A stretch of DNA of 64,000 nucleotides from Rhodobiaceae bacterium (lineage in GTDB: Bacteria; Pseudomonadota; Alphaproteobacteria; Rhizobiales; Tepidamorphaceae): NCBI GenBank assembly GCA_020441995.1, contig JAGRLC010000006.1:84929-148928 (forward strand), given 5' to 3'. This document shows positions 1-64,000 of this stretch, piece by piece. Every line of letters begins with the position of its first letter. The stretch's first letter is position 1. The notes under the pieces were generated by a model that was given only the letters and a program-made list of their open reading frames with translations, did not search any database and was not told where the DNA came from. The position numbers and the translations under genes are program-made.

Positions 1-1268
1 GCCAGCTCGGCCCGTTCAAGAACGGTTACTGGACCAATCCGGCATATCTGTTGCCGCCGGAAGCCGACCTGATGGCGGTGACGCACTATCTCGAGGCGCT
101 TGATTTCCAGAAGGAAATCATGACGACGCGGACCATCTTCGGCGGCAAGGACACGCACCCCAACTGGCTCGTTGGCGGCGTGCCCTGTGCGATCAACATC
201 GACGGCGACATGGCCGCCGGTGCGCCGATCAACATGGATCGCCTGAACTATGTTTCAGGCGTCATCGACCGCACGCTGGATTTTGTGAAGAACGTCTACA
301 TCCCGGACATTCTGGCGATTGGCGGTTTCTACAAGGGCTGGCTCTACGGAGGCGGATTGTCCGGCAAGAGCGTGCTGGCCTATGGCGATATCCCGGAGAA
401 AGCGAACGACTATTCGGCGTCAAACCTGCTGATGCCGCGTGGCGCCGTTATCAACGGCAACCTGAACGAAGTTCACGAGGTCGATCATCGCGATCCGGAA
501 CAGATCCAGGAATTCGTTCCGCACTCCTGGTATTCCTATCCCGACGAGAAGAAGGGGCTGCATCCCTGGGACGGCATTACCGAGCCGAATTACGTGCTCG
601 GCCCCAATGCCAAGGGAACCAGCACCAACATCATCGAGCTCGACGAAGCTGCGAAATATTCGTGGATCAAGGCGCCGCGCTGGCGCGGGCACGCCATGGA
701 GGTTGGTCCGCTGGCCCGTTACGTCGTCGGTTACGCGCAGGGGCACGAGCACATCACCGAACAGGTCGACCGGACGCTGAGTGCGCTCGAAGTGCCGCTC
801 GACGCCCTGTTCTCGACGCTGGGCCGCACCGCGGCGCGGGCGCTCGAGGCGGAGTGGGCCGCTGAGATGCAGCGTCACTTCATGGACAAGCTGATCGCCA
901 ACATCAAAGCCGGTGACTCATCGACCGCCAACACCGAGAAGTTCGATCCCAAGACTTGGCCCACAGAGGTCAAGGGTGTTGGCTTCACCGAGGCTCCGCG
1001 CGGTGCGCTGGCGCACTGGGTCCGGATCAAGGACACCAAGATCGACAACTACCAGTGCGTCGTGCCGACCACCTGGAACGGCTCGCCGCGCGACAACGAG
1101 GGGAACATCGGCGCCTTCGAGGCATCCCTTATGGACACCTATGTGGAACGTCCCGAGGAGCCGGTTGAAATCCTGCGCACCATCCATTCCTTCGACCCCT
1201 GTCTTGCCTGTTCGACCCACGTCATGGGTCCCGATGGCGAGGAACTGGCCGAAGTCAAGGTGCGATAA
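1..1268 (+). CDS. hupL: Uptake [NiFe]-hydrogenase large subunit HupL (3' part; start lies upstream)
   Basis: This is the catalytic large subunit that carries the NiFe(CN)2CO site and oxidises H2 at the periplasmic face of the membrane. The reading frame is already open at position 3, and about 420 C-terminal residues are present of a family length near 600. The C-terminal L2 motif DPCLACSTH is visible. After its His a 15-residue tail ([15 protein letters not shown]) remains, the peptide that HupD-type endopeptidases remove after nickel insertion. The L1 motif and the small subunit HupS must lie before the window. The order hupL-hupE-hupC follows with short gaps, and an intrinsic terminator ends this transcript after hupC. 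Family assignment is certain. Confidence 0.97.
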
Positions 1269-1282
1269 GGGAGGAAATGACA

Positions 1283-1852
1283 ATGAAGAAACTTCTTTGC
1301 ACGATTGCTGCGGCCTCTGTTCTGGCTGCAACGCCCGCTTTCGCCCACACCGGAACCGGTGCACACGCCGCAGGCTTCGCGCACGGTTTGGCGCATCCTC
1401 TCAGTGGGCTCGACCACCTGCTTGCCATGGTTGCGGTGGGCGTCTGGTCGGCGCTGGCAATGCCGAAGCGGGCCTGGCTTGCTCCGGCGGCATTCGTTGC
1501 CGCCATGCTTGCGGGCGCCCTGATCGCGGCGGCTGGCGTGGCGTTGCCCATGCTGGAACTCGGCATCGTCGCTTCGGTGATCGCGCTCGGCGTGATGATC
1601 GCGCTGCGTATCGATGCCGGCCCTGTGGCGGGGGCGGCGCTCGTTGCCGCGTTCGCTGTCTTCCACGGCAACGCGCACGGGCTTGAAGCCGTCGGTGCCA
1701 TGGCCGGCTATATGGCCGGCTTCACGGTCGCGACTGCGCTGCTTCATGTTGCCGGTTTGGCACTGGGTTCCAGCCTGTTCCGCAGTAAGGCCGCCAGCCG
1801 CATCGCCGGCTCCGCCGTTGCGGCCGCCGGCCTGATCCTGATGGCGACATAG
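1283..1852 (+). CDS. hupE: HupE/UreJ-family nickel permease
   Basis: HupE is a small integral membrane protein of about 190 residues that supplies Ni2+ for hydrogenase assembly. The start at 1283 gives a clean Sec signal peptide (MKKLLC... ending AFA) and sits 8 bases after GGAGG at 1270-1274. The ATG at 1277 is only 2 bases from that site. The predicted mature protein begins with His (HTGTG). The family signature HPLSGLDH (H-x5-D-H) follows at about residue 40, and hydrophobic helices fill the rest. In Rhizobium leguminosarum hupE lies after hupD; here it is between hupL and hupC. The family is clear. That it is the main Ni source is inference. Confidence 0.93.
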   Translation: MKKLLCTIAAASVLAATPAFAHTGTGAHAAGFAHGLAHPLSGLDHLLAMVAVGVWSALAMPKRAWLAPAAFVAAMLAGALIAAAGVALPMLELGIVASVIALGVMIALRIDAGPVAGAALVAAFAVFHGNAHGLEAVGAMAGYMAGFTVATALLHVAGLALGSSLFRSKAASRIAGSAVAAAGLILMAT

Positions 1853-1861
1853 GAGGGCGGC

Positions 1862-2575
1862 ATGAGCATCAACACGACTGCCGCCCACAAGGAAGAGGCC
1901 GTCTACGTCTACCAGGCGCCGGTGCGTCTTTGGCACTGGGTCAATGCGATCGCGATCGTGGTCCTGTGTCTGACGGGATACTTCATCGGTTCGCCGCCGC
2001 CCGCGGTGCACGGCGAGGCCAGCGACAGCTTCCTGTTCGGCTGGATCCGCTACCTCCACTTCTCGGCGGCCTACATCCTGATCGTCGGCATCCTGCTGCG
2101 GATCTACTGGGCATTTGTGGGCAATCATCACGCCCGGCAGATCTTCCTGCCGCGCGTGTGGAAAGGGACGTTCTGGAAGGAGCTCGGCCACGAGATCAAA
2201 TGGTACGCCATGATCGCCAAGGAACCGATGAAATATGTCGGCCACAATCCGCTGGCGGCGCTTGTCATGCACATCATGTTCGTGTGGGGGATCGTCTTCA
2301 TGATCTTCACCGGCCTTGCTCTCTATGGTGAAGGTACAGGCATGGGCTCTTGGCAGTACAATCTGTTCTCGAGCTGGCTGATCCCGCTGTTCGGCCAGAG
2401 CCAGGACGTGCATACGTGGCACCACCTTGGGATGTGGGTGATCATCTGCTTTGCGATCGTCCATATCTACGCCGCGGTGCGCGAGGACATCATGTCCCGC
2501 CAGTCGATCATCTCTTCGATGTTCTCCGGCTGGCGCACGTTCCGCGACGATAATCCGGCAAACGATACGGATTGA
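1862..2575 (+). CDS. hupC: Hydrogenase b-type cytochrome subunit HupC
   Basis: This is a 237-residue integral membrane di-haem cytochrome b that anchors the HupSL dimer and passes electrons from H2 to the quinone pool. The family pattern is present: an N-terminal VYVYQAPVRLWHWVN segment with a haem-ligand His, an RYLHFSAAY helix, and a late HTWHHLGMWVI helix with paired His. Four hydrophobic segments are visible. A GGAGG lies just before the ATG. It is the last gene of the hupSLEC transcript, as a strong terminator follows 27 bp after the stop. Confidence 0.96.
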   Translation: MSINTTAAHKEEAVYVYQAPVRLWHWVNAIAIVVLCLTGYFIGSPPPAVHGEASDSFLFGWIRYLHFSAAYILIVGILLRIYWAFVGNHHARQIFLPRVWKGTFWKELGHEIKWYAMIAKEPMKYVGHNPLAALVMHIMFVWGIVFMIFTGLALYGEGTGMGSWQYNLFSSWLIPLFGQSQDVHTWHHLGMWVIICFAIVHIYAAVREDIMSRQSIISSMFSGWRTFRDDNPANDTD

Positions 2576-2602
2576 ATTCGCCTCTCTCCCCAGGAGCGCG
2601 AT

Positions 2603-2628
2603 GGCGGGGCTTCGGCCCCGCCTTTTTT
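2603..2628 (+). terminator. Rho-independent terminator after hupC
   Basis: An 8-bp perfect stem (GGCGGGGC / GCCCCGCC) with a TTCG tetraloop is followed at once by six T residues. It splits the hydrogenase locus into a structural unit (hupSLEC) and a maturation/regulation unit beginning at hupD. Confidence 0.95.
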
Positions 2629-2697
2629 ATTGCCGGTGTTCATGCTTCGGCGTGCAAGCCGGCTTTCCGGGATGCGTGTATTCGGGCTTGCCGCCCT

Positions 2698-2756
2698 TTT
2701 GTACAAATGAAAAGATACTTTCCGGTATGGGGAAAAAATGGAAATATTCTTTCCAT
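2698..2756. promoter_or_regulatory. Cluster of inverted repeats upstream of hupD, candidate activator (HoxA) binding region
   Basis: Visible here are a 10-bp palindrome TTTGTACAAA (2698-2707), ATAC-N6-GTAT (2715-2728), TTTCC-N7-GGAAA (2719-2735) and a perfect ATGGAAA-N5-TTTCCAT (2738-2756). The last is centred about 100 bp before the start site predicted from the sigma-54 element at 2820-2835, a usual distance for an NtrC-family activator. Binding of HoxA is inference. Confidence 0.5.
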
Positions 2757-2771
2757 TATCTCATATAACGA

Positions 2772-2810
2772 TAGCCAAAATACTGAGTGATGGCGGGGGT
2801 TTAGCCAAAA
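2772..2810. repeat. Direct repeat TAGCCAAAA, two copies 30 bp apart
   Basis: Identical 9-mers lie at 2772-2780 and 2802-2810, between the inverted repeats and the sigma-54 promoter. The offset of 30 bp is close to three helical turns, so a protein could contact both on one face of the DNA. No known site was recognised. Confidence 0.45.
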
Positions 2811-2819
2811 CTGGTCACT

Positions 2820-2835
2820 TGGCACACACCTTGCT
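2820..2835 (+). promoter_or_regulatory. Sigma-54 (-24/-12) promoter of the hupD-hypF unit
   Basis: TGGCAC-N5-TTGCT matches the RpoN consensus (GG at -24, GC at -12). It predicts a start near 2846 and a leader of about 75 nt to the hupD ATG. The same operon encodes HoxA with an intact GAFTGA loop, the feature needed to activate this polymerase form. Confidence 0.85.
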
Positions 2836-2920
2836 CATCAAGTGCCTACAAGCTGCGCAAAGCAGCCAAAAAGCCGCAAAGGCAATGGGGCCCGAGGGTC
2901 CTGATCAGGGAGGAAAAGCC

Positions 2921-3646
2921 ATGGCGCAGGACTGCGCAGGGTCACGCACATCATCCGTCTCAGATACGCCGAACGTGCTGGTTCTTGGCATCGGCAACCT
3001 GTTGTGGGCCGACGAGGGCTTCGGCGTGCGCGCGGTGGAAGAACTGCACGCGCATTACGAATTCCCTGAAAACGTCCGGGTGATGGATGGCGGTACGCAG
3101 GGTATCTATCTCGTCCAGTACATCCGTGAAGCCGACATCCTGATCGTTTTCGACGCGGTCGATTACGGCTTGCCGCCTGCGACCATGAAGCTTGTCGAGG
3201 GCGACGAGGTGCCGAAGTTCCTCGGCGCCAAGAAAATCTCGCTGCACCAGACCGGCTTCCAGGAAGTTCTGGCGATGGCCGAGATGATGGGCGATTACCC
3301 GGCCCACCTGTTGCTGATCGGCGTGCAGCCGGTCGAACTGGACGATTACGGCGGCAGCCTGCGGCCCGAGGTCAAGGCGCAGATCGCGCCGGCAATCGAT
3401 GCGGCGCTGAAGTTCCTCGCTAACCACGGCGTCACCGCGACGCGTCGGGCGCAGCCGCTGCGCGAAGATTTCACAATTGCATCGCAGGAGATGGCGCTCA
3501 GCCGCTACGAGGAGGGCCGCCCCGACGCCGGCGAGGCCTGCCGGCATGGCGACCAGCGCGTTATCGCCGGGCAGGGCTGGCAGGGACCGCGCGACTTCGA
3601 GGCCGAGATCACCGAAATCCTCGGCAAGCCGAAGGCGGAAGCCTGA
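2921..3646 (+). CDS. hupD: Hydrogenase maturation endopeptidase HupD
   Basis: HupD cleaves the C-terminal tail of HupL after the nickel centre is assembled. The 241-residue product has the family layout. Glu32 lies in GNLLWADEG, Asp78 in FDAVD and His109 in SLHQTG. Their spacing (46 and 31 residues) equals that of Glu16, Asp62 and His93 of E. coli HybD, the nickel-sensing residues. The start at 2921 is chosen for its GGAGG at 2909-2913; the frame is open further upstream but crosses the promoter. A tail of roughly 45 residues extends beyond the usual family end. Its TGA overlaps the ATG of hupF. Confidence 0.96.
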   Translation: MAQDCAGSRTSSVSDTPNVLVLGIGNLLWADEGFGVRAVEELHAHYEFPENVRVMDGGTQGIYLVQYIREADILIVFDAVDYGLPPATMKLVEGDEVPKFLGAKKISLHQTGFQEVLAMAEMMGDYPAHLLLIGVQPVELDDYGGSLRPEVKAQIAPAIDAALKFLANHGVTATRRAQPLREDFTIASQEMALSRYEEGRPDAGEACRHGDQRVIAGQGWQGPRDFEAEITEILGKPKAEA

Positions 3647-3963
3647 TGTGCATCGGCATCCCCATGCAGGTGATCGAAACCGATGGCGCAACGGCTCTTT
3701 GCGAGGACGCGCAGGGACATCGGGAAAGAATAGACATCGCGCTCATTGGCGAGGTTGCCGAGGGCGCCTGGCTGATGACGTTCCTGGGCGCTGCGCGCGA
3801 GGTCATGGACGAGACCAGCGCGCAACGCGCATCCGACGCGCTGAAGGCGCTCGGCATGGCCCTGCGCGGCGAGGCCGGCTTCGAACATCTCTTCGCAGAT
3901 CTCATCGACCGCGAACCGCAGTTGCCCGAACACCTGCGCGACCAGAACAAGACCAAGGCTTGA
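3646..3963 (+). CDS. hupF: HypC-family hydrogenase chaperone HupF
   Basis: This is a 105-residue paralogue of HypC, starting with the invariant MCIGIP whose Cys2 contacts the metal centre. In Rhizobium, HupF binds HupL and protects it under higher oxygen. It is longer than the HypC of this locus (84 residues) by a C-terminal helix-rich tail, which is typical of HupF. The start overlaps the hupD stop (TGATG), so translation is probably coupled. Confidence 0.94.
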   Translation: MCIGIPMQVIETDGATALCEDAQGHRERIDIALIGEVAEGAWLMTFLGAAREVMDETSAQRASDALKALGMALRGEAGFEHLFADLIDREPQLPEHLRDQNKTKA

Positions 3964-3980
3964 GTGGAAGGAAAGAAACC

Positions 3981-4427
3981 ATGCAGCCACAGCAATTTTC
4001 ACCGCTTCTGCAATCGATCGTCGAGAAGCACGGCTACACGGTTGTCGACGAGGAGAGCCTTGCCGCTTTCGCCGCCGCCAACGAGCACGTCGTGCTGTTC
4101 TTTGCAGGCGATGCCGAACGGCTCGGCGAGAGCAATGACGTTGCCGTAATCCTGCCCGAGCTTCACGCGGTGTTCCGTGACGTGCTGGTTCCCGCCGTTG
4201 TCTCGCGCGAGGCGGAGCGCGGCCTTCAGCGGCGCTATCGTTTCAACGCGTTTCCGGCGTTGGTCTTCCTGCGCGACGGCCAATACCTCGGCACGATCCA
4301 GCGCGTTCTCGACTGGGGCGACTACCTGCGCGAAATCCCGGAAATCCTTGGCCGCACGCCAAGCGAACCGCCGCCTTTCAAGCTGCCTGACGGATGCGTC
4401 AGCGCCGGCGCGACACAGATCCACTGA
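3981..4427 (+). CDS. hupG: Thioredoxin-fold hydrogenase chaperone HupG (HyaE family)
   Basis: The 148-residue protein matches HupG/HyaE, a thioredoxin-fold chaperone acting on the small subunit or its Tat export. The fold is suggested by HVVLFFAGD and FNAFPALVFLRDG. The redox CxxC of true thioredoxins is absent, as is normal in this family, so it should bind rather than reduce. It has a GGAAGGAAAG Shine-Dalgarno stretch and sits between hupF and hupH. Confidence 0.9.
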   Translation: MQPQQFSPLLQSIVEKHGYTVVDEESLAAFAAANEHVVLFFAGDAERLGESNDVAVILPELHAVFRDVLVPAVVSREAERGLQRRYRFNAFPALVFLRDGQYLGTIQRVLDWGDYLREIPEILGRTPSEPPPFKLPDGCVSAGATQIH

Positions 4428-4452
4428 ACCCTGACGGCAGGAGACAACGCCA

Positions 4453-5298
4453 ATGACCGGACCCATGATGAACCCGCTTGTCGGCCCAGGCAGCCAGCCG
4501 GCGGAGGAAGACGGCAGCACGCTCGCGATCATGCAGATGCCCTCGGGCATGACGACCTTTTCCACGCCCAACCTGCCGGAGCGCGAAGAAATCGCGGGTC
4601 ATACCGCCGGTCTGGCGGTGCTGGAAAACGTGCTTTCCATTCTCAAGGACTGGCCGGACGCGACTGCCGCAAGCGTGGATATGAGCGCGCTTAACGCGGC
4701 CGATCTCGATCTGATCCACCAGGTTCTCGGCGAGGGCGAGGTGTCGGCGATTGGCGGCAGCAACATCCAGGTTCAGGAATCCGTGCTCGCCGGTGTCTGG
4801 CGCGTCCATATCACGGACGATGACGGCAATGTTGTCCGCAATCTCGTCGAGGTCGGGCCGTTCCCCACGCTGATCCTCGACACGGTTTTCGAAGGCGCGA
4901 AGGGTGGGGTCGGCATTCCCGACACGTTTGCGGAAAACATCTTCAACGCGCCGCCGCTGCTGCCGGAGATCAATGAGCATGTCGCGAAATCCGGCGCCGG
5001 CGTCGAGCCGCATGTGATCAACCTGTCGCTGCTGCCCCACACCGAGGAAGACCTGGGCTTTCTCAACACCGCGCTCGGGCGCGGGCCGGCGACGATTCTG
5101 TCGCGCGGCTACGGCAACTGCCGCATCACGGCGACCGCGACCCGGAACACATGGTGGGTTCAGTACTACAACTCGCAGGACACGCTGATCCTCAACACGA
5201 TCGAAATCTCGCCCGTGCCCGAGGTTGCGTGCGCAGCGGCCGAGGACATTGCCGATTCCGCGGACAGGCTCAACGAAATCCTGGAGATATACCGGTGA
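4453..5298 (+). CDS. hupH: Hydrogenase assembly protein HupH (HyaF family)
   Basis: The 281-residue product belongs to the HupH/HyaF family, found in membrane-bound uptake hydrogenase operons and needed for small-subunit maturation. The conserved C-terminal half includes LSRGYGNCRI, WWVQYYNSQD and PEVACAAAEDIADS. An AGGAGA site precedes the ATG. The stop overlaps the GTG start of hupI (GTGA). Confidence 0.94.
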   Translation: MTGPMMNPLVGPGSQPAEEDGSTLAIMQMPSGMTTFSTPNLPEREEIAGHTAGLAVLENVLSILKDWPDATAASVDMSALNAADLDLIHQVLGEGEVSAIGGSNIQVQESVLAGVWRVHITDDDGNVVRNLVEVGPFPTLILDTVFEGAKGGVGIPDTFAENIFNAPPLLPEINEHVAKSGAGVEPHVINLSLLPHTEEDLGFLNTALGRGPATILSRGYGNCRITATATRNTWWVQYYNSQDTLILNTIEISPVPEVACAAAEDIADSADRLNEILEIYR

Positions 5299-5519
5299 GC
5301 GAATCCTTCTTCGCGGGGTCCTTCGGGGGCGATGCCAGCAAGATCGGGCCAGCGACGCGGCTTGAGTGCAAGATCTGCTGGCATGTCTACGACCCGGCGC
5401 AGGGTTGCGATTACTGGCAGATCCCGGCGGGTACGCCGTTCGCGGCTCTGCCGGAACACTGGACATGCCCGAATTGCGACGGCGCGAAGAACGATTTCAT
5501 GGTGATCGGGGACGACTGA
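5295..5519 (+). CDS. hupI: Rubredoxin HupI
   Basis: A 74-residue rubredoxin with the two iron-binding knuckles CKICWHVYDP and CPNCDGAKNDF. In hup operons it is thought to act as an electron donor or shield during FeS-cluster assembly of HupS in the presence of oxygen. The start is the GTG at 5295, overlapping the hupH stop. It gives the normal family length and places the first Cys pair where HupI proteins have it. The frame is open further upstream, but that part lies inside hupH. Confidence 0.95.
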   Translation: MSESFFAGSFGGDASKIGPATRLECKICWHVYDPAQGCDYWQIPAGTPFAALPEHWTCPNCDGAKNDFMVIGDD

Positions 5520-5520
5520 C

Positions 5521-6102
5521 GTGGATGCTCTTGTGGCAACTGCTGACCTGCTGGAAGCCCGCTACCGCGAGATTGCGGAAACGCGGATGCAGGGCATCCC
5601 GATCCTCAACGACGCGCTGACGGTCAAGGCGCTCGGCATGCGCGCGTGGGGCGAACGCAAGCTGTGCGTGCTGCTGACGCCGTGGTTCATGAACATCGCC
5701 CTGTTGCCGCAGGAAGACGAGACGGAAAACCGGCCGGCCGGAAGCAAGCAGAGCTTCGCCTTTCCCGCCGGCAGCTTCGAATTCATCCTCGGCCGCGAGG
5801 AGGGTATCGGGCCGCACTGGATGTGCTCGCTGTTCTCGCCTGTGCTGGAATTCGCCGATCAGGAAACCGCGGAGGCAGCGGCCCTGGCCGCAATCGACGA
5901 GTTGTTTTCCGACGGCGAAGAGCCGGATGAGGCGGAACGCGAGATGGACATGATCTGGCGTGGCGAACTTCCCGTTGTGCCGCTGGAAGCCGTGGAAGAG
6001 GAAGGCGGAGACATCGACGAAGAACTGGTGGACGCCGGGGAACAGGCACTTGACCGGCGCGCCTTTCTCACCGGCAACCGCAAGCAGACGGACGTGGCAT
6101 GA
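5521..6102 (+). CDS. hupJ: Hydrogenase assembly chaperone HupJ (HybE family)
   Basis: The 193-residue protein matches HupJ/HybE, a chaperone linked to maturation of the hydrogenase small subunit. Family features are the N-terminal helix ending in MQGIPILND, the MRAWGE and LTPWFMN strands, and FPAGSFEF. It starts with GTG one base after the hupI stop and ends overlapping the hupK ATG. The acidic C-terminal part (about residues 115-175) is less conserved. Confidence 0.91.
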   Translation: MDALVATADLLEARYREIAETRMQGIPILNDALTVKALGMRAWGERKLCVLLTPWFMNIALLPQEDETENRPAGSKQSFAFPAGSFEFILGREEGIGPHWMCSLFSPVLEFADQETAEAAALAAIDELFSDGEEPDEAEREMDMIWRGELPVVPLEAVEEEGGDIDEELVDAGEQALDRRAFLTGNRKQTDVA

Positions 6103-7247
6103 CAAGCGCGAGGCTGAATGGGGAAAGCAAGGTGCTGATCCGCTTGCCACAGTATGGCGCGGGCAGGGTCGAGGTCGATCTGTCCTCTGTTGGCGACATT
6201 GCCGGCATGCTTGCAGGAACGACGAGCGAAGAAGCGTTGTTCCTGATCCCGACGCTGTTCAGCGTATGCGCTACGGCACAGGCGCATGCCGCCGTGACGG
6301 CAGTCGAAGCCGCCACGGGCGCGGAAGCATCGCGCCAGACGCAGATGGCCCGGCAAGCGCTTACCACGATGGAGACGTTGCGCGAGCACGTTCTGCGGAT
6401 CTCGCTCGACTGGCCTGAATTCTATGGTGGCAGTTCCCGCGCCGTTGATGTGCGCGATGTCATGCAGTTTGTGCGGCGGCTCCAAGCGGCGCTATTTGCG
6501 GACGCGCCGGCTTTCGTTCCGGGTAACGAACCGCGCGCCGACATTGCCGCAGCACTTGCGATCTGTGACGAGGCCGAAGCGCTGCTCGAACGCGAGATTT
6601 TCGCTGAACCTCCGGCGATATGGCTTGGCCGGCTCGGGCGCAACACCATGTGCCGCTGGGCGCTTGCCGCCGGCACGCCCGCCGGCAATCTCTTCGCCCA
6701 TGCCGCGGCAAAGGGGTGGCTCGACGCGGCTTCAGGCAGCGCGTCCTTGGAGCAGGTTTCGCTGGATGATCTGCTTGCGGCCTGGCGGCATGATAACCTC
6801 ACCGCCATGACAGAGGGAACGCAGCCGGAATCGACGCCGCTGTCGCGGCGCGAAGGGCATCCCGTACTTGAGGCATTCGGCGGAACGGGGATCGGTGCGC
6901 GATTGATTGCGCGGCTTGTCGAACTTGCCAGCTTGCCTGGCGAAATCCGCGATTTGATAGCCGGCAAGGGCAGAACGGCCCGGGCGCTGTCGACACGCGA
7001 CGGCAATGCGGTAGCCGCTGTGGAAGCTGCGCGTGGTCGTCTCGTGCATGCTGTCGAGATCGCAGACGGACGTATCGTGCGCTGGGGTTTCCTGCCGCCG
7101 ACGAATATCAATTTCGCCCCCGGTGGCGTCGCCGGTGAATGCCTGTCGCGGCTGGCATCCGATAGCGATGACGAGCGGCTCGGTCTTGCGCGGCTTGTCA
7201 TCAATACCATCGACCCTTGTGTCGCCTACGACGTGAGGATGCACTGA
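6099..7247 (+). CDS. hupK: HupK, HupL-like maturation scaffold
   Basis: The 382-residue protein is HupK, a large-subunit relative proposed to carry the Fe(CN)2CO unit during HupL assembly. Remnants of the large-subunit motifs are visible: LFSVCATAQAHAA near residue 55 instead of the full CGIC motif, and DPCVAYDVRMH at the C-terminus in place of DPCxxCxxH. Only one Cys of each pair therefore survives. There is no cleavable tail. The gene overlaps hupJ and hypA at its ends. Confidence 0.92.
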   Translation: MTSARLNGESKVLIRLPQYGAGRVEVDLSSVGDIAGMLAGTTSEEALFLIPTLFSVCATAQAHAAVTAVEAATGAEASRQTQMARQALTTMETLREHVLRISLDWPEFYGGSSRAVDVRDVMQFVRRLQAALFADAPAFVPGNEPRADIAAALAICDEAEALLEREIFAEPPAIWLGRLGRNTMCRWALAAGTPAGNLFAHAAAKGWLDAASGSASLEQVSLDDLLAAWRHDNLTAMTEGTQPESTPLSRREGHPVLEAFGGTGIGARLIARLVELASLPGEIRDLIAGKGRTARALSTRDGNAVAAVEAARGRLVHAVEIADGRIVRWGFLPPTNINFAPGGVAGECLSRLASDSDDERLGLARLVINTIDPCVAYDVRMH

Positions 7248-7588
7248 TGCACGAAATGGCCATCTGCGAGAGCATTCTCGGCATCCTGAAGGAACAGGCC
7301 GCGCAGCAGCGGTTCTCCCGCGTCCAGCGGGTGTGCCTGGAAATCGGCCCGCTGTCCGGCGTCGAGATCGACGCGCTGCGCTTCGGTTTCGATGTCGTGA
7401 TGAAGGACTCGCTGGCCGAAGGCGCAAAGTTGGAAATCGATGAGACCCAGGCCGCGGCCTGGTGCATGCCGTGCGGCAGCACCGTGCCGCTCAAACAACG
7501 CTTCGATCCATGTCCCAATTGCGGATCGCACCAGTTGCAGGTGACCGCGGGCGAGGAAATGCGGATCAAGGAACTGGAGGTGGACTGA
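7247..7588 (+). CDS. hypA: Hydrogenase nickel incorporation protein HypA
   Basis: HypA delivers Ni2+ to the large-subunit precursor together with HypB. The 113-residue protein starts MHEM, with the nickel-ligand His2. It has a zinc site of two CxxC pairs at Cys73/Cys76 and Cys89/Cys92. The start at 7247 overlaps the hupK stop (TGATG) and is fixed by the required N-terminal His2. Its own stop overlaps the hypB ATG in the same way. Confidence 0.96.
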
Positions 7589-8475
7589 TGTGCAATGTAT
7601 GCGGCTGCGGCCATGGCGAAGTGAGGATCGAGGGTGAGGACAAGGGGCACGGCCACCATCACCACCACGGTCATGACCATCATCATGAACATGGCCATCA
7701 CCATGATCACCACCACCATCATGGCGACGACCATCACCACGACTACGGGGCGGGCCCCGCCGGGGCATCCGTTCCGGGCATGAGCCAGTCGCGCATGATT
7801 CAGCTGGAACAGGACATCCTGTCGAAGAATAACGGCTACGCGGCTGAAAACAGACGCTATTTCGCCGATCACGGCATTCTCGCCCTGAACCTCGTCTCCA
7901 GTCCCGGCTCGGGCAAGACCTCGCTGCTGGTGCGCACCATTCAGGACATTGGCGGCGATCTCGCCTGCAACGTTATCGAAGGCGACCAGCAGACTTCGGC
8001 CGATGCCGAACGCATCCGTGCGACCGGAGCGCCGGCGATCCAGATCAACACCGGCAAGGGCTGCCATCTCGACGCGCACATGGTTGGCCACGCGGCTGAG
8101 CATCTGTCCCAGGCCGATGGCAGTGTGCTGTTCATCGAAAACGTCGGCAATCTCGTTTGCCCGGCGTCATTCGATCTCGGCGAGGCGCACAAGGTGGCGA
8201 TCCTCTCGGTGACGGAGGGCGAGGACAAGCCGCTGAAATATCCCGACATGTTTGCGGCGTCCGATCTCGTTCTTGTCAACAAGACCGATCTGCTGCCGCA
8301 TCTCGATTTCGACATCGAGGCGGCAATCGCCAACGCCCGCAAGGTCAACCCGGCGATCCGCGTGCTGAAGGTGTCGGCGCGCACCGGCGAGGGCATGGGC
8401 GCATGGATCGCCTGGATCAAGGCGGCGCGCGCCATGGCGTTGGCGGGCCACGAGACGCTCAAGGCCGGCGAATAG
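7588..8475 (+). CDS. hypB: Hydrogenase nickel incorporation GTPase HypB, His-rich form
   Basis: HypB is the SIMIBI-class GTPase that loads nickel. The 295-residue protein has the high-affinity CxxCGC nickel motif at residues 2-7. A His-rich stretch follows at about residues 21-53 with 22 histidines, a nickel store as in Rhizobium and Bradyrhizobium HypB. The G domain shows the P-loop SSPGSGKT, the ENVGNLVCP segment and NKTDLL (G4). ATG overlaps the hypA stop. The His run is encoded by mixed CAC/CAT codons, so it is not a simple DNA repeat. Confidence 0.97.
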
Positions 8476-8487
8476 GGAGGGGCGATC

Positions 8488-8742
8488 ATGTGTCTTGCGA
8501 TACCGGCGAAGGTGATCGAACTCGACGAGGGCGACATGGCGACCGTCGCGCTTGAAGGGGTGAAGAAGCGCATTTCCGTGGCGTTGCTGGAGGACGTGAC
8601 GCCGGGCGACTACGTGCTCGTTCATGTCGGCTACGCGCTTCACAAGGTCAGCCCGGAAGAAGCCGACCGCACGCTGAAGCTGATGGCGGAAGCAGGAGTC
8701 CTGGCCGAGGAACTGGAAGAAATCACCGGAGGCGCGGCATGA
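8488..8742 (+). CDS. hypC: HypC hydrogenase maturation chaperone
   Basis: The 84-residue protein starts MCLAIPAKV with the invariant Cys2 that holds the Fe(CN)2CO group with HypD and carries it to the large subunit. A GGGAGG site precedes the ATG. Its end overlaps hypD (ATGA), matching the stable HypC-HypD complex. It is the second HypC-family member here besides hupF. Confidence 0.95.
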   Translation: MCLAIPAKVIELDEGDMATVALEGVKKRISVALLEDVTPGDYVLVHVGYALHKVSPEEADRTLKLMAEAGVLAEELEEITGGAA

Positions 8743-9896
8743 AATACGTTCAGGAATACCGCGCCCGCGACCTGGCGCAAAAGCTTGCCGGCGCAATCGC
8801 CCGCGAGGCGGAGGCGGGCCGTGACTACCACTTCATGGAGTTCTGCGGTGGCCACACCCACGCGATTTTCCGTTATGGCGTGCAGGACCTGATGCCGGAC
8901 AACGTCAAGTTCGTTCATGGGCCCGGCTGCCCGGTCTGCGTGCTGCCCGTGCGCCGTCTCGACGATGCCGTGGAGATTGCCGAGCGCCACAATGTCATCC
9001 TGTGCTCCTACGGTGACATGATGCGCGTGCCCGGCACGAAGCAGCGCAGTTTGATCCGCGCCAAGGCCGATGGCGCTGACATCCGCATGGTCTATTCGAC
9101 CATGGACGCGCTGAAGATCGCCCGCGACAATCCCGACCGGCAGGTCGTGTTCTTTGCCATCGGCTTTGAAACCACGACGCCCCCGACGGCGGTTGCGATC
9201 CGCAAGGCGCAGGCCGATGGCATCGAGAATTTCTCGGTCTTCTGCAATCACGTGCTGACCCCCGCCGCCATCCAGCACATTCTGGAATCGCCCGAGGTGC
9301 GTGACCTTGGCACGGTGAAGATCGATGGCTTCCTCGGGCCCTCGCACGTCTCATCGGTGATCGGATCGGAGCCTTACGAGTTCTTCGCGGAGGAATTCCG
9401 CAAGCCGGTCGTGATCGCCGGATTCGAGCCGCTCGATGTCATGCAGTCGGTGCTGATGCTGATCCGTCAGGTCAACGAAGGCCGCCACGAGGTCGAGAAC
9501 GAATACACCCGCGTTGTCACCCGCGAGGGAAATCTCAAGGCGCAGGAACTCGTTTCCGATGTCTTCGAACTGCGCCAGGATTTCGAGTGGCGCGGGCTCG
9601 GCATGGTGCCCTACAGCGCCTTGCAGATCCGCGAAGCCTATGCCGCCTTCGATGCCGAGAAGCGGTTCGCGGTCAGCGAGAAAGCCTCTCGCGAGGTCAA
9701 GTCCTGCGAGTGCCCCGCGATCCTGCGCGGCGTCAAGAAACCGACGGATTGCAAGCTCTTCGGAACCGTCTGCACTCCCGACAATCCGATGGGCTCCTGC
9801 ATGGTGTCGTCGGAAGGCGCCTGCGCCGCCTACTGGACCTATGGCCGGTTCCGGAGCGAGACCAAGGCCAAGGCTGACAAGGAGGCGGCGGCATGA
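8739..9896 (+). CDS. hypD: HypD Fe(CN)2CO assembly protein
   Basis: HypD carries a [4Fe-4S] cluster and is the platform on which cyanide and CO are placed on iron. The 385-residue product has the conserved FCGGHTHAIFRYG, HGPGCPVCVLP and FCNHVLTPAAI motifs. A C-terminal Cys cluster (CECPAILRG, DCKLFG, VCTPDNPMGSCMVSSEGAC) binds the FeS centre. It overlaps hypC and hypE by 4 bp at each end. Confidence 0.97.
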   Translation: MKYVQEYRARDLAQKLAGAIAREAEAGRDYHFMEFCGGHTHAIFRYGVQDLMPDNVKFVHGPGCPVCVLPVRRLDDAVEIAERHNVILCSYGDMMRVPGTKQRSLIRAKADGADIRMVYSTMDALKIARDNPDRQVVFFAIGFETTTPPTAVAIRKAQADGIENFSVFCNHVLTPAAIQHILESPEVRDLGTVKIDGFLGPSHVSSVIGSEPYEFFAEEFRKPVVIAGFEPLDVMQSVLMLIRQVNEGRHEVENEYTRVVTREGNLKAQELVSDVFELRQDFEWRGLGMVPYSALQIREAYAAFDAEKRFAVSEKASREVKSCECPAILRGVKKPTDCKLFGTVCTPDNPMGSCMVSSEGACAAYWTYGRFRSETKAKADKEAAA

Positions 9897-10930
9897 ACGC
9901 GCACGACACCTCATTGAGCCAGCGCACCGGCGCTGTCGACATGACCCATGGCGGCGGCGGCCGCGCCATGGCCGAACTGATCCGCGACCTGTTCGCGCGC
10001 CACCTGTCGAACCCGGTCCTCGATCAGGGTCACGACGCGGCCATGCTCGGCGCACAGGCCGGACGCATCGTTGTGTCCACCGACGGTCATGTGATCTCGC
10101 CGCTGTTCTTTCCCGGCGGCGACATCGGTTCGCTCTCGGTCCACGGCACGCTGAACGACGTTGCGATGGCGGGCGCAAGGCCCATCGGCCTGACGGTCGG
10201 TTTCATTCTCGAGGAAGGCTTTCCGCTCGCCGATCTGGAGCGCATTGTCATCTCGATGGCGCAGGCCGCGCGCAAGGCCGGCGTGCCTGTCGTCACCGGC
10301 GATACCAAGGTTGTCGAGAAAGGCAAGGGCGACGGCGTTTTCATCACCACCACCGGCATCGGCGTTGCGCCGGACAATGTCGATATCCGGGGCGACAAGG
10401 CGAAGCCGGGGCAGGCGATCCTGCTGTCGGGCACCATCGGCGATCATGGCGTCGCGATCCTTTCGAAGCGCGAGAACCTCGAATTCGAAACCGAGATTCT
10501 CTCCGACAGCGCGGCCTTGCATACGATGGTCGCGGCGATGGTCGATGCCGTTCCCTCAATCGCGGTGCTGCGCGACCCGACGCGCGGCGGGCTGGCCGCG
10601 ACGCTGAACGAAATCGCCCGTGAATCCCGCGTCGGCATGATGCTGGACGAGGCGGAGATCCCGCTGAAACCAGACGTTTCCGCAGCCTGCGAGCTTCTTG
10701 GCCTCGATCCGCTCTACGTTGCAAACGAGGGCAAGCTCATCTGCATTTGCGAGGAAGCCGATGCGGAGCGCCTGCTTGAGATCATGCGCGCCCATCCACA
10801 TGGAGGCGATGCGGCGCGCATCGGCACCGTCACCGAGGACGCGAACGCGCTTGTGCAGATGCGTACCGGTTTCGGCGGCACCCGCGTTGTCGACTGGCTT
10901 GCCGGCGAGCAGCTTCCGAGGATCTGCTGA
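9893..10930 (+). CDS. hypE: HypE carbamoyl dehydratase
   Basis: HypE converts the carbamoyl group delivered by HypF to a thiocyanate on its C-terminal Cys and donates cyanide to iron. The 345-residue protein belongs to the PurM/ThiL-like ATPase fold, with DMTHGGGGRAMAELI at the N-terminus and DPTRGGLAATLNEIA in the centre. It ends in the required PRIC tail, so the acceptor Cys is intact. It overlaps hypD (ATGA) and hypX (TGATG). Confidence 0.97.
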   Translation: MNAHDTSLSQRTGAVDMTHGGGGRAMAELIRDLFARHLSNPVLDQGHDAAMLGAQAGRIVVSTDGHVISPLFFPGGDIGSLSVHGTLNDVAMAGARPIGLTVGFILEEGFPLADLERIVISMAQAARKAGVPVVTGDTKVVEKGKGDGVFITTTGIGVAPDNVDIRGDKAKPGQAILLSGTIGDHGVAILSKRENLEFETEILSDSAALHTMVAAMVDAVPSIAVLRDPTRGGLAATLNEIARESRVGMMLDEAEIPLKPDVSAACELLGLDPLYVANEGKLICICEEADAERLLEIMRAHPHGGDAARIGTVTEDANALVQMRTGFGGTRVVDWLAGEQLPRIC

Positions 10931-12627
10931 TGCGCATCCTGTTCCTCTGCCACAGCTTCAATTCGCTCAGCCAGCGGCTGTTCGTCGAACTGCGGCAGCG
11001 CGGACATGATGTGTCGGTCGAGTTCGACATCAACGATGCGGTGGCGATCGAGGCGGTGAGGTTGTTCTCTCCCGATTTGATCGTCGCGCCGTTCCTGAAG
11101 CGCGCGATACCGCAGGCGATCTGGCGCGAACACGTTTGCCTCGTGGTCCATCCCGGCCCGCCCGGCGACCGGGGCCCGGCGGCGCTCGACTGGGCGATCC
11201 TGAACGGCGAGCGCGAATGGGGCGTTACCGTTTTGCAGGCGGCTGAGGAAATGGATGCGGGGCTGATCTGGGCGTGGCGGCGCTTTGCCATGCGCGATGC
11301 GCGCAAGTCCTCGCTCTACCGCAACGAGGTGACCGAAGCCGCTTGCGCCGCCGTACTGGAAGCGATTGAAAAATTCTCTGACCGGAATTTCGAACCGGTA
11401 CCGCTTGAAAGCATTTCCGGAGCAAAAGATGTCTGGCGCGGGCCCGCACGGCAGGCCGACCGCGCCATCGACTGGGAGCGCGACGACACGCGCACCGTGC
11501 TGCGCAAGATCAACAGCGCGGATGGTATGCCCGGATTACGGACGCGTCTGTTCGGCGAGGAAGTCTTCATCTTCAACGCCACCGCCGCTAAGAGGCTTCC
11601 CGCCGGTGTGCCGGGTAAGGTGGTCGCGCGTTGCGGCGGTGCGCTCGCGGTCGCGACGTCCGATGGCGCGGTCTGGATCGGCCACGCGAAACGTATCGGC
11701 GATAAACAGGTCAAACTGCCGGCACGGCACGTCTTCGCCGAAAAAGCCGTCGGCCTGCCTGAACATGCCGGGCCCGACAGCATCCGCTACGAGGAGCGCG
11801 GCGGCGTCGGCTTCCTGCATTTCCCGTTTTACAACGGGGCCATGGGAACGGAAGCCTGCAAGCGTCTGCTGGCCGCATACGAGACCGCCGTGGCCGGCCC
11901 GGCCAGGGTTCTGGTTCTGATGGGCGGACCGGACCACTGGTCGAACGGTCTCGATCTCAATCTGATCGAGGCGGCAAGCAGCCCGGCGGAGGAATCCTGG
12001 CGCAACATCAACGCCATCGACGACCTGGCCGAAGCCATCGTGCGCACCACGGACAAGTATGTGATCGCCGCGGTCGGCGGAAATGCCGGCGCGGGTGGAG
12101 TCTTTCTGGCGCGCGCCGCCGACGAGGTCTGGATGCGGCGAGGCGTTGTGCTCAACCCGCATTACAAGGACATGGGCAATCTCTACGGCTCCGAATTGTG
12201 GACCTATCTGCTGCCGCGTCACGCCGGTGAGGACAATGCCCGCAGGATCACGCAGGCGCGGCTGCCCATGGGCGCTGAAGAAGCTCTGTCCCTCGGGCTC
12301 GCCAATGAGGCCATCGGTTGCGGCCACGATGCGTTTGCCGGTGAGGTTGAAGCCCGCGCGACGGCGCTTGCCGCGCGCGATGACCTTGCAGGCCTTATCC
12401 TCGCCAAGGCGAACCGCCGCGCCCGCGACGAGGCTGGCAAGCCACTTGCCGAATACCGCGTCGAGGAGCTGTCGCGCATGCGGCGCAATTTCTTCGGCTT
12501 CGACCCGAGCTATCACGTCGCCCGCTACAACTTCGTCCACAAGGTGGCGAAGTCGCGCACGCCGGTGACGATTGCCCGGCACCGTGAAACACTCGGGCAA
12601 GGGCCTGCAAGGAGGGCCGCATCATGA
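10930..12627 (+). CDS. hypX: HypX (HoxX), CO-forming hydrogenase maturation factor
   Basis: The 565-residue protein joins an N-terminal formyl-tetrahydrofolate-hydrolase-like domain (about 1-265, with HPGPPGDRGPAA) to a crotonase-like domain (about 280-550). In Ralstonia and Aquifex, HypX makes the active-site CO ligand from formyl-THF by way of formyl-CoA, which allows assembly in air. Its place directly after hypE fits that role. Its presence suggests an aerobic or microaerobic lifestyle. The ends overlap hypE and hoxA by 1 and 4 bp. Confidence 0.94.
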   Translation: MRILFLCHSFNSLSQRLFVELRQRGHDVSVEFDINDAVAIEAVRLFSPDLIVAPFLKRAIPQAIWREHVCLVVHPGPPGDRGPAALDWAILNGEREWGVTVLQAAEEMDAGLIWAWRRFAMRDARKSSLYRNEVTEAACAAVLEAIEKFSDRNFEPVPLESISGAKDVWRGPARQADRAIDWERDDTRTVLRKINSADGMPGLRTRLFGEEVFIFNATAAKRLPAGVPGKVVARCGGALAVATSDGAVWIGHAKRIGDKQVKLPARHVFAEKAVGLPEHAGPDSIRYEERGGVGFLHFPFYNGAMGTEACKRLLAAYETAVAGPARVLVLMGGPDHWSNGLDLNLIEAASSPAEESWRNINAIDDLAEAIVRTTDKYVIAAVGGNAGAGGVFLARAADEVWMRRGVVLNPHYKDMGNLYGSELWTYLLPRHAGEDNARRITQARLPMGAEEALSLGLANEAIGCGHDAFAGEVEARATALAARDDLAGLILAKANRRARDEAGKPLAEYRVEELSRMRRNFFGFDPSYHVARYNFVHKVAKSRTPVTIARHRETLGQGPARRAAS

Positions 12628-14111
12628 GCGATCAGCCAACCATCCTCGTTGTGGACGATGAAATCCGTTCGCTTGAATCGCTACAGCGCATCCTCAGCGA
12701 AGATTTCGATGTGCGCACCGCCAGCAATGTCACCGACGCCACGCGCATTCTTGAGGACGAGTGGGTGCAGGTCATCCTCTGCGACCAGCGCATGCCGGAC
12801 CAGAGCGGGGTCGAGTTCCTGCAGGAGGTGCGCAAGCGCTGGCCCGACATCATCCGCATGATCGTCTCCGGCTATACCGACGCCCATGACATCATCGACG
12901 GCGTCAACGAGGCCGGCATCTACCAGTACATAACCAAGCCGTGGCACCCGGAAAACCTGATCCTGACGCTGCAAAACGCCTGCAAGCTCTACGCGCTACA
13001 ACGCGAGAACGAACTGCTCGCCGTGGAAATGAAAATGCTGCCTTCGAGCGCGGGCAAGGTGATCGACCGGCGCAAGCAGAAACTGCGCAAGGACTACGAT
13101 TTCGACGACGGCATCATCCGCGGCAAGGACAGCCCGATGAATGCGGTTTGCGAGACACTGCGGCAGGTCGCGCCCTACGATGTCCCGGTGGTGCTGTTTG
13201 GCGCGTCGGGTACGGGCAAGGAACTTGCCGCGCGCGCGCTGCATTATGGGTCGCTGCGCTGGAGCAAGCCGTTTGTCGTTGAAAACTGCGGCGCGCTGCC
13301 CGACGAACTGCTGGAAAGCGAATTGTTCGGCCACAAGCGCGGCGCATTTACCGGCGCGGTTGAGGACCATACCGGCCTGTTCGAACGCGCCAATGGCGGC
13401 ACCGTGTTTCTTGACGAGATCGGCGAGGTCTCGCCGGCTTTCCAGGTCAAGCTGCTGCGCGTGTTGCAGGAAGGCGAGATCCGGCCGGTTGGCAGTACGC
13501 GCACCATCAAGGTCGACATCCGCGTCATCGCGGCGACCAACCGAGACCTTGAAGAGGAAGTGCGGGCAAGGCGTTTCCGCGCCGACCTTTATTACCGCCT
13601 TGCGGGCATCGTCATCCGCTTGCCCGCGCTGAAGGACCGGCGCGGCGACATCCCGGTTCTGGCAAAGGCGCTGCTGGAAAGGACGACGCGGCAGCTCGGA
13701 AAGCCCGCTTGCGGTATCTCCGAGGAAGCCATCGAGTGCATGCAGAACTATGGCTGGCCGGGCAATGTGCGCGAGATGCAGAACGAGATTCAGCATTTGC
13801 TGGTCATGGCGCCGGACGGCAAGGAGATCGGCGCCGACCTGTTGTCCCGGCATATCCTGCGCGTAAATCCGGCAAGCGAGGAAGACGACGAGATCGACAT
13901 TCTGGCCGGTTACGACGGAACGCTGAAGGACCGTATCAGCGCTCTGGAATCCCGCATCATCCGCGAGACCCTGATCCGCCATCGCTGGAACAAATCGCGC
14001 GCGGCGCGTGAACTGGGATTGTCGCGGGTCGGACTTCGCTCCAAACTGGAGCGCTATGGACTTGAGAACGTGAAGCCGCTGCCGGCACGCCGCGCGGCTT
14101 CGGGAGCTTGA
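12624..14111 (+). CDS. hoxA: HoxA (HupR-like) NtrC-family response regulator
   Basis: This 495-residue transcriptional activator has three parts. A receiver has Asp54 in [11 protein letters not shown], an AAA+ domain follows, and a Fis-type helix-turn-helix lies at the end ([18 protein letters not shown]). The AAA+ domain has Walker A GASGTGKE, an intact GAFTGA loop and FLDEIGE. The intact GAFTGA fits RpoN dependence as for Ralstonia and Bradyrhizobium HoxA, whereas Rhodobacter capsulatus HupR works with the sigma-70 holoenzyme. Relatives activate when unphosphorylated. The likely target in this window is the sigma-54 promoter at 2820-2835. Confidence 0.94.
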
Positions 14112-14118
14112 TGCGGAC

Positions 14119-15474
14119 ATGCTGGACGCGATTGGCAAATCGGCCAAGGAGCAGTTGAGACTGCAAGTGCTCGAGGGCGGCAGCGAAGACGTCTGGATCG
14201 AAGTGATCCAGAAGATGGACGAGGTCTATACCGAGCTCATCCAGTCGCAAACCGAGCTTGAAGCCAAGAACGCCAGCCTTGAGGAGGCGCACGCCTTCAT
14301 CGGCTCCGTTCTGGGCGCCATGACCGACATTCTCGTTGCCTGCGATGCCGACGCCCGCATCCAGCAGGTCAATCGCGCGCTGGAAACCATTTCCGGGCGC
14401 CGCGAGCATGAACTTCTCGGTATGCCCGTCGTCGAAATTTTCGATGCCGAGAGCAAGGACGCGGTATCCGGCTTTCTGCACACCATCCGTGCCGGCGGAC
14501 AGGTGTCCGAATGCGAGGTCTCACTTGTCGGTTGCGGCCAGCAGAAGGCGCTTATCTCGGTCAATTGTTCGCCGCGCCGCGACCATCGCGGCAAGTTGGT
14601 TGGCATGGTTATCGTCGGGCGTCCGGTTGGCGAGTTGCGCCGCGCCTACCGCGAGTTGGATGTTGCGCACCAGAAACTGACGCAGACGCAGCAACAATTG
14701 CTGGTGTCGGAGAAGATGGCCGCGCTCGGCCGTCTCGTCGCCGGCGTCGCGCACGAGTTGAACAACCCGATCAGCTTCGTCTTCGGTAACATGTATGCGC
14801 TGCGCCGTTATGGTTCAGCGATCACCCAGTATCTCGAAGCCTGCAATTCCGACATGTCGCGCGACGAATTGCAGGTGCTGCGCCGCGAGTTGAAGATCGA
14901 CAAGGTGCTCAGCGACATCGCGCCGCTGGTGGAGGGAACGCTGGAAGGCGCGGAGCGCGTGCGCGATATCGTTCAGGACTTGCGGCGTTTCTCCAGCAAC
15001 CAGAAGGAGACGCCGGAAAGCTTCAACGCGGTGCGCCTAGTGCAAACCGCGGCCGACTGGGTGGTGAAGGCGCAGCGCGTCAAGCCGGAGGTGCGCTTCA
15101 AGACCCCCGACACGCTGGAAATGACCGGCCTGAAAGGCCAGCTCCATCAGATCATCGTCAATCTGGTGCAGAATGCCGCCGATGTTCTGGTCGATTGCCA
15201 GGACCCGTTTATCGAGATTTCCTGTGCCCGCGAGGGCGGCGAGATTGTCTTCAGGGTCGCAGACAACGGCACCGGCATCCCCGAAAATCGGATCGACAAG
15301 ATTTTTGAACCGTTCTTCACCACCAAGCCGATCGGCACGGGCACCGGGCTTGGCCTTTATGTCAGCTACAACATGGCGATGAAGCAGGGTGGCGACCTGA
15401 CGGTGGCGAACCGTCCCGAAGGCGGCGCTGAATTCACGCTGAGGATTCCCGCGAATGACGTTGCCGCAGACTGA
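14119..15474 (+). CDS. hoxJ: HoxJ/HupT-type H2-signalling histidine kinase
   Basis: The 451-residue soluble kinase has an N-terminal coiled region, a PAS domain (about 50-170) and a HisKA domain with phospho-acceptor His212 in [12 protein letters not shown] HATPase_c domain follows with [17 protein letters not shown] and GTGTGLGL. No membrane segment is seen, matching HoxJ/HupT, which respond to the HupUV hydrogen sensor. The glycine-rich ATP lid looks intact, so it should be active. It sits between its partner regulator hoxA and hupU, and its last 20 bp overlap hupU. Confidence 0.9.
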
Positions 15475-16480
15475 TCGTCCCAAGGTCCGCCTGCTGTGGC
15501 TGCAATCGGGCGGTTGCGGCGGCTGTACGCTGTCGCTGATCGGCGCCGAGGGCCCTGATCTGATCACCTCCTTCGAGGCGGCGGGCATCGAGGTTCTCTG
15601 GCATCCGGCGCTGTCGGAAAAAAGCGGCAGCGAGGTCACCGACCTGTTGCAGGCGATTGTTGAGGGGCGGGAGACTGTCGACATCCTGTGCCTTGAAGGC
15701 TCGGTGATGCGCGGCCCCAATGGCACCGGACGTTTCCACATGCTGTCGGGCACGGGCCGGCCCGTCATGGAGTGGCTGAGCGAGCTTGCCGCAAAAGCGG
15801 CCTATGTCGTCGCCGTCGGCAGTTGCGCGGCCTATGGCGGCATCACGGCGGCTGGCGCCAATCATGTCGAAGCCTGCGGGCTCGCTTATGATGGCAACAA
15901 GCCGGGCGGTCTGCTTGGCGGCGATTTCCGTTCAGGCGCCGGTTTCCCGGTGATCAACGTTGCCGGCTGTCCGATCCATCCCGATTGGCTCACCGAGGCG
16001 CTGCACCGGATCGCGGCCGGGCGGTTCACACACGAAGACCTTGATGAATGGGAGCGCCCGCTCGCCTACACCATGCACCTTGTCCATCACGGCTGCGCCC
16101 GCAACGAGTTCTACGAGTTCAAGGCCAGCGCGGAGAAATTGTGCGATCTCGGCTGCATGATGGAGAATCTGGGCTGCAAGGGCACGCAGGCGCGCGCCGA
16201 CTGCAATCGCCGCGCCTGGAACGGCGCCGGTTCCTGCCTTGATGGCAACTATCCGTGCATCAATTGCACCGCGCCGGGTTTTGAGGAGCCAGGGCACACC
16301 TTCACCCAGACGCCGAAAATTTCCGGCATCCCGGTCGGTTTGCCCACAGACATGCCCAAGGCCTGGTTCGTGGCGCTGGCTTCGCTGTCGAAGGCCGCGA
16401 CGCCCGCGCGGCTGCGCGAAAATGCGGTTGCCGATCATCTCGCCCGCCCGCCGGTCGACAAACAGAAAAAACGCAAATGA
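15455..16480 (+). CDS. hupU: Regulatory hydrogenase small subunit HupU (HoxB)
   Basis: The 341-residue small subunit of the H2-sensing hydrogenase carries FeS-cluster Cys motifs from SGGCGGCTLS at the N-terminus to the C-terminal Cys-rich region (CDLGCMMENLGC, CNRRAWN, CINCTAPGFEEPGH). It has no Tat signal peptide, since the FeS domain starts within 20 residues. It should therefore stay in the cytoplasm, which separates sensor from energy-converting HupS. It overlaps hoxJ by 20 bp and hupV by 4 bp. Confidence 0.95.
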   Translation: MTLPQTDRPKVRLLWLQSGGCGGCTLSLIGAEGPDLITSFEAAGIEVLWHPALSEKSGSEVTDLLQAIVEGRETVDILCLEGSVMRGPNGTGRFHMLSGTGRPVMEWLSELAAKAAYVVAVGSCAAYGGITAAGANHVEACGLAYDGNKPGGLLGGDFRSGAGFPVINVAGCPIHPDWLTEALHRIAAGRFTHEDLDEWERPLAYTMHLVHHGCARNEFYEFKASAEKLCDLGCMMENLGCKGTQARADCNRRAWNGAGSCLDGNYPCINCTAPGFEEPGHTFTQTPKISGIPVGLPTDMPKAWFVALASLSKAATPARLRENAVADHLARPPVDKQKKRK

Positions 16481-17931
16481 CGCGGCTGATCGTCGGACCT
16501 TTCAACCGGGTCGAGGGCGACCTCGAGGTCAAACTCGACATCGCTGACGGAGCGGTCAACGAGGCGCGCGTCGTCTCGGTTCTGTATCGTGGGTTTGAGC
16601 GCATTCTGGATGGCAAACCGCCGTTCGATGCGCTGGTCTACGCGCCGCGCATCTGCGGCATCTGTTCTGTGTCGCAATCGGTTGCCGCCGCCAAGGCGCT
16701 GGCTGACGCCATGGGGCTGGAGCCGCCGCCGAGCGGCCGGCACGCCGTCAATCTGATCCACGCGGCTGAGAACGTCGCCGATCATCTGACGCATTTCTAC
16801 CTGTTTTTCATGCCGGATTTCGCGCGCGCGATTTATGCCGGCGAGCCGTGGCACGCGGACATCGCGGAGCGCTTCACCGCCATCAAAGGCACGGCGGCGC
16901 AGGACGTGCTGCCTGCGCGCGCCCAGTTCATGCATATTCTCGGCATCCTCGCCGGCAAGTGGCCGCATACGCTGAGCGTTCAGCCCGGCGGCTCGACCCG
17001 CGCCATTGCCGCCAATGAGACGGCGCGGCTCGCCGGTATCCTTGCGGCCTTCCGCCGTTTTCTGGAACGCACGCTCTACGGTGACAGGCTCGAGCGCGTA
17101 TCGGAACTGTCATCGGTTGAGGCGCTTGAGAGCTGGGCGGCGGAAAAGCCGCCGGAGAATAGCGACTTCCGCCGCTTCCTGCATGTTTCGCGGGCACTGG
17201 AGCTTGAAAAGCTCGGCGCGTTTTCCGGCCCATGCATGAGCTATGGCGCTTACGCTTACGATGATGGGTATCTGTTTGCGCGCGGGGTTCTCGAGGACGG
17301 CAAGGTTAGCCCGCTCGACACCGGCGCCATTGCCGAAGACCTGAGTCACGCGTGGTACGCGGCCGCCGATGCGCCTCAGTTGCCGTATGACGGCGAGACC
17401 CGGCCCGATGCCGACAATCCCGATGGCTATACATGGTGCAAGGCGCCACGGCTTGGCGGGCGCGTGGTTGAGGTTGGCGCTCTGGCGCGGCAGGCGGTGA
17501 ACGGTCATCCGCTGGTGCGGGAACTCATCGCGCGCGCGGGCGGATCGAACGTTCATGCCCGCGTCGTTGCCCGTGTTATGGAAATCGCGCGCGTCGTTAT
17601 GGCGATGGAGCAGTGGGTTGAGGCGATCGAGCCGGGTGAGCCGTTCATACGCCATGGCGCCATGCCCGACATGGCGCAAGGCTTCGGCCTGACGGAAGCC
17701 GCCCGCGGCTCGCTCGGCCATTGGGCGAAGGTCCGCAACGGTGTGATCGAGAACTACCAGATCATCGCGCCGACCACCTGGAATTTCTCGCCGCGCGACA
17801 GCGCCGGAACCCCCGGCGCGCTGGAGCAGGCGCTTAAAGGAGCGCCGGTGCGCGCGGGCGAGCGAGAGCCGGTCGCCGTCCAGCATATCGTGCGCTCCTT
17901 CGATCCGTGTCTGGTCTGCACAGTGCATTGA
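16477..17931 (+). CDS. hupV: Regulatory hydrogenase large subunit HupV (HoxC)
   Basis: The 484-residue catalytic subunit of the H2 sensor has the L1 motif RICGICSVSQSVAAA near residue 57 and the L2 motif DPCLVCTVH. Translation stops directly after the last His, so there is no C-terminal peptide and HupD processing is not needed. This is diagnostic of the HupUV/HoxBC group. Together with HupU it reports H2 to HoxJ. Confidence 0.97.
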   Translation: MTRLIVGPFNRVEGDLEVKLDIADGAVNEARVVSVLYRGFERILDGKPPFDALVYAPRICGICSVSQSVAAAKALADAMGLEPPPSGRHAVNLIHAAENVADHLTHFYLFFMPDFARAIYAGEPWHADIAERFTAIKGTAAQDVLPARAQFMHILGILAGKWPHTLSVQPGGSTRAIAANETARLAGILAAFRRFLERTLYGDRLERVSELSSVEALESWAAEKPPENSDFRRFLHVSRALELEKLGAFSGPCMSYGAYAYDDGYLFARGVLEDGKVSPLDTGAIAEDLSHAWYAAADAPQLPYDGETRPDADNPDGYTWCKAPRLGGRVVEVGALARQAVNGHPLVRELIARAGGSNVHARVVARVMEIARVVMAMEQWVEAIEPGEPFIRHGAMPDMAQGFGLTEAARGSLGHWAKVRNGVIENYQIIAPTTWNFSPRDSAGTPGALEQALKGAPVRAGEREPVAVQHIVRSFDPCLVCTVH

Positions 17932-17938
17932 GACGCGG

Positions 17939-20275
17939 ATGACAGCGCGCACCGCAGAAAGACAGGGCCGGCGCATCAGGGTGCGCGGGCTGGTGCAGGG
18001 CGTCGGTTTCCGCCCCCATGTCTGGCGCATCGCGACCGATCTGGGCCTGCGCGGCCATGTGCTCAACGATGGCGAAGGCGTCGACATCGCGATATGGGGC
18101 GCGCCGGGCGATCTTGACGCTTTTGCCAGGCGGCTGACCGGGGAAGCCCCGCCGCTGGCCCGTATTGATGCCATCGAGCCGGCGGCGCTGGAGGGTGCGG
18201 AACCGGTGGCGGGCTTTGCCATTGTGGAGAGCGCCTGCGGCAGGATCGCAACCGGCGTGGTGGCCGATGCGGCAACCTGTGCCGCCTGCCTCGAGGACAT
18301 CGGCGATCCTGGCAACCGCCGCTTCGGTTATCCTTTTACCAATTGCACCCATTGCGGACCACGGCTGTCGATCGTGCGCGAGATCCCTTATGACCGCGCC
18401 AAGACCTCGATGAGCGTCTTTCCCATGTGCGAGGCATGCCGCGGCGAATATGAAAATCCCGCCGACCGGCGGTTCCATGCCCAGCCCAATGCGTGTCCAG
18501 AATGCGGGCCGCGCGTCTGGCTGGAAGACGCAAGCGGTGAAATCGCCTGCGCCGATCCTATAACGGAAGCGGCGGCGAAAATCCGCGCGGGATCGATCGT
18601 GGCGGTGAAGGGTATCGGCGGCTTCCATCTGGCCTGCGATGCAACGAACGCAGATGCTGTCGGCGCCTTGCGGGCACGCAAGCACCGTGCCGCAAAGCCG
18701 CTGGCGCTGATGGCGCGCGATCTCGGTCAGATACGCCGCCACGCGTGTCTGCGCGACGCCGAAATTGAGCTGTTGCGCTCTCCGGCGGCACCCATCGTGC
18801 TGCTGGCAATGGCAGGGGAATCGCTTGCGCCGGGCATCGCTCCGGGGCAGGACCATGTCGGTTTCATGCTGCCCTATACGCCTTTGCACCACCTGCTTAT
18901 GGCAAGGCTGGACGCCCCCATAGTGCTGACGTCCGGCAACCTGTCCGATGAGCCGCAGGCGACGGATAACGCCGAGGCGCGCGAACGGCTTCGCGGCATT
19001 GCCGATCTGTGGCTCATGCACGACCGCGACATCGTCAACCGGCTCGATGATTCCGTCATGCGTATCGACGCGCCGGGTCCCGCCGTTATCCGCCGGGCGC
19101 GCGGGCTTGCGCCCGAGCCGCTACTGCTCGCAGACGGTTTCGCCGGATCGCCGAAGGTGCTGGCCATGGGGGGAGAATTGAAATCAGCCTTCTGCCTTCT
19201 GTCGGACGGGCAGGCGATCCTGTCGCAGCACATGGGCGACCTGGAAGAGGCCGCGACCCACGCTGACTATCGCAAGAACCTCGATCTCTACCGGTCGATC
19301 TTCGACTTCTCGCCCGACGTAATCGCCGTCGATGCCCATCCCGACTACCTGTCGACGCAATGGGGCGAGGCGCTGGCGAAGGAAACCGGCGCGGAACTGA
19401 TACGCGTCCAGCACCATCATGCCCATCTCGCCGCGTGCCTGGCCGAACACCGCATCGGGCCGGAGGATGAGGGGGGCATCGGCATTATTCTTGATGGTCT
19501 GGGGCTTGGGCCCGACGGCACGATCTGGGGCGGGGAGGTGCTTGCCGGCGGTTATGAGGGTTATCGCCGCGCCGCCCATTTCCTGCCCGTTGCGTTGCCC
19601 GGCGGTGCGCAAGCGATGCGCCAGCCCTGGCGCAACACGGTCGCCCACCTGCATGCCGCATTCGGTCCGGACTGGACCGGCGAGACGGCGGGCACCCCTT
19701 TTGGCGAATGGCTGAAGGACAAGCCGCACGCGATGATGACCGGCATGATCGCGAAACGGCTCAATGCGCCGCTGTCATCGTCTGCCGGACGGTTGTTCGA
19801 TGCGGTCGCTGCCGCGCTCGGCATATGCGCCGGCGAACAGCACTATGAAGGCCAGGCGGCGATGGAAATGGAGGCGCTGGCGCGCCCGCATCTGGCGACT
19901 GTGAAACCGTACCCGGTCATCATCGAAGACACGAATGGCGCCCAGGTGCTGTCGTGGCAATCAATGTGGCGCTCGATACTCGATGATTTGCGCCGGGACA
20001 GGGAACCCGGCGCCATTGCCTGCGCGTTCCATCTCGGCCTGGCGGAGGCGCTGGCCGGTCTCGCCGGAAGACTGGCGGAGCAGGGCGCGCCGCGCCGCGC
20101 CATCCTGTCCGGCGGGGTGATGCAGAACAGCATCCTGCTTGAAACGCTCCATGAGGGTTTGACGCGGCGCGGATTTGAGACGCTGACCCACGGCCGCGTT
20201 CCCGCCAATGACGGAGGCCTGGCGCTCGGCCAGGCCGCGATAGCTGCCGCCTGCCTGGCAAGCCGGTCAGGCTAG
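17939..20275 (+). CDS. hypF: HypF carbamoyltransferase
   Basis: HypF makes carbamoyl-AMP from carbamoyl phosphate and passes the carbamoyl group to HypE, the first step of cyanide ligand synthesis. The 778-residue protein has an acylphosphatase domain (VRGLVQGVGFRPHVW), two zinc-finger Cys clusters (about 110-185), a YrdC-like domain (KGIGGFHLACDA...) and a Kae1-like domain with HHHAHLAACLAEH and SGGVMQNS. In Rhizobium hypF lies between hypB and hypC. Here it closes the locus, 7 bp after hupV. Its TAG stop overlaps the stop of the convergent downstream gene. Confidence 0.97.
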   Translation: MTARTAERQGRRIRVRGLVQGVGFRPHVWRIATDLGLRGHVLNDGEGVDIAIWGAPGDLDAFARRLTGEAPPLARIDAIEPAALEGAEPVAGFAIVESACGRIATGVVADAATCAACLEDIGDPGNRRFGYPFTNCTHCGPRLSIVREIPYDRAKTSMSVFPMCEACRGEYENPADRRFHAQPNACPECGPRVWLEDASGEIACADPITEAAAKIRAGSIVAVKGIGGFHLACDATNADAVGALRARKHRAAKPLALMARDLGQIRRHACLRDAEIELLRSPAAPIVLLAMAGESLAPGIAPGQDHVGFMLPYTPLHHLLMARLDAPIVLTSGNLSDEPQATDNAEARERLRGIADLWLMHDRDIVNRLDDSVMRIDAPGPAVIRRARGLAPEPLLLADGFAGSPKVLAMGGELKSAFCLLSDGQAILSQHMGDLEEAATHADYRKNLDLYRSIFDFSPDVIAVDAHPDYLSTQWGEALAKETGAELIRVQHHHAHLAACLAEHRIGPEDEGGIGIILDGLGLGPDGTIWGGEVLAGGYEGYRRAAHFLPVALPGGAQAMRQPWRNTVAHLHAAFGPDWTGETAGTPFGEWLKDKPHAMMTGMIAKRLNAPLSSSAGRLFDAVAAALGICAGEQHYEGQAAMEMEALARPHLATVKPYPVIIEDTNGAQVLSWQSMWRSILDDLRRDREPGAIACAFHLGLAEALAGLAGRLAEQGAPRRAILSGGVMQNSILLETLHEGLTRRGFETLTHGRVPANDGGLALGQAAIAAACLASRSG

Positions 20276-21891
20276 TCTTTGATGTCTTCGAGAATGATTG
20301 CGGCTGCCTTCTCGCCAACCATGATGGCCGGTGCATTCGTGTTGCCTGATGTCAGCGTCGGGAAGATCGACGCGTCCGCGACACGCAGGCCTTCAAGCCC
20401 GTAGACGCGCAGCCGGCTGTCAACGACGTCTTCGCCCGGATTGGGACCCATCTTGCAGGTGCTGACAGGGTGAAAGACGGTGCCGGCGCGCTGGCGGCAA
20501 TCCTCGATCATGTCCTCATCCGTCTGGACCTGCGGTCCCGGCGCGATCTCACACTCGATCAGCCGCGCCATGGCCGGGGCTTCGGCAAAGCGGCGCATGA
20601 GCTGGGAGCACTGCAGCATCTCGTCGATGTCGTGATCGGTCGACATGTAGTTGGGATGGATCGCAGGCGGCTCGAACGGATCGGCGGAACGGATTTCCAG
20701 ATGGCCCCGGCTTGTCGGGCGCGTCGGCTGCGCACCCAGAAGAAAGCCGGAGAAAGGATCGGGGTTCATCAGCGGGCGCTTGCCGGGCGGAGCCTTGGTG
20801 TAGCTCACCGGCGAGTAGAATAGCTGGATGTTGGGACGCTCCTCGCCGGGGCGGCCGCGCACGAAGCCGCCGGCCTGATTGACGCCGAGAGACAGTGGTC
20901 CGCGCCGCGTCAGCACATAGCGCAGGCCATGCCACAGCTTGCCGTACCAGGGATAAAGCTGGTCGTTGAGTGTGGGCACGCGCGAACGGAAGAGATAGTC
21001 GATCGCCAGATGGTCCTGAAGGTTCCGGCCGACGCCCTCGCTGGGATGGACGACGTCTATGCCTTTCTGGCGCAGCAGGTCCGTGGGCCCGACGCCCGAC
21101 AGCTGGAGGAGTTGCGGCGAGTTGACCGCGCCAGCCGACACGATCACCTCGCGCCGTGCGCGCGCTTCGCGCATCATGCCGTGCTGGCTGTAGGCGACGC
21201 CGGCGGCGCGCTTGCCCTCGAACAGGATGCGGGTCGTGAGCGCGTGTTTCTCGATGGCCAGATTGGGGCGTTTGCGGGCAGGGCGGATATAGGCGCGCGC
21301 GGTCGACATGCGCATGCCGTCCTTCGCCGTGTTCTGATAGGTGCCGACGCCTTCCTGCGTCGCACCGTTGAAATCCGGGTTGTGCGCGAACTGCAGTTCC
21401 TCACCCGCACGAATGAAGTCCTGACATGTCGGATGCAGGTCGCGGTCCATGGTCGAGACGTGGACGGGGCCTTCGCCGCCGCGATAGCCGTCGCCGCCAC
21501 GGTCGTTGGTCTCCGACATCTTGAAATAGGGCAACACGCCGTCCCAACCCCAGCCGGGATTGCCCATGGCCTTCCAGTCCTCGAAGTCTTCCTTCTGGCC
21601 GCGGATATAGACCATGGCGTTGATCGAGCTGGAACCGCCCATCACCTTGCCGCGCGGCCAGTAGGAAACGCGGTCGTTCAGTTCCGGGCAGGGCTCGCTC
21701 AGATACATCCAGTTGACGGATTTGCGGTAGAACGTCTTGCCGTAGCCGATCGGCATCCAGATCCAGAAATTCAGGTCGCTGCCACCGGCTTCGAGCAGCA
21801 GCACGGTATACTTGCCGTTCTCGGTCAGTCGGTTGGCCAGAACGCATCCCGCCGAACCGGCGCCGACCACGATGAAGTCGAATTCTGCCAT
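20272..21891 (-). CDS. GMC-family FAD oxidoreductase (choline/alcohol dehydrogenase type)
   Basis: The 539-residue flavoprotein has the GMC layout. It shows an N-terminal dinucleotide fold (FIVVGAGSAGCVLANRL), the GMC signature GKVMGGSSSINAMVYIRG, and a C-terminal active site FHPVSTCKMG with GNTNAPAIM. The family includes choline and long-chain alcohol dehydrogenases; the substrate here is unknown. The start at 21891 (MAEFDF) fits family N-termini; an in-frame ATG at 21930 is the alternative. A copy of the repeated operator-like motif lies 77 bp upstream (21969-21998), placing the gene in the putative MocR regulon. Confidence 0.9.
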   Translation of the reverse strand: MAEFDFIVVGAGSAGCVLANRLTENGKYTVLLLEAGGSDLNFWIWMPIGYGKTFYRKSVNWMYLSEPCPELNDRVSYWPRGKVMGGSSSINAMVYIRGQKEDFEDWKAMGNPGWGWDGVLPYFKMSETNDRGGDGYRGGEGPVHVSTMDRDLHPTCQDFIRAGEELQFAHNPDFNGATQEGVGTYQNTAKDGMRMSTARAYIRPARKRPNLAIEKHALTTRILFEGKRAAGVAYSQHGMMREARARREVIVSAGAVNSPQLLQLSGVGPTDLLRQKGIDVVHPSEGVGRNLQDHLAIDYLFRSRVPTLNDQLYPWYGKLWHGLRYVLTRRGPLSLGVNQAGGFVRGRPGEERPNIQLFYSPVSYTKAPPGKRPLMNPDPFSGFLLGAQPTRPTSRGHLEIRSADPFEPPAIHPNYMSTDHDIDEMLQCSQLMRRFAEAPAMARLIECEIAPGPQVQTDEDMIEDCRQRAGTVFHPVSTCKMGPNPGEDVVDSRLRVYGLEGLRVADASIFPTLTSGNTNAPAIMVGEKAAAIILEDIKD

Positions 21892-21968
21892 CCTTGCCGC
21901 TGCCTCTGCCGGAGCCTTTCGGGTCATCACATGGTCCGCGAACTTAACGCGCTGATTGGTCTGCTCTG

Positions 21969-21998
21969 CATATCCATTTTAAATCGCGGATCATACCA
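21969..21998 (-). promoter_or_regulatory. Bipartite direct repeat, site 1 of 4 (putative MocR operator)
   Basis: Read towards the GMC gene, this is TGGTATG, 15 bp, then TGGATATG, ending 77 bp before its start at 21891. The two TGG cores are 22 bp apart. The site lies in the divergent gap to the DadA-like gene and could serve both. Three more copies occur at 29132, 30472 and 31999. Confidence 0.7.
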
Positions 21999-22116
21999 CT
22001 GAGGTTAGCCCAGCATTGCGGTGCTGGCCTGTCAGGCATGACAGAATGGCTATGCCGCGCGGATGGATTTGTTGCTAGCCAAGGCATGGCGCATGAAGCA
22101 CCGCGAGGAGAAAAAA

Positions 22117-23358
22117 ATGGCACGATCCGCTCTGATTGTCGGCGCCGGCATCACCGGAGTAAGCACCGCGATCTGGATGCTGCGCGACGGCTGGAGGGTA
22201 ACGCTGGTCGATCCGGTTGAGCCGGGCAGCAGTGGTCAGACCTCGTTCGGCAATGCGGGGCTGATCGCGCGCACATCCATGATCCCCGTCGCCACGCCGT
22301 CGATGGTACTCAAGGCGCCGTTGATGGTCTTCGATCCGCATTCGCCGCTGTTCCTGCGCTGGTCCTATCTGCCGCGCCTGCTGCCGTGGCTGTTGCCCTT
22401 CATGCGCAATGCCACAGAAGCGAGAATGAGGGAGGTTGTTCCGCATCTCTCGATGCTGATTTTCGATGCGAGTGAGCAGCATCTGGCGGTGAGCCAGGGA
22501 ACCGCAGCCGAGAAGCACATCGCCAAGGGCGACTATATCACGCTCTACAACCGTCAGTCCGATTATGAGGACGACACGCTTACGATCGAACTCAGGCGGC
22601 AGTTCGGCCTTGAGCCCGTTTCGCTGACGCGGAAAGAACTCCTTGAGCGCGATCCAAATCTTGGACCGTCCTACACGTTCGGCACAATGTTCAGCGATTT
22701 TCACTGGCTCACATCGCCGGCGAAATATGTTGCGGCCCTCTTCGAGCACGCCTGCTGCGAGGGCGCAGTGTTCAAGCAGGGCAGCGTCGTTGCGCTTGCC
22801 CCGGGCGAGACGCCATCGGTCACGCTGCAAGGCGGCGAAACGCTAAGCGCGGACAAGGTCGTTCTGACAGCCGGCGCTTGGTCCGGCAAGCTCGCAGGCA
22901 CCATGGGCAAGGCGACGAAAGTGGAGGCGGAACGGGGCTATCATGTCTCCATGTATGCGCCGAACTTCACCGCGCCGGTGCCTTACATGGTCACGGACGC
23001 AAAGTGTGTGGTGACGCCGATGGACGGCTTCCTGCGCGCGGCCGGCGTCGCGGAATTCGCAGGGCTCGATGCGCCTGCCGCCAAGGCGCCGATACGCATG
23101 ATCGAGGCGGCGGTGAAGCGGGTCTATCCGAACCTCACGTTCGAGCGTTCCGAACCCTGGATGGGCCGCCGCCCGACAATGCCGGACAGCCTGCCTGCGG
23201 TTGGCGAGATCGATGGCGCGCCGAACGTGATCCACGCCTATGGCGGACAGCATGTCGGCTTGACCATCGGGCCGAAGCTAGGACGCTGGGTCACCGATCT
23301 TGCCAACCGGCGTCCGGTGAATGTCGATCTGTCGGCTTTCAAGCCGGACCGGTTCTGA
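22117..23358 (+). CDS. DadA-like FAD-dependent amino-acid/amine dehydrogenase
   Basis: The 413-residue protein belongs to the DAO superfamily. It has an N-terminal FAD fold (ALIVGAGITGVSTAIWML) with an acidic strand end (VTLVD) and a C-terminal GAPNVIHAYGGQHVGLTIGP segment that closes the flavin site. The relatives oxidise D-amino acids or N-substituted amino acids. The start at 22117 follows GAGGAG by 6 bases; earlier in-frame starts lack such a site. It is divergent from the GMC gene and converges with the cupin gene 2 bp away. The substrate is unknown. Confidence 0.88.
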   Translation: MARSALIVGAGITGVSTAIWMLRDGWRVTLVDPVEPGSSGQTSFGNAGLIARTSMIPVATPSMVLKAPLMVFDPHSPLFLRWSYLPRLLPWLLPFMRNATEARMREVVPHLSMLIFDASEQHLAVSQGTAAEKHIAKGDYITLYNRQSDYEDDTLTIELRRQFGLEPVSLTRKELLERDPNLGPSYTFGTMFSDFHWLTSPAKYVAALFEHACCEGAVFKQGSVVALAPGETPSVTLQGGETLSADKVVLTAGAWSGKLAGTMGKATKVEAERGYHVSMYAPNFTAPVPYMVTDAKCVVTPMDGFLRAAGVAEFAGLDAPAAKAPIRMIEAAVKRVYPNLTFERSEPWMGRRPTMPDSLPAVGEIDGAPNVIHAYGGQHVGLTIGPKLGRWVTDLANRRPVNVDLSAFKPDRF

Positions 23359-23360
23359 GT

Positions 23361-23726
23361 TCAGGCATCAGGCGAAGCGCTGATCACATAGAGCTTGCGC
23401 ATATGCTCGTGGATCACCCATTCGCCGGTCCATCCCTGCGGCAGCACCAGCAGGTCGCCGGGACCGATGTCCTTTGTGCCCGAACCATCCGCATTGGTCA
23501 CCGAAGCCCGGCCCGAAATGATGTGGCAATACTCGCCCGCAGCCGTGCGGTCGGCGGTGAAATGGCCAGGCGTGCATTCCCATACGCCGATCTTTGTGCG
23601 CCCGTCGGCTGAGGTGAACAGCGTCGCGGAGGCTTCCTTCTGCCCTGGTGTCAGGGTGGTAGGCTTGTCAGCGAACGCGCCGAGTGGCGTCGTGGCGAGG
23701 TTGGCGAAGGTTTGGAGCGGGATCAT
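23361..23726 (-). CDS. DUF861 (cupin_3) small cupin
   Basis: The 121-residue single-domain cupin has the DUF861/EutQ-like pattern VWECTPGHF ... YCHIISGRASV ... PGDLLVLPQGWTGEW. Such cupins recur in amino-acid and amine catabolic operons and are often of unknown activity; some relatives are ureidoglycine aminohydrolases. Its ATG overlaps the stop of the upstream ABC permease, so it is the last gene of the ABC operon. The role here is open. Confidence 0.85.
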   Translation of the reverse strand: MIPLQTFANLATTPLGAFADKPTTLTPGQKEASATLFTSADGRTKIGVWECTPGHFTADRTAAGEYCHIISGRASVTNADGSGTKDIGPGDLLVLPQGWTGEWVIHEHMRKLYVISASPDA

Positions 23727-24547
23727 TTCGGTGTCTTCTTCTGGCCGAAGATTTGCGCGAGCACCATCATGCCCGTGGTCACCAGGATCATGATGGTCGA
23801 GATCGATGCGATGGTTGGATCAATCTGATCCCTGAGTGAATTGAACATGTTGCGTGTGAGCGTCGGGTTGTCGCCGCCGGAGATGAACATGGCGACAACG
23901 ACCTCGTCGAAAGAGGTCAGGAACGACAGCAGTGCGCTTGTCACCACCGCGAAACGGATCTGCGGCAGCGTGACCGTGAGGAAGGCTTTCCATCGCGGCG
24001 CGCCGAGGCTGCGCGCGGCTTCTTCCTGCGCCATGTCGAAGCTCTTCAGCGCCGCGCCCGTGACGATGACGACCAGCGGCAGCGCCAGAACCGTATGCGC
24101 CATCACGAGGCCGGTGACGGTGTAGAGAATGCCTAGCTGCACATAGGTGTAGAAGGCGCCGATCGCGACGAGCACAAGCGGCACCATCATCGGCGTAATC
24201 ATCAGCACGAATGCCGCGCGCACGAAGCGTATGCTGGAGGCATGCAGGCCGTAAGCCGCAAGCACGCCGGTCGGTGTCGCCACCAGCATCGTCAGGAAGG
24301 CGGCCTGGAAAGATGTCCGCGTCGCCTGCATCCATTCGTGCGAGCCGAAATAATTGTCGTACCAGCGCGTCGACCAGACTTCCGGCGGGAACTCGAGATA
24401 CTGGCTGTCGGAAAACGACATCGGGATCACGATCAGCGTCGGTATGACCAGCAGGGTCATGATGACGATAGCCAGCGCATAGAGCCACAGGCGCTGGCCG
24501 TGGCTGACCTGCGTTTCCGTTGCGGGGGACTTCAGCCACTTTAGCAT
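23723..24547 (-). CDS. ABC transporter permease, PotC/PotI type
   Basis: The 274-residue inner-membrane permease belongs to the polyamine/opine-type (PotC) group. It has six hydrophobic segments and the EAA loop AQEEAARSLGAPRWKAFLTVTLPQI, which docks on the ATPase. The start at 24547 overlaps the stop of the first permease (TGATG) and has GGGAGG upstream. It forms the importer together with the two genes before it and the binding protein at 26612-27652. Confidence 0.93.
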   Translation of the reverse strand: MLKWLKSPATETQVSHGQRLWLYALAIVIMTLLVIPTLIVIPMSFSDSQYLEFPPEVWSTRWYDNYFGSHEWMQATRTSFQAAFLTMLVATPTGVLAAYGLHASSIRFVRAAFVLMITPMMVPLVLVAIGAFYTYVQLGILYTVTGLVMAHTVLALPLVVIVTGAALKSFDMAQEEAARSLGAPRWKAFLTVTLPQIRFAVVTSALLSFLTSFDEVVVAMFISGGDNPTLTRNMFNSLRDQIDPTIASISTIMILVTTGMMVLAQIFGQKKTPK

Positions 24548-25440
24548 CAGTGACCTCCCGCCGTGATGCTTTCCAGCTTCAGGAAGCGCGAGGCGACCCA
24601 CAGGATCGCGAAAGTCATGACCAGCAGCACGACGCCGAGCGCGCTGGCTGCGCCCCAGTTCACGAACAGCTCGATGTTGGAGACGATCTTCATCGAGACC
24701 ATGATGACCTTGCCGCCGCCAAGCACCGCCGGCGTGACATAGAACCCGAGGCACAGGATGAAGACCATCAGCGCGCCGGCGAACAGGCCCGGTGTCGTCA
24801 GCGGGAAGAAGACGGTCCAGAACGCCCGCTTCGGTGTCGCGCCGAGGTTCGATGCTGCTTTCATGAAGTCGCGGTCGATGGCTTTCATCGAGCCGTAAAC
24901 GGGAAGGATAAGGAACGGTAGCATGATGTGGACCATGCCGATCAGCGTTCCGTTCATGTTGTGAACGATCTTGATCGGTTCATCCCACAGGCCGGCGGAT
25001 ATCGCCCACTCGTTGACCAGGCCGCGCTTCTGCAGCAGCACCAGCCAGGCATAGGTGCGCACCAGCAGCGAGGTCCAGAACGGCAGTAGCACGGTGATCA
25101 TGCACAGGTTGGCGAGTTTGGGCGGAAGCTGCGCCATGAAATAGGCGAGCGGATATCCGATCAGAATGCACAGCAGCGTGGTCAGGATGCTGACCTGAAA
25201 GGTGGTGATGAAAATGCGGTAATAGGCCTTGCTGTCGAGCATGCGCGCGTAGTTCTCGAGCGAGAACTGCCCGTCCGCGCCGACGAAGGAGACGTAGAAA
25301 AGCCAGCCGACCGGAATGGCGAGAACGACCAGGATGATCAGCATGGCGGGCGAGGCGAGGCCGAAGAGCTTGAGCCGCTCCAGCGCGCCGTCCTTGCGCA
25401 GGCCGGCTTCGTTCATGCGGCTGGTTTCAACGGCGGCCAT
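24547..25440 (-). CDS. ABC transporter permease, PotB/PotH type
   Basis: The 297-residue membrane permease of the polyamine/opine-type ABC family has a short cytoplasmic N-terminus, six predicted helices and the EAA motif in KAASNLGATPKRAFWTVFFPLT. The gene lies 1 bp after the ATPase gene and overlaps the second permease. The paired PotB/PotC arrangement is standard for importers of putrescine, spermidine or related cations. Confidence 0.93.
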   Translation of the reverse strand: MAAVETSRMNEAGLRKDGALERLKLFGLASPAMLIILVVLAIPVGWLFYVSFVGADGQFSLENYARMLDSKAYYRIFITTFQVSILTTLLCILIGYPLAYFMAQLPPKLANLCMITVLLPFWTSLLVRTYAWLVLLQKRGLVNEWAISAGLWDEPIKIVHNMNGTLIGMVHIMLPFLILPVYGSMKAIDRDFMKAASNLGATPKRAFWTVFFPLTTPGLFAGALMVFILCLGFYVTPAVLGGGKVIMVSMKIVSNIELFVNWGAASALGVVLLVMTFAILWVASRFLKLESITAGGH

Positions 25441-25441
25441 G

Positions 25442-26530
25442 TCAGTCCTCGCTGCCGTCGATGAGCACTGTGTCTTCCGGCGCGAGGCTGAGCGTCACCG
25501 TGTCGCCGACCGTCGGCATCTGCGCGAGTCTGTCGCCGCGCACCGCGCCGCGCATGACGATCTGGTTGCCGTCGGGCAGGCGGGCATGGAGCAGGAAGCT
25601 GTCGCCCTGATAGACGACGTCCGTAGCGGTCGCCTTGAAATTGTTGCTTGTGCCAGCAGGCCTGCCGGATGACAGCACGATCCGTTCGGGCCGGATCATC
25701 AGCAGCAGGTTGTCCGTGTCGGGCGGTGGTGTATCGAACTTCAGCGCCTTGCCCTCGTAGAGAACCTTCTTGCCCTGCCGGGTGACGCTCAGGAAGGTGG
25801 ACTCGCCAATGAAGTCGGCGACGAAACGGTTGGCCGGGCGCTCGTAGAGATCGCGCGGTGTGGCAAGCTGCATGATGCGGCCATGGTTAACCACCGCGAT
25901 GCGGTCCGACATGGTCAGCGCCTCGCGCTGGTCGTGGGTGACGTAGACCGTTGTCATGCCGAGCTGTTCGTGCAGGTGCCGCAGCTCGATCTGCATCTGG
26001 TCGCGCAGCTTCTTGTCGAGCGCAGACAGCGGCTCGTCCATCAGCAGGATGCGCGGTTCGAAAACGATGGCGCGGGCAACCGCGACGCGCTGGCGCTGTC
26101 CGCCCGAAAGTTGGTCGATGCGCCGGTTGCCGTAGCCGGCGAGTTGCACGGTGGCGAGCGCTTCTTCGACGCGTCTGGCGATCTCGTCCTTCGGCACCTT
26201 GCGCAGGCGTAGCGGGTAACCGACGTTGCCGTTCACAGTCATATGCGGAAACAGTGCGTAGGACTGGAACGTCATCCCGACATCGCGCAGATGCGGCGGG
26301 GTGCGGATGACCTCGCGGTCGCCGAATTTCAGACTGCCGCAGTCGGGCCGGGTGAAGCCCGCCAGTACCATCAGCAGCGTCGTCTTGCCGGACCCCGACG
26401 GCCCCAGAAGCGTAAGGAATTCGCCGCTTTTCACGTCGAGCGAAACGTTGTCCAGCGCATGGACGGGACCATAGGTCTTGGTCACGTTCCTGATGGTGAT
26501 AGGCAGGGCGCCGTTGCTGTCGATGCTCAA
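25442..26530 (-). CDS. ABC transporter ATP-binding protein, PotA type
   Basis: The ATPase of the importer (about 362 residues) has Walker A GPSGSGKTT, Q-loop TFQSYALFPHM, signature LSGGQRQRVAVARAI, Walker B ILLMDEP and a C-terminal TOBE domain as in PotA. The frame is open to an ATG at 26587, but that ATG lies inside a 12-bp hairpin (26559-26586). The TTG at 26530, just before the conserved ITIRNVTKTYG, is therefore preferred, with modest certainty about the exact start. Confidence 0.92.
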   Translation of the reverse strand: MSIDSNGALPITIRNVTKTYGPVHALDNVSLDVKSGEFLTLLGPSGSGKTTLLMVLAGFTRPDCGSLKFGDREVIRTPPHLRDVGMTFQSYALFPHMTVNGNVGYPLRLRKVPKDEIARRVEEALATVQLAGYGNRRIDQLSGGQRQRVAVARAIVFEPRILLMDEPLSALDKKLRDQMQIELRHLHEQLGMTTVYVTHDQREALTMSDRIAVVNHGRIMQLATPRDLYERPANRFVADFIGESTFLSVTRQGKKVLYEGKALKFDTPPPDTDNLLLMIRPERIVLSSGRPAGTSNNFKATATDVVYQGDSFLLHARLPDGNQIVMRGAVRGDRLAQMPTVGDTVTLSLAPEDTVLIDGSED

Positions 26531-26558
26531 AACTGTTCTCGCCTGCTGTCGGTTCAGG

Positions 26559-26586
26559 TGCGGCGGGCGCAGCAGCGCCCGCCGCA
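26559..26586 (-). promoter_or_regulatory. Intercistronic hairpin between binding-protein and ATPase genes
   Basis: A perfect 12-bp GC-rich stem (TGCGGCGGGCGC and its complement) with a 4-nt loop and no T run follows the binding-protein stop by 25 bp. Such stems commonly protect the 3' end of the binding-protein mRNA and lower expression of the downstream membrane genes. That role is inference. Confidence 0.7.
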
Positions 26587-26611
26587 TGGTTTCATGCCAG
26601 TGACCACAAGG

Positions 26612-27652
26612 CTATTCGGTCAGCATTTCCTGATACATCTCGGCGGCCTTGGCTTCCCACTTGATGTACCAATCAAGCGAGATCGGCAGTTGCTTGGCAG
26701 CGTTCTCCGGAGAGGACGGCAGGCCGGCTGCGACTTCCGCGGTGATCTCGCCGGTATCGTAGGCGGCTTTGTTGGTCGGGCCGTAGGTGATGTATTTCGG
26801 CAGATCGTCCTGGTACTCGGGCTTGGAGATCTCGGCCAGGAACTGCATCGCGACGTCCTTGTTGGGCGCGCCCTTCGGAATCGCGAAGCAGTCGTAATCG
26901 AGCAGCGCCTGGTTGAAGCTGTACTTCACCTTGCCGCCGTCCTTGGCCGCGTTGTCGAAGCGGCCGTTCCAGCCGGTCGTCATGTCGACTTCGCCGTCCT
27001 TCATCAGCTGCGCATGCTGCGCGCCCGACGACCAGAACACGTCGATATGGGGCTTCAGTTCGCGGATCTTGTCGATCGCGCGCTTGATGCCTTCCTCGCT
27101 GTCGAGAACCTTGTAGACGTCCTCTGGCGCGACGCCGTCGGCCATCAGCGCCGGCTCAAGCGCACCGGCAACCTTGCCGCGATAGGCGCGCTTGCCGGGG
27201 AACTTCTCGACATCCCAGAAGTCGGCCCAGCTCTGCGGGCCGTTGTCGCCATAGGTCTCGGTGTTCCACGCATAGACGGTGGAGAACACGTCGCCGCCGA
27301 CGCAGTATTTGGAGTAGAGGTTGGGATAGAAGGTGGATACGTCGATAACGTTGTAATCCAGTTCCTCGAGAAGGCCGTCGGCGCCGGCGCGCGCAGCGGA
27401 GCCCGAGCCGCTGGCGACGATATCAAGCGTGACCGCGCCGGTTTCCACCTGCAGCTTCACGTCCGACATGCCGCCATAGGTTTCCTGCTTAACCTTGACG
27501 CCGGTGTTGGCTTCGGCGGGTTCGAAAAGCGCCTTGCTCTGCGCTTCCTGATAGGAGCCGCCCCATGAGGCGATGGTGACCTGTTTTTCTTGGGCAACAG
27601 CGGCGATGGCGATCATCGCGGCCGTCAGGCTGAGTGCTATTTTCAGTTTCAT
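26612..27652 (-). CDS. Periplasmic substrate-binding protein, PotD/PotF-like
   Basis: The 346-residue binding protein of the ABC importer has a Sec signal peptide (MKLKIALSLTAAMIAIAAVAQ). The mature part opens with VTIASWGGSYQEAQSKA, the first strand of the spermidine/putrescine-type family. GAGGAG lies 7 bases before the start at 27652. The ligand cannot be read from the sequence. The neighbouring amine oxidase and DadA-like enzyme suggest an amine or N-substituted amino acid. It is the first gene of the ABC-cupin operon. Confidence 0.91.
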   Translation of the reverse strand: MKLKIALSLTAAMIAIAAVAQEKQVTIASWGGSYQEAQSKALFEPAEANTGVKVKQETYGGMSDVKLQVETGAVTLDIVASGSGSAARAGADGLLEELDYNVIDVSTFYPNLYSKYCVGGDVFSTVYAWNTETYGDNGPQSWADFWDVEKFPGKRAYRGKVAGALEPALMADGVAPEDVYKVLDSEEGIKRAIDKIRELKPHIDVFWSSGAQHAQLMKDGEVDMTTGWNGRFDNAAKDGGKVKYSFNQALLDYDCFAIPKGAPNKDVAMQFLAEISKPEYQDDLPKYITYGPTNKAAYDTGEITAEVAAGLPSSPENAAKQLPISLDWYIKWEAKAAEMYQEMLTE

Positions 27653-27733
27653 CTCGTTCTCCTCTCTGTTTTTCGTTTTGTTACGGCATATTCCGTTCGT
27701 GCCGGATGGCCGGGCCACCCGGTGAATTTCTCG

Positions 27734-29050
27734 TCAGACGGCTTTCGCCGCCCGGCGGCATTGCATGTCGTCGATCCAGCGGTAGTAGGCGACCGCGCCC
27801 GGCAGGAACCATGGGCTGCCGGTGTAGAACGGTCGCGTCGGGTTGGGCAGGTCGTCGAAAGCGGTTGCGCCTTCCTTCAGGCCGAGCACTTTCTGGCCCG
27901 CGCGCATCCCGAGATACCCCGCCATCGACACGCCGGACCCGCAGTAGCCGAGCGCATAATGCACACCGTCATGCACGCCGGTGTGGGCCAGTTCATCGAA
28001 TGTGTAGGCGACGATGCCGCTCCACGAATGCGAGATCGCGCAGCCTTCAAGCTGCGGGAAGATGCGGCACATGCTGTCGTAAAGGCGCGGCGTGCTGGCC
28101 TGGGTGTCGGTTTCGCGCGCCGAGACCCGGCCGCCGAAAACGATCCTGCGCCGGTCGGGTGAGGGGCGATAGTAGTAGATTACCTTGCAGGTGTCGCAGG
28201 CGATCCGGTTGGTGGGAAACAGTTCGTCGATGAGTGCCTCGGGCAGTTCCTCGGTGGCGATGATATAGCTGCCGATGGGGATCACGCGGCGTTGGATCCA
28301 TGGAACCAGCCCCGCCGTGTAGCCATTGGTGGCAACGACCACGTCACGGGCGCTGACGACACCCTTCCGCGTCGCGACCTTGAAGCCGGTACCGGCCTTC
28401 TCGATCGACAGGGCGGCGCAGTCTCCGACCACCTCCGCGCCTGCGTCGAGAGCGATGCGCAGCAATTCGCGATGCAGTTTCGCCGGGTGAACCGAACAAT
28501 ACTCGGTGAAAACAACGCCGCCGAAATAGACGTCCGAACCAAGCTCCGTGCGCTGCTCGGAATGCGGTACGGCGAAGCTTTCGATACCTTCTTGCTTACG
28601 CACCGTCTCGGCATCGCGCACCAGCGCTTCGTAGTGCCGCGGCGTGTGGGCCGCATGATAGCGGCCAGAGCGGCGGAAGTCGCAATCGAGGTTTTCGCTG
28701 GAAACGAAGCCGCCGAGCCATTCCAGTGCGGCGCGGCCTTCGCCGCGGATGGCGTGGGCCTTCCGTTCCCCGAATTTCGCGGTCAGCTTGGCAAGCGAGG
28801 GTTTGACGCTGGTGCTGATATGCCCGCCATTGCGGGTGCTGCATCCAAAGCCCGGATTGGCGGCGTCGATGATCAGCGTCGAGCGGCCGCCGCGCGCCGT
28901 CTCAATCGCCGCGTTGAGGCCGGTATAGCCCGATCCGATGATGAGGACATCGACGGTTTCAGGAGGTATTTCGGAAATGTCCGGAACGTCCCCCAACTGG
29001 TCATGCCAGTAAGGATGCTGGTGTGCCGCAACTGTCGTTTTGCGAGGCAT
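27734..29050 (-). CDS. FAD-dependent amine oxidase, PuuB/OrdL-like
   Basis: The 438-residue DAO-superfamily enzyme resembles gamma-glutamylputrescine oxidase. Features are an N-terminal His/Trp-rich segment, the FAD fold VLIIGSGYTGLNAAIETARGG, NGGHISTSVKPS, and a C-terminal HYALGYCGSGVSMAGYLG flavin-site loop. The start at 29050 has GGGAG 6 bases upstream; an ATG at 29056 sits directly on that site. A copy of the operator-like repeat ends 81 bp before the start. The enzyme probably deaminates the imported amine to an aldehyde, which the local aldehyde dehydrogenase could use. Confidence 0.88.
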   Translation of the reverse strand: MPRKTTVAAHQHPYWHDQLGDVPDISEIPPETVDVLIIGSGYTGLNAAIETARGGRSTLIIDAANPGFGCSTRNGGHISTSVKPSLAKLTAKFGERKAHAIRGEGRAALEWLGGFVSSENLDCDFRRSGRYHAAHTPRHYEALVRDAETVRKQEGIESFAVPHSEQRTELGSDVYFGGVVFTEYCSVHPAKLHRELLRIALDAGAEVVGDCAALSIEKAGTGFKVATRKGVVSARDVVVATNGYTAGLVPWIQRRVIPIGSYIIATEELPEALIDELFPTNRIACDTCKVIYYYRPSPDRRRIVFGGRVSARETDTQASTPRLYDSMCRIFPQLEGCAISHSWSGIVAYTFDELAHTGVHDGVHYALGYCGSGVSMAGYLGMRAGQKVLGLKEGATAFDDLPNPTRPFYTGSPWFLPGAVAYYRWIDDMQCRRAAKAV

Positions 29051-29131
29051 CAACATCTCCCAACGCCACGGCGGGACACTCCCCCGGAGTGGAAACAGGT
29101 TAAAACGTTAGGTCAGCATTGGTCCCATGCT

Positions 29132-29161
29132 CATATCCAATTTAACAAAAGGACCATACCA
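29132..29161 (-). promoter_or_regulatory. Bipartite direct repeat, site 2 of 4 (putative MocR operator)
   Basis: Read towards the PuuB-like gene it is TGGTATG-N15-TGGATATG, with both half-sites identical to site 1. It ends 81 bp before the start at 29050. The base context AAT before the first TGG is shared with site 3. Confidence 0.72.
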
Positions 29162-29200
29162 ATTCTGGGTGACCGCCGTGCGGCGGCGCCATGGCAGATC

Positions 29201-30400
29201 CTACAGAAGGTCCGCCAGCGCCTGCGGCATCCAGTGGGTCTCGCGGCGGCTCGCCTTGAAGAAGCAGCGCCCATATTTCTCCAAAGCCTTGTGGTCGATT
29301 TCGAAGCCAAGTCCCGGCGCCTGCGGCATGTCGAACCAGCCGCGGTCATGCATCATCGGTTTCATCATGATGGCATCGCGTCCATGCGGAACCCAGCCGG
29401 GTTCATTAAGCGGATATTCGAACACCATCTCGCCGGCGAAGCCGCTGGCGGCGAAGACATGCGCGTTGGCGATAAAGCCGAAACCGTTCGACCATGTATG
29501 CGGAGAGAACTTCACTCCGGCTTCGTGGCAGACCCTGGCGACATCCAGGCTCTGCTTGATACCGCCGGCCCACATGGCATCGGGCTGGTAGATGTCGTAG
29601 CAGCCCATTTTCACCATGCGGGCGAGCTCGCGATAACCCATGACGTGCAATTCCCCGCCGGCAATCGGCACGCGCGAATAGTCTCTCAATTGAGCCATTT
29701 CCTCGTGCCACTCGCCGAAGAGGGGCTCCTCCACCCAGGCCAGTTCCACATCGGCGGCGGCATCGGCGAAACGCTTTGCGCGTTCAAGCGACCACTTCGG
29801 CGCGTCGGCAAGCTGCGTCAGGCGGAAGGCCTGATTGCAGTCGACGGAGATCTTCATCCGCCCCTGCATGTAGGTCGCGATATCGCTTATGTGTTCGATG
29901 TCGACCTTTTCATCCCAGTCGTGGACGCGAATCTTCATCGTGTCGAAGCCTTCGGCAAGGCGCTTCTCGGCTTCCTCGCGGCGCTCCCCGGGGTCGCGGA
30001 TCTCTCCTGACGATGCGTAGAGCCTGAGGCGATCGTCGGTGCCGCCGAGCAGCTTGTAGACCGGAAGGCCGGCATTCTTGCCCTTGATGTCCCAAAAAGC
30101 GGGTTCCAGCCACCAGTTGAAATTGCCTCCGACCGCCAAGATGTGTATGCGCTCGCTTAAACGTTCGATGTCTTCCGGATCCTGTCCCAGAAACAGCCCT
30201 GCAAGGTTGTCGCCCAGCCCGGCTCGCTCTCGGCCCGCACCGGTGAAAGCGCTCCAGCCTTCCACGCCGTCATCGGTTATGAAGCGGACGAGATAGAAAG
30301 AGACCGTGTGCCTGACGAGGCCGGGCATCCAGCTTGGCGCGAACGGCGCGGGCAGGGGCGCGTTCACATGATAGAGTTCGATGCGATCGATAACTTGCAT
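29201..30400 (-). CDS. Mandelate racemase/muconate lactonizing-type enolase-superfamily enzyme (first copy)
   Basis: The 399-residue enzyme of the mandelate-racemase subgroup shows, in order, the KxR motif (TMKIRV), metal ligands in SVDCNQ, VEEPLF and AGGELH, then the Asp (YQPDA) and His (SPHTWSNG) general-acid/base pair. Members dehydrate acid sugars or epimerise hydroxy and amino acids by removing the alpha-proton. The substrate is not predictable here. The start at 30400 follows AAGGGA. A fourth copy of the operator-like repeat ends 71 bp upstream. Confidence 0.88.
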   Translation of the reverse strand: MQVIDRIELYHVNAPLPAPFAPSWMPGLVRHTVSFYLVRFITDDGVEGWSAFTGAGRERAGLGDNLAGLFLGQDPEDIERLSERIHILAVGGNFNWWLEPAFWDIKGKNAGLPVYKLLGGTDDRLRLYASSGEIRDPGERREEAEKRLAEGFDTMKIRVHDWDEKVDIEHISDIATYMQGRMKISVDCNQAFRLTQLADAPKWSLERAKRFADAAADVELAWVEEPLFGEWHEEMAQLRDYSRVPIAGGELHVMGYRELARMVKMGCYDIYQPDAMWAGGIKQSLDVARVCHEAGVKFSPHTWSNGFGFIANAHVFAASGFAGEMVFEYPLNEPGWVPHGRDAIMMKPMMHDRGWFDMPQAPGLGFEIDHKALEKYGRCFFKASRRETHWMPQALADLL

Positions 30401-30471
30401 TGCCGGTCCCTTCCCGAACGCCATGCGGCTGTTTGTATGCGGCAAACCTAGGAGGGGAATGGCCTGCTGCT

Positions 30472-30501
30472 GATAGCCATTTCCGCAAAACGATCAGGCC
30501 A
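30472..30501 (-). promoter_or_regulatory. Bipartite direct repeat, site 4 of 4 (putative MocR operator, divergent copy)
   Basis: Read towards the enolase-superfamily gene it is TGGCCTG-N15-TGGCTATC. It differs from site 1 by two substitutions in the first half-site and two in the second, but keeps the exact 15-bp spacing and the TGG cores. It ends 71 bp before the start at 30400 and lies just past the end of the regulator gene. Confidence 0.6.
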
Positions 30502-30504
30502 ATA

Positions 30505-31983
30505 TCAGCTCAGCGCCGGCAGGCCGCACAGGACCTTCATGCCGCGCCTGATGTCTTCCGGCGCGGCGGTGCCGAAGCCCAGCACCAGACCTGATTGACT
30601 GATGGGGCTAAGGCAATAACGGCTGAGAGGGGCGAGGACGACGCCTTTTTCCGCTGCTTGCGCGACGGCCGTGTGCTCGTCGATGCCCGGCGCCAGATCG
30701 GCATGGGTATGAAAGCCGCCGATGGTTTCGTGCAGGCGGATGCTGCCGGGCAGGGAGCGGCCTGCTTCCATCAGCGCTTCGTAACGCGCCTTGTAGAGCC
30801 GGCGCATCATCCGGATATGCGTTGCGAAGTGACCTTCGTCCATGAAGTCGGCGACGATGGCCTGCGTCGCGGTTGAAGGCACGCTTGCCCAGAGCTGGAA
30901 CATCCGGTCGAAGGCCGCGATCATGCGTTCGGGCACGAGGATGAAACCAAGCCGCAGCGAGGGGAACAGCGACTTGGAGAAAGTTCCGACATAAAGAACG
31001 CGGCCCTGCGTATCCGTGCCGTAGAGGGCCGGTTGGGCGACGTTGCCGTAGTAGAACTCGCCATCGTAGTCGTCTTCTATGATGAGCGCTTCAGAGGCTT
31101 CGGCGGCTTTGAGAAGTTCGAACCGTCTTTGAAGCGACATGACATGGCCGAGCGGCTGCTGGTGCGACGGGGTCACGAAAGCGAGCCGGAAGCCGGGCGC
31201 CTTTGCGAGGCCGTCTGAAACCACAAGCCCTTCGCTGTCGACATCGACCGGCACCATCTCCGCGCCTTCCGAAACGAGCGCGTTGCGTGCGCCGGAGGCG
31301 CCGGGATTTTCCATCCAGACCTTGCTGCCGGGGTTCAGGAACAGCCGCCCGATCAGCGAGAAGGCGTGCTGTGCGCCGCAGGTTATGAAGATCTGCTCGG
31401 CGTTGCACTTAATGCCCTTCATGGCGCCGAGATGGGTCGCGATCGCGCGGCGCAGGGCCTCGAGCCCCTTCGGCTGGCCGTAGCCCATGACCGCGCCACG
31501 CTCACCGCGCAGGTGGCGGGCGGACAGCCGCGCCCAATGCGCCATGGGAAAGGCGTCGAGCGCTGGCAGCGCCGTGACGAAGGCGCGCGCTTCATGCGGC
31601 AGCCAGGTGCGGCGGGCGTAATCGTGCTCACGCGCGGTGACGATGCCGGACAGGCGCGGCGCATCGTCCTTGGGCGGTTCGTCGATGTTGGCAGGCGCGG
31701 GCGTGCGTTGATGCTCCAGCGTCTCGCTGACATAGGTGCCGGCGCCGACACGGCTGACCACCATGCCCTCGGCTGCCAGCCTGTCGATGGCGTCGATCAC
31801 TGTTGTGCGCGATACCCCGGTTTCGCGCGCCAGCGTCCGCGTTGCGGGCAGGCGCTCGCCGGTGCGCAAGCCGCCCGACAGGATGATGTCGCGCAACGCC
31901 ATGTAGAGCTGGACGCTGATGCTGCGGCGCGAATTGCGATCCAGATTGATCGCGCTCAACAAGGCGCCGGATGCCTGCTTCAC
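30505..31983 (-). CDS. MocR/GabR-type transcriptional regulator (GntR HTH fused to an aminotransferase fold)
   Basis: The 492-residue protein fuses an N-terminal GntR winged helix (about 15-85: SVQLYMALRDIILSGG, LPATRTLARETGVSRTTV) to a fold-type-I PLP domain. The PLP-lysine region is YVGTFSKSLFPSLRLGFI, and IIEDDYDGEF carries the cofactor-binding Asp. MocR proteins bind direct repeats and respond to PLP adducts of amines or amino acids. The start GTG at 31983 has GGAG 7 bases upstream; an in-frame TTG at 32010 would lie inside the site at 31999-32028. It is divergent from the second enolase-family gene and is the likely regulator of the island. Confidence 0.93.
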   Translation of the reverse strand: MKQASGALLSAINLDRNSRRSISVQLYMALRDIILSGGLRTGERLPATRTLARETGVSRTTVIDAIDRLAAEGMVVSRVGAGTYVSETLEHQRTPAPANIDEPPKDDAPRLSGIVTAREHDYARRTWLPHEARAFVTALPALDAFPMAHWARLSARHLRGERGAVMGYGQPKGLEALRRAIATHLGAMKGIKCNAEQIFITCGAQHAFSLIGRLFLNPGSKVWMENPGASGARNALVSEGAEMVPVDVDSEGLVVSDGLAKAPGFRLAFVTPSHQQPLGHVMSLQRRFELLKAAEASEALIIEDDYDGEFYYGNVAQPALYGTDTQGRVLYVGTFSKSLFPSLRLGFILVPERMIAAFDRMFQLWASVPSTATQAIVADFMDEGHFATHIRMMRRLYKARYEALMEAGRSLPGSIRLHETIGGFHTHADLAPGIDEHTAVAQAAEKGVVLAPLSRYCLSPISQSGLVLGFGTAAPEDIRRGMKVLCGLPALS

Positions 31984-31998
31984 GGCAATCTCCGAAAT

Positions 31999-32028
31999 TG
32001 GTCTGTACAAGTTCGCTAAATGGATATT
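31999..32028 (+). promoter_or_regulatory. Bipartite direct repeat, site 3 of 4 (putative MocR operator)
   Basis: On the + strand TGGTCTG-N15-TGGATATT ends 62 bp before the start of the enolase-superfamily gene at 32091. Its other end lies 15 bp from the regulator's own GTG at 31983, so binding could also control the regulator gene itself. Confidence 0.7.
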
Positions 32029-32090
32029 CTAACTATGCCAATTTTCCAACAGCCTCACACAAAGCCAAGAATACGTCCGGGTGAGAGACC

Positions 32091-33194
32091 ATGAAGCTCA
32101 AGACGATCGAGACCTTTACCAATGAATTCGTCTGCTTCGTGCGCGCCACCGCCGAGGATGGTTCGCAAGGCTGGGGGCAGGTCGCGCCCTACTACGCAGA
32201 CATCACCGCGCAGGTGGTGCACCGGCAGGTCGCGCCTTACGCGCTCGGAATGGACTGTTTCGACATCGACGCGATCCTCGAACTTGTCCGCGACCGCGAG
32301 CACAAGTTCCCCGGTTCATACCTGCGCCGCGCCATGGGCGGCGTCGATACCGCGCTGTGGGATATGCGCGGCAAGATCGAGGGCAAGCCGGTCTGCGAGC
32401 TGATCGGCGGCTCGCCGGGCACGTTCCGCGCCTATGCCTCATCGATGAAACGCGACATCACGCCGGAAGACGAAGCCGAACGGTTTATCCGGCTGCGTGA
32501 CGAGTTCGGTTTCGATGCCTTCAAGTTCCGCGTCGGGGCCGAGGTCGGCCGCGACCGTGACGAATGGCCGGGACGCACCGAGGAGATCGTGCCAACGATC
32601 CGCAAGGCGCTCGGCGACGACGTGGCGCTGCTGGTCGATGCGAATTCCTGCTTCTCGCCGGGGCGCGCAATCGAGGTCGGTCATCTGCTGCAGGACCATG
32701 GCATCTCTCACTATGAGGAACCGTGCCCCTATTGGGAGTTCGAGCAGACCAAACAGGTGACGGACGCGCTCGACATCGATGTCACCGGCGGCGAGCAGGA
32801 CTGCATGATGGCGAACTGGAAGGGCATGATCGATGGCAGGATCGTCGATGTGCTGCAGCCCGATGTCCTGTATCTCGGCGGCATCTCGCGCTCGCTCAAG
32901 GTCGCCCGCATGGCGGAGGCAGCCGGCATGCCCATCACGCCGCACGCGGCGAACATGTCGATGGTGACGATTTTCACCATGCACCTGCTGAGATCGATCC
33001 CGAATGCCGGCAAATATCTGGAATTCTCGATCGAGGGGCTGGATTATTATCCTTGGCAGGATGGGCTTTACACCTCCGACCCTTATGTGATCACGGACGG
33101 CAAGGCGACCGTGACCGATGCACCAGGCTGGGGCGTCGAGGTCAGCCCGGAATGGCTGGACAAGGCCAGCTACCAGATCAGCACCGCTGAGTAG
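32091..33194 (+). CDS. Mandelate racemase/muconate lactonizing-type enolase-superfamily enzyme (second copy)
   Basis: The 367-residue member of the mandelate-racemase subgroup shows KFR (AFKFRVG), metal ligands in LVDANS, YEEPCP and GGEQD, and the Asp/His pair in LQPDV and TPHAANMS. It is clearly different from the first copy at 29201-30400 in length and motif context, so it is not a recent duplicate. It starts the two-gene unit with the aldehyde dehydrogenase 18 bp downstream and is divergent from the MocR gene. A GGTGAGAG site precedes the ATG. The substrate is unknown. Confidence 0.88.
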   Translation: MKLKTIETFTNEFVCFVRATAEDGSQGWGQVAPYYADITAQVVHRQVAPYALGMDCFDIDAILELVRDREHKFPGSYLRRAMGGVDTALWDMRGKIEGKPVCELIGGSPGTFRAYASSMKRDITPEDEAERFIRLRDEFGFDAFKFRVGAEVGRDRDEWPGRTEEIVPTIRKALGDDVALLVDANSCFSPGRAIEVGHLLQDHGISHYEEPCPYWEFEQTKQVTDALDIDVTGGEQDCMMANWKGMIDGRIVDVLQPDVLYLGGISRSLKVARMAEAAGMPITPHAANMSMVTIFTMHLLRSIPNAGKYLEFSIEGLDYYPWQDGLYTSDPYVITDGKATVTDAPGWGVEVSPEWLDKASYQISTAE

Positions 33195-33212
33195 CCCAGG
33201 ACGGAGTGGATC

Positions 33213-34691
33213 ATGAATATTGAGGCGATACTCGCAGGCAAGCCTGTCGAAGGGCTGCCCGGGGGCCACTTCATTGCGGGCAAGTTTACCCCGTCCGCTG
33301 GCGGCGTCACTATGGAAAGCTTCGACGCCGGGCGCGGCGCGGCTTTCGCAACATTTGCCGCCGGCACGGCGGAAGATATCGACCGGGCGGTGACAAGCGC
33401 GCGCCAGGCGTTTCAGACCGTGTGGCGCGATACCGCGCCTGCCGAGCGCGGGCGTATCCTGACCCGCGCGGCGCAAATGATCCGTGCGGATGCCGAACGC
33501 ATCGCAATCGTCGAAAGCATCGACAGCGGCAAGCCGCTCAACGAGGCGCGCGGCGATGTGAACGGCGCGGCGCGCGCATTCGAGTATTACGCCGGCGCCT
33601 GCGACAAGCTGCAGGGCGATACCTTCCCGCTGCCGCGCAACTATCTCGGCTACAGCGTCTACGAGCCGGTCGGCGTCAGCGCCCAGATCATCCCGTGGAA
33701 CTTCCCGATTTCGACAGCTGCGCGCGGCATCGCGCCAGCGCTTGCGGCGGGCTGCACGGTCGTCGCGAAGCCGGCGGAGACGACGCCGTTCTCGGCGCTC
33801 CTGCTGGCCGAGCTGCTGTCGAAGGCCGGACTGCCGGACGGTGTCTGCAACGTTGTGACCGGGACGGGCAGGGAAGCAGGCGCGCCGCTCGTCGCCCACC
33901 CCGGTATCGACCAGATCACCTTCACCGGCTCCGTCACAACGGGGCAGGCGGTGATGCGGTCGGCCGCCGATCATGTCACCCGTCTGGTGCTGGAGCTTGG
34001 CGGCAAGTCTCCGGTCGTCGTGCTGGACGATTGCGACCGGGAAAGCGCGCTGACCGGCGTTCTCGGCGCAATCTACGAACATGCCGGCCAGATCTGTTCG
34101 GCCGGGTCGCGGCTGGTGATCGAACGCGGCATTCACGATACCTTCGTCGAGCAGCTTTCAAACCGCGCGCGTCAGCTTTCCATGGGCCATGGGCTGCGCG
34201 ATCCCAAGCTTGGCCCGGTGAATTCGGCGGAACATCTCGCCAAGATCGGCGGTTTCATCGACCGGGCGCGTGACCGCGGCGCGGAGATCGTTACCGGCGG
34301 TGCGGCGGCAACCGATCCGGAGACGGGGCTGGGCTGGTTCTACGAGCCGACCATCGTCGGAAACCGTCCGCCGGACGATGAATTGGTGCGTGAGGAGGTT
34401 TTCGGGCCCGTCCTGACGGTGCAGATCGCGGATGATCCCGAACACGCCCTGGCGATGGCGGCGGATTGCCAGTACGGCCTGGTCGCGGGAATCTACACCA
34501 GTAATATCTCCAACGCGCTGCGGATGGCGCGCGATATCGATGCCGGGCAGATTTTCATCAACGAGTATTTCGCCGGTGGCATCGAAGTGCCCTTCGGCGG
34601 CAACAAGCTGTCCGGCTTTGGCCGCGAGAAGGGCATTGAGGGCCTGAAGAGCTATTGCAAGCTCAAGAGCGTTGTCGCGCGCGTGGATTGA
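33213..34691 (+). CDS. NAD(P)+-dependent aldehyde dehydrogenase
   Basis: The 492-residue enzyme of the betaine-aldehyde/amino-aldehyde dehydrogenase type has the catalytic Cys295 in HAGQICSAGSRLVIE and the general-base Glu in LELGGKSP. Cofactor-site segments are IIPWNFPI, KPAETTPFSA and TFTGSVTTG, and EVFGPVL lies near the end. It follows the second enolase-family gene on the same strand with an AGGACGGAG-like site. It probably oxidises the aldehyde made by the amine oxidase of this island, which is inference from context. Confidence 0.93.
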   Translation: MNIEAILAGKPVEGLPGGHFIAGKFTPSAGGVTMESFDAGRGAAFATFAAGTAEDIDRAVTSARQAFQTVWRDTAPAERGRILTRAAQMIRADAERIAIVESIDSGKPLNEARGDVNGAARAFEYYAGACDKLQGDTFPLPRNYLGYSVYEPVGVSAQIIPWNFPISTAARGIAPALAAGCTVVAKPAETTPFSALLLAELLSKAGLPDGVCNVVTGTGREAGAPLVAHPGIDQITFTGSVTTGQAVMRSAADHVTRLVLELGGKSPVVVLDDCDRESALTGVLGAIYEHAGQICSAGSRLVIERGIHDTFVEQLSNRARQLSMGHGLRDPKLGPVNSAEHLAKIGGFIDRARDRGAEIVTGGAAATDPETGLGWFYEPTIVGNRPPDDELVREEVFGPVLTVQIADDPEHALAMAADCQYGLVAGIYTSNISNALRMARDIDAGQIFINEYFAGGIEVPFGGNKLSGFGREKGIEGLKSYCKLKSVVARVD

Positions 34692-34844
34692 GCCGCGTCT
34701 CGCCGCTGAATTTTATCCGATGACTCAATTGCGGCGGGTTTACGCCGCGAAATATCCGCGTTTGGGCCGTTGATTCCGTGTGAAGGGAACTTCGCGGCGG
34801 GCAAGCCGTTTGCCTGTTCGACGAGGTTTTTACAGGAGCACTTC

Positions 34845-36470
34845 ATGAAGCGCGGAATTTTCACGACAGCGACAGCCATGGCCCTGGTTCTGGCACAGGC
34901 GGGATTGCCCGCGATGCCGGGCTTTTCGGCGCGCGCATACGCCCAGACCACGGAACAGACACAGGAGCAGCCGGCCGCCGAGCAGCAGGCGCAGGAACAG
35001 CCCGCCGCCGAGCAGCCTGCGGCTGAGCAGCCCGCACCCCCGCCGGAGCCGCAGCCCCAACCCGAGGCGGCTGAAGCGCCGCCCGCGACGGAACAGCCGG
35101 CGGAACAGCAGCAGGCTGAGCAGGCACCTGCGCCCGAGCCCGAACCTCAGCAGCAGGCCGCGCCCGAACAGCCTCCCGCAGAGCCCGAGCCGCAACAGCA
35201 GGCTGCCCCTGAGCAGCAGGCTCCGGCCCCTGAACAGCAAGCCGAACAGCCACAGCAAGAGGAACCGGCTCCCCAGCAGCAGGCGGAACAGCCCCAGGAA
35301 CAGGCCCCGGCGGCAGAACAGCAGGCCGCGCCCGAGCAGACGGCCGAACAGCCCCGCAAGCGCAAGAAGCCCGGTGCGGAGCAACAGGCTTCCGGTCCGG
35401 ATGCGAGCCCGCAGGCCGCCCCTCTGGCCGAAAAGCCGGTTGAGCAGATCATCGAGGAGGCCAAGGAAGCGCCTCCCGCGATTGTGCCCGATCAGATGAC
35501 GGACACCCAGCGCCAGCAGTTGCGCAAGGCCGAGGAAAAAAGCCGTGAGGAGGCGCGCAAGCGCCGCCGCGAGCTTCTTGGCGCCGCCGCCGCCGGTGCG
35601 GCCGTGGGAGCCCTTGTGCCGCTTCTCGGCGGCAGGATCGTCGATGATCGCGGCGACCGGTTCGTAGTCGAGCGTGACGGCGACATTTATGTGCGGTCCG
35701 TCGACAGTGACCGCTTCCGCCGTGATGGCGCGGATGTTCAGATCGAACAGCTGCGCGGTGGCCGCACCCGTGAAACGGTCACGCGCCGCAACGGTGTGCA
35801 AATCATCACCGTCCGCGATCCCGGCGGCTATGTCCTGCGCCGCGTGAAGCAGTTCCCCAATGGCCAGCGCGTGGTGCTGTTCGATCAGCGTGACGACCGC
35901 GACGACAGGCAGCGCGTGGACTATGGCCGCCGCCTTCCGCCGCTTCGCGTGGATGTGCCGCGCGACAACTACATTGTCTCGGGTCGCCGCGCCGACCGGC
36001 GTGCTGTCCGCCAGACATTCCTGGCGCCGCCCGTCGAGCAGGTGCGGGGCGGGTACACCCTGCGGGATGTGCGTGAGAACGAACGCCTGCGCGACATTGT
36101 GCGCCGTGTCGATCTCGATACGATCACCTTCGCCTTCGGCAGCGCGGCGGTGCGCGCGTCCGAAGTGGATGATCTCGCCGCCATTGCCGGCGGCATGCTG
36201 GATGTGATCGACCAGAACCCCGGCGCGCTGTTCCTCGTTGAAGGGCATACCGATGCGGTTGGTTCGAACGTGGACAATCTCATCCTGTCCGACCGGCGTG
36301 CTGAATCCGTTGCCCGCGTGTTGACCGACGCCTTCGGGGTTCCGCCCGAGAACATGGTCACGGAAGGCTACGGCGAGCAGTTCCTGAAGGTTCAGACGGA
36401 GGCCGCCGAACAGCGCAACCGCCGCGTGACGATCCGCAACATCTCGCCGCTGCTGACGTCGCAGAACTGA
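34845..36470 (+). CDS. OmpA-family peptidoglycan-binding protein with long Q/E/P/A linker
   Basis: The 541-residue envelope protein has a signal peptide (cleavage near AYA-Q33), a low-complexity Gln/Glu/Pro/Ala region (about 34-171), a charged segment and a hydrophobic AAAAGAAVGALVPLL stretch at about 245. A middle beta-rich region follows, then a C-terminal OmpA domain (TFAFGSAAVR, VEGHTDAVGSN, LSDRRAESV, VTEGYGEQF). The conserved Asp and Arg that hold diaminopimelate are present. The start at 34845 has AGGAG 7 bases upstream. It probably ties the outer membrane to the wall. Confidence 0.92.
   Translation: MKRGIFTTATAMALVLAQAGLPAMPGFSARAYAQTTEQTQEQPAAEQQAQEQPAAEQPAAEQPAPPPEPQPQPEAAEAPPATEQPAEQQQAEQAPAPEPEPQQQAAPEQPPAEPEPQQQAAPEQQAPAPEQQAEQPQQEEPAPQQQAEQPQEQAPAAEQQAAPEQTAEQPRKRKKPGAEQQASGPDASPQAAPLAEKPVEQIIEEAKEAPPAIVPDQMTDTQRQQLRKAEEKSREEARKRRRELLGAAAAGAAVGALVPLLGGRIVDDRGDRFVVERDGDIYVRSVDSDRFRRDGADVQIEQLRGGRTRETVTRRNGVQIITVRDPGGYVLRRVKQFPNGQRVVLFDQRDDRDDRQRVDYGRRLPPLRVDVPRDNYIVSGRRADRRAVRQTFLAPPVEQVRGGYTLRDVRENERLRDIVRRVDLDTITFAFGSAAVRASEVDDLAAIAGGMLDVIDQNPGALFLVEGHTDAVGSNVDNLILSDRRAESVARVLTDAFGVPPENMVTEGYGEQFLKVQTEAAEQRNRRVTIRNISPLLTSQN
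34944..35358 (+). repeat. Low-complexity Gln/Glu/Pro/Ala coding repeat
   Basis: About 138 codons consist almost only of CAG/CAA, GAG/GAA, CCG/CCC and GCC/GCG, in imperfect units such as EQPAAEQQAQ. The tract could change length by slippage or unequal recombination. It encodes an extended linker in the OmpA-family protein. Confidence 0.85.
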
Positions 36471-36475
36471 TCGGA

Positions 36476-36519
36476 GCAAATCCAGGAAAAGTGGGCACCG
36501 GTTTTCCGCCCGGATTTGC
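36476..36519. repeat. Intergenic repeat element, copy A (GCAAATCC ends)
   Basis: A 44-bp element is bounded by GCAAATCC and its complement GGATTTGC, with an inner GGAAAA/TTTTCC pair and the core GGGCACCGGTTTTCCG. It can fold into one hairpin. Similar core sequences are common intergenic repeats in Rhizobiales genomes (from memory, not searched). Confidence 0.7.
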
Positions 36520-36533
36520 GTCTGATAAAGAGA

Positions 36534-36618
36534 GCAAATCCAGGAGTTGAGCGGAAAGAAAACGATCCAGTGAATCGTTTTCCGTGAAACGGGGCACCGG
36601 TTTTCCGTCCGGATTTGC
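36534..36618. repeat. Intergenic repeat element, copy B (GCAAATCC ends, with internal insertion)
   Basis: This 85-bp element has the same GCAAATCC/GGATTTGC ends and the same GGGCACCGGTTTTCCG core as copy A. It adds about 40 bp holding GGAAAGAAAACGAT and ATCGTTTTCC as an inner inverted repeat. It lies 14 bp from copy A, so the pair forms a tandem. Confidence 0.7.
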
Positions 36619-36630
36619 GGCAAAAACACA

Positions 36631-36659
36631 CACCGCGACACTTTTCAAGTGTCGCGGTG
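36631..36659 (-). terminator. Terminator hairpin after the cyclase gene
   Basis: A perfect 13-bp stem (CACCGCGACACTT and its complement) with a 3-nt loop is followed on the - strand by TGTGTTTTT. It ends the cyclase operon and may also stop transcripts of the convergent OmpA-family gene. A further copy of GTCGCGGTG lies at its edge, at the 3' end of the cyclase gene. Confidence 0.75.
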
Positions 36660-36660
36660 C

Positions 36661-38583
36661 TCAACTGTCGCGGTGCATGTAATCCGATGTCGTGTAGACA
36701 GGCGTCTCACCCTCGATGCCCTGAAGTTCGAAAGCGCCCGCCTGGAACAGTTCAACAGGCGGGTTCTTCGCAAACTCCGGTCCGAGCACGAGCGGGATAC
36801 CGAGCTTCTTGGTGACCGATTCAAGCCGGGCGGCGCGGTTAACCGGCGATCCGACGGCGGTGTAATCGAAACGCCTTTCGGAGCCGAAGTTTCCGACCGA
36901 GCAGACACCGCTTTCCACCGCGACACCGATGCGGATGGGTTCAAGTCCGCGCTCGACCAGCCGGTCGTTTTCCCATGCGACGCGGGCAATCAGCGCTTGC
37001 GCGGCGGAAAGCGCGCGGGCGCGGTGATCGTCCTGGTCGAGCGGGGCATTCCAGAAGGCCAGCACCGCATCGCCCATGAACTTGTCGATGGTCCCGTCGC
37101 GGTTGAGGATCTCTTCCGTTGCGATGCCAAGGAAGTGGTTGACGATGGCGATCAGTTTGTCGGCGTCGAGTTTTTCCGACAGGTTGGTGAAGCCGCGAAT
37201 GTCGGTCATCAGGATCGAGATTTCGCGTTTCTCACCGCCCAGAAGCGCGTCTGTATTGGACTTCATAAGCCGCTGGACGACGGCGGGCGAAAGAAACTGC
37301 CCGAACTGGCGTGCCAGCACGCCGCGCCTTTCCTCGCTGCGGCGGTATTGCGTGTAGCCCTCGAAAGCCGTCACCAGGAATATGCCGAATGCCGGCTGGA
37401 CCGGGTCCAGCAATTCGCCCCAATGCAGGTAAGCGAGATAACCGGCGGCAAAAGGCACGACAAACAGGACCGCGGAAAACAGCAGACCTGTCCATATGCG
37501 CCGGGCAAACACCCCGGACAGCAGGATGGTCGCGAGCGCTGCGGTGATAAACCAGCCGCGTTCCAGCCCGCGCGCGTTCGGCATGTCCTCAAGATACGCG
37601 CCGGCGAGCATCTGGTCGATCAGGGATGCGTGCACTTCCGCGCCTGCGCGCGCGGGCCGAGTCGGCGTGACGCGATAGTCGGAAATCCCCACCGCATCGG
37701 GCGATATGATCGCGATCGACCCGGAAAGCGCGGCAACGCTATCGCCTTGCATAACGCTTGCAGCGGAGACCGACTTCGGGGCTCCGGAGGATTCCCACAG
37801 CCGAACCGTCCCGGTTTCCGACAGGTCTATGGTTGTGCCGGCGATACGCAGCGCGTCGAACCCGCCGCCAGCCATGCGCACGACGAAACCGGCTTCTCCG
37901 GCGTAAAGCCGGACGAGTTCCAGCGCGAAGGATGGCCAGATCTGGATGCCGCGCGTGTCGGGGCTTTGAACCGTGCCCGGCGGCGTTCGCAGCCACACGA
38001 CCGGAAGGTGTCTCAGAACGCCGTCCGTATCGGGCACGGCGCGAATGACGCCGAGGCCTTTTGCCGTATCGTTGAACTGGGGCAGGGAGGCGATCAGGCC
38101 GGAAAAGCCAGGCAGTTCCTCGGGGATATCGCCAACCACGGACCAGCCTGCCTTCGGCGCGGCTTCATGTGTGGTCGTGTTGTTTCCAAGGCTGACGGCA
38201 AGGACGGAGTTCGTGCGTTCCAGCGCATCGGCCAGAACAGAGTCGCCCAGCAACCCGCTCTGGCTGCCATCGGCTTCGGGAAACAGGACATCAATACCGA
38301 TAACGGCAGCGCCCTGATCCGCTATCTGTTGCACGAGTTCCGCGACCTTGGCCCGGTTCCATGGCCAGCGCCCGTATGCGGCAAGACTGGCGTCATCGAT
38401 GCGGACAATGACAACCGGGCTTTCGGATGGAGGCCGTGGCGAAAGGCGCTGGTACTGGTCGAACGTGACGGCGCGGATGGACTCAAGCTGACGGTCAAAC
38501 AGGATATGACCGGCCAGTAGAACACCCGCGACGAGAATCCCTGTCAGCCAGTGAACGCCGTTGTGGCGCAGGATAGCGGGCAT
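36661..38583 (-). CDS. CHASE2-domain class III adenylate/guanylate cyclase
   Basis: The 640-residue membrane cyclase has one N-terminal helix (about 10-28), a large extracytoplasmic CHASE2 sensor domain (about 35-325) and a block of transmembrane helices (about 345-420). A class III nucleotide cyclase domain follows (about 445-600). The catalytic core shows ILMTDIRGFTNLSE with metal-binding Asp, DKFMGDAVLAFWN and VGSPVNRAARLE. It should make cAMP (or cGMP) in response to an envelope signal. The ATG at 38583 is preferred to a TTG at 38595. It is the last gene of an operon with the FecR-domain and barrel genes, 21 bp downstream of the former. Confidence 0.92.
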   Translation of the reverse strand: MPAILRHNGVHWLTGILVAGVLLAGHILFDRQLESIRAVTFDQYQRLSPRPPSESPVVIVRIDDASLAAYGRWPWNRAKVAELVQQIADQGAAVIGIDVLFPEADGSQSGLLGDSVLADALERTNSVLAVSLGNNTTTHEAAPKAGWSVVGDIPEELPGFSGLIASLPQFNDTAKGLGVIRAVPDTDGVLRHLPVVWLRTPPGTVQSPDTRGIQIWPSFALELVRLYAGEAGFVVRMAGGGFDALRIAGTTIDLSETGTVRLWESSGAPKSVSAASVMQGDSVAALSGSIAIISPDAVGISDYRVTPTRPARAGAEVHASLIDQMLAGAYLEDMPNARGLERGWFITAALATILLSGVFARRIWTGLLFSAVLFVVPFAAGYLAYLHWGELLDPVQPAFGIFLVTAFEGYTQYRRSEERRGVLARQFGQFLSPAVVQRLMKSNTDALLGGEKREISILMTDIRGFTNLSEKLDADKLIAIVNHFLGIATEEILNRDGTIDKFMGDAVLAFWNAPLDQDDHRARALSAAQALIARVAWENDRLVERGLEPIRIGVAVESGVCSVGNFGSERRFDYTAVGSPVNRAARLESVTKKLGIPLVLGPEFAKNPPVELFQAGAFELQGIEGETPVYTTSDYMHRDS

Positions 38584-38604
38584 GTAGACCGTCAATTCCC
38601 GGCG

Positions 38605-39429
38605 CTACGGTCCCGACTTGTAATGATAGTTGCAGGAATAAATATACGTGCACCCGCTTTCGGTCGGAGGGTTGCTTGAGCCGCCGCTGTCGGGGAACTC
38701 GATCACGTAGCCGGGAAGCGAGCCGTCGGTGGACTGGCATGCCGACAGGTTCGCGCCAATGGCAGACGCGCAGAATGCGGAAATGTCTATGCCGCCGCCG
38801 GGCGATCCGGGGACGCCGGTTCCCGCCACCTGGTCGATGCTGTCAAGGATCGGGAACGGATCGATGCCGCCGTAACCGACCTTCAGTTCGCCGTCTTCCG
38901 ACGTGCAGGCATAGCCGGGGTTCGTCACCACCTTGCGCACGCCATTGACTTCGCAGGTCATCCGGCCGGCGCGCAGGATGGCAATCGTGATCCCGTTGAG
39001 CACCACAACCTCGATGATGCCGCCACGCGCGCCAAGCACCATGTGCGGCGTGGTGATCTGCATCGTTCCGCCCTTGGAGACCTGGCCGCCATAAAAGCGT
39101 GTCAGGCCGCTTTTGACGCTGATGCCGATCTTGCCGCTGCGCGAGCCGGGATTGTAGACGAACTCGTCAATGGTTAGGTTGGAATTCGGGCCGATCTTGG
39201 CGCTCGATTCATCGTCGAAGACGATCATGCCAAGGCCGGTGGAATTGCTCTTCAGGCGGTCGCCAAGAAAGATGTCGGCGCCTACGCCGATCGTTCCCGC
39301 ATTGTTGCGCACGATGTTGGTCTGATAGGCGGTGGTGGTTCCGACCGCCGCAGCCAGAGCGCCGCCTGCCGTCATCGACACGGCGAGCAGTCCGGAGAGA
39401 AAACCTGCGGACCATTTCTGGATATTCAT
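38605..39429 (-). CDS. FecR-domain periplasmic protein
   Basis: The 274-residue exported protein has a signal peptide (MNIQKWSAGFLSGLLAVSMTAGGALA) followed by a FecR domain (about 30-170). Typical strands are visible in DIFLGDRLKSNSTGLGMIVF, SAKIGPNSNLTIDEFVYNP and ITTPHMVLGARGG. The C-terminal part holds six Cys and may form disulphides. No membrane anchor or sigma-factor gene is nearby, so it is not a classical FecR anti-sigma factor. Its neighbours suggest a link to the CHASE2 cyclase. Confidence 0.88.
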   Translation of the reverse strand: MNIQKWSAGFLSGLLAVSMTAGGALAAAVGTTTAYQTNIVRNNAGTIGVGADIFLGDRLKSNSTGLGMIVFDDESSAKIGPNSNLTIDEFVYNPGSRSGKIGISVKSGLTRFYGGQVSKGGTMQITTPHMVLGARGGIIEVVVLNGITIAILRAGRMTCEVNGVRKVVTNPGYACTSEDGELKVGYGGIDPFPILDSIDQVAGTGVPGSPGGGIDISAFCASAIGANLSACQSTDGSLPGYVIEFPDSGGSSNPPTESGCTYIYSCNYHYKSGP

Positions 39430-39458
39430 GGCGTGCTCCTGCCGGCGCTCAAGTCACA

Positions 39459-40754
39459 TCAGTTGAAGATGTGGGTGTAGCTGAGGACAGCTTCAAGCGT
39501 GTCGCGGTCCAGAGCGGTTCCGTTATCGTAGTCGGTCTCGGTGTAGGTTAGGCCGAAGCTGATGTACTGCTTCTCGCTGAGCTGAAAGTCGTGCTGCGAG
39601 CTGATTTGCCAGAAATCGGTGTTGACCATGGCCGGCAGACCCAGCGAGAGATCGGGCGATTCACGCTCTCCGAAGGCAACTCCGAGCTTGTGCGTCCACA
39701 CCAGACGCCCGGGGATGGAATAGACAACGCCGCCGATGCTTGCCTCGACCTGGGTCGCTTCGCCGATCTTGTCGCCACTGTCGTAATCCTGGCTGCCTTT
39801 GACCGCGACGCCGGCCGACAAAGTACCGGTCAGCCGGTGGCTGAAACCCGCTTCCCAGTTGAAACGCTCATCTGCCAGAACGCTTTGCGAGCCATCGAGC
39901 CACCCGTAGCTGACGCCGGCATATACGAACGAATCCACTGTCGGCCGGGCTGTGAAGCGCAGCGAGCCGCCATATTCGGTCTCATCCGTATCCGAATCGA
40001 AGCTTTCGCCGCGCACGTATCCGCTCAGCAGCATGCGCAGGGAATCGATGCCGCTGTCAGGCAGCCCCTTGTCCCAGGTGATCGCGGCGCGGCCGCGGAA
40101 ATGATCCTGCTCGCCGGTGGTGGAGGACAGGTCCACGTCGAAGAAACGCCGAGTGCCCTCGATGACGCCGGAATAGATGATCGCATCGCGCGTCGCGTTC
40201 TTCAGGTCCTGCCGCAGCGTTCCGGAAATCCGGCCGAAGGGACTGACATCGTCCCGGTCGCTGCCGTCGCTGAAGTCGATCCATTCGGAGCGCACGCCAC
40301 CGGTCACGGCAATCGAGCCGGTCCAGCCGCTCAACGCCCTCTCGATGCGCCGCAGGAGATCCTGCGCCTGCTTGGTCTCCTCGGACGAAAGCGTTCCGAT
40401 TTCAAGGGCATGGTTGACCTGGCGGCGGGCAAGTTCGTACGAGCCGAGGTGGTTGTAGAGGCGGCCCGCGATCAGCCGCGCCTTGGCGTCGCGGGGATGG
40501 GCGATGAGGTGCTGTTCGGTCGTCGAAAGCGCTTGGTCGTACTGGCCTTCGCGCACGGCGATGTCGATGAACGTGCCAAGGATCGAAGTATTATTGGGAT
40601 TGGCGACGCGCGCTTCGAAGGCGGCCGTGTAATCGGGGCTCAACCCCTGTGCCTGCGCGGCGCCCGCAAAGGCCGCGGAAGCGGCGATCCCGGCCAGCAG
40701 GGTTCCCGTTACAACACGCATGAAAGGTCCGTTCGTTTTGCCGGCTTTGGGCAT
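39459..40754 (-). CDS. TPR-containing outer-membrane beta-barrel protein
   Basis: The 431-residue exported protein has a signal peptide ending AGAAQA, a TPR-like helical section (about 55-135, e.g. GQYDQALSTTEQHLIAHPRDAKARLIAGRLY), and then a series of alternating amphipathic strands to the end (YTHIFN). This looks like a barrel inserted in the outer membrane. The start at 40754 has AAGGCG just upstream; ATGs at 40778 and 40721 are alternatives. It resembles surface proteins with N-terminal TPR and C-terminal barrel; the exact family is not certain. It is the first gene of the operon with the FecR-domain and cyclase genes. Confidence 0.75.
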   Translation of the reverse strand: MPKAGKTNGPFMRVVTGTLLAGIAASAAFAGAAQAQGLSPDYTAAFEARVANPNNTSILGTFIDIAVREGQYDQALSTTEQHLIAHPRDAKARLIAGRLYNHLGSYELARRQVNHALEIGTLSSEETKQAQDLLRRIERALSGWTGSIAVTGGVRSEWIDFSDGSDRDDVSPFGRISGTLRQDLKNATRDAIIYSGVIEGTRRFFDVDLSSTTGEQDHFRGRAAITWDKGLPDSGIDSLRMLLSGYVRGESFDSDTDETEYGGSLRFTARPTVDSFVYAGVSYGWLDGSQSVLADERFNWEAGFSHRLTGTLSAGVAVKGSQDYDSGDKIGEATQVEASIGGVVYSIPGRLVWTHKLGVAFGERESPDLSLGLPAMVNTDFWQISSQHDFQLSEKQYISFGLTYTETDYDNGTALDRDTLEAVLSYTHIFN

Positions 40755-40918
40755 TTTCGCCTTATGTTGCGCCAGCATGCCGCATCATCAATCGCTATTT
40801 TGCGGGAGAATGCCCCGGTCTTTCCGTATCGGCAAGCCTCACATCGGACTTGCCGCGCTTTACGCGCAAGTGTCGCCACAATGCATCAGTGGTCAGATGG
40901 TCATTGCAGCGGGCCGGT

Positions 40919-41848
40919 TCAAGACAGGAATCTCGAGGGCAGGGTGGCGAGAGCAACGCCGGCGGCGACGCATAGAAAACCGGCTATGTGAAAGGCCTGT
41001 AATTGCTCGCCAAGGAATATGACCGCCATCGACACGCCATAGACCGGCAGCAAATACATGAAAATGCCCGCAACCGATGGTCCCAGAACCTTCACGCCGT
41101 ACTGGAAGCTCGAGTACGCCAGTACGGATGCCATCAGCGCCACGCCGAGGATGCTCCACCACGCGCTCGTCTCGCGGGGGAACGCGTCGAACATCACCAG
41201 TTCCCAGAGCATGAGCGGCAGCAGCAGGACACAGCCGGCGCCTGTAATGACGCAAAACAGCGCGATTGTCGGCAAGTCCCTGAAGTGCGAACGCTTCAGC
41301 AGCACGGAATAGGACGCCCAGGCGAGAGCTGCCACCGCGATGCCGATGTCGCCCGGATTGAACTGGAACGACAGGAGGCGCTGCAGGTCGCCCTTCATCA
41401 GGATGACCGCGACACCGCAGAAGGCGAGCGCGATGCCGATTGCCTGCCGTGCGCTGGGGCGTATGCCGCGAAACACCCATTCCAGCAGCACGATGATAAC
41501 CGGTGAGGATGTGTAGATCAGGGTCGCGTTGGTTGCGGTCGTGTAGTGCAGCGAGAGATAGACCAGCGAGCCGCAAACGACCATGCCGAGAAACCCGAGC
41601 AGGAAAAGCTCGCGGGCATACTGACGAAAGGTCCCGGCATGGCGCTTGAGCTTTGGCAGGGCTATCGGCAGCAGGATTGCAAAGGCAATCAGCCAGCGCC
41701 AGAAAGCGAGCGTGTTGGGCAGAACGGCCTCGTTGGCCGCGCGCCCGATAATCAGGTTGGAACAGAAGAACAGCGGCGAAAACACCATGACCGCATAGGC
41801 GCGCGTGCGCGCCCTGGCCATTTCGTCTGCTGGTGTTTCTTCCGTCAT
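40919..41848 (-). CDS. DMT-superfamily exporter (EamA domains)
   Basis: The 309-residue inner-membrane protein has ten hydrophobic helices arranged as two EamA repeats, like drug/metabolite or amino-acid exporters. Visible marks are FFCSNLIIGRAA and LPNTLAFWRW at the first repeat and the late FMYLLPVYGVSMAVIFLGEQ of the second. The substrate is unknown. It stands alone between the barrel gene and the SPOR-domain gene on the same strand. Confidence 0.9.
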   Translation of the reverse strand: MTEETPADEMARARTRAYAVMVFSPLFFCSNLIIGRAANEAVLPNTLAFWRWLIAFAILLPIALPKLKRHAGTFRQYARELFLLGFLGMVVCGSLVYLSLHYTTATNATLIYTSSPVIIVLLEWVFRGIRPSARQAIGIALAFCGVAVILMKGDLQRLLSFQFNPGDIGIAVAALAWASYSVLLKRSHFRDLPTIALFCVITGAGCVLLLPLMLWELVMFDAFPRETSAWWSILGVALMASVLAYSSFQYGVKVLGPSVAGIFMYLLPVYGVSMAVIFLGEQLQAFHIAGFLCVAAGVALATLPSRFLS

Positions 41849-41941
41849 GAATCCCGCCCGTATCCAAGCTGTTCGTACAGCTTGCTAGGCGGCGCGGGTT
41901 TCAAGCGCAACCGTCATTTCGGAATAGCAGGCGTGTGGAGC

Positions 41942-42796
41942 CTACCGTGCCCCCAAAAGGCGCTGCCCGTCATAGGGAACGGCGGCGCAGACGGTGCCGG
42001 TGTCGCGCAGTTGCGCGCAGATGTCGACGGCGTCGGCCGCGTTGCGCACAGGTCCCGCCAGCAGGTGCAGGGAAAGGCCCCGGTTATCCTCGCGCACGTT
42101 GATGACGGGATCGAAATCCTTCAGCAGCGCGGGATGGGACTGCGACAGACCATTCCACTGGTTGCGAAGCGCAGCCAGCGTCTGGCCGGAAGCCACTTCG
42201 ACGGCGAACTGCGTCTCGGTCACTTTCGTCTGCGCGTAGGCAAGTTCCGCGGCCATCGATCTTGAAAGCGCCTCGTGCATCCGCACGTCCGGCGCATCCG
42301 CGTTCATCGGGGCGGGGGCCTGCGGGAAGGGGGTTCGTGTGGCCGCAATGCCGCTTCCCGGCGCATTGGTGCCGCCGACGGCCTTCGGCAGGCTGCCTGT
42401 CACCATGTCGTCGACGGGGTCATGGCTGTCCCCGCGCATTTCCGCGATGCGTTTCAGCAGGGCCTTTTTTTCGATCTCGCCGCGGCGTACGGCGGTGCGA
42501 AGTTGCGTGATCTCGGCCTTGAGCGACGCGATCTGCGTGTTTCCGGCGGCTCCGGTCGAGCCTGTCACCATCGGCGAACCGTCATATGCCGGCATTTGCT
42601 GTGCCGGAAGTTCGGCGGTGATCATGCTTTCATTATCGTTGCCGCCGCCCAACAGCGTTGAAACGGCTGCCGCCGCGGCAAAGCCCGCCAGCGCGGCCCA
42701 GGTCATGACCATGCGCTTGCGCAGCTTGAGGGCCTGTTTTGTCGGTGCTGTTGAGATGCCGGCGGTGCGATAGAGCCGGCGCTGTTGTTTTGTCAT
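41942..42796 (-). CDS. SPOR-domain membrane protein
   Basis: The 284-residue protein has a basic cytoplasmic N-terminus and one transmembrane helix (about 29-50, VMTWAALAGFAAAAAVSTLLG). A coiled-coil (about 85-120) and a Pro/Ala-rich linker follow, then a C-terminal domain of about 80 residues with the SPOR-like pattern LSLHLLAGPVRNAADAVDICAQLRD. SPOR domains bind denuded glycan at division sites, so a role in division or wall remodelling is likely. It is divergent from glmU. Confidence 0.8.
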   Translation of the reverse strand: MTKQQRRLYRTAGISTAPTKQALKLRKRMVMTWAALAGFAAAAAVSTLLGGGNDNESMITAELPAQQMPAYDGSPMVTGSTGAAGNTQIASLKAEITQLRTAVRRGEIEKKALLKRIAEMRGDSHDPVDDMVTGSLPKAVGGTNAPGSGIAATRTPFPQAPAPMNADAPDVRMHEALSRSMAAELAYAQTKVTETQFAVEVASGQTLAALRNQWNGLSQSHPALLKDFDPVINVREDNRGLSLHLLAGPVRNAADAVDICAQLRDTGTVCAAVPYDGQRLLGAR

Positions 42797-42850
42797 GGTG
42801 TCCCGCTGCGGTCCGGTTGCTCCACGGCTTCACACCATGCACGAAGGCGG

Positions 42851-42866
42851 TTAACGAACGGGTAAC
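42851..42866. promoter_or_regulatory. CtrA-like half-site pair upstream of the SPOR-domain gene
   Basis: TTAA-N7-GTAAC is one base off the alphaproteobacterial CtrA consensus TTAA-N7-TTAAC. It lies 55 bp before the SPOR gene start and about 100 bp before glmU. A single degenerate match has limited weight. Confidence 0.35.
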
Positions 42867-42963
42867 GATACTGTACATCGCATCCGCATTGGTCCTGATT
42901 TCAAAACCCTGGGTTTACCCGGACGCGGTATGACCAGCATGCGGGTTTGGGAGTTTATTGAAT

Positions 42964-44298
42964 ATGGCTGACACGCTTTTTGTCGTGCTTGCGGCAGGAG
43001 AGGGCACGCGGATGCGTTCCGCGTTGCCGAAAGTTCTGCATAAAATCGCTGGCCGCGAGATGCTGGCCCATGTCATGGCGGCCGCAACGGCGGGCGCGGA
43101 GGCGGATATTGCCGTTGTCATTGGCCCCGACCGGGAGGACGTGGCGGCCTGCGCGCGCGCCATGCACCCCGGCTGCAAGGTCTTCGTGCAGACGGACAGG
43201 CTGGGCACGGCGCATGCGGTTCTTGCCGCGCGCGAGGCCCTCAAGGCCGATTACAAGCATGTCGTCGTCCTGTTCGGCGACACGCCGCTGATTACGCCGG
43301 CGACGCTTGAGCGCATGGTTTCCGCGATTGACGAAGGCGCCGGTATCGCGGTTCTCGGCTTCGAGGCGGAAAATCCGTCCGGATATGGCCGCCTCGTTAC
43401 CGACGCGGGAGAACTGACGGCAATCGTCGAGGAAAAGGACGCAAGCGAATCCGAACGCGCGATTACCCTGTGCAACTCCGGCGTCATGGCCTTTTCCGGC
43501 CAGCTGATGCCAAACCTGCTGGACCAGATCGGCAACGATAACGCCAAGGGTGAGTATTACCTGACGGATGCGGTCGCGATTGCCCGCGCCCTCGATGTGA
43601 AGACGGTGTCGCGTATCGCCGATGAAACGGAAGTCGGCGGGGTCAATGACCGGATCCAGCTTGCCGCCGCCGAAGCCGTGATGCAGCAGCGCCTGCGCGA
43701 AGCCGCCATGGCGTCAGGCGTCACGATGCGCGACCCTGAAAGCGTCTACATGCAGCACGACACGAAGCTCGGCATGGATGTGATCGTTGAGCAGAATGTC
43801 GTCTTCGGTCCCGGTGTGAGCGTCGAGAGTGGCGCGGAGATCAGGGCCTTCAGCCATCTTGAGGGCTGCCATGTCGGCGCGAATGCGCAGGTTGGCCCCT
43901 ACGCGCGGCTGCGCCCGGGCGCTGACCTGGATGCGCGGGTGCGTATCGGCAATTTCGTCGAGATCAAGAACGCCCACCTTGGCGAGGGCGCCAAGGTGAA
44001 TCACCTGAGCTATGTCGGCGACGCGAGCGTCGGCGCGACGGCGAACATTGGCGCGGGCACCATCACCTGCAATTACGATGGCGTTTCCAAGCATAAAACC
44101 GAGATTGGCGAGGGCGCGTTCATCGGTTCCAATTCCTCGCTGGTCGCCCCGGTCAGGATCGGCGATGGGGCCTATATCGGGTCGGGCAGCGTCATCACGA
44201 AGAATGTCGATGCGGAGACGCTTGCCGTCGGCCGCGCCCGTCAGGTCGAAATTCCCGGATGGGTCGCGCGCTGGCGCAGTAAGGATAAAGCGAAGTGA
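42964..44298 (+). CDS. glmU: GlmU, bifunctional GlcNAc-1-P uridyltransferase / GlcN-1-P acetyltransferase
   Basis: GlmU makes UDP-GlcNAc for peptidoglycan and LPS. The 444-residue protein has the N-terminal nucleotidyltransferase motif LAAGEGTRMRS with the following PKVLHKIAGR. Its C-terminal half is a left-handed beta-helix with hexapeptide repeats (ARLRPGADL, NFVEIKNA, NHLSYVGDASVG, NIGAGTITCNYDG). The ATG at 42964 is chosen over a TTG at 42958. It is followed by glmS, the previous enzyme of the pathway, 123 bp downstream. No glmS riboswitch or strong terminator was seen in the gap. Confidence 0.97.
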   Translation: MADTLFVVLAAGEGTRMRSALPKVLHKIAGREMLAHVMAAATAGAEADIAVVIGPDREDVAACARAMHPGCKVFVQTDRLGTAHAVLAAREALKADYKHVVVLFGDTPLITPATLERMVSAIDEGAGIAVLGFEAENPSGYGRLVTDAGELTAIVEEKDASESERAITLCNSGVMAFSGQLMPNLLDQIGNDNAKGEYYLTDAVAIARALDVKTVSRIADETEVGGVNDRIQLAAAEAVMQQRLREAAMASGVTMRDPESVYMQHDTKLGMDVIVEQNVVFGPGVSVESGAEIRAFSHLEGCHVGANAQVGPYARLRPGADLDARVRIGNFVEIKNAHLGEGAKVNHLSYVGDASVGATANIGAGTITCNYDGVSKHKTEIGEGAFIGSNSSLVAPVRIGDGAYIGSGSVITKNVDAETLAVGRARQVEIPGWVARWRSKDKAK

Positions 44299-44421
44299 GC
44301 CGCGACGCAGGCTGCGGTTCGAAGTAAAATTCGGCAACAAAACGTCAGTTGCCGGGTCCCGGCTCCCGGTCCATGAATGCCGGAAAGCTGTTGGGGCTGA
44401 GAGTAAGGATTCGATACTCGC

Positions 44422-46248
<1,827 letters not shown>

Positions 46249-46290
46249 GTGGGGGCGTGGCTAACTCGGACTTCAATGACAGCTCGCTGA

Positions 46291-46563
46291 CTAGTCCGGC
46301 CAGCTTCCATCATACCCGCCACCGCTGCTAAAGCCGGAGCTATTGCTGGAGCCGGAATCGTTGCTCGAGTCAGCGATGTTGCCGGAGTCAGAATGGCTGT
46401 TCGAGCTACTATCGCTATTGGTGTCAGAACTATCGTCGGAATCGCTGCCTCCGCTGAACGCATCAAGAATCTTGTCGATCACGCTCTGTCCTGTCTCCAC
46501 AATGAAATCGTAGACCTCTTTAAGCGTTTCTGCAGCATGATCCCACAAGCTTTTGTCTGACAT
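46291..46563 (-). CDS. Small Ser/Asp-rich protein of unknown function
   Basis: The 90-residue product has an N-terminal amphipathic helix of about 35 residues (WDHAAETLKEVYDFIVETGQSVIDKILDAF). A Ser/Asp/Asn/Gly tail follows and ends SSGGGYDGSWPD. The ATG is preceded by AGGGG. The gene and its upstream region are much richer in A+T than the rest of the window, and its Ser and Asp codons are mixed, so it looks acquired or fast-evolving. I do not recognise a family. The tail is similar in style to Gly/Ser tails ending GSW in some membrane or secreted proteins. Whether it is expressed is unproven. Confidence 0.55.
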   Translation of the reverse strand: MSDKSLWDHAAETLKEVYDFIVETGQSVIDKILDAFSGGSDSDDSSDTNSDSSSNSHSDSGNIADSSNDSGSSNSSGFSSGGGYDGSWPD

Positions 46564-46807
46564 ATAGTGCCCCTAATCTGTATAATTCTCTTGGTATAAA
46601 GTATCTTTCTGCGGTATATCGTAATTAGATATTTTGTATCGCTGATTAAATGACCCCCGAATATATATCTTATCATAAAGATATATTTTCTTTCCAGCAC
46701 TGTGTGCTAAAATGAAGTTTCAGCATTTGGGAGCCATTGAACCGGGCGGCAATCTAAGCCAGCCTGCGAACGGGCGTAGCTGACGCCCGGACAGCTATAG
46801 AGCCCAG
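46564..46807. other. AT-rich intergenic islet
   Basis: About 240 bp between the small Ser/Asp-rich gene and the next + strand gene are strongly AT-rich in an otherwise GC-rich window. They hold a perfect inverted repeat ATATATCTT-N6-AAGATATAT at 46663-46686, followed on the + strand by TTTTCTTT. No further coding region is supported here. Confidence 0.6.
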
Positions 46808-48097
46808 ATGCCAGAATTTCTTCCCGGCGCCGTGTTCAGCGGCATCTCGACGATCCTGTTCGTAATCGTGTTGCGCGCGCGTGCCGGCATGCCGCGCCTG
46901 CCGGCCTGGAAACTGGGCCTGATCGGCATTGCGGGCGGCTTTGCCATCCCGTGGACGCTTGTCATTCTGGCCAAGGCTTGGCGCGCCACGCCCGGGCTTC
47001 CCGAACTGCCTTTCATCTCTTCGGATCAGGTCTTCATCGGCACATTGGTGGCGCTCTTCGTGCTTGCCATTAGCCACCGGCCGGGCAGGCGTCCGCGTGT
47101 GCCGCTCTGGGGTGGATTGCTGGCCGGGATCGCAATTGCTGCCGCGCTGCCGCCGTTTCTGTTTCATGTGACGGGCAGCTATCAGCGCGCGTCGCTGCGC
47201 CCAGACGTCAATCAATGCACGCGCGGCATGCTGGGTGAAGTTCAGCCGCGCGAGATCACCAACATTTGCGGCGAGCCGATCACCGTTGGCCTCTGTCTTT
47301 CCGGCGAGGTGAATCCCGCGCCTTGTACGCAGACGAAAACGATTCCCCCGGGCGAAAGCGCGCAATTCGACCCCGGTGACGCGCGTTTGTCCTCGCTGCC
47401 GTCCAATCTCGATGGCCTGACCGTTGTTGCCTGCCGCCCGCCGGGCCGGCCCTCGCGCATGCTATCCACAATCGGACGCAAGTATGAAGGCGTATGCCTG
47501 CCGCCAGCCATTACCCTGGCGGCGCGGGCTTACACTTCCGGCCGCATCCAGATCCATGCCGCAATCGCCGCCAGCACGATTGCCGTACTGACCTTCGACA
47601 CCAGCGGTGCTCCCGATAGCGCGAACAGCACTGCGCCAAGCGTGATGCCGATGGCGGCGGCGGTCTTGCCCTTGCGCGAGATGGCGCGTTTTTCCCGCCA
47701 CAGCATGATCTGGGGCCCGAAACGCGGGTCGCCAATCAAGCGCGCCTCAAGCGCGGGCGAGGACCGCGCAAAGCAGCCGGCGGCGATGATCATGAAAATC
47801 GTCGTCGGCAGCAGCGGAACGAAAAGGCCGACGGCGCCAATGCCAGCGAGCAGGAAACCGGCGGACGCGAAGGCATGCCGCTTCCATTTCGGCGTCACTT
47901 GGGCGCCTTGGCCGTCTTTCTGCGGTTCGTTGGATGCGTTCATTCGCCGCTACCGTTATGGAACTGTCACGCCGTTGCAGGAAACTCCGCCAAAAGTTGA
48001 TGGCGGAGGTACGGTTTCCCCGGATGCAAATGGCGCAGACGTGATAGAATCTCAAATCATGAAATTCGATGCGGTACACCGGAAGGCAGGTAAATGA
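46808..48097 (+). CDS. Uncharacterised membrane protein; only the N-terminal ~235 codons look genuine
   Basis: The first 120 residues form three or four hydrophobic helices. The next ~115 residues look like an exported domain with paired Cys (NICGEPITVGLCLSG, PAPCTQT, VVACRPPG, YEGVC). After about position 47515 the frame stays open to 48097, but this part is antisense to the conserved DUF454 gene (47530-47943) and has no protein-like pattern. Either the original stop was lost, or a frameshift hides it, or translation really runs on. A 7-bp hairpin (47501-47522) lies at the point where the gene should end. The family is not recognised. Confidence 0.5.
   Translation: MPEFLPGAVFSGISTILFVIVLRARAGMPRLPAWKLGLIGIAGGFAIPWTLVILAKAWRATPGLPELPFISSDQVFIGTLVALFVLAISHRPGRRPRVPLWGGLLAGIAIAAALPPFLFHVTGSYQRASLRPDVNQCTRGMLGEVQPREITNICGEPITVGLCLSGEVNPAPCTQTKTIPPGESAQFDPGDARLSSLPSNLDGLTVVACRPPGRPSRMLSTIGRKYEGVCLPPAITLAARAYTSGRIQIHAAIAASTIAVLTFDTSGAPDSANSTAPSVMPMAAAVLPLREMARFSRHSMIWGPKRGSPIKRASSAGEDRAKQPAAMIMKIVVGSSGTKRPTAPMPASRKPADAKACRFHFGVTWAPWPSFCGSLDAFIRRYRYGTVTPLQETPPKVDGGGTVSPDANGADVIESQIMKFDAVHRKAGK
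47530..47943 (-). CDS. DUF454 (YbaN-family) inner-membrane protein
   Basis: The 137-residue protein has the YbaN/DUF454 pattern: GIGAVGLFVPLLPTTIFMIIAAGCFARSSP, then LIGDPRFGPQIMLWREKRAIS and two more hydrophobic helices. Its function is unknown in general. It lies entirely antisense to the extended frame of 46808-48097. Family conservation strongly favours this strand as coding. It is divergent from the DUF502 gene. Confidence 0.87.
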   Translation of the reverse strand: MNASNEPQKDGQGAQVTPKWKRHAFASAGFLLAGIGAVGLFVPLLPTTIFMIIAAGCFARSSPALEARLIGDPRFGPQIMLWREKRAISRKGKTAAAIGITLGAVLFALSGAPLVSKVSTAIVLAAIAAWIWMRPEV

Positions 48098-48885
48098 CCA
48101 CAGAAGAACCCGCCGGCAAGAAGGGCGGGGCGGAAAACAGGGGCGAGCCCACGCTCGGCGAGGCATTGCATCTTGAACAATTGACTGCGCCACCGAAGAA
48201 ACCGGGGCTGGGTACGAGATTCCGCAACTACTTCCTCACGGGGTTTGTCATTGCGGCGCCGCTTAGCATCACCGCATATCTGACGTGGTCATTCGTCGCC
48301 TGGGTCGATACCTGGATCAAGCCGCTGATCCCGCGTCACTACAACCCGGACAACTATCTGCCGTTCACAGTGCCCGGCGTCGGCCTGTTGCTGGCGATCC
48401 TGTTCATCACGCTGCTCGGTGCGCTGACCGCAAACCTGTTCGGGCGCACCGTTTTGCGCTTCGGGGAAGGGCTTCTCGACCGCATGCCGCTTGTGCGTTC
48501 GCTCTACAAGGCGCTGAAGCAGATTTTCGAAACGGTTCTCAGCCAGTCGCAGGGAAGTTTCGAAAAAGTCGGCCTGATGGAGTTTCCCCGCCGCGAGGCC
48601 TGGGTCATTGTCTTCATCTCGACGGCGACGCGCGGCGAGGTGCTGCACAGGGTCGGCGAGGGCGAGGACATGTGGTCGGTCTTCATGCCCACCGTGCCGA
48701 ACCCGACCAGCGGTTTTCTCATGTTCGTGCCGCAGAAGGACATCGTGCTGCTCGACATGACAGTCGAGGAAGGCGCCAAGCTGGCGATTTCCGCCGGCCT
48801 CGTCATTCCTCCGTTCAAGGACCCGAAGGAGGCCAAGGCCCACGTCGAGGCTAAGGTCGCGGAAAAGCGCAAAGAGACGGCTTGA
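48094..48885 (+). CDS. DUF502 membrane protein
   Basis: The 263-residue protein starts with a charged N-terminus. Two transmembrane helices follow (about 50-72 and 90-115), then a soluble domain with the DUF502 marks DRMPLVRSLYKALKQIFET, GLMEFPRREAWVIVFIS and MPTVPNPTSGFLMFVP. The family is widespread and of unknown function. A GGCAGG site precedes the ATG. The ATG overlaps the stop of the 46808-48097 frame. Confidence 0.9.
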   Translation: MTTEEPAGKKGGAENRGEPTLGEALHLEQLTAPPKKPGLGTRFRNYFLTGFVIAAPLSITAYLTWSFVAWVDTWIKPLIPRHYNPDNYLPFTVPGVGLLLAILFITLLGALTANLFGRTVLRFGEGLLDRMPLVRSLYKALKQIFETVLSQSQGSFEKVGLMEFPRREAWVIVFISTATRGEVLHRVGEGEDMWSVFMPTVPNPTSGFLMFVPQKDIVLLDMTVEEGAKLAISAGLVIPPFKDPKEAKAHVEAKVAEKRKETA

Positions 48886-48986
48886 TCAGCGCGCGCAAAT
48901 AGCGGAAACCCGGGCCTCGGATCTTCTTTTCGTATGCCTGCCGCAAAGTTTGCTGCCGTGCCGATTGCGGCGTACTAAATCTGCCC

Positions 48987-49895
48987 ATGAAACGAAATCA
49001 AAAAGTCGCCCGGCTCGCCTTCTGGTCGATCATCATCGCCTTTACGGTCATGGCCCTGAAATTCGTGGCCTGGCACGTCACGGGTTCGGTCGCGCTTTAT
49101 TCCGACGCGCTGGAATCGATCGTCAATGTGATCGCCGCCTTCCTTGCCTACTTCGCGGTCAGGGTGTCGCACAAGGACGCCGATCAGGAGCACCCGCACG
49201 GCCACCACAAGGCTGAATATCTCTCAGCCGTCGGCGAAGGCGTGCTGATCATTGTCGCGGCGCTCATGATCGTTGCCGAAGCGGTTCGCGCGATCCAGTT
49301 TCCCAAGGCCATCGAAGCCCCCGATATCGGTCTCGCGGTCAATGCGCTGGCGGCGGTGGTGAACTTCGCATGGGCGTTCATCCTTATCCGCGTCGGCAAG
49401 CGGGACAAATCGCCCGCGCTCGTTGCCGATGGCAACCACATCATGAGCGATGTCGCCACATCTGTCGGCGTGCTTGTCGGCATAGGCGCGGCGATCTTGA
49501 CCGGCTGGTACATCCTCGACCCGATCCTGGCGCTGCTGGTTGCGATCAACATCCTCTGGCAGGGCTGGAAGATCGTCGGCTCGTCGATCCAGGGGCTGAT
49601 GGACAGCGCGGTCGATCCCGTCGAGCACATACGCATCCGCGATGTGATCTCGGCGAACTCGAACGGCGCGCTCGAGGTTCACGACCTGAAGACCCGCATC
49701 GCGGGCCGCGCCACATTCATCGAGTTTCACCTTGTCGTCGATGCTGAGATGACGGTACGGGATTCCCACGCGATCTGCGACCGGATCGAAAACGCGCTAC
49801 GCGCCGAAATCGACGACGTCCGCATCATCATCCACGTCGAGCCGGAGGAAAAAGCCAAGCTCCCGCCGGGAACGGGCGCCGTGCCGTTTGCTTGA
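48987..49895 (+). CDS. Cation diffusion facilitator (CDF) metal efflux protein
   Basis: The 302-residue transporter has six helices and a C-terminal cytoplasmic domain (about 210-290), as in FieF/YiiP. Helix 2 reads YSDALESIVNV, so the DxxxD pair of zinc transporters is DxxxS here. Helix 5 has DGNHIMSDV with the usual His and Asp. HEPHGHHKAE-like residues (EHPHGHHKAEY) occur in the loop after helix 2. It probably exports Zn, Fe or a related divalent ion; the altered helix-2 site makes specificity uncertain. Confidence 0.9.
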   Translation: MKRNQKVARLAFWSIIIAFTVMALKFVAWHVTGSVALYSDALESIVNVIAAFLAYFAVRVSHKDADQEHPHGHHKAEYLSAVGEGVLIIVAALMIVAEAVRAIQFPKAIEAPDIGLAVNALAAVVNFAWAFILIRVGKRDKSPALVADGNHIMSDVATSVGVLVGIGAAILTGWYILDPILALLVAINILWQGWKIVGSSIQGLMDSAVDPVEHIRIRDVISANSNGALEVHDLKTRIAGRATFIEFHLVVDAEMTVRDSHAICDRIENALRAEIDDVRIIIHVEPEEKAKLPPGTGAVPFA

Positions 49896-49907
49896 GTGGC
49901 TCAGCCT

Positions 49908-52010
49908 TCACCCTGACGCCAGCAGCCGCACCGCATGATCCCTGTCGAACAGGTAGAGCAGGGCGCGTAGAGCATCCCCGCGTTCGCCCGTCAGGTCAGG
50001 ATCGGTTTCCATGATCAGGCGGGCGTCGTCGCGGGCCATTTCCAGCATGTCGAGATGGATTGAAGGCTGCGCCAGCCGGAAGCCGGGCATGCCGGATTGC
50101 CGCGTGCCGAGCACATCGCCGCCGCCGCGCAGCTTCAGGTCTTCCTCGGCGATGCGGAAGCCGTCCTCGGTCTCGCGCATGACTTCAAGACGCGCCCGCG
50201 CGGTCTCGCCCAGCGGCGGCTTGTAGAGCAGCAGGCAGGATGACGCGCGGTCGCTGCGCCCGACGCGCCCGCGCAACTGGTGCAATTGGGCAAGGCCGAA
50301 GCGTTCGGCATGCTCGATCACCATCACGGTCGCTTCCGGCACATCGACGCCGACCTCCACCACGGTGGTTGCCACCAGCACCGGCGTTTCGCCGGACTGG
50401 AAACCCGAAAGCGCGGCCTGCTTGGCGTTCTGGTCCTGCCGTCCGTGAACGAGCGCCACCTTGCCGGGGAAGACCTGTGACAGCGACGCGAAGCGTTCCT
50501 CCGCGGCCGCTGCATCGACCTGCTCGCTTTCCGCAACCAGCGGGCAAACCCAATAAACCCGGTTGCCGGCCTCGATGGCCCGGCCTATGGCGGCGATCAC
50601 ATCGTCGATACGGTCGTCCGGCAGGGCGCGCGTGGCAATCGGCTGGCGGCCCGGCGGTTTCTCGTCGAGACGCGAAACATCCATGTCGCCGTAAAGCGTC
50701 AGCAGCAGCGTGCGCGGGATCGGCGTCGCCGACATGACGAGGAAATCGGGCCGGTCGCCCTTGGCCGAAAGCGCAAGCCGTTGATGCACGCCGAAACGGT
50801 GTTGCTCGTCGACGACCACAAGCCCCAGCGCGTTGAAGGCCACATCCTGCTGGAACAGCGCGTGGGTTCCGACGGCAATATCGATCTCGCCATTGGCGAG
50901 GCCTTCGCGCACGGCCCGGCGCTCGCTCTGCTTGTCCTTGCCGGTCAGCAACGCGACGCGCAAGCCCGCCGCCCCGGCAAAGGCGGACAGTGTCGCGAAG
51001 TGCTGCCGCGCGAGGATTTCGGTCGGCGCCATCAGCGCGGATTGCTGACCTGCTTCGGCAACCTGCGCCATGGCGAGCAGCGCGACGACGGTCTTGCCGC
51101 TGCCGACATCGCCCTGCAGCAGCCGCACCATGCGTTCGGTGCCCGCGAGGTCGTCGCCGATTTCGGCAAAGGAACGCTCCTGCGCCCCCGTCAGACCGAA
51201 GGGCAGGGCGCCGAGTATCTGCTGAACTTTTTCACCCGTGCCGACGCGCGCAACGCCTGCGGTCTTCAGTGTTTTCCTGCGCACCATCATCAGCGCCAGT
51301 TGCCCGGCGAGAAGTTCGTCATAAGCAATGCGCCGCCAGGCAAGGCCCTCGGCGGCTGCGTCTTCCGGCACGTGCGGGTTATGCAGGCGCGAAAGCGCTT
51401 CTCCGAACGCCGGCCATTGCATCTTGTCCATGACGCCGCGCGACTGCCATTCGGGGAGTTCAGGCAATTGCTCCAGCGCCGCCTCGACCGCACGTACGAC
51501 GGTCGCGCGCTTCAGTCCGGCGGTCAGCGGATAGATCGGTTCGACGGGGGGCAGTTTGGCGAGACCTTCCGCATCGACGATGCGGTCGGGATGAACCATC
51601 TGCAGCATGTCGCCCCAGGCTTCCACCGTGCCGCTGACATAGCGCGTCTCGCCAACGGGCAGTGCGCGCTGGATGTAGTCGTCGCGCGCATGAAAGAAGA
51701 CCAGCGTCAGGCTGCCGGTTTCGTCGTGGCACAGGACGCGGTAGGGCGCGCGGCTGTTGCGCGGCGCGGGCTGGTGCTTGTCGACGGTGATCTCGATGGT
51801 CGCGAGACTGCCCGGAACAGCCCCTGAGATTGTTGGCCGGTTGCGCCGGTCGATGAAGCCCGACGGCGGCAGCAGCAGAAGATCGATGACGCGCGGCTCG
51901 ACACCATCGGGCAGCGGCAGCAGCCGCTCCAGCAGGTCAGCCGTCTTCGCGCCGATGCCGGGCAGGCCGGTCGCCGGCGCAAACAGGGGATTGAGAATAT
52001 CGGGCCGCAT
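49908..52010 (-). CDS. recG: ATP-dependent DNA helicase RecG
   Basis: RecG remodels stalled forks and Holliday junctions. The 700-residue protein has an N-terminal wedge/OB domain (about 1-170), the helicase core with Walker A QGDVGSGKTVVAL, DEQH box VVVDEQHRFGVHQR, SATPIPRTL, and HGRQDQNAK with the following motifs IV-VI (ATTVVEVGVDVPEAT, QLRGRVGRS). The C-terminal RecG-type region closes it (LKLRGGGDVLGTRQSG). It is 12 bp from the convergent CDF gene. Confidence 0.97.
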   Translation of the reverse strand: MRPDILNPLFAPATGLPGIGAKTADLLERLLPLPDGVEPRVIDLLLLPPSGFIDRRNRPTISGAVPGSLATIEITVDKHQPAPRNSRAPYRVLCHDETGSLTLVFFHARDDYIQRALPVGETRYVSGTVEAWGDMLQMVHPDRIVDAEGLAKLPPVEPIYPLTAGLKRATVVRAVEAALEQLPELPEWQSRGVMDKMQWPAFGEALSRLHNPHVPEDAAAEGLAWRRIAYDELLAGQLALMMVRRKTLKTAGVARVGTGEKVQQILGALPFGLTGAQERSFAEIGDDLAGTERMVRLLQGDVGSGKTVVALLAMAQVAEAGQQSALMAPTEILARQHFATLSAFAGAAGLRVALLTGKDKQSERRAVREGLANGEIDIAVGTHALFQQDVAFNALGLVVVDEQHRFGVHQRLALSAKGDRPDFLVMSATPIPRTLLLTLYGDMDVSRLDEKPPGRQPIATRALPDDRIDDVIAAIGRAIEAGNRVYWVCPLVAESEQVDAAAAEERFASLSQVFPGKVALVHGRQDQNAKQAALSGFQSGETPVLVATTVVEVGVDVPEATVMVIEHAERFGLAQLHQLRGRVGRSDRASSCLLLYKPPLGETARARLEVMRETEDGFRIAEEDLKLRGGGDVLGTRQSGMPGFRLAQPSIHLDMLEMARDDARLIMETDPDLTGERGDALRALLYLFDRDHAVRLLASG

Positions 52011-52042
52011 GGCATCCCTTGTAGCGCGCCATGCGCCACAGG

Positions 52043-53098
52043 TCAGCCACCATCGCCAAGCCTTTGCTTCAGCAGGTTCAGATATTCCTGATCAACAACT
52101 TCGGCGGCGGGCGCCGGTGCCGCGCCAAGCGTGCCGGTATCGCGCTGGCAGGACAACTGGTAATCGGCGCGCATGCCGTCCTTGACGCAATCGCCGACGC
52201 GCCAGCCCGGCGGCAGCGCCGACAGGTCGACGTTCTTCCACTTCGGATGCCCGCTCTCGCGCAGCCGGTCGAGGTTGGTGACGATGATATTGGCGATGTC
52301 GGCAACCGCCTTGCAGTTGCCCTGGTGATAGTCGTTCTTGTCTTTGCGGTAATCGAAGGTCATCAGCACCGCCTTGACCGTGACCACATCGACCGGCTCC
52401 GGCTGGAACGGATACACGCCGCCGGCGATTTGTGCCTTGTTGTAGGTGGCCAGAAGCGGTTTCTCGGTGATCGGCAGGAGATGGAAGCGCGCGCCGTCGA
52501 TTTCGGGATCGGAGAACAGGCTGGCTGGCGCCCCGGTGACATAGAACATGGCATCGATCTCGCCGCGTTTGAGCATGTCGAGTCCATCGACAGAACCGGC
52601 AAGGACCTTCTCGACGCCTTGCACCTGGAGAATATCGAGGATCAGCGTCGCGGTCAGATAGGTGCCGCTGTCGGTAACCCCGATCGCCACCTTGCGCCCG
52701 GCAAGCTCTCCGAGGCTGTTGATGTCCCATTTCGCCAGCACATGCACCTCCTCGTTATAGAGGGGGAACATGCTGCGGACGCCGAGAATGGCGCGGGCCA
52801 GATCGGGATCGGACCCGGCATAGGTGCTCACATATTCCAGCACGTCGGACTGGACGATGCCGAACTGGGTGAAGGTGCGTTTCTTGACGGCGATCAGGTT
52901 TTCGAGCGATCCGGCGCTTTCCTGAACGACCAGGTTGCGGCCGCACTCCCTGCTGAGCGCGGCGATATCGCGGCCGATCTGGATGTAGGTTCCCTTCGGC
53001 CCGCCTGTCATCATGTTCGTCTCGACGGTCTGGGAGATTGCGCGCGTTGGCGTAAGAAGCGCGAGCAGGACGAGCAAAAGGCTGGCTGCGCGCATCAT
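52043..53098 (-). CDS. TAXI-family TRAP solute-binding protein
   Basis: The 351-residue exported protein has a signal peptide (MMRAASLLLVLLALLTPTRA) and the TAXI marks MTGGPKGTYIQIGRDIAAL, FGIVQSDVLEYV, LAGRKVAIGVTDSGTYLTA and DAMFYVTGAP. TAXI proteins normally feed a TRAP membrane transporter with glutamate-like or other acids; no DctQM-type permease is encoded nearby. The start at 53098 has GGAG 7 bases upstream and overlaps the stop of the preceding gene. It lies between recG and sdhE-mfd. Confidence 0.88.
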   Translation of the reverse strand: MMRAASLLLVLLALLTPTRAISQTVETNMMTGGPKGTYIQIGRDIAALSRECGRNLVVQESAGSLENLIAVKKRTFTQFGIVQSDVLEYVSTYAGSDPDLARAILGVRSMFPLYNEEVHVLAKWDINSLGELAGRKVAIGVTDSGTYLTATLILDILQVQGVEKVLAGSVDGLDMLKRGEIDAMFYVTGAPASLFSDPEIDGARFHLLPITEKPLLATYNKAQIAGGVYPFQPEPVDVVTVKAVLMTFDYRKDKNDYHQGNCKAVADIANIIVTNLDRLRESGHPKWKNVDLSALPPGWRVGDCVKDGMRADYQLSCQRDTGTLGAAPAPAAEVVDQEYLNLLKQRLGDGG

Positions 53099-54168
53099 CG
53101 GCAGTCTCCTTCGAGCAGCCGGATCATGTCGCGCATCGCCACGACCGGTACATGCCCGAGCACCGCGGGCATTGCCGAGGACAGGCATTCCCCGCCCTCA
53201 AGCCGCGACTGCAGGTCTGCACGGGTCTGCGATGGCAGGCTGGAGAGGGCTGGAACGGCGTTTACCGCGGAGGCGACCTGAACCGGGTCGCGCCTTGTCA
53301 CGGTGTGCCCGGCATCTAGTCTCGCCGTCTTGGGCGTTGGTGCCGGGAAGCGGGGCGGAGCATCCGCCTCCTGTCCCGGCTGTTGAAGGGCGGCGGGTTC
53401 AAGGCTTGCGGCGGGTGGCGGGACGGCCTCGCCCTCAGGCGTCCCGGTTGCCTGAATCCGGCCCGATATGGCAGCAAGCGCCAGTTGCCGGTCCGCACGG
53501 ACAGCCGGCTCTTCCCGCGCCTGTACCTGTGTCTGCGCTTGCCGGGCGGGTGGTTCGCCCGGACCGGAGATCAGAAGCGGGCTTGCGACAACGGCGGGCA
53601 GGGCGACCCAGGCGATAATCGACAGGATCGATGTGGACCCGTGCTGCCGGTGGAGCGTTTCGCGCCGCAGCGGCACCGGGTATTGCGAACCGTGCGTACC
53701 TGCCTGCCTTGCAAGCACGTCGATATGCTGGTTTTGGCGCGGCGGCGTGGACTGCTCGGTCGGCGGACAGTCCTCTTCAGGAGCAACCGCCGCGCGGCAG
53801 ACCTGCTCGAGATGTTGCACGGGATCGGCATTGTCCGGCGATCCGGACGTGCTGGCCGCAAGGCTTGCCGCCAGTTCTTCTTCCAGAGATGCATGCGCGC
53901 ATTGCGCATCGGGCGTCTCATCATGGATCGGCGGATAGGCCGGCCAGTCATTGCCGTGACCGGTGTCGTCTTGATTGCTGTCTTCAGTGCCTACCTGCTC
54001 AAGCCGCTCGACTTCGCCCATCGCCTCGCGCAGACGGTTGAAGCCATCGCGTTCGCTGTCGGTTGTGTCTGAAAGGATTGTCGAGCTTGAGGAAGGCGGG
54101 AAGGATGTATGGACTGGCGCCGAAACCCCCGGCGCGGCGTTACGCAACTTCACTGTACCTACGGCCAT
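53095..54168 (-). CDS. Uncharacterised single-pass membrane protein coupled to the TAXI gene
   Basis: The 357-residue protein has an acidic, Ser/Thr-rich N-terminal half with an apparent Glu-rich helix (REAMGEVERLEQV). One hydrophobic helix follows (SIIAWVALPAVVASPLLIS, about residue 185), then a Pro/Ala/Gln-rich region. A short conserved-looking C-terminus ends with two Cys (LEGGECLSSAMPAVLG and LLEGDCR). The start at 54168 follows GGGGAG by 7 bases; the frame is open further upstream without such a site. Its stop overlaps the TAXI start, suggesting coupled translation. No family is recognised. Confidence 0.65.
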   Translation of the reverse strand: MAVGTVKLRNAAPGVSAPVHTSFPPSSSSTILSDTTDSERDGFNRLREAMGEVERLEQVGTEDSNQDDTGHGNDWPAYPPIHDETPDAQCAHASLEEELAASLAASTSGSPDNADPVQHLEQVCRAAVAPEEDCPPTEQSTPPRQNQHIDVLARQAGTHGSQYPVPLRRETLHRQHGSTSILSIIAWVALPAVVASPLLISGPGEPPARQAQTQVQAREEPAVRADRQLALAAISGRIQATGTPEGEAVPPPAASLEPAALQQPGQEADAPPRFPAPTPKTARLDAGHTVTRRDPVQVASAVNAVPALSSLPSQTRADLQSRLEGGECLSSAMPAVLGHVPVVAMRDMIRLLEGDCR

Positions 54169-54387
54169 GGCAGTACTCCCCGTAAATGCCATAGCCCCCC
54201 GGACGCACCGAATAGGGTCATACTGTGGCTCAAATTTGACGCTGGGACAGCGCGTGTAAGGGCGGCTTGCGCGGCCGGATCGCCGGCACAGGCATGAAAA
54301 ATCCGCGTTGACGCGCTCTTTGGCTGGCGGATTGTCCATCGCGGCGCTATGTCTGCCGCACATGCTTCCAAACCATGATCGGCGGTC

Positions 54388-54681
54388 ATGACCGGCACCA
54401 CGCTATCCAGTTCCCAGCTCGATCCGCGCAGGCGGCGTATTCTGATCCGCGCCTGGCGCCGGGGCACGCGCGAGATGGATCTTATGATCGGGCGTTTCGC
54501 CGATGACAGGCTGGTGGATATGCCGGAGACCGATCTTGAGATGTTCGAGGCGCTGATCGACTGCCAGGACACCGATCTTTTCGAGTGGGTGACCGGCGCG
54601 AAGCCCGTTCCGCCCGAACAGGACACGGCTGTCTTCCGCCAGTTGCGCGACTTCAGTCTCAACCAGCCCCCGATTTTCTGA
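54388..54681 (+). CDS. sdhE: SdhE (DUF339/CptB) FAD assembly factor
   Basis: The 97-residue protein has the SdhE core RRRILIRAWRRGTREMDLMIGRF, where the RGxxExD motif contacts the succinate dehydrogenase flavoprotein during covalent FAD attachment. DLFEWVTG and the C-terminal helix follow as in the family. It lies directly before mfd (14 bp gap), an order common in alphaproteobacteria. Confidence 0.93.
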   Translation: MTGTTLSSSQLDPRRRRILIRAWRRGTREMDLMIGRFADDRLVDMPETDLEMFEALIDCQDTDLFEWVTGAKPVPPEQDTAVFRQLRDFSLNQPPIF

Positions 54682-54695
54682 GCCGGACCGGACTT

Positions 54696-57600
54696 ATGAC
54701 CGCCACAGCGCGTGCATCACAGCAGCAGGCGAAGGCCTTGCAGTTCGGCTCCGGCCCCGGCGAGACCGTCGTCGCCGGCGTGCCGGAAGGCTACGACGCG
54801 CTCATCGTTGCCGATCTTGCGCGCCAGAATGCGGGAACGGGCGCGGCGGATACGGTCTTTGTCGCCCGCGATGCCCAGCGTCTCTCCGCCTTTGCGGAAG
54901 CATCCGCGTTCTTCGCGCCCGATGTCGAAGTGATCACGTTGCCCGGCTGGGACTGCCTGCCATATGACCGCGTGTCGCCGACGGCGGCGCTTCTGTCGCA
55001 GCGGCTTGCCGCCATGGCGCAACTTGCCGCGCCACGCGTCGGCAAGAGACCGGTCGTGCTTGCGATTACCGTCGGCGCGATGATGCAGCGCATGCTGCCA
55101 CGCGATCTGGTGAAGGGTGCCGCGCTTGCGCTTCGCCCCGGCCAGATGGTCGATATCGCCAACATCGTCACGTGGCTGGAAGCCAACGGCTTCATGCGCA
55201 CCAGCACGGTGCGCGAGAACGGCGAATATGCCGTGCGTGGCGGTATCCTCGATCTGTTCGCGCCGGGTGCCGAAGCCCCGGTCCGGCTCGATTTCTTCGG
55301 CGATACCCTGGAAACCATCCGCGCCTTCGATCCCGATACCCAGCGCACCACGTCGCAGGCGCAGAACCTTGATCTCGTGCCGTTGAGCGAAGTTTTGTTC
55401 AACGAGGAGACAATCCGCAATTTCCGCGCCGGATACCGCTCCGCGTTCGGCGCGACGGCATCGGGCGATCCGGTCTATGAGGCGATCTCGGCGGGACGCC
55501 GCCATCAGGGGATGGAGCACTGGCTGCCGCTGTTCTACTCCGGATTGGAAACGATCTTCGACTATGCCGGCGATGCGCCGGTCTGTCTCGATCCGCTGGC
55601 GCGCGAGGCCTATGGCGAGCGCCACGCCCAGATCCGCGATCACTTCCAGGCCCGCAGGGCGGCGCTCGATGAAGGCAGCCGTCACGATGCGGCCCCTTAC
55701 AGGCCGGTTGAGCCGGATACGCTCTACCTAGCCGAAGACGAATGGCAGGGACAGCTTGCCGGCCGGCGCGTTGTGTCGCTCAGTCCCTACAAGGTGCCCG
55801 AAACCGAAGGTGGCGCGAAAATCATCGATGCCGGCGCGCGCAAGGGCAGGGACTTCGCGCCCGAGCGCCAGAACGAACAGACCAATGTCTTCGATGCGCT
55901 GGTCGCCCACATCCGCAAGCTGAACGGCGCGGGCCTGAAGGTTGCGATTGCCTGCTGGAGCGACGGCTCGCGCGGGCGGATGTCGGATATGCTGCATGGC
56001 CACGGCTGGGAGAACGTGCGCGAGACGGCGGAATTCGCGGAGATCGCGACGCTTAAAGCCGGCGAGGTCGCCGTTACCATCCTCGGTATCGAGAGCGGTT
56101 TCGAGACCGCGGACTTCGCCATAATCGGCGAGCAGGACATACTCGGTGACCGCTACGCGCGCCCCAGAAAGAAATCCCGCTCCGGCGCCGATGTCCTGAC
56201 CGAGGCCTCCAGCCTGATGCCCGGCGATTTCGTCGTCCACGTCGATCACGGCATAGGACGGTTCGCGGGACTGCGCACCATCACCGCCGCCGGGGCACCG
56301 CACGATTGCGTCGAGCTTCACTACGCCAACGACGACAAGCTCTACCTGCCGGTTGAAAACATCGAGCTCTTGAGCCGCTACGGCGCGGAAGAAGCCAATG
56401 TCACGCTGGACAGGCTCGGCAGCATCGGCTGGCAGGCGCGCAAGTCGAAGCTGAAAGAGCGCATCCGCGAGATGGCGGCGAAACTGATCGAGGTCGCCGC
56501 CGCGCGCGCCATGCGCACAGCCGACAAGATCGAACGCCCCGACGGGCTCTATGACGAGTTCGCAGCCCGCTTTCCCTACGCGGAGACCGACGATCAGCTG
56601 CAGGCGATCGATGCCGTGCTCGATGATCTCGAAAGCGGCAGGCCGATGGACCGGCTGGTCTGCGGCGATGTCGGCTTCGGTAAGACGGAAGTTGCCTTGC
56701 GCGCCGCTTTCGTTGCCGCCGCCTCCGGCAAACAGGTGGCTGTGGTTGTGCCGACGACGCTGTTGTCGCGCCAGCACTACAAGACATTCCGCGAACGCCT
56801 GTCCGGCTTCGCGCTCAACGTCGCCCATGCCTCGCGCCTTGTCGGCGCCAGGGAACTGACGGCAACCAAGAATGGCCTGAAGGACGGTTCCGTCGATATC
56901 GTTGTCGGCACCCATGCGCTGTTGGGCAAGTCCATCGAGTTCAAGAACCTCGGCCTGCTGATCATCGACGAGGAGCAGCATTTCGGCGTGCAGCACAAGG
57001 AACGCCTGAAACAGCTGCGATCCGACGTGCATGTTCTGACCCTGTCGGCAACGCCGATCCCGCGTACGCTGCAACTGGCGATGACGGGTTTGCGCGAACT
57101 CTCGATGATCGCAACGCCGCCGGTCGACCGGCTTGCGGTGCGCACCTATGTCAGCCCGTTCGATCCGGTGATCCTGCGCGAGGCGCTGCTGCGCGAGCGT
57201 TATCGCGGCGGCCAGACATTCTTCGTCTGTCCCCGCATCGCCGATATCGAGGACTGCGCCGCCTTCCTGCGCGACAGCGTGCCGGAGCTGCGCGTCGCCA
57301 TTGCCCACGGCCAGCTCACGCCGACCGAACTCGATGACGTGATGTCGGCCTTCTACGAGGGCAAATACGACGTGCTGCTATCGACCGCGATTGTCGAATC
57401 CGGTCTCGACATTCCGGCGGCGAATACGCTGATTGTCTATCGCGCCGACATGTTCGGTCTGGCCCAGCTTTACCAGTTGCGCGGCCGCGTCGGGCGTTCG
57501 AAGGTGCGCGCCTTCGCCTACTTCACAACGCCTGCCAACCGCATGCTGACGCCGCAGGCCGAAAAGCGCCTCAAGGTGCTGCAATCGCTGGACAGCCTCG

Positions 57601-58226
57601 GTGCGGGCTTCATGCTGGCAAGCCACGATCTCGATCTGCGCGGCGCCGGCAACCTGCTCGGCGAGGAACAATCCGGCCATATCAGGGAAGTCGGCTACGA
57701 GCTGTATCAGGCGATGCTGGAGGAGGCGGTTGCCGCGCTGCGCTCCGGCGACGACAGCCTGGCGGAAGACCGGTGGTCGCCGCAGATTTCCGTCGGAGTG
57801 CCGGTGCTGCTGCCCGATCACTACGTGCCGGACCTCGATGTCCGCATGCAGCTTTACCGGCGTCTGTCGCAGGTGGAGAGCGACACCGAGATCGACGGTT
57901 TCGGAGCCGAGCTTGCGGATCGTTTCGGGCGGTTGCCGGAAGAAGTCGACGACCTGCTCGAAGTCGTACGCATCAAGCTGCTGTGCCGCCGCGCGGGCAT
58001 CGAGAAGGTCGACGCGGGGCCGCTCGGCGTCGTGCTGTCGTTCCGTGGCAACCGCTTCGCCAATCCGCACGGCCTCGTTGAGTTCGTCGCGCGCGAAGGC
58101 AGGCTTGCCAAGGTGCGGCCCGATCATTCCATCTTACTGAAGCGAGATTGGCCGGCTGCGCGCGACCGCCTCAATGGAACGCGCCGCCTGCTGCTGGACC
58201 TCGCAAAGATGGCGGAAGCCGTCTGA
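54696..58226 (+). CDS. mfd: Transcription-repair coupling factor Mfd
   Basis: Mfd removes RNA polymerase stalled at lesions and recruits UvrA. The 1176-residue protein has a UvrB-like N-terminal module (LPGWDCLPYDRVSP, VRENGEYAVRGGILDLF) and a CarD-like RNA polymerase interaction domain near residue 510 (PGDFVVHVDHGIGRFAG). A RecG-like motor follows (GDVGFGKTEVALRAA, IIDEEQHFGVQHKE, SATPIPRTLQ, QLRGRVGRSKVRAFAY), then the C-terminal D7 domain. The ATG at 54696 is chosen because upstream in-frame codons lie inside sdhE. Confidence 0.97.
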   Translation: MTATARASQQQAKALQFGSGPGETVVAGVPEGYDALIVADLARQNAGTGAADTVFVARDAQRLSAFAEASAFFAPDVEVITLPGWDCLPYDRVSPTAALLSQRLAAMAQLAAPRVGKRPVVLAITVGAMMQRMLPRDLVKGAALALRPGQMVDIANIVTWLEANGFMRTSTVRENGEYAVRGGILDLFAPGAEAPVRLDFFGDTLETIRAFDPDTQRTTSQAQNLDLVPLSEVLFNEETIRNFRAGYRSAFGATASGDPVYEAISAGRRHQGMEHWLPLFYSGLETIFDYAGDAPVCLDPLAREAYGERHAQIRDHFQARRAALDEGSRHDAAPYRPVEPDTLYLAEDEWQGQLAGRRVVSLSPYKVPETEGGAKIIDAGARKGRDFAPERQNEQTNVFDALVAHIRKLNGAGLKVAIACWSDGSRGRMSDMLHGHGWENVRETAEFAEIATLKAGEVAVTILGIESGFETADFAIIGEQDILGDRYARPRKKSRSGADVLTEASSLMPGDFVVHVDHGIGRFAGLRTITAAGAPHDCVELHYANDDKLYLPVENIELLSRYGAEEANVTLDRLGSIGWQARKSKLKERIREMAAKLIEVAAARAMRTADKIERPDGLYDEFAARFPYAETDDQLQAIDAVLDDLESGRPMDRLVCGDVGFGKTEVALRAAFVAAASGKQVAVVVPTTLLSRQHYKTFRERLSGFALNVAHASRLVGARELTATKNGLKDGSVDIVVGTHALLGKSIEFKNLGLLIIDEEQHFGVQHKERLKQLRSDVHVLTLSATPIPRTLQLAMTGLRELSMIATPPVDRLAVRTYVSPFDPVILREALLRERYRGGQTFFVCPRIADIEDCAAFLRDSVPELRVAIAHGQLTPTELDDVMSAFYEGKYDVLLSTAIVESGLDIPAANTLIVYRADMFGLAQLYQLRGRVGRSKVRAFAYFTTPANRMLTPQAEKRLKVLQSLDSLGAGFMLASHDLDLRGAGNLLGEEQSGHIREVGYELYQAMLEEAVAALRSGDDSLAEDRWSPQISVGVPVLLPDHYVPDLDVRMQLYRRLSQVESDTEIDGFGAELADRFGRLPEEVDDLLEVVRIKLLCRRAGIEKVDAGPLGVVLSFRGNRFANPHGLVEFVAREGRLAKVRPDHSILLKRDWPAARDRLNGTRRLLLDLAKMAEAV

Positions 58227-58342
58227 TCGCTGTCGCGGCGGGGGCGGAATCTTGTTCCTCTTTGCCGGGTAAATGCTGCCGGGTTCCCAGCGTCCTCTGG
58301 CGCGCGAGGCGAAAAAGCCAAGCGTTTTCAGTGCCTGTTCTG

Positions 58343-58357
58343 TGGCACGCAACTTGC
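58343..58357 (+). promoter_or_regulatory. Consensus sigma-54 (-24/-12) promoter
   Basis: TGGCACGCAACTTGC matches the full TGGCACG-N4-TTGC consensus. It predicts a start near 58369, about 40 nt before the ATG at 58408, and faces the uncharacterised gene that follows. Confidence 0.85.
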
Positions 58358-58407
58358 GATGCCGTCTGTGTCTTTCAGGAGAAAGCGGACGGAGCCGATA
58401 TACGCCG

Positions 58408-59262
58408 ATGCAAGTTACCTCGAACAACCATGCAACCTCGCTCGCGCAAAAGCTCGCGGCGGCATCCTCAAATTCAAATGGTCAGGCTTCGGAAGGGAGC
58501 ACCTCGAAACCCTCAGCCGAAGCGCGGCAGCAGGTGACTTATTCCAAGGCGCTTGGCGTGTCCGCCGCTGTCAGCACGGCGCTGCTGCAGATCCAGGAAA
58601 CCGGCAGCGTTTTCGACCGCGACGACACCATGCTGATGCACAGGCGCGGCGTGTCGGAAGAGGACCGGCTGCGGTTTGCCGAGATCGTTCAGGATGCGGC
58701 GAAGACCGGCGGCTATGAAGATCCGCTCAGCTACGTCAAATCGCTTTCGAAAAGCGATATCGATGTCCTGAAGCGGGTTCATTGCTTTGCCGAAGCCAAA
58801 GGCGTCACCGCCGTGAACACGGAAGAGGGCGCATTCAATCTTTTGCTGCCGCCAAGCGGGGCGGTCGATACCAACAATGACGCCGTCGTCGAACGCGGCA
58901 TAGGCAAGAACTTTGTATTTCCGCCGCCCAATGCGCCTCAGGAGGTGAAGGACGCATGGGAAAAAATGACAGCCGACATGAGCGAGAAAGATCGCCTTCT
59001 GGCGCAGGTTCCCTTCATGGTCGCGACGATTGGCGCCAACATCGAATATGACGAGAATGGAACGGCCACCGGATTACATGAGCCCGGTGACGCCAACTAC
59101 ACCAATATTTTCGACAAGACCAAAGCGGAATGGGCGGACATGCTGGCGCAGATGATCGCGGGCAGCAGGTCGATGGAAGACAAGCATCCGCAATACATCG
59201 AGCATACGAAGATGCTCGAATCCTTCGCCGAAAAACTCTCCGATGAATTGGGAACGGCGTGA
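58408..59262 (+). CDS. Uncharacterised protein under a sigma-54 promoter
   Basis: The 284-residue soluble protein has a Ser/Asn/Ala-rich N-terminus (about 1-45), helical segments, and a region DVLKRVHCFAEAKGVTAVNTEEGAFNLLLPP near the centre. It has one Cys and no signal peptide or membrane helix. The start at 58408 is chosen because the consensus sigma-54 promoter lies just upstream; the frame is open to 58273, which would place the promoter inside the gene. GGAG lies about 13 bases upstream. No family is recognised. The Ser-rich N-terminus and RpoN control are reminiscent of secreted or motility-linked proteins, but this is only a guess. Confidence 0.8.
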   Translation: MQVTSNNHATSLAQKLAAASSNSNGQASEGSTSKPSAEARQQVTYSKALGVSAAVSTALLQIQETGSVFDRDDTMLMHRRGVSEEDRLRFAEIVQDAAKTGGYEDPLSYVKSLSKSDIDVLKRVHCFAEAKGVTAVNTEEGAFNLLLPPSGAVDTNNDAVVERGIGKNFVFPPPNAPQEVKDAWEKMTADMSEKDRLLAQVPFMVATIGANIEYDENGTATGLHEPGDANYTNIFDKTKAEWADMLAQMIAGSRSMEDKHPQYIEHTKMLESFAEKLSDELGTA

Positions 59263-59265
59263 GCC

Positions 59266-59910
59266 TCAGCCCGCCTCGTGCAGCGCGTCGAGCGTCTTGT
59301 CCATTGCATCTGCAAGGATTTCCGGCGCCTGCGCACCCATCACGGCAAGCCGCGCGCCGAAAATGAAGCAGGGAACGCCTTGAACGCCAATCTGCTTCGC
59401 CTGTTCAATCTCGGCATCGATGCTGTCCTTGTCGGCGTCGGTTTCCAGAAGCTCGCGGACAAGCTTGCCGTCCATGCCGGCATCTTCGGCGATTGCGCCC
59501 AGCGTATCGATGTCCTCGACGTCGCCGCCCTCGGTGAAGAAGCTGCGGAACAGCCCTTCGACGACGCTGTCCTGCGCGTTCTGTCCGTAGGACCAGCGGA
59601 TCAGCCGGTGCGCGTTGGTGGTGTTGGGCGAGCGCAAAATGTCGGTGAAGCGGAAGTCGATCCCGGCGTCACGCCCGGCCTGCTCGATCTGGGCGTAGAT
59701 CGTGGTGGCCTTCTCTCCAAATTTCTTTTCCAGGTATTCGACCCGGTCGACGCCGCCATCGGGAATTGTCGGATCGAGCTTGTATGCCCGCCAGCGCACA
59801 TCGACGGGGAGGTCGGGGCGCATGGAAAGCGCGGTCTCAAGCCGCCGTTTGCCGATATAGCACCACGGGCACATCACATCGGACACGACGTCGATCGTCA
59901 TCGCACTCAT
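59266..59910 (-). CDS. FrnE-like DsbA-family oxidoreductase
   Basis: The 214-residue cytoplasmic thioredoxin-fold protein has CPWC at residues 14-17, the DsbA-type helical insertion (SPNTTNAHRLIRWSY, EGLFRSFFTEGGDVEDIDTL), and the cis-Pro loop GVQGVPCFIFG. It lacks a signal peptide, as expected for the FrnE/2-hydroxychromene-isomerase-like branch. Such proteins act in thiol-disulphide exchange or oxidative stress. GGAGG lies 8 bases before the ATG. Confidence 0.92.
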   Translation of the reverse strand: MSAMTIDVVSDVMCPWCYIGKRRLETALSMRPDLPVDVRWRAYKLDPTIPDGGVDRVEYLEKKFGEKATTIYAQIEQAGRDAGIDFRFTDILRSPNTTNAHRLIRWSYGQNAQDSVVEGLFRSFFTEGGDVEDIDTLGAIAEDAGMDGKLVRELLETDADKDSIDAEIEQAKQIGVQGVPCFIFGARLAVMGAQAPEILADAMDKTLDALHEAG

Positions 59911-59980
59911 TAGAAAGACCTCCGGCTCATAACAACTCCGGACGATCTTTGACGTCCGCCTGATGCGTCAACCTAGCGCG

Positions 59981-61279
59981 TCAGGAAAGCGCATCAAGCG
60001 CGCGCGACAGCAGGCTGTCGGCGCTGTCGCCGGGGCGGTATGAGGCAAGCGAATAGGCCACATCGGCGACGACCGGCTCGCCGCTGTCCGTGACGCCGAA
60101 ATCGGTTGCTCCGACAACGCGCGAAATCCGGTCCCGCACACGCTCCGCGACATTCTCGTCCGTCCCCGGCAGGATCAGCAGAAAGAAGCCTTCTCCGACA
60201 CGCGCGCCGAGGTCTTCGCCGCGCACCATGCGGGCCAGAGCACCGCCGAAAGCGGTCGCGACCCGTGCGGCCCCGGTTCCGCCGTTCACGGAAATCGCGA
60301 TCAGCGATAGCGCGTCGCCATGGCGGTCGCAGCCGCCGACGAGATCGACGATATGCTTCAGCGCAAACTCCCGCGAGGCAAGCGGGCAGTCGGGGTCGCG
60401 GGGAATATGCGTCGCATCGCGGAACACGTGCTGGATGGCGCGCGCATAGCGGTGTTCGCGCACCAGCAGGTGCAGCCGCGTGACGAGACGGGCTTCTTCG
60501 GCATCGACCGGCAGCACGTCGCTTGCGCCGGCTTCATGGAAGTCGCCGGCTGCCGTGTCCTCGGCAACGATGGCGACGACGGGCAGCGACGTCCAGGTCG
60601 CGATACGCCGCAGGGTGGCAAGCGTGTCGAGCGCGCGTTCGCCATCGTGGGTTGCGTCGATGACCACAGCATCGACTTGTTGCTTCTCCAGAACATCGAG
60701 AGCCAGATTGGTCGACGGCGCCCCAAGGAAACGCGGGCCGTCGCCATAGGCGTTCTGTATTTTCAGCGCGCCGCGCCCGGCGCCAATGATAAGAATGGTC
60801 GGATCGCTGACGAAGGCGGGCGGCGAGACATCGAAACCAGCCGTTTTGCCCATGCGCTTCAGCGTACGCGCCCGCCGGCTCACTTCCGCGCGCATCACGG
60901 CAAGCCGCGCCACCGCCTTGATGCGATGGTCGAGTTCGGCGGGCAGGGCCGTGTCGCTGAGGTGATCGACCAGCAGAGCGGCATCGCCCGGCATCATTTC
61001 GGAGCTTTCGTCGCCCAGGATGATGAACGGCAGGTCCTGCCACAGGTTGGTGTTGCGCACCGCTTCGGCGAACACCTCGATATTGTCATTGTCGTGCCCG
61101 CCGCCCTCTCCGGTGCCGTCGAACAGGACGACATCGGGGCGGCGCGATGCCAGCAGTTCGGCAATGGCGGTTTCGCCGCTGGATGCGGCGGTCTCGAAAC
61201 CGCGCGCGCGCAAAACGTCCGCAGTCTGTTCAGCCCCGGCGATCGTGTCGCCAACAACGAGGACGCGGGCGGCGCGCAT
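59981..61279 (-). CDS. PleD-like protein with two degenerate receivers and a degenerate GGDEF domain
   Basis: The 432-residue protein has the PleD order REC-REC-GGDEF. The first receiver keeps an Asp in VVLFDGTG but has VGD instead of the acidic pair. The second (ILIIGAGRG ... VVIDATHDG) lacks the acidic pair altogether. The C-terminal domain aligns with diguanylate cyclases (ALSLIAISVNGG, RVGEGFFLLILPGT), but the GGDEF signature is replaced by VGEGF, so synthesis of c-di-GMP is unlikely. It may be a structural or binding protein. The ATG at 61279 has GGAG 9 bases upstream; ATGs at 61285 and 61288 are alternatives. Confidence 0.8.
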   Translation of the reverse strand: MRAARVLVVGDTIAGAEQTADVLRARGFETAASSGETAIAELLASRRPDVVLFDGTGEGGGHDNDNIEVFAEAVRNTNLWQDLPFIILGDESSEMMPGDAALLVDHLSDTALPAELDHRIKAVARLAVMRAEVSRRARTLKRMGKTAGFDVSPPAFVSDPTILIIGAGRGALKIQNAYGDGPRFLGAPSTNLALDVLEKQQVDAVVIDATHDGERALDTLATLRRIATWTSLPVVAIVAEDTAAGDFHEAGASDVLPVDAEEARLVTRLHLLVREHRYARAIQHVFRDATHIPRDPDCPLASREFALKHIVDLVGGCDRHGDALSLIAISVNGGTGAARVATAFGGALARMVRGEDLGARVGEGFFLLILPGTDENVAERVRDRISRVVGATDFGVTDSGEPVVADVAYSLASYRPGDSADSLLSRALDALS

Positions 61280-61376
61280 ATGCATCATCTCCAGCCATAA
61301 AACAGGCTTCTATATGCGCCGATTCGCCTTTGATTTAGCAGTCCCGATTGCCGCCGGCCTGTTGCGCGGCGCAACA

Positions 61377-62942
61377 TCACAGCGCGCGGAGCTTGGAACG
61401 CTGGATTTTCCCGTTGGCTGTGCGCGGCAGCGTGTCGACGAAGACGAGGTCCTTGGGGATTTTGTACGCGGCGAGATTGCCGGCGACGCGTTCAAGCAGC
61501 GCGGTCGCGCCCGTGTCCACGGTTGCTGCATCCGCGACGACGAAAGCCTTGATGATCGAGACGCCTTCCCTGGGCTCGACGCTCGTCACGGCCGCCTCGA
61601 TCACGCCGGGGCAGGCGAGGAGTTGCGCTTCCACCTCCGCTGGCGAGACGCGGTAGCCCATGGCGTTCATGATATCGTCGGCGCGGCCCTGCGGATGCAC
61701 GAAGCCGTCGGTGTCCATGAATGCCAGATCGCTGGTCAGGAACCAGTCGCCGCGAAATGCTGAGTTTCCCGCGTTCTCATCGCCGATATAGCCCAGCATC
61801 ATGCCGGGATCGGAGCGGTGTACGGCGAGAATGCCGGTCTCGCCAAGGGGCAGGGGCGTCAAATTGGCGGTATCTTCCGCATCGAGGATTGCGACCGCGC
61901 GGCCGCTTTGGGGACGGCCCGGCGATCCCGGGCGCCAGTCCGACTGCGGTGGCGTCGACAGATAGGTCGAAATCTCGCTCATTCCGAAGGCTTCGCACAG
62001 CGGTCTGCCGGTTGCCGCGATCCAGTCGGCGTGCAGGGCGGGGCGCAGCGCTTCGCCCGCCGTCAGGGCGTGCCGCAGCGGTGTGTCCCGCTGCAGGGAA
62101 AGGCCCACCCGCAGCATCTGCCGGTAAATTCCGGGAACCGATGCAAGGATCGTGGCCTGCGTCGCATGCAGGATGCTGCTCCACATGCCCGGTTCCGGCA
62201 AGCGGTCAAGAAACGTGGCCGTTGCGCCCAGCACAAGCGGATCGAGCAAGCCGGTGCCTAGCGAATAGGTCCAGTTCATCGCGCCCGTATGGAGAAAGAC
62301 GTCCCGATCGCTGGCATCGTACCAGTCGCGATACATCGGCTGGCGGGCGAAAACCGCGCGATGGGCGTGCAGCACGCCTTTCGGCGCAGCCCCCGTTCCC
62401 GAAGTGAAGACAAGATAGGCCGGATCGCCGGCGGATGTATCGGCGAAACCCGCCGGTCCCGATGCCGCGCCTTTGCGTTCGAGCTCTTCGATGCGCAGGT
62501 CCGAAACGCCATCGAGGACGTGAGCCTGGAGGCTCCCGTCGCGGATGATCGCTGTGACATTTGCGATCCGGGAAACGGTTTCCGTCTCGCGCGCCGTCAG
62601 CATTGGCGACATGGCAAGCGCGACATGCCCGGCGCCCGTGATGGCCAGAAAACTCAGGGCGTAGGCGATCCCGGTCTGCTGCCGGATCGCAATGACGGAA
62701 CGGGCCGGAAGGTCCAGTGCGTTCAAGCCGGCAATGAGATGGCCGGTTCTGCGCGCGAGTTCGCCGTAGGTGGCCGATTGCGCCGGCGCTTGCGGATCAA
62801 GTGGATTGATCAGCCTGAAAGCCGGTTTGTCCGGCTGGCTTCGGGATGCGGCAAGCGCAGCTTCGGCAAGGTTGTAGGACCCGGGCGGCTGCGGCCCCGC
62901 GTATGAGGCCGCGCTGATGGATAAGCCGCTTTTGCCGTTCAC
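61377..62942 (-). CDS. Acyl-CoA synthetase (AMP-forming, ANL superfamily)
   Basis: The 521-residue enzyme activates a carboxylic acid as acyl-AMP and then as thioester. It has the P-loop FTSGTGAAPKGVLHAHRA, EAFGMSEIST, and the hinge DTDGFVHPQGRADDIMNAMGYRVSP. The C-terminal LPRTANGKIQRSKLRAL supplies the catalytic Lys. The N-terminus is short. The chain length of the substrate is not clear; relatives act on benzoate-like or short-chain acids. It overlaps the upstream gene on the same strand (ATGA). Confidence 0.9.
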   Translation of the reverse strand: MNGKSGLSISAASYAGPQPPGSYNLAEAALAASRSQPDKPAFRLINPLDPQAPAQSATYGELARRTGHLIAGLNALDLPARSVIAIRQQTGIAYALSFLAITGAGHVALAMSPMLTARETETVSRIANVTAIIRDGSLQAHVLDGVSDLRIEELERKGAASGPAGFADTSAGDPAYLVFTSGTGAAPKGVLHAHRAVFARQPMYRDWYDASDRDVFLHTGAMNWTYSLGTGLLDPLVLGATATFLDRLPEPGMWSSILHATQATILASVPGIYRQMLRVGLSLQRDTPLRHALTAGEALRPALHADWIAATGRPLCEAFGMSEISTYLSTPPQSDWRPGSPGRPQSGRAVAILDAEDTANLTPLPLGETGILAVHRSDPGMMLGYIGDENAGNSAFRGDWFLTSDLAFMDTDGFVHPQGRADDIMNAMGYRVSPAEVEAQLLACPGVIEAAVTSVEPREGVSIIKAFVVADAATVDTGATALLERVAGNLAAYKIPKDLVFVDTLPRTANGKIQRSKLRAL

Positions 62943-64000
62943 GCCCGCGCGGCCCGGCTCGCCCCGCCACCGTGGCCGATCTCGCTGCGGAGCACGATCC
63001 CATCCGCATCGCGCGGAATTTCCTCCACCCGCAGAAGCGAAACCGGAACCTTGTAGGCACTCACCCCGGTTTCCTCGAGCATCCCGGCCACGTCTTCCAG
63101 CGTCAGTTCGGCGGGCCCGACATATGCCATCGCGAGTACATGTCCAAGCACGGCGTGCCTGACCGGCAGGGCGGCGGCGTCATCGATGCCTTCGACGCTT
63201 ACATAGAGGGTGTCGACATCGCTGAGGTCGAGCGGGATTTGGCCGGTGCGGAGCTGTTTGCCCATCGGGCCCAGAACACGCACCGCCGGGCCATCCGCCT
63301 CGATCAGTTCGCCGCGCAGCCCGGTCAGCATGAAACTGTTGTCCACGAAGCGGGCCTTTCCGGCCTCATCCTTTGAATAAGCCATGACCGGCGTCCCGGG
63401 TCCGCGCACGCTCAAATGCCCGCGCATGAGGCTTCCGGGTTCGACAGTGCTTCCGGCCTTGTGGACGATCCCCTGTATTCGCGGCTCGAGGCTTGCCGGC
63501 TCGCCTTCGCCGTCCAGCCGCAAACCGGGAAGCGGAATGATATTGCCGCGCGTCTCGCCGCCCCGGTAGACCATGAGCGCGGCTTCTCCCAATGAAACGG
63601 CATCGATGACGGATGAGGTGGCGTCTGCGTCCGCGTCCATCGTGTCGCGCCACGTGCGGATAAGCGTCATTTCTTCACCGGTGCTGCCCAACTCGCCGCA
63701 GGCCCGTCCCGCCACCACAAGATGCGTTGCGCCGGCTGCCACGGCGGCTTCGGCAATGCCCTCGCTTTCCCAGGAAGGCAGGAAATGCATCTGTGCGCGG
63801 TTGATCAGCCATGCCGACAGCAGCGACAGGCCGGCGAGAGACGAGGGGATCAGCGGTGTTGCGATGATGCTGTTGGCGCTAAACGCACCATAGGCGACCA
63901 GCGGCAGTGTCGCTGCGATCAGTTGCCCGTGGTTGCGGGCGGGGAAGCATCGTTCCTCGCCATCCCCGTCGCGGGTCATCACGAAAACATGGTCGCTTGC
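62939..64000 (-). CDS. Degenerate ANL-superfamily (acyl-CoA synthetase-like) protein, 5' end beyond the window
   Basis: The frame runs through the window end (last codons ASDHVFVMTRDGDGEER), so the start is missing. About 353 residues are seen. The C-terminal part (ELTLEDVAGMLEETGVSAYKVPVSLLRVEEIPRDADGIVLRSEIG) follows the ANL C-terminal domain, but the catalytic GK is replaced by GI. The middle keeps the general beta-rich fold without clear adenylation motifs. It is probably a non-catalytic or specialised partner of the next gene, with which it overlaps by 4 bp. Confidence 0.7.
   Translation of the reverse strand, partial: ASDHVFVMTRDGDGEERCFPARNHGQLIAATLPLVAYGAFSANSIIATPLIPSSLAGLSLLSAWLINRAQMHFLPSWESEGIAEAAVAAGATHLVVAGRACGELGSTGEEMTLIRTWRDTMDADADATSSVIDAVSLGEAALMVYRGGETRGNIIPLPGLRLDGEGEPASLEPRIQGIVHKAGSTVEPGSLMRGHLSVRGPGTPVMAYSKDEAGKARFVDNSFMLTGLRGELIEADGPAVRVLGPMGKQLRTGQIPLDLSDVDTLYVSVEGIDDAAALPVRHAVLGHVLAMAYVGPAELTLEDVAGMLEETGVSAYKVPVSLLRVEEIPRDADGIVLRSEIGHGGGASRAARA

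Follow-up and report, generated by a model that had tools for sequence, protein, structure and literature searches.

A MocR-type regulator and its predicted operator, three-box at four of five promoters, in a catabolic island of a Rhodobiaceae bacterium

Which regulator controls the oxidase, transporter and enolase-superfamily genes of a Rhodobiaceae catabolic island, and through what kind of operator, is the question raised by the 64,000-nucleotide stretch of DNA analyzed here (the window). An earlier note on this sequence had described four copies of a bipartite direct repeat, TGG(T/C)(A/C)TG-N15-TGG(A/C)TAT, each pointing to a catabolic gene. A scan with this 29-bp pattern finds five exact matches in the window (Table 1): the four described before are all present without a mismatch, at the right positions but in 30-bp spans one base too long, and a fifth, at 22025-22053 on the forward strand, had been overlooked, which raises the count to at least five targets plus mocR. 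The TGG cores are 22 bp apart at all five sites, as had been claimed, and the sites end 63-78 bp before the likely starts (21891, 22117, 29056, 30400 and 32091), in agreement with the 62-81 bp given earlier. A motif scan of the whole genome, which the note had proposed, was run on the assembly (3.19 Mb in 172 contigs, 75% complete); the same five are its only exact matches, all inside the island, and the reversed pattern, run as a control, has no match. If three mismatches are tolerated, the two-box pattern matches 15 times in the window against 15.3 expected, which is the chance level; exactness therefore carries the signal, and exact or matrix matching is needed.

Table 1. Predicted operators, -10-like elements and genes of the island (window coordinates)
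Feature	Position	Strand	Remark
Three-box operator, GMC oxidoreductase	21957-21998	-	exact match; 31.0 bits
Three-box operator, PuuB-like oxidase/ABC transporter/cupin run	29120-29161	-	exact match; 40.0 bits
Three-box operator, enolase-1	30460-30501	-	exact match; 34.0 bits
Three-box operator, enolase-2/ALDH	31999-32040	+	exact match; 50.9 bits; just upstream of divergent mocR
Fifth operator, two direct boxes (two-box match)	22025-22053	+	exact; before DAO-family oxidase gene
Two-box match	21970-21998	-	exact; before GMC gene
Two-box match	29133-29161	-	exact; before PuuB-like oxidase gene
Two-box match	30473-30501	-	exact; before enolase-1
Two-box match	31999-32027	+	exact; before enolase-2
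-10-like TAGCCA, DAO oxidase promoter	22076-22081	+	CTAG with T-A at expected -10 register
-10-like TAACGT, PuuB-like oxidase promoter	29105-29110	-	fixed phase
-10-like CAGCCT, enolase-2 promoter	32050-32055	+	YA...T, offset 12 from box-3 CCA
GMC (choline-dehydrogenase-like) oxidoreductase	20272-21891	-	profile match
DAO-family (D-amino acid dehydrogenase-like, DAO/DadA-like) oxidase	22117-23358	+	ATG 22117
Polyamine/opine-type ABC transporter and Cupin_3 block	23361-27652	-	profile matches
Cupin_3 gene	23361-23726	-	profile match
Second permease of ABC transporter	23723-24529	-	profile match
Permease of ABC transporter	24547-25440	-	profile match
ATPase of ABC transporter	25442-26587	-	profile match
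SBP of ABC transporter	26612-27652	-	profile match
PuuB-like DAO-family amine oxidoreductase	27734-29056	-	first of six-gene run
Enolase-superfamily enzyme 1 (MR_MLE)	29201-30400	-	domain match
mocR, MocR/GabR-type regulator	30505-31983	-	Pfam GntR + Aminotran_1_2; likely start GTG 31983
Enolase-superfamily enzyme 2 (MR_MLE)	32091-33194	+	domain match; structures 3t8q, 3u4f, 3tcs, 3t9p
Aldehyde dehydrogenase (ALDH)	33213-34691	+	downstream of enolase-2, same strand

The description as a bipartite direct repeat holds for the two direct boxes and misses a third one. At four of the five sites, an inverted box, NNRCCA, lies at a fixed distance past box 2, and the layout reads AATTGG(T/C)(A/C)TG-N12-AAATGGATAT-N9-RCCAATT, in which the two TGG stand head-to-tail 22 bp apart and the first base of CCA lies 17 bp past that of the second TGG. 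The operator is thus a three-box one (direct, direct, inverted), not merely bipartite. The inverted box recurs at this constant spacing in most relatives, where the three-box layout occupies the intergenic stretch between the divergent mocR and enolase-2 genes, with unrelated spacer bases; the spacing in relatives, a check the note had asked for, is kept, and in distant relatives box 2 reads TGGACCT in place of AAATGGATAT. A matrix built from the mocR/enolase-2 promoter sites of 14 relatives, with no window sequence used, ranks the four sites noted earlier at the top of the window (scores in Table 1); the next-best score, 17.4, belongs to the 29120 site read on the opposite strand, and in 100 block shuffles the maximum averages 3.6 and never exceeds 15.0. 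The fifth site, alone among those in the window in having no box 3, stays below 8 when scored with the three-box matrix; its support comes from the exact two-box match, its place, its orientation and a TAGCCA at the -10 register of the other sites, and the gene behind it has a Shine-Dalgarno-like GAGGAG before its start codon.

Beyond the window, the three-box pattern with one mismatch allowed was run on 27 genomes, the one the window comes from plus 26 others that encode relatives of the window's MocR. It matches 42 times, in 21 of these genomes, against none for the reversed control. The gene led by the operator varies by lineage and can be enolase-2, PuuB, GMC, SBP or enolase-1. Eight orthologues of enolase-1, 68-80% identical, were found outside the window (32 genomes were searched, then 297 of its order), and every one of them has an operator match at the expected place upstream (9/9 with the window). 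Six of these score 25-50 bits and two score 12.2 and 13.8, values that fall within the shuffle range by score alone. Two of the strong matches lie away from the island: in Pseudoruegeria and Roseibium polysiphoniae, enolase-1 is on a different contig and still has the operator about 50-90 bp upstream, matching the three-box pattern perfectly; enolase-1 is thus the best trans evidence.

These results also dispose of another explanation, namely that the upstream regions resemble each other by chance or through duplication of one promoter. Such an origin might be considered for so few sites in one genome, the more so as the two-box pattern is at chance in the window once three mismatches are allowed. 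However, the sites have only the boxes and the -10 in common, their spacers and flanks being unrelated both within and between genomes, and nowhere in the assembly outside the island does an exact match occur. The ranking by the relatives-only matrix, the count of 42 against 0 and the matches at the enolase-1 orthologues refute chance or copying, whose probability we regard as negligible.

The regulator itself combines a GntR winged helix (PF00392) and a fold-type-I aminotransferase-like domain (PF00155) in one protein, the MocR/GabR architecture. It aligns over its full length with GabR of Bacillus subtilis (4n0b), including the FSKSL motif, in which GTFSKSLFPSLR of MocR is aligned to GTFSKSLLPGLR of GabR and whose lysine is the one that carries PLP. 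In most of the close relatives the alignment begins only at about residue 8-10 of the long open reading frame; the GTG at 31983 is the likely start. Among the NCBIfam models, the one for rhizopine MocR (NF052281) is the best for this protein, yet at 430.4 bits it stays under its cut-off of 650, as does GabR (NF052285) at 255 bits against 600, and the protein is filed under neither. The PdxR model (NF052282) does exceed its cut-off (389.9 bits against 320), yet no pdx genes for PLP metabolism occur among the island genes scanned, and this name was rejected as well. In the MocR tree, the protein groups with Pseudoruegeria and Maritimibacter within a roseobacter clade (support 100/99), and relatives from the family to which the window belongs, about 60% identical, sit on other branches. 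This placement suggests horizontal transfer; the G+C content of the island (62.8%) is close to that of its surroundings (63.3% for the window).

Does the operator follow this regulator? In the window's order (297 genomes), a site occurs in 13 of 21 MocR-positive and in 39 of 276 MocR-negative genomes (Fisher p = 2.5e-6, a guide only, since the genomes are related). At least seven of the MocR-negative matches come from nearly identical copies of a single stretch, which translated by eye reads WHRGTKEMDLILGP, and thus resemble conserved coding sequence. Eight of the 21 MocR-positive genomes have no match at one mismatch, behind which may stand either more diverged sites or missing pieces. With one extra base between boxes 1 and 2, matching drops to background (6 against 4 for the control in 26 genomes), and among 50 genomes whose MocRs are more distantly related it is hardly different (8 against 7), with a single genuine-looking match, in Roseibium album (54.3 bits). 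One further locus (L130, G013:C21) and the single matches in G019, G026 and G002:C6:374520 were considered as targets, look like background and are uncounted.

The repeats could in principle be bound by another regulator encoded outside the island, or be a promoter-family signature, mocR being a mere neighbor. The binding protein cannot be named from sequence alone, and one genome of the set (G162) has a perfect site and no MocR above the cut-off. Against this, the site tracks the window's MocR clade through Alpha- and Betaproteobacteria and is background with other MocRs, most relatives have it between the divergent mocR and enolase-2 genes, and both its layout and its TGG core are of the sort usual for MocR sites (PMC5320631), all of which makes another binding protein very unlikely. 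The TGG boxes keep their helical-turn spacing of 22 bp at all five sites and in relatives, and binding by MocR is the prediction. The sites are therefore very probably operators of the island's MocR, which would govern a regulon of five outward promoters: those of enolase-2/ALDH, of enolase-1, of the PuuB-like oxidase with the ABC transporter and cupin, of GMC and of the DAO oxidase. The proposal that GMC, the DAO-type amine oxidase, both enolase-superfamily enzymes and ALDH form one response is supported by the exclusivity of the sites, their spacing in relatives and the two unlinked enolase-1 operators.

The position of the boxes relative to the promoter bears on how MocR might act. Of 60 distinct sites, 24 carry a TA...T core 12 bp downstream of the first C in box 3 and 36 carry YA...T there, compared with 8 and 3 for TA...T at the neighboring offsets and at most 3 elsewhere (7 for YA...T). 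A hand-picked alignment of 19 promoters other than those of enolase-2 has T in 19/19, A in 17/19 and T in 19/19 at the -10 positions. This fixed phase places boxes 1, 2 and 3 near -63, -41 and -24, and the leaders predicted from the -10 positions of the five window genes are about 29-44 bases long. Transcription is predicted to begin some 12 bp past the first base of the -10, at about 21935 (-), 22088 (+), 29098 (-), 30438 (-) and 32062 (+). No conserved -35 is seen 17 bp before the -10 among the 60 sites, and the full sigma-70 consensus promoter occurs 0 times in the island against 2.8 expected. A -10 in fixed phase after box 3, together with no conserved -35, suggests MocR-dependent activation with box 3 as a repression handle. 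The enolase-2 operator begins 16 bp before the likely start codon of mocR, so the 31999 site probably serves mocR autoregulation too.

From this geometry and from published GabR and TauR, a switch that combines an activator with a repression box can be drawn, to which we give about an even chance. With no inducer, MocR would hold box 3, between -35 and -10, and exclude RNA polymerase. An amine substrate would react with the PLP of MocR, whose dimer would then occupy the direct pair and replace the missing -35 contact in the role of an activator, a mode of action described for GabR and TauR. The main rival keeps the same operators and the same regulator and makes MocR a pure repressor relieved by inducer, the -35 being merely weakly conserved. 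Box 3 falls between -35 and -10 and box 2 beside the -35, both of them classical repressor positions, and EnuR, which belongs to the MocR/GabR group and regulates ectoine catabolism, has been described as a repressor (PMC8739950). What speaks against pure repression is that nothing -35-like is conserved at 17 bp from the -10 in the 60 sites, that the island has no sigma-70 consensus promoter, that the fifth promoter does without box 3, and that the direct repeats occupy activator positions, at -41 and -63. Pure repression is a serious possibility, held at somewhat below even.

As for what the regulon serves, recurrence near mocR in 33 loci singles out enolase-2 (29), GMC (27) and the PuuB-like oxidase (25), followed by ALDH (12), cupin (7), DAO (5) and enolase-1 (5); a Pot-type ABC transporter also recurs. 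The culturable relatives Roseovarius mucosus and Roseibium aggregatum are among the carriers of the island. Four solved structures of uncharacterized function (3t8q, 3u4f, 3tcs and 3t9p) are very close relatives of enolase-2. The closest matches of GMC are a chloramphenicol-inactivating oxidoreductase and choline dehydrogenase. The SBP is nearest to MotA, an opine binder; binders of GABA, agropine and polyamines match too, so the substrate is left unassigned from the SBP. The island genes may import and degrade a polyhydroxylated or opine/Amadori-like amine, a substrate class that is a guess and rather doubtful. In such a pathway, the oxidases would free the amine, ALDH would produce an acid and the enolase-family dehydratases would act on it. 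Joined into one picture, the direct boxes at -63 and -41 would stand in for the missing -35 and the inverted spacer box would repress, a single dimer that swaps boxes 1+3 for 1+2 flipping a whole regulon for an undescribed opine/Amadori-like amine pathway with two orphan enolase-superfamily enzymes; this complete picture is speculative and taken as a whole rather unlikely.

Several known systems come close. GabR of B. subtilis binds ATACCA half sites, the reverse complement of the TGGTAT in box 1. Its direct repeats have a longer spacing than those of the window operator, and it controls GABA genes, unlike the regulon described here. TauR of Rhodobacter capsulatus is an activator of taurine genes with the direct repeats CTGGACYTAA (PMC5320631), whose TGGAC core is close to box 2 of the distant relatives, TGGACCTTA; its target genes also differ. 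The rhizopine MocR of rhizobia uses two direct moc-boxes, AAAGYGGYTCT, 13 bp apart (PMC10107442), which differ in sequence and spacing, and an inverted third box is not reported for it. The operator had been called apparently new. As a kind it is not: according to Suvorova and Rodionov (2016; PMC5320631), direct-direct-inverted is the commonest MocR layout, accounting for 32% of regulons, and its boxes have TGG/TGT cores and are spaced by whole helical turns. The window's operators share with these the three boxes, the TGG core and a helical-turn spacing constant per orthologous group, and oxidoreductases and transporters near the regulator are likewise common to both, whereas the window's orthologous group, consensus and catabolic gene set are unnamed in the main text of that study. 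Nothing specific on the enolases, the cluster or the regulon was found in the literature, and no description of the regulon or its consensus, in a search outside which lay RegPrecise and the supplements of PMC5320631. Thus, the kind of operator is known, and the regulon and its exact consensus are apparently undescribed.

From these results comes an operator code that is exact and testable, for a MocR group of Alpha- and Betaproteobacteria that apparently has no name yet. It ties enolase-superfamily enzymes that have structures but no assigned function to defined oxidases and a transporter, and the operators, with three boxes in fixed phase to the -10, offer a clean system in which to test MocR activation and repression.

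The MocR/GabR-type regulator (MocR) of the island (window 20272-34691) groups with Rhodobacterales proteins, with 79% to Pseudoruegeria. Because it falls among these proteins despite the presence of ~60% identical MocR versions in the genome's own family, its sequence points to a probable horizontal transfer; the island's G+C shows no difference. Genes outside the island are listed below, as judged from a reading of their translations.

Genes outside the island, as read from their translations
Feature	Window position	Arrangement
PAS/histidine kinase-like	14119-15474	precedes hydrogenase-like and HypF-like genes
Sensory-hydrogenase-like pair (small and large subunits)	within 15455-20275	adjoins island
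HypF-like	within 15455-20275	adjoins island
CHASE2/adenylate-cyclase-like	within 36661-40778	consecutive with next two
FecR-like	within 36661-40778	same row
TPR/beta-barrel	within 36661-40778	same row

A three-box operator with 0 mismatches lies in genome G162 (C3:314937-314978), in which no MocR above the survey cut-off was found; G123, of the same genus, has one above it, and the G162 regulator may have been overlooked in the first search. Pararhizobium sp. ih9 carries two separate mocR/enolase-2 islands (L131 and L132), each with its own operators, and cross-talk may occur between their paralogous regulators, which have nearly identical boxes. In one MocR subclade (L024, L027, L028 and L031), boxes 1 and 3 of the mocR/enolase-2 gaps have decayed and (T)TTCGAAAGTGGACCT is retained, and thus the operator seems, from these gap sequences, to have been rebuilt.
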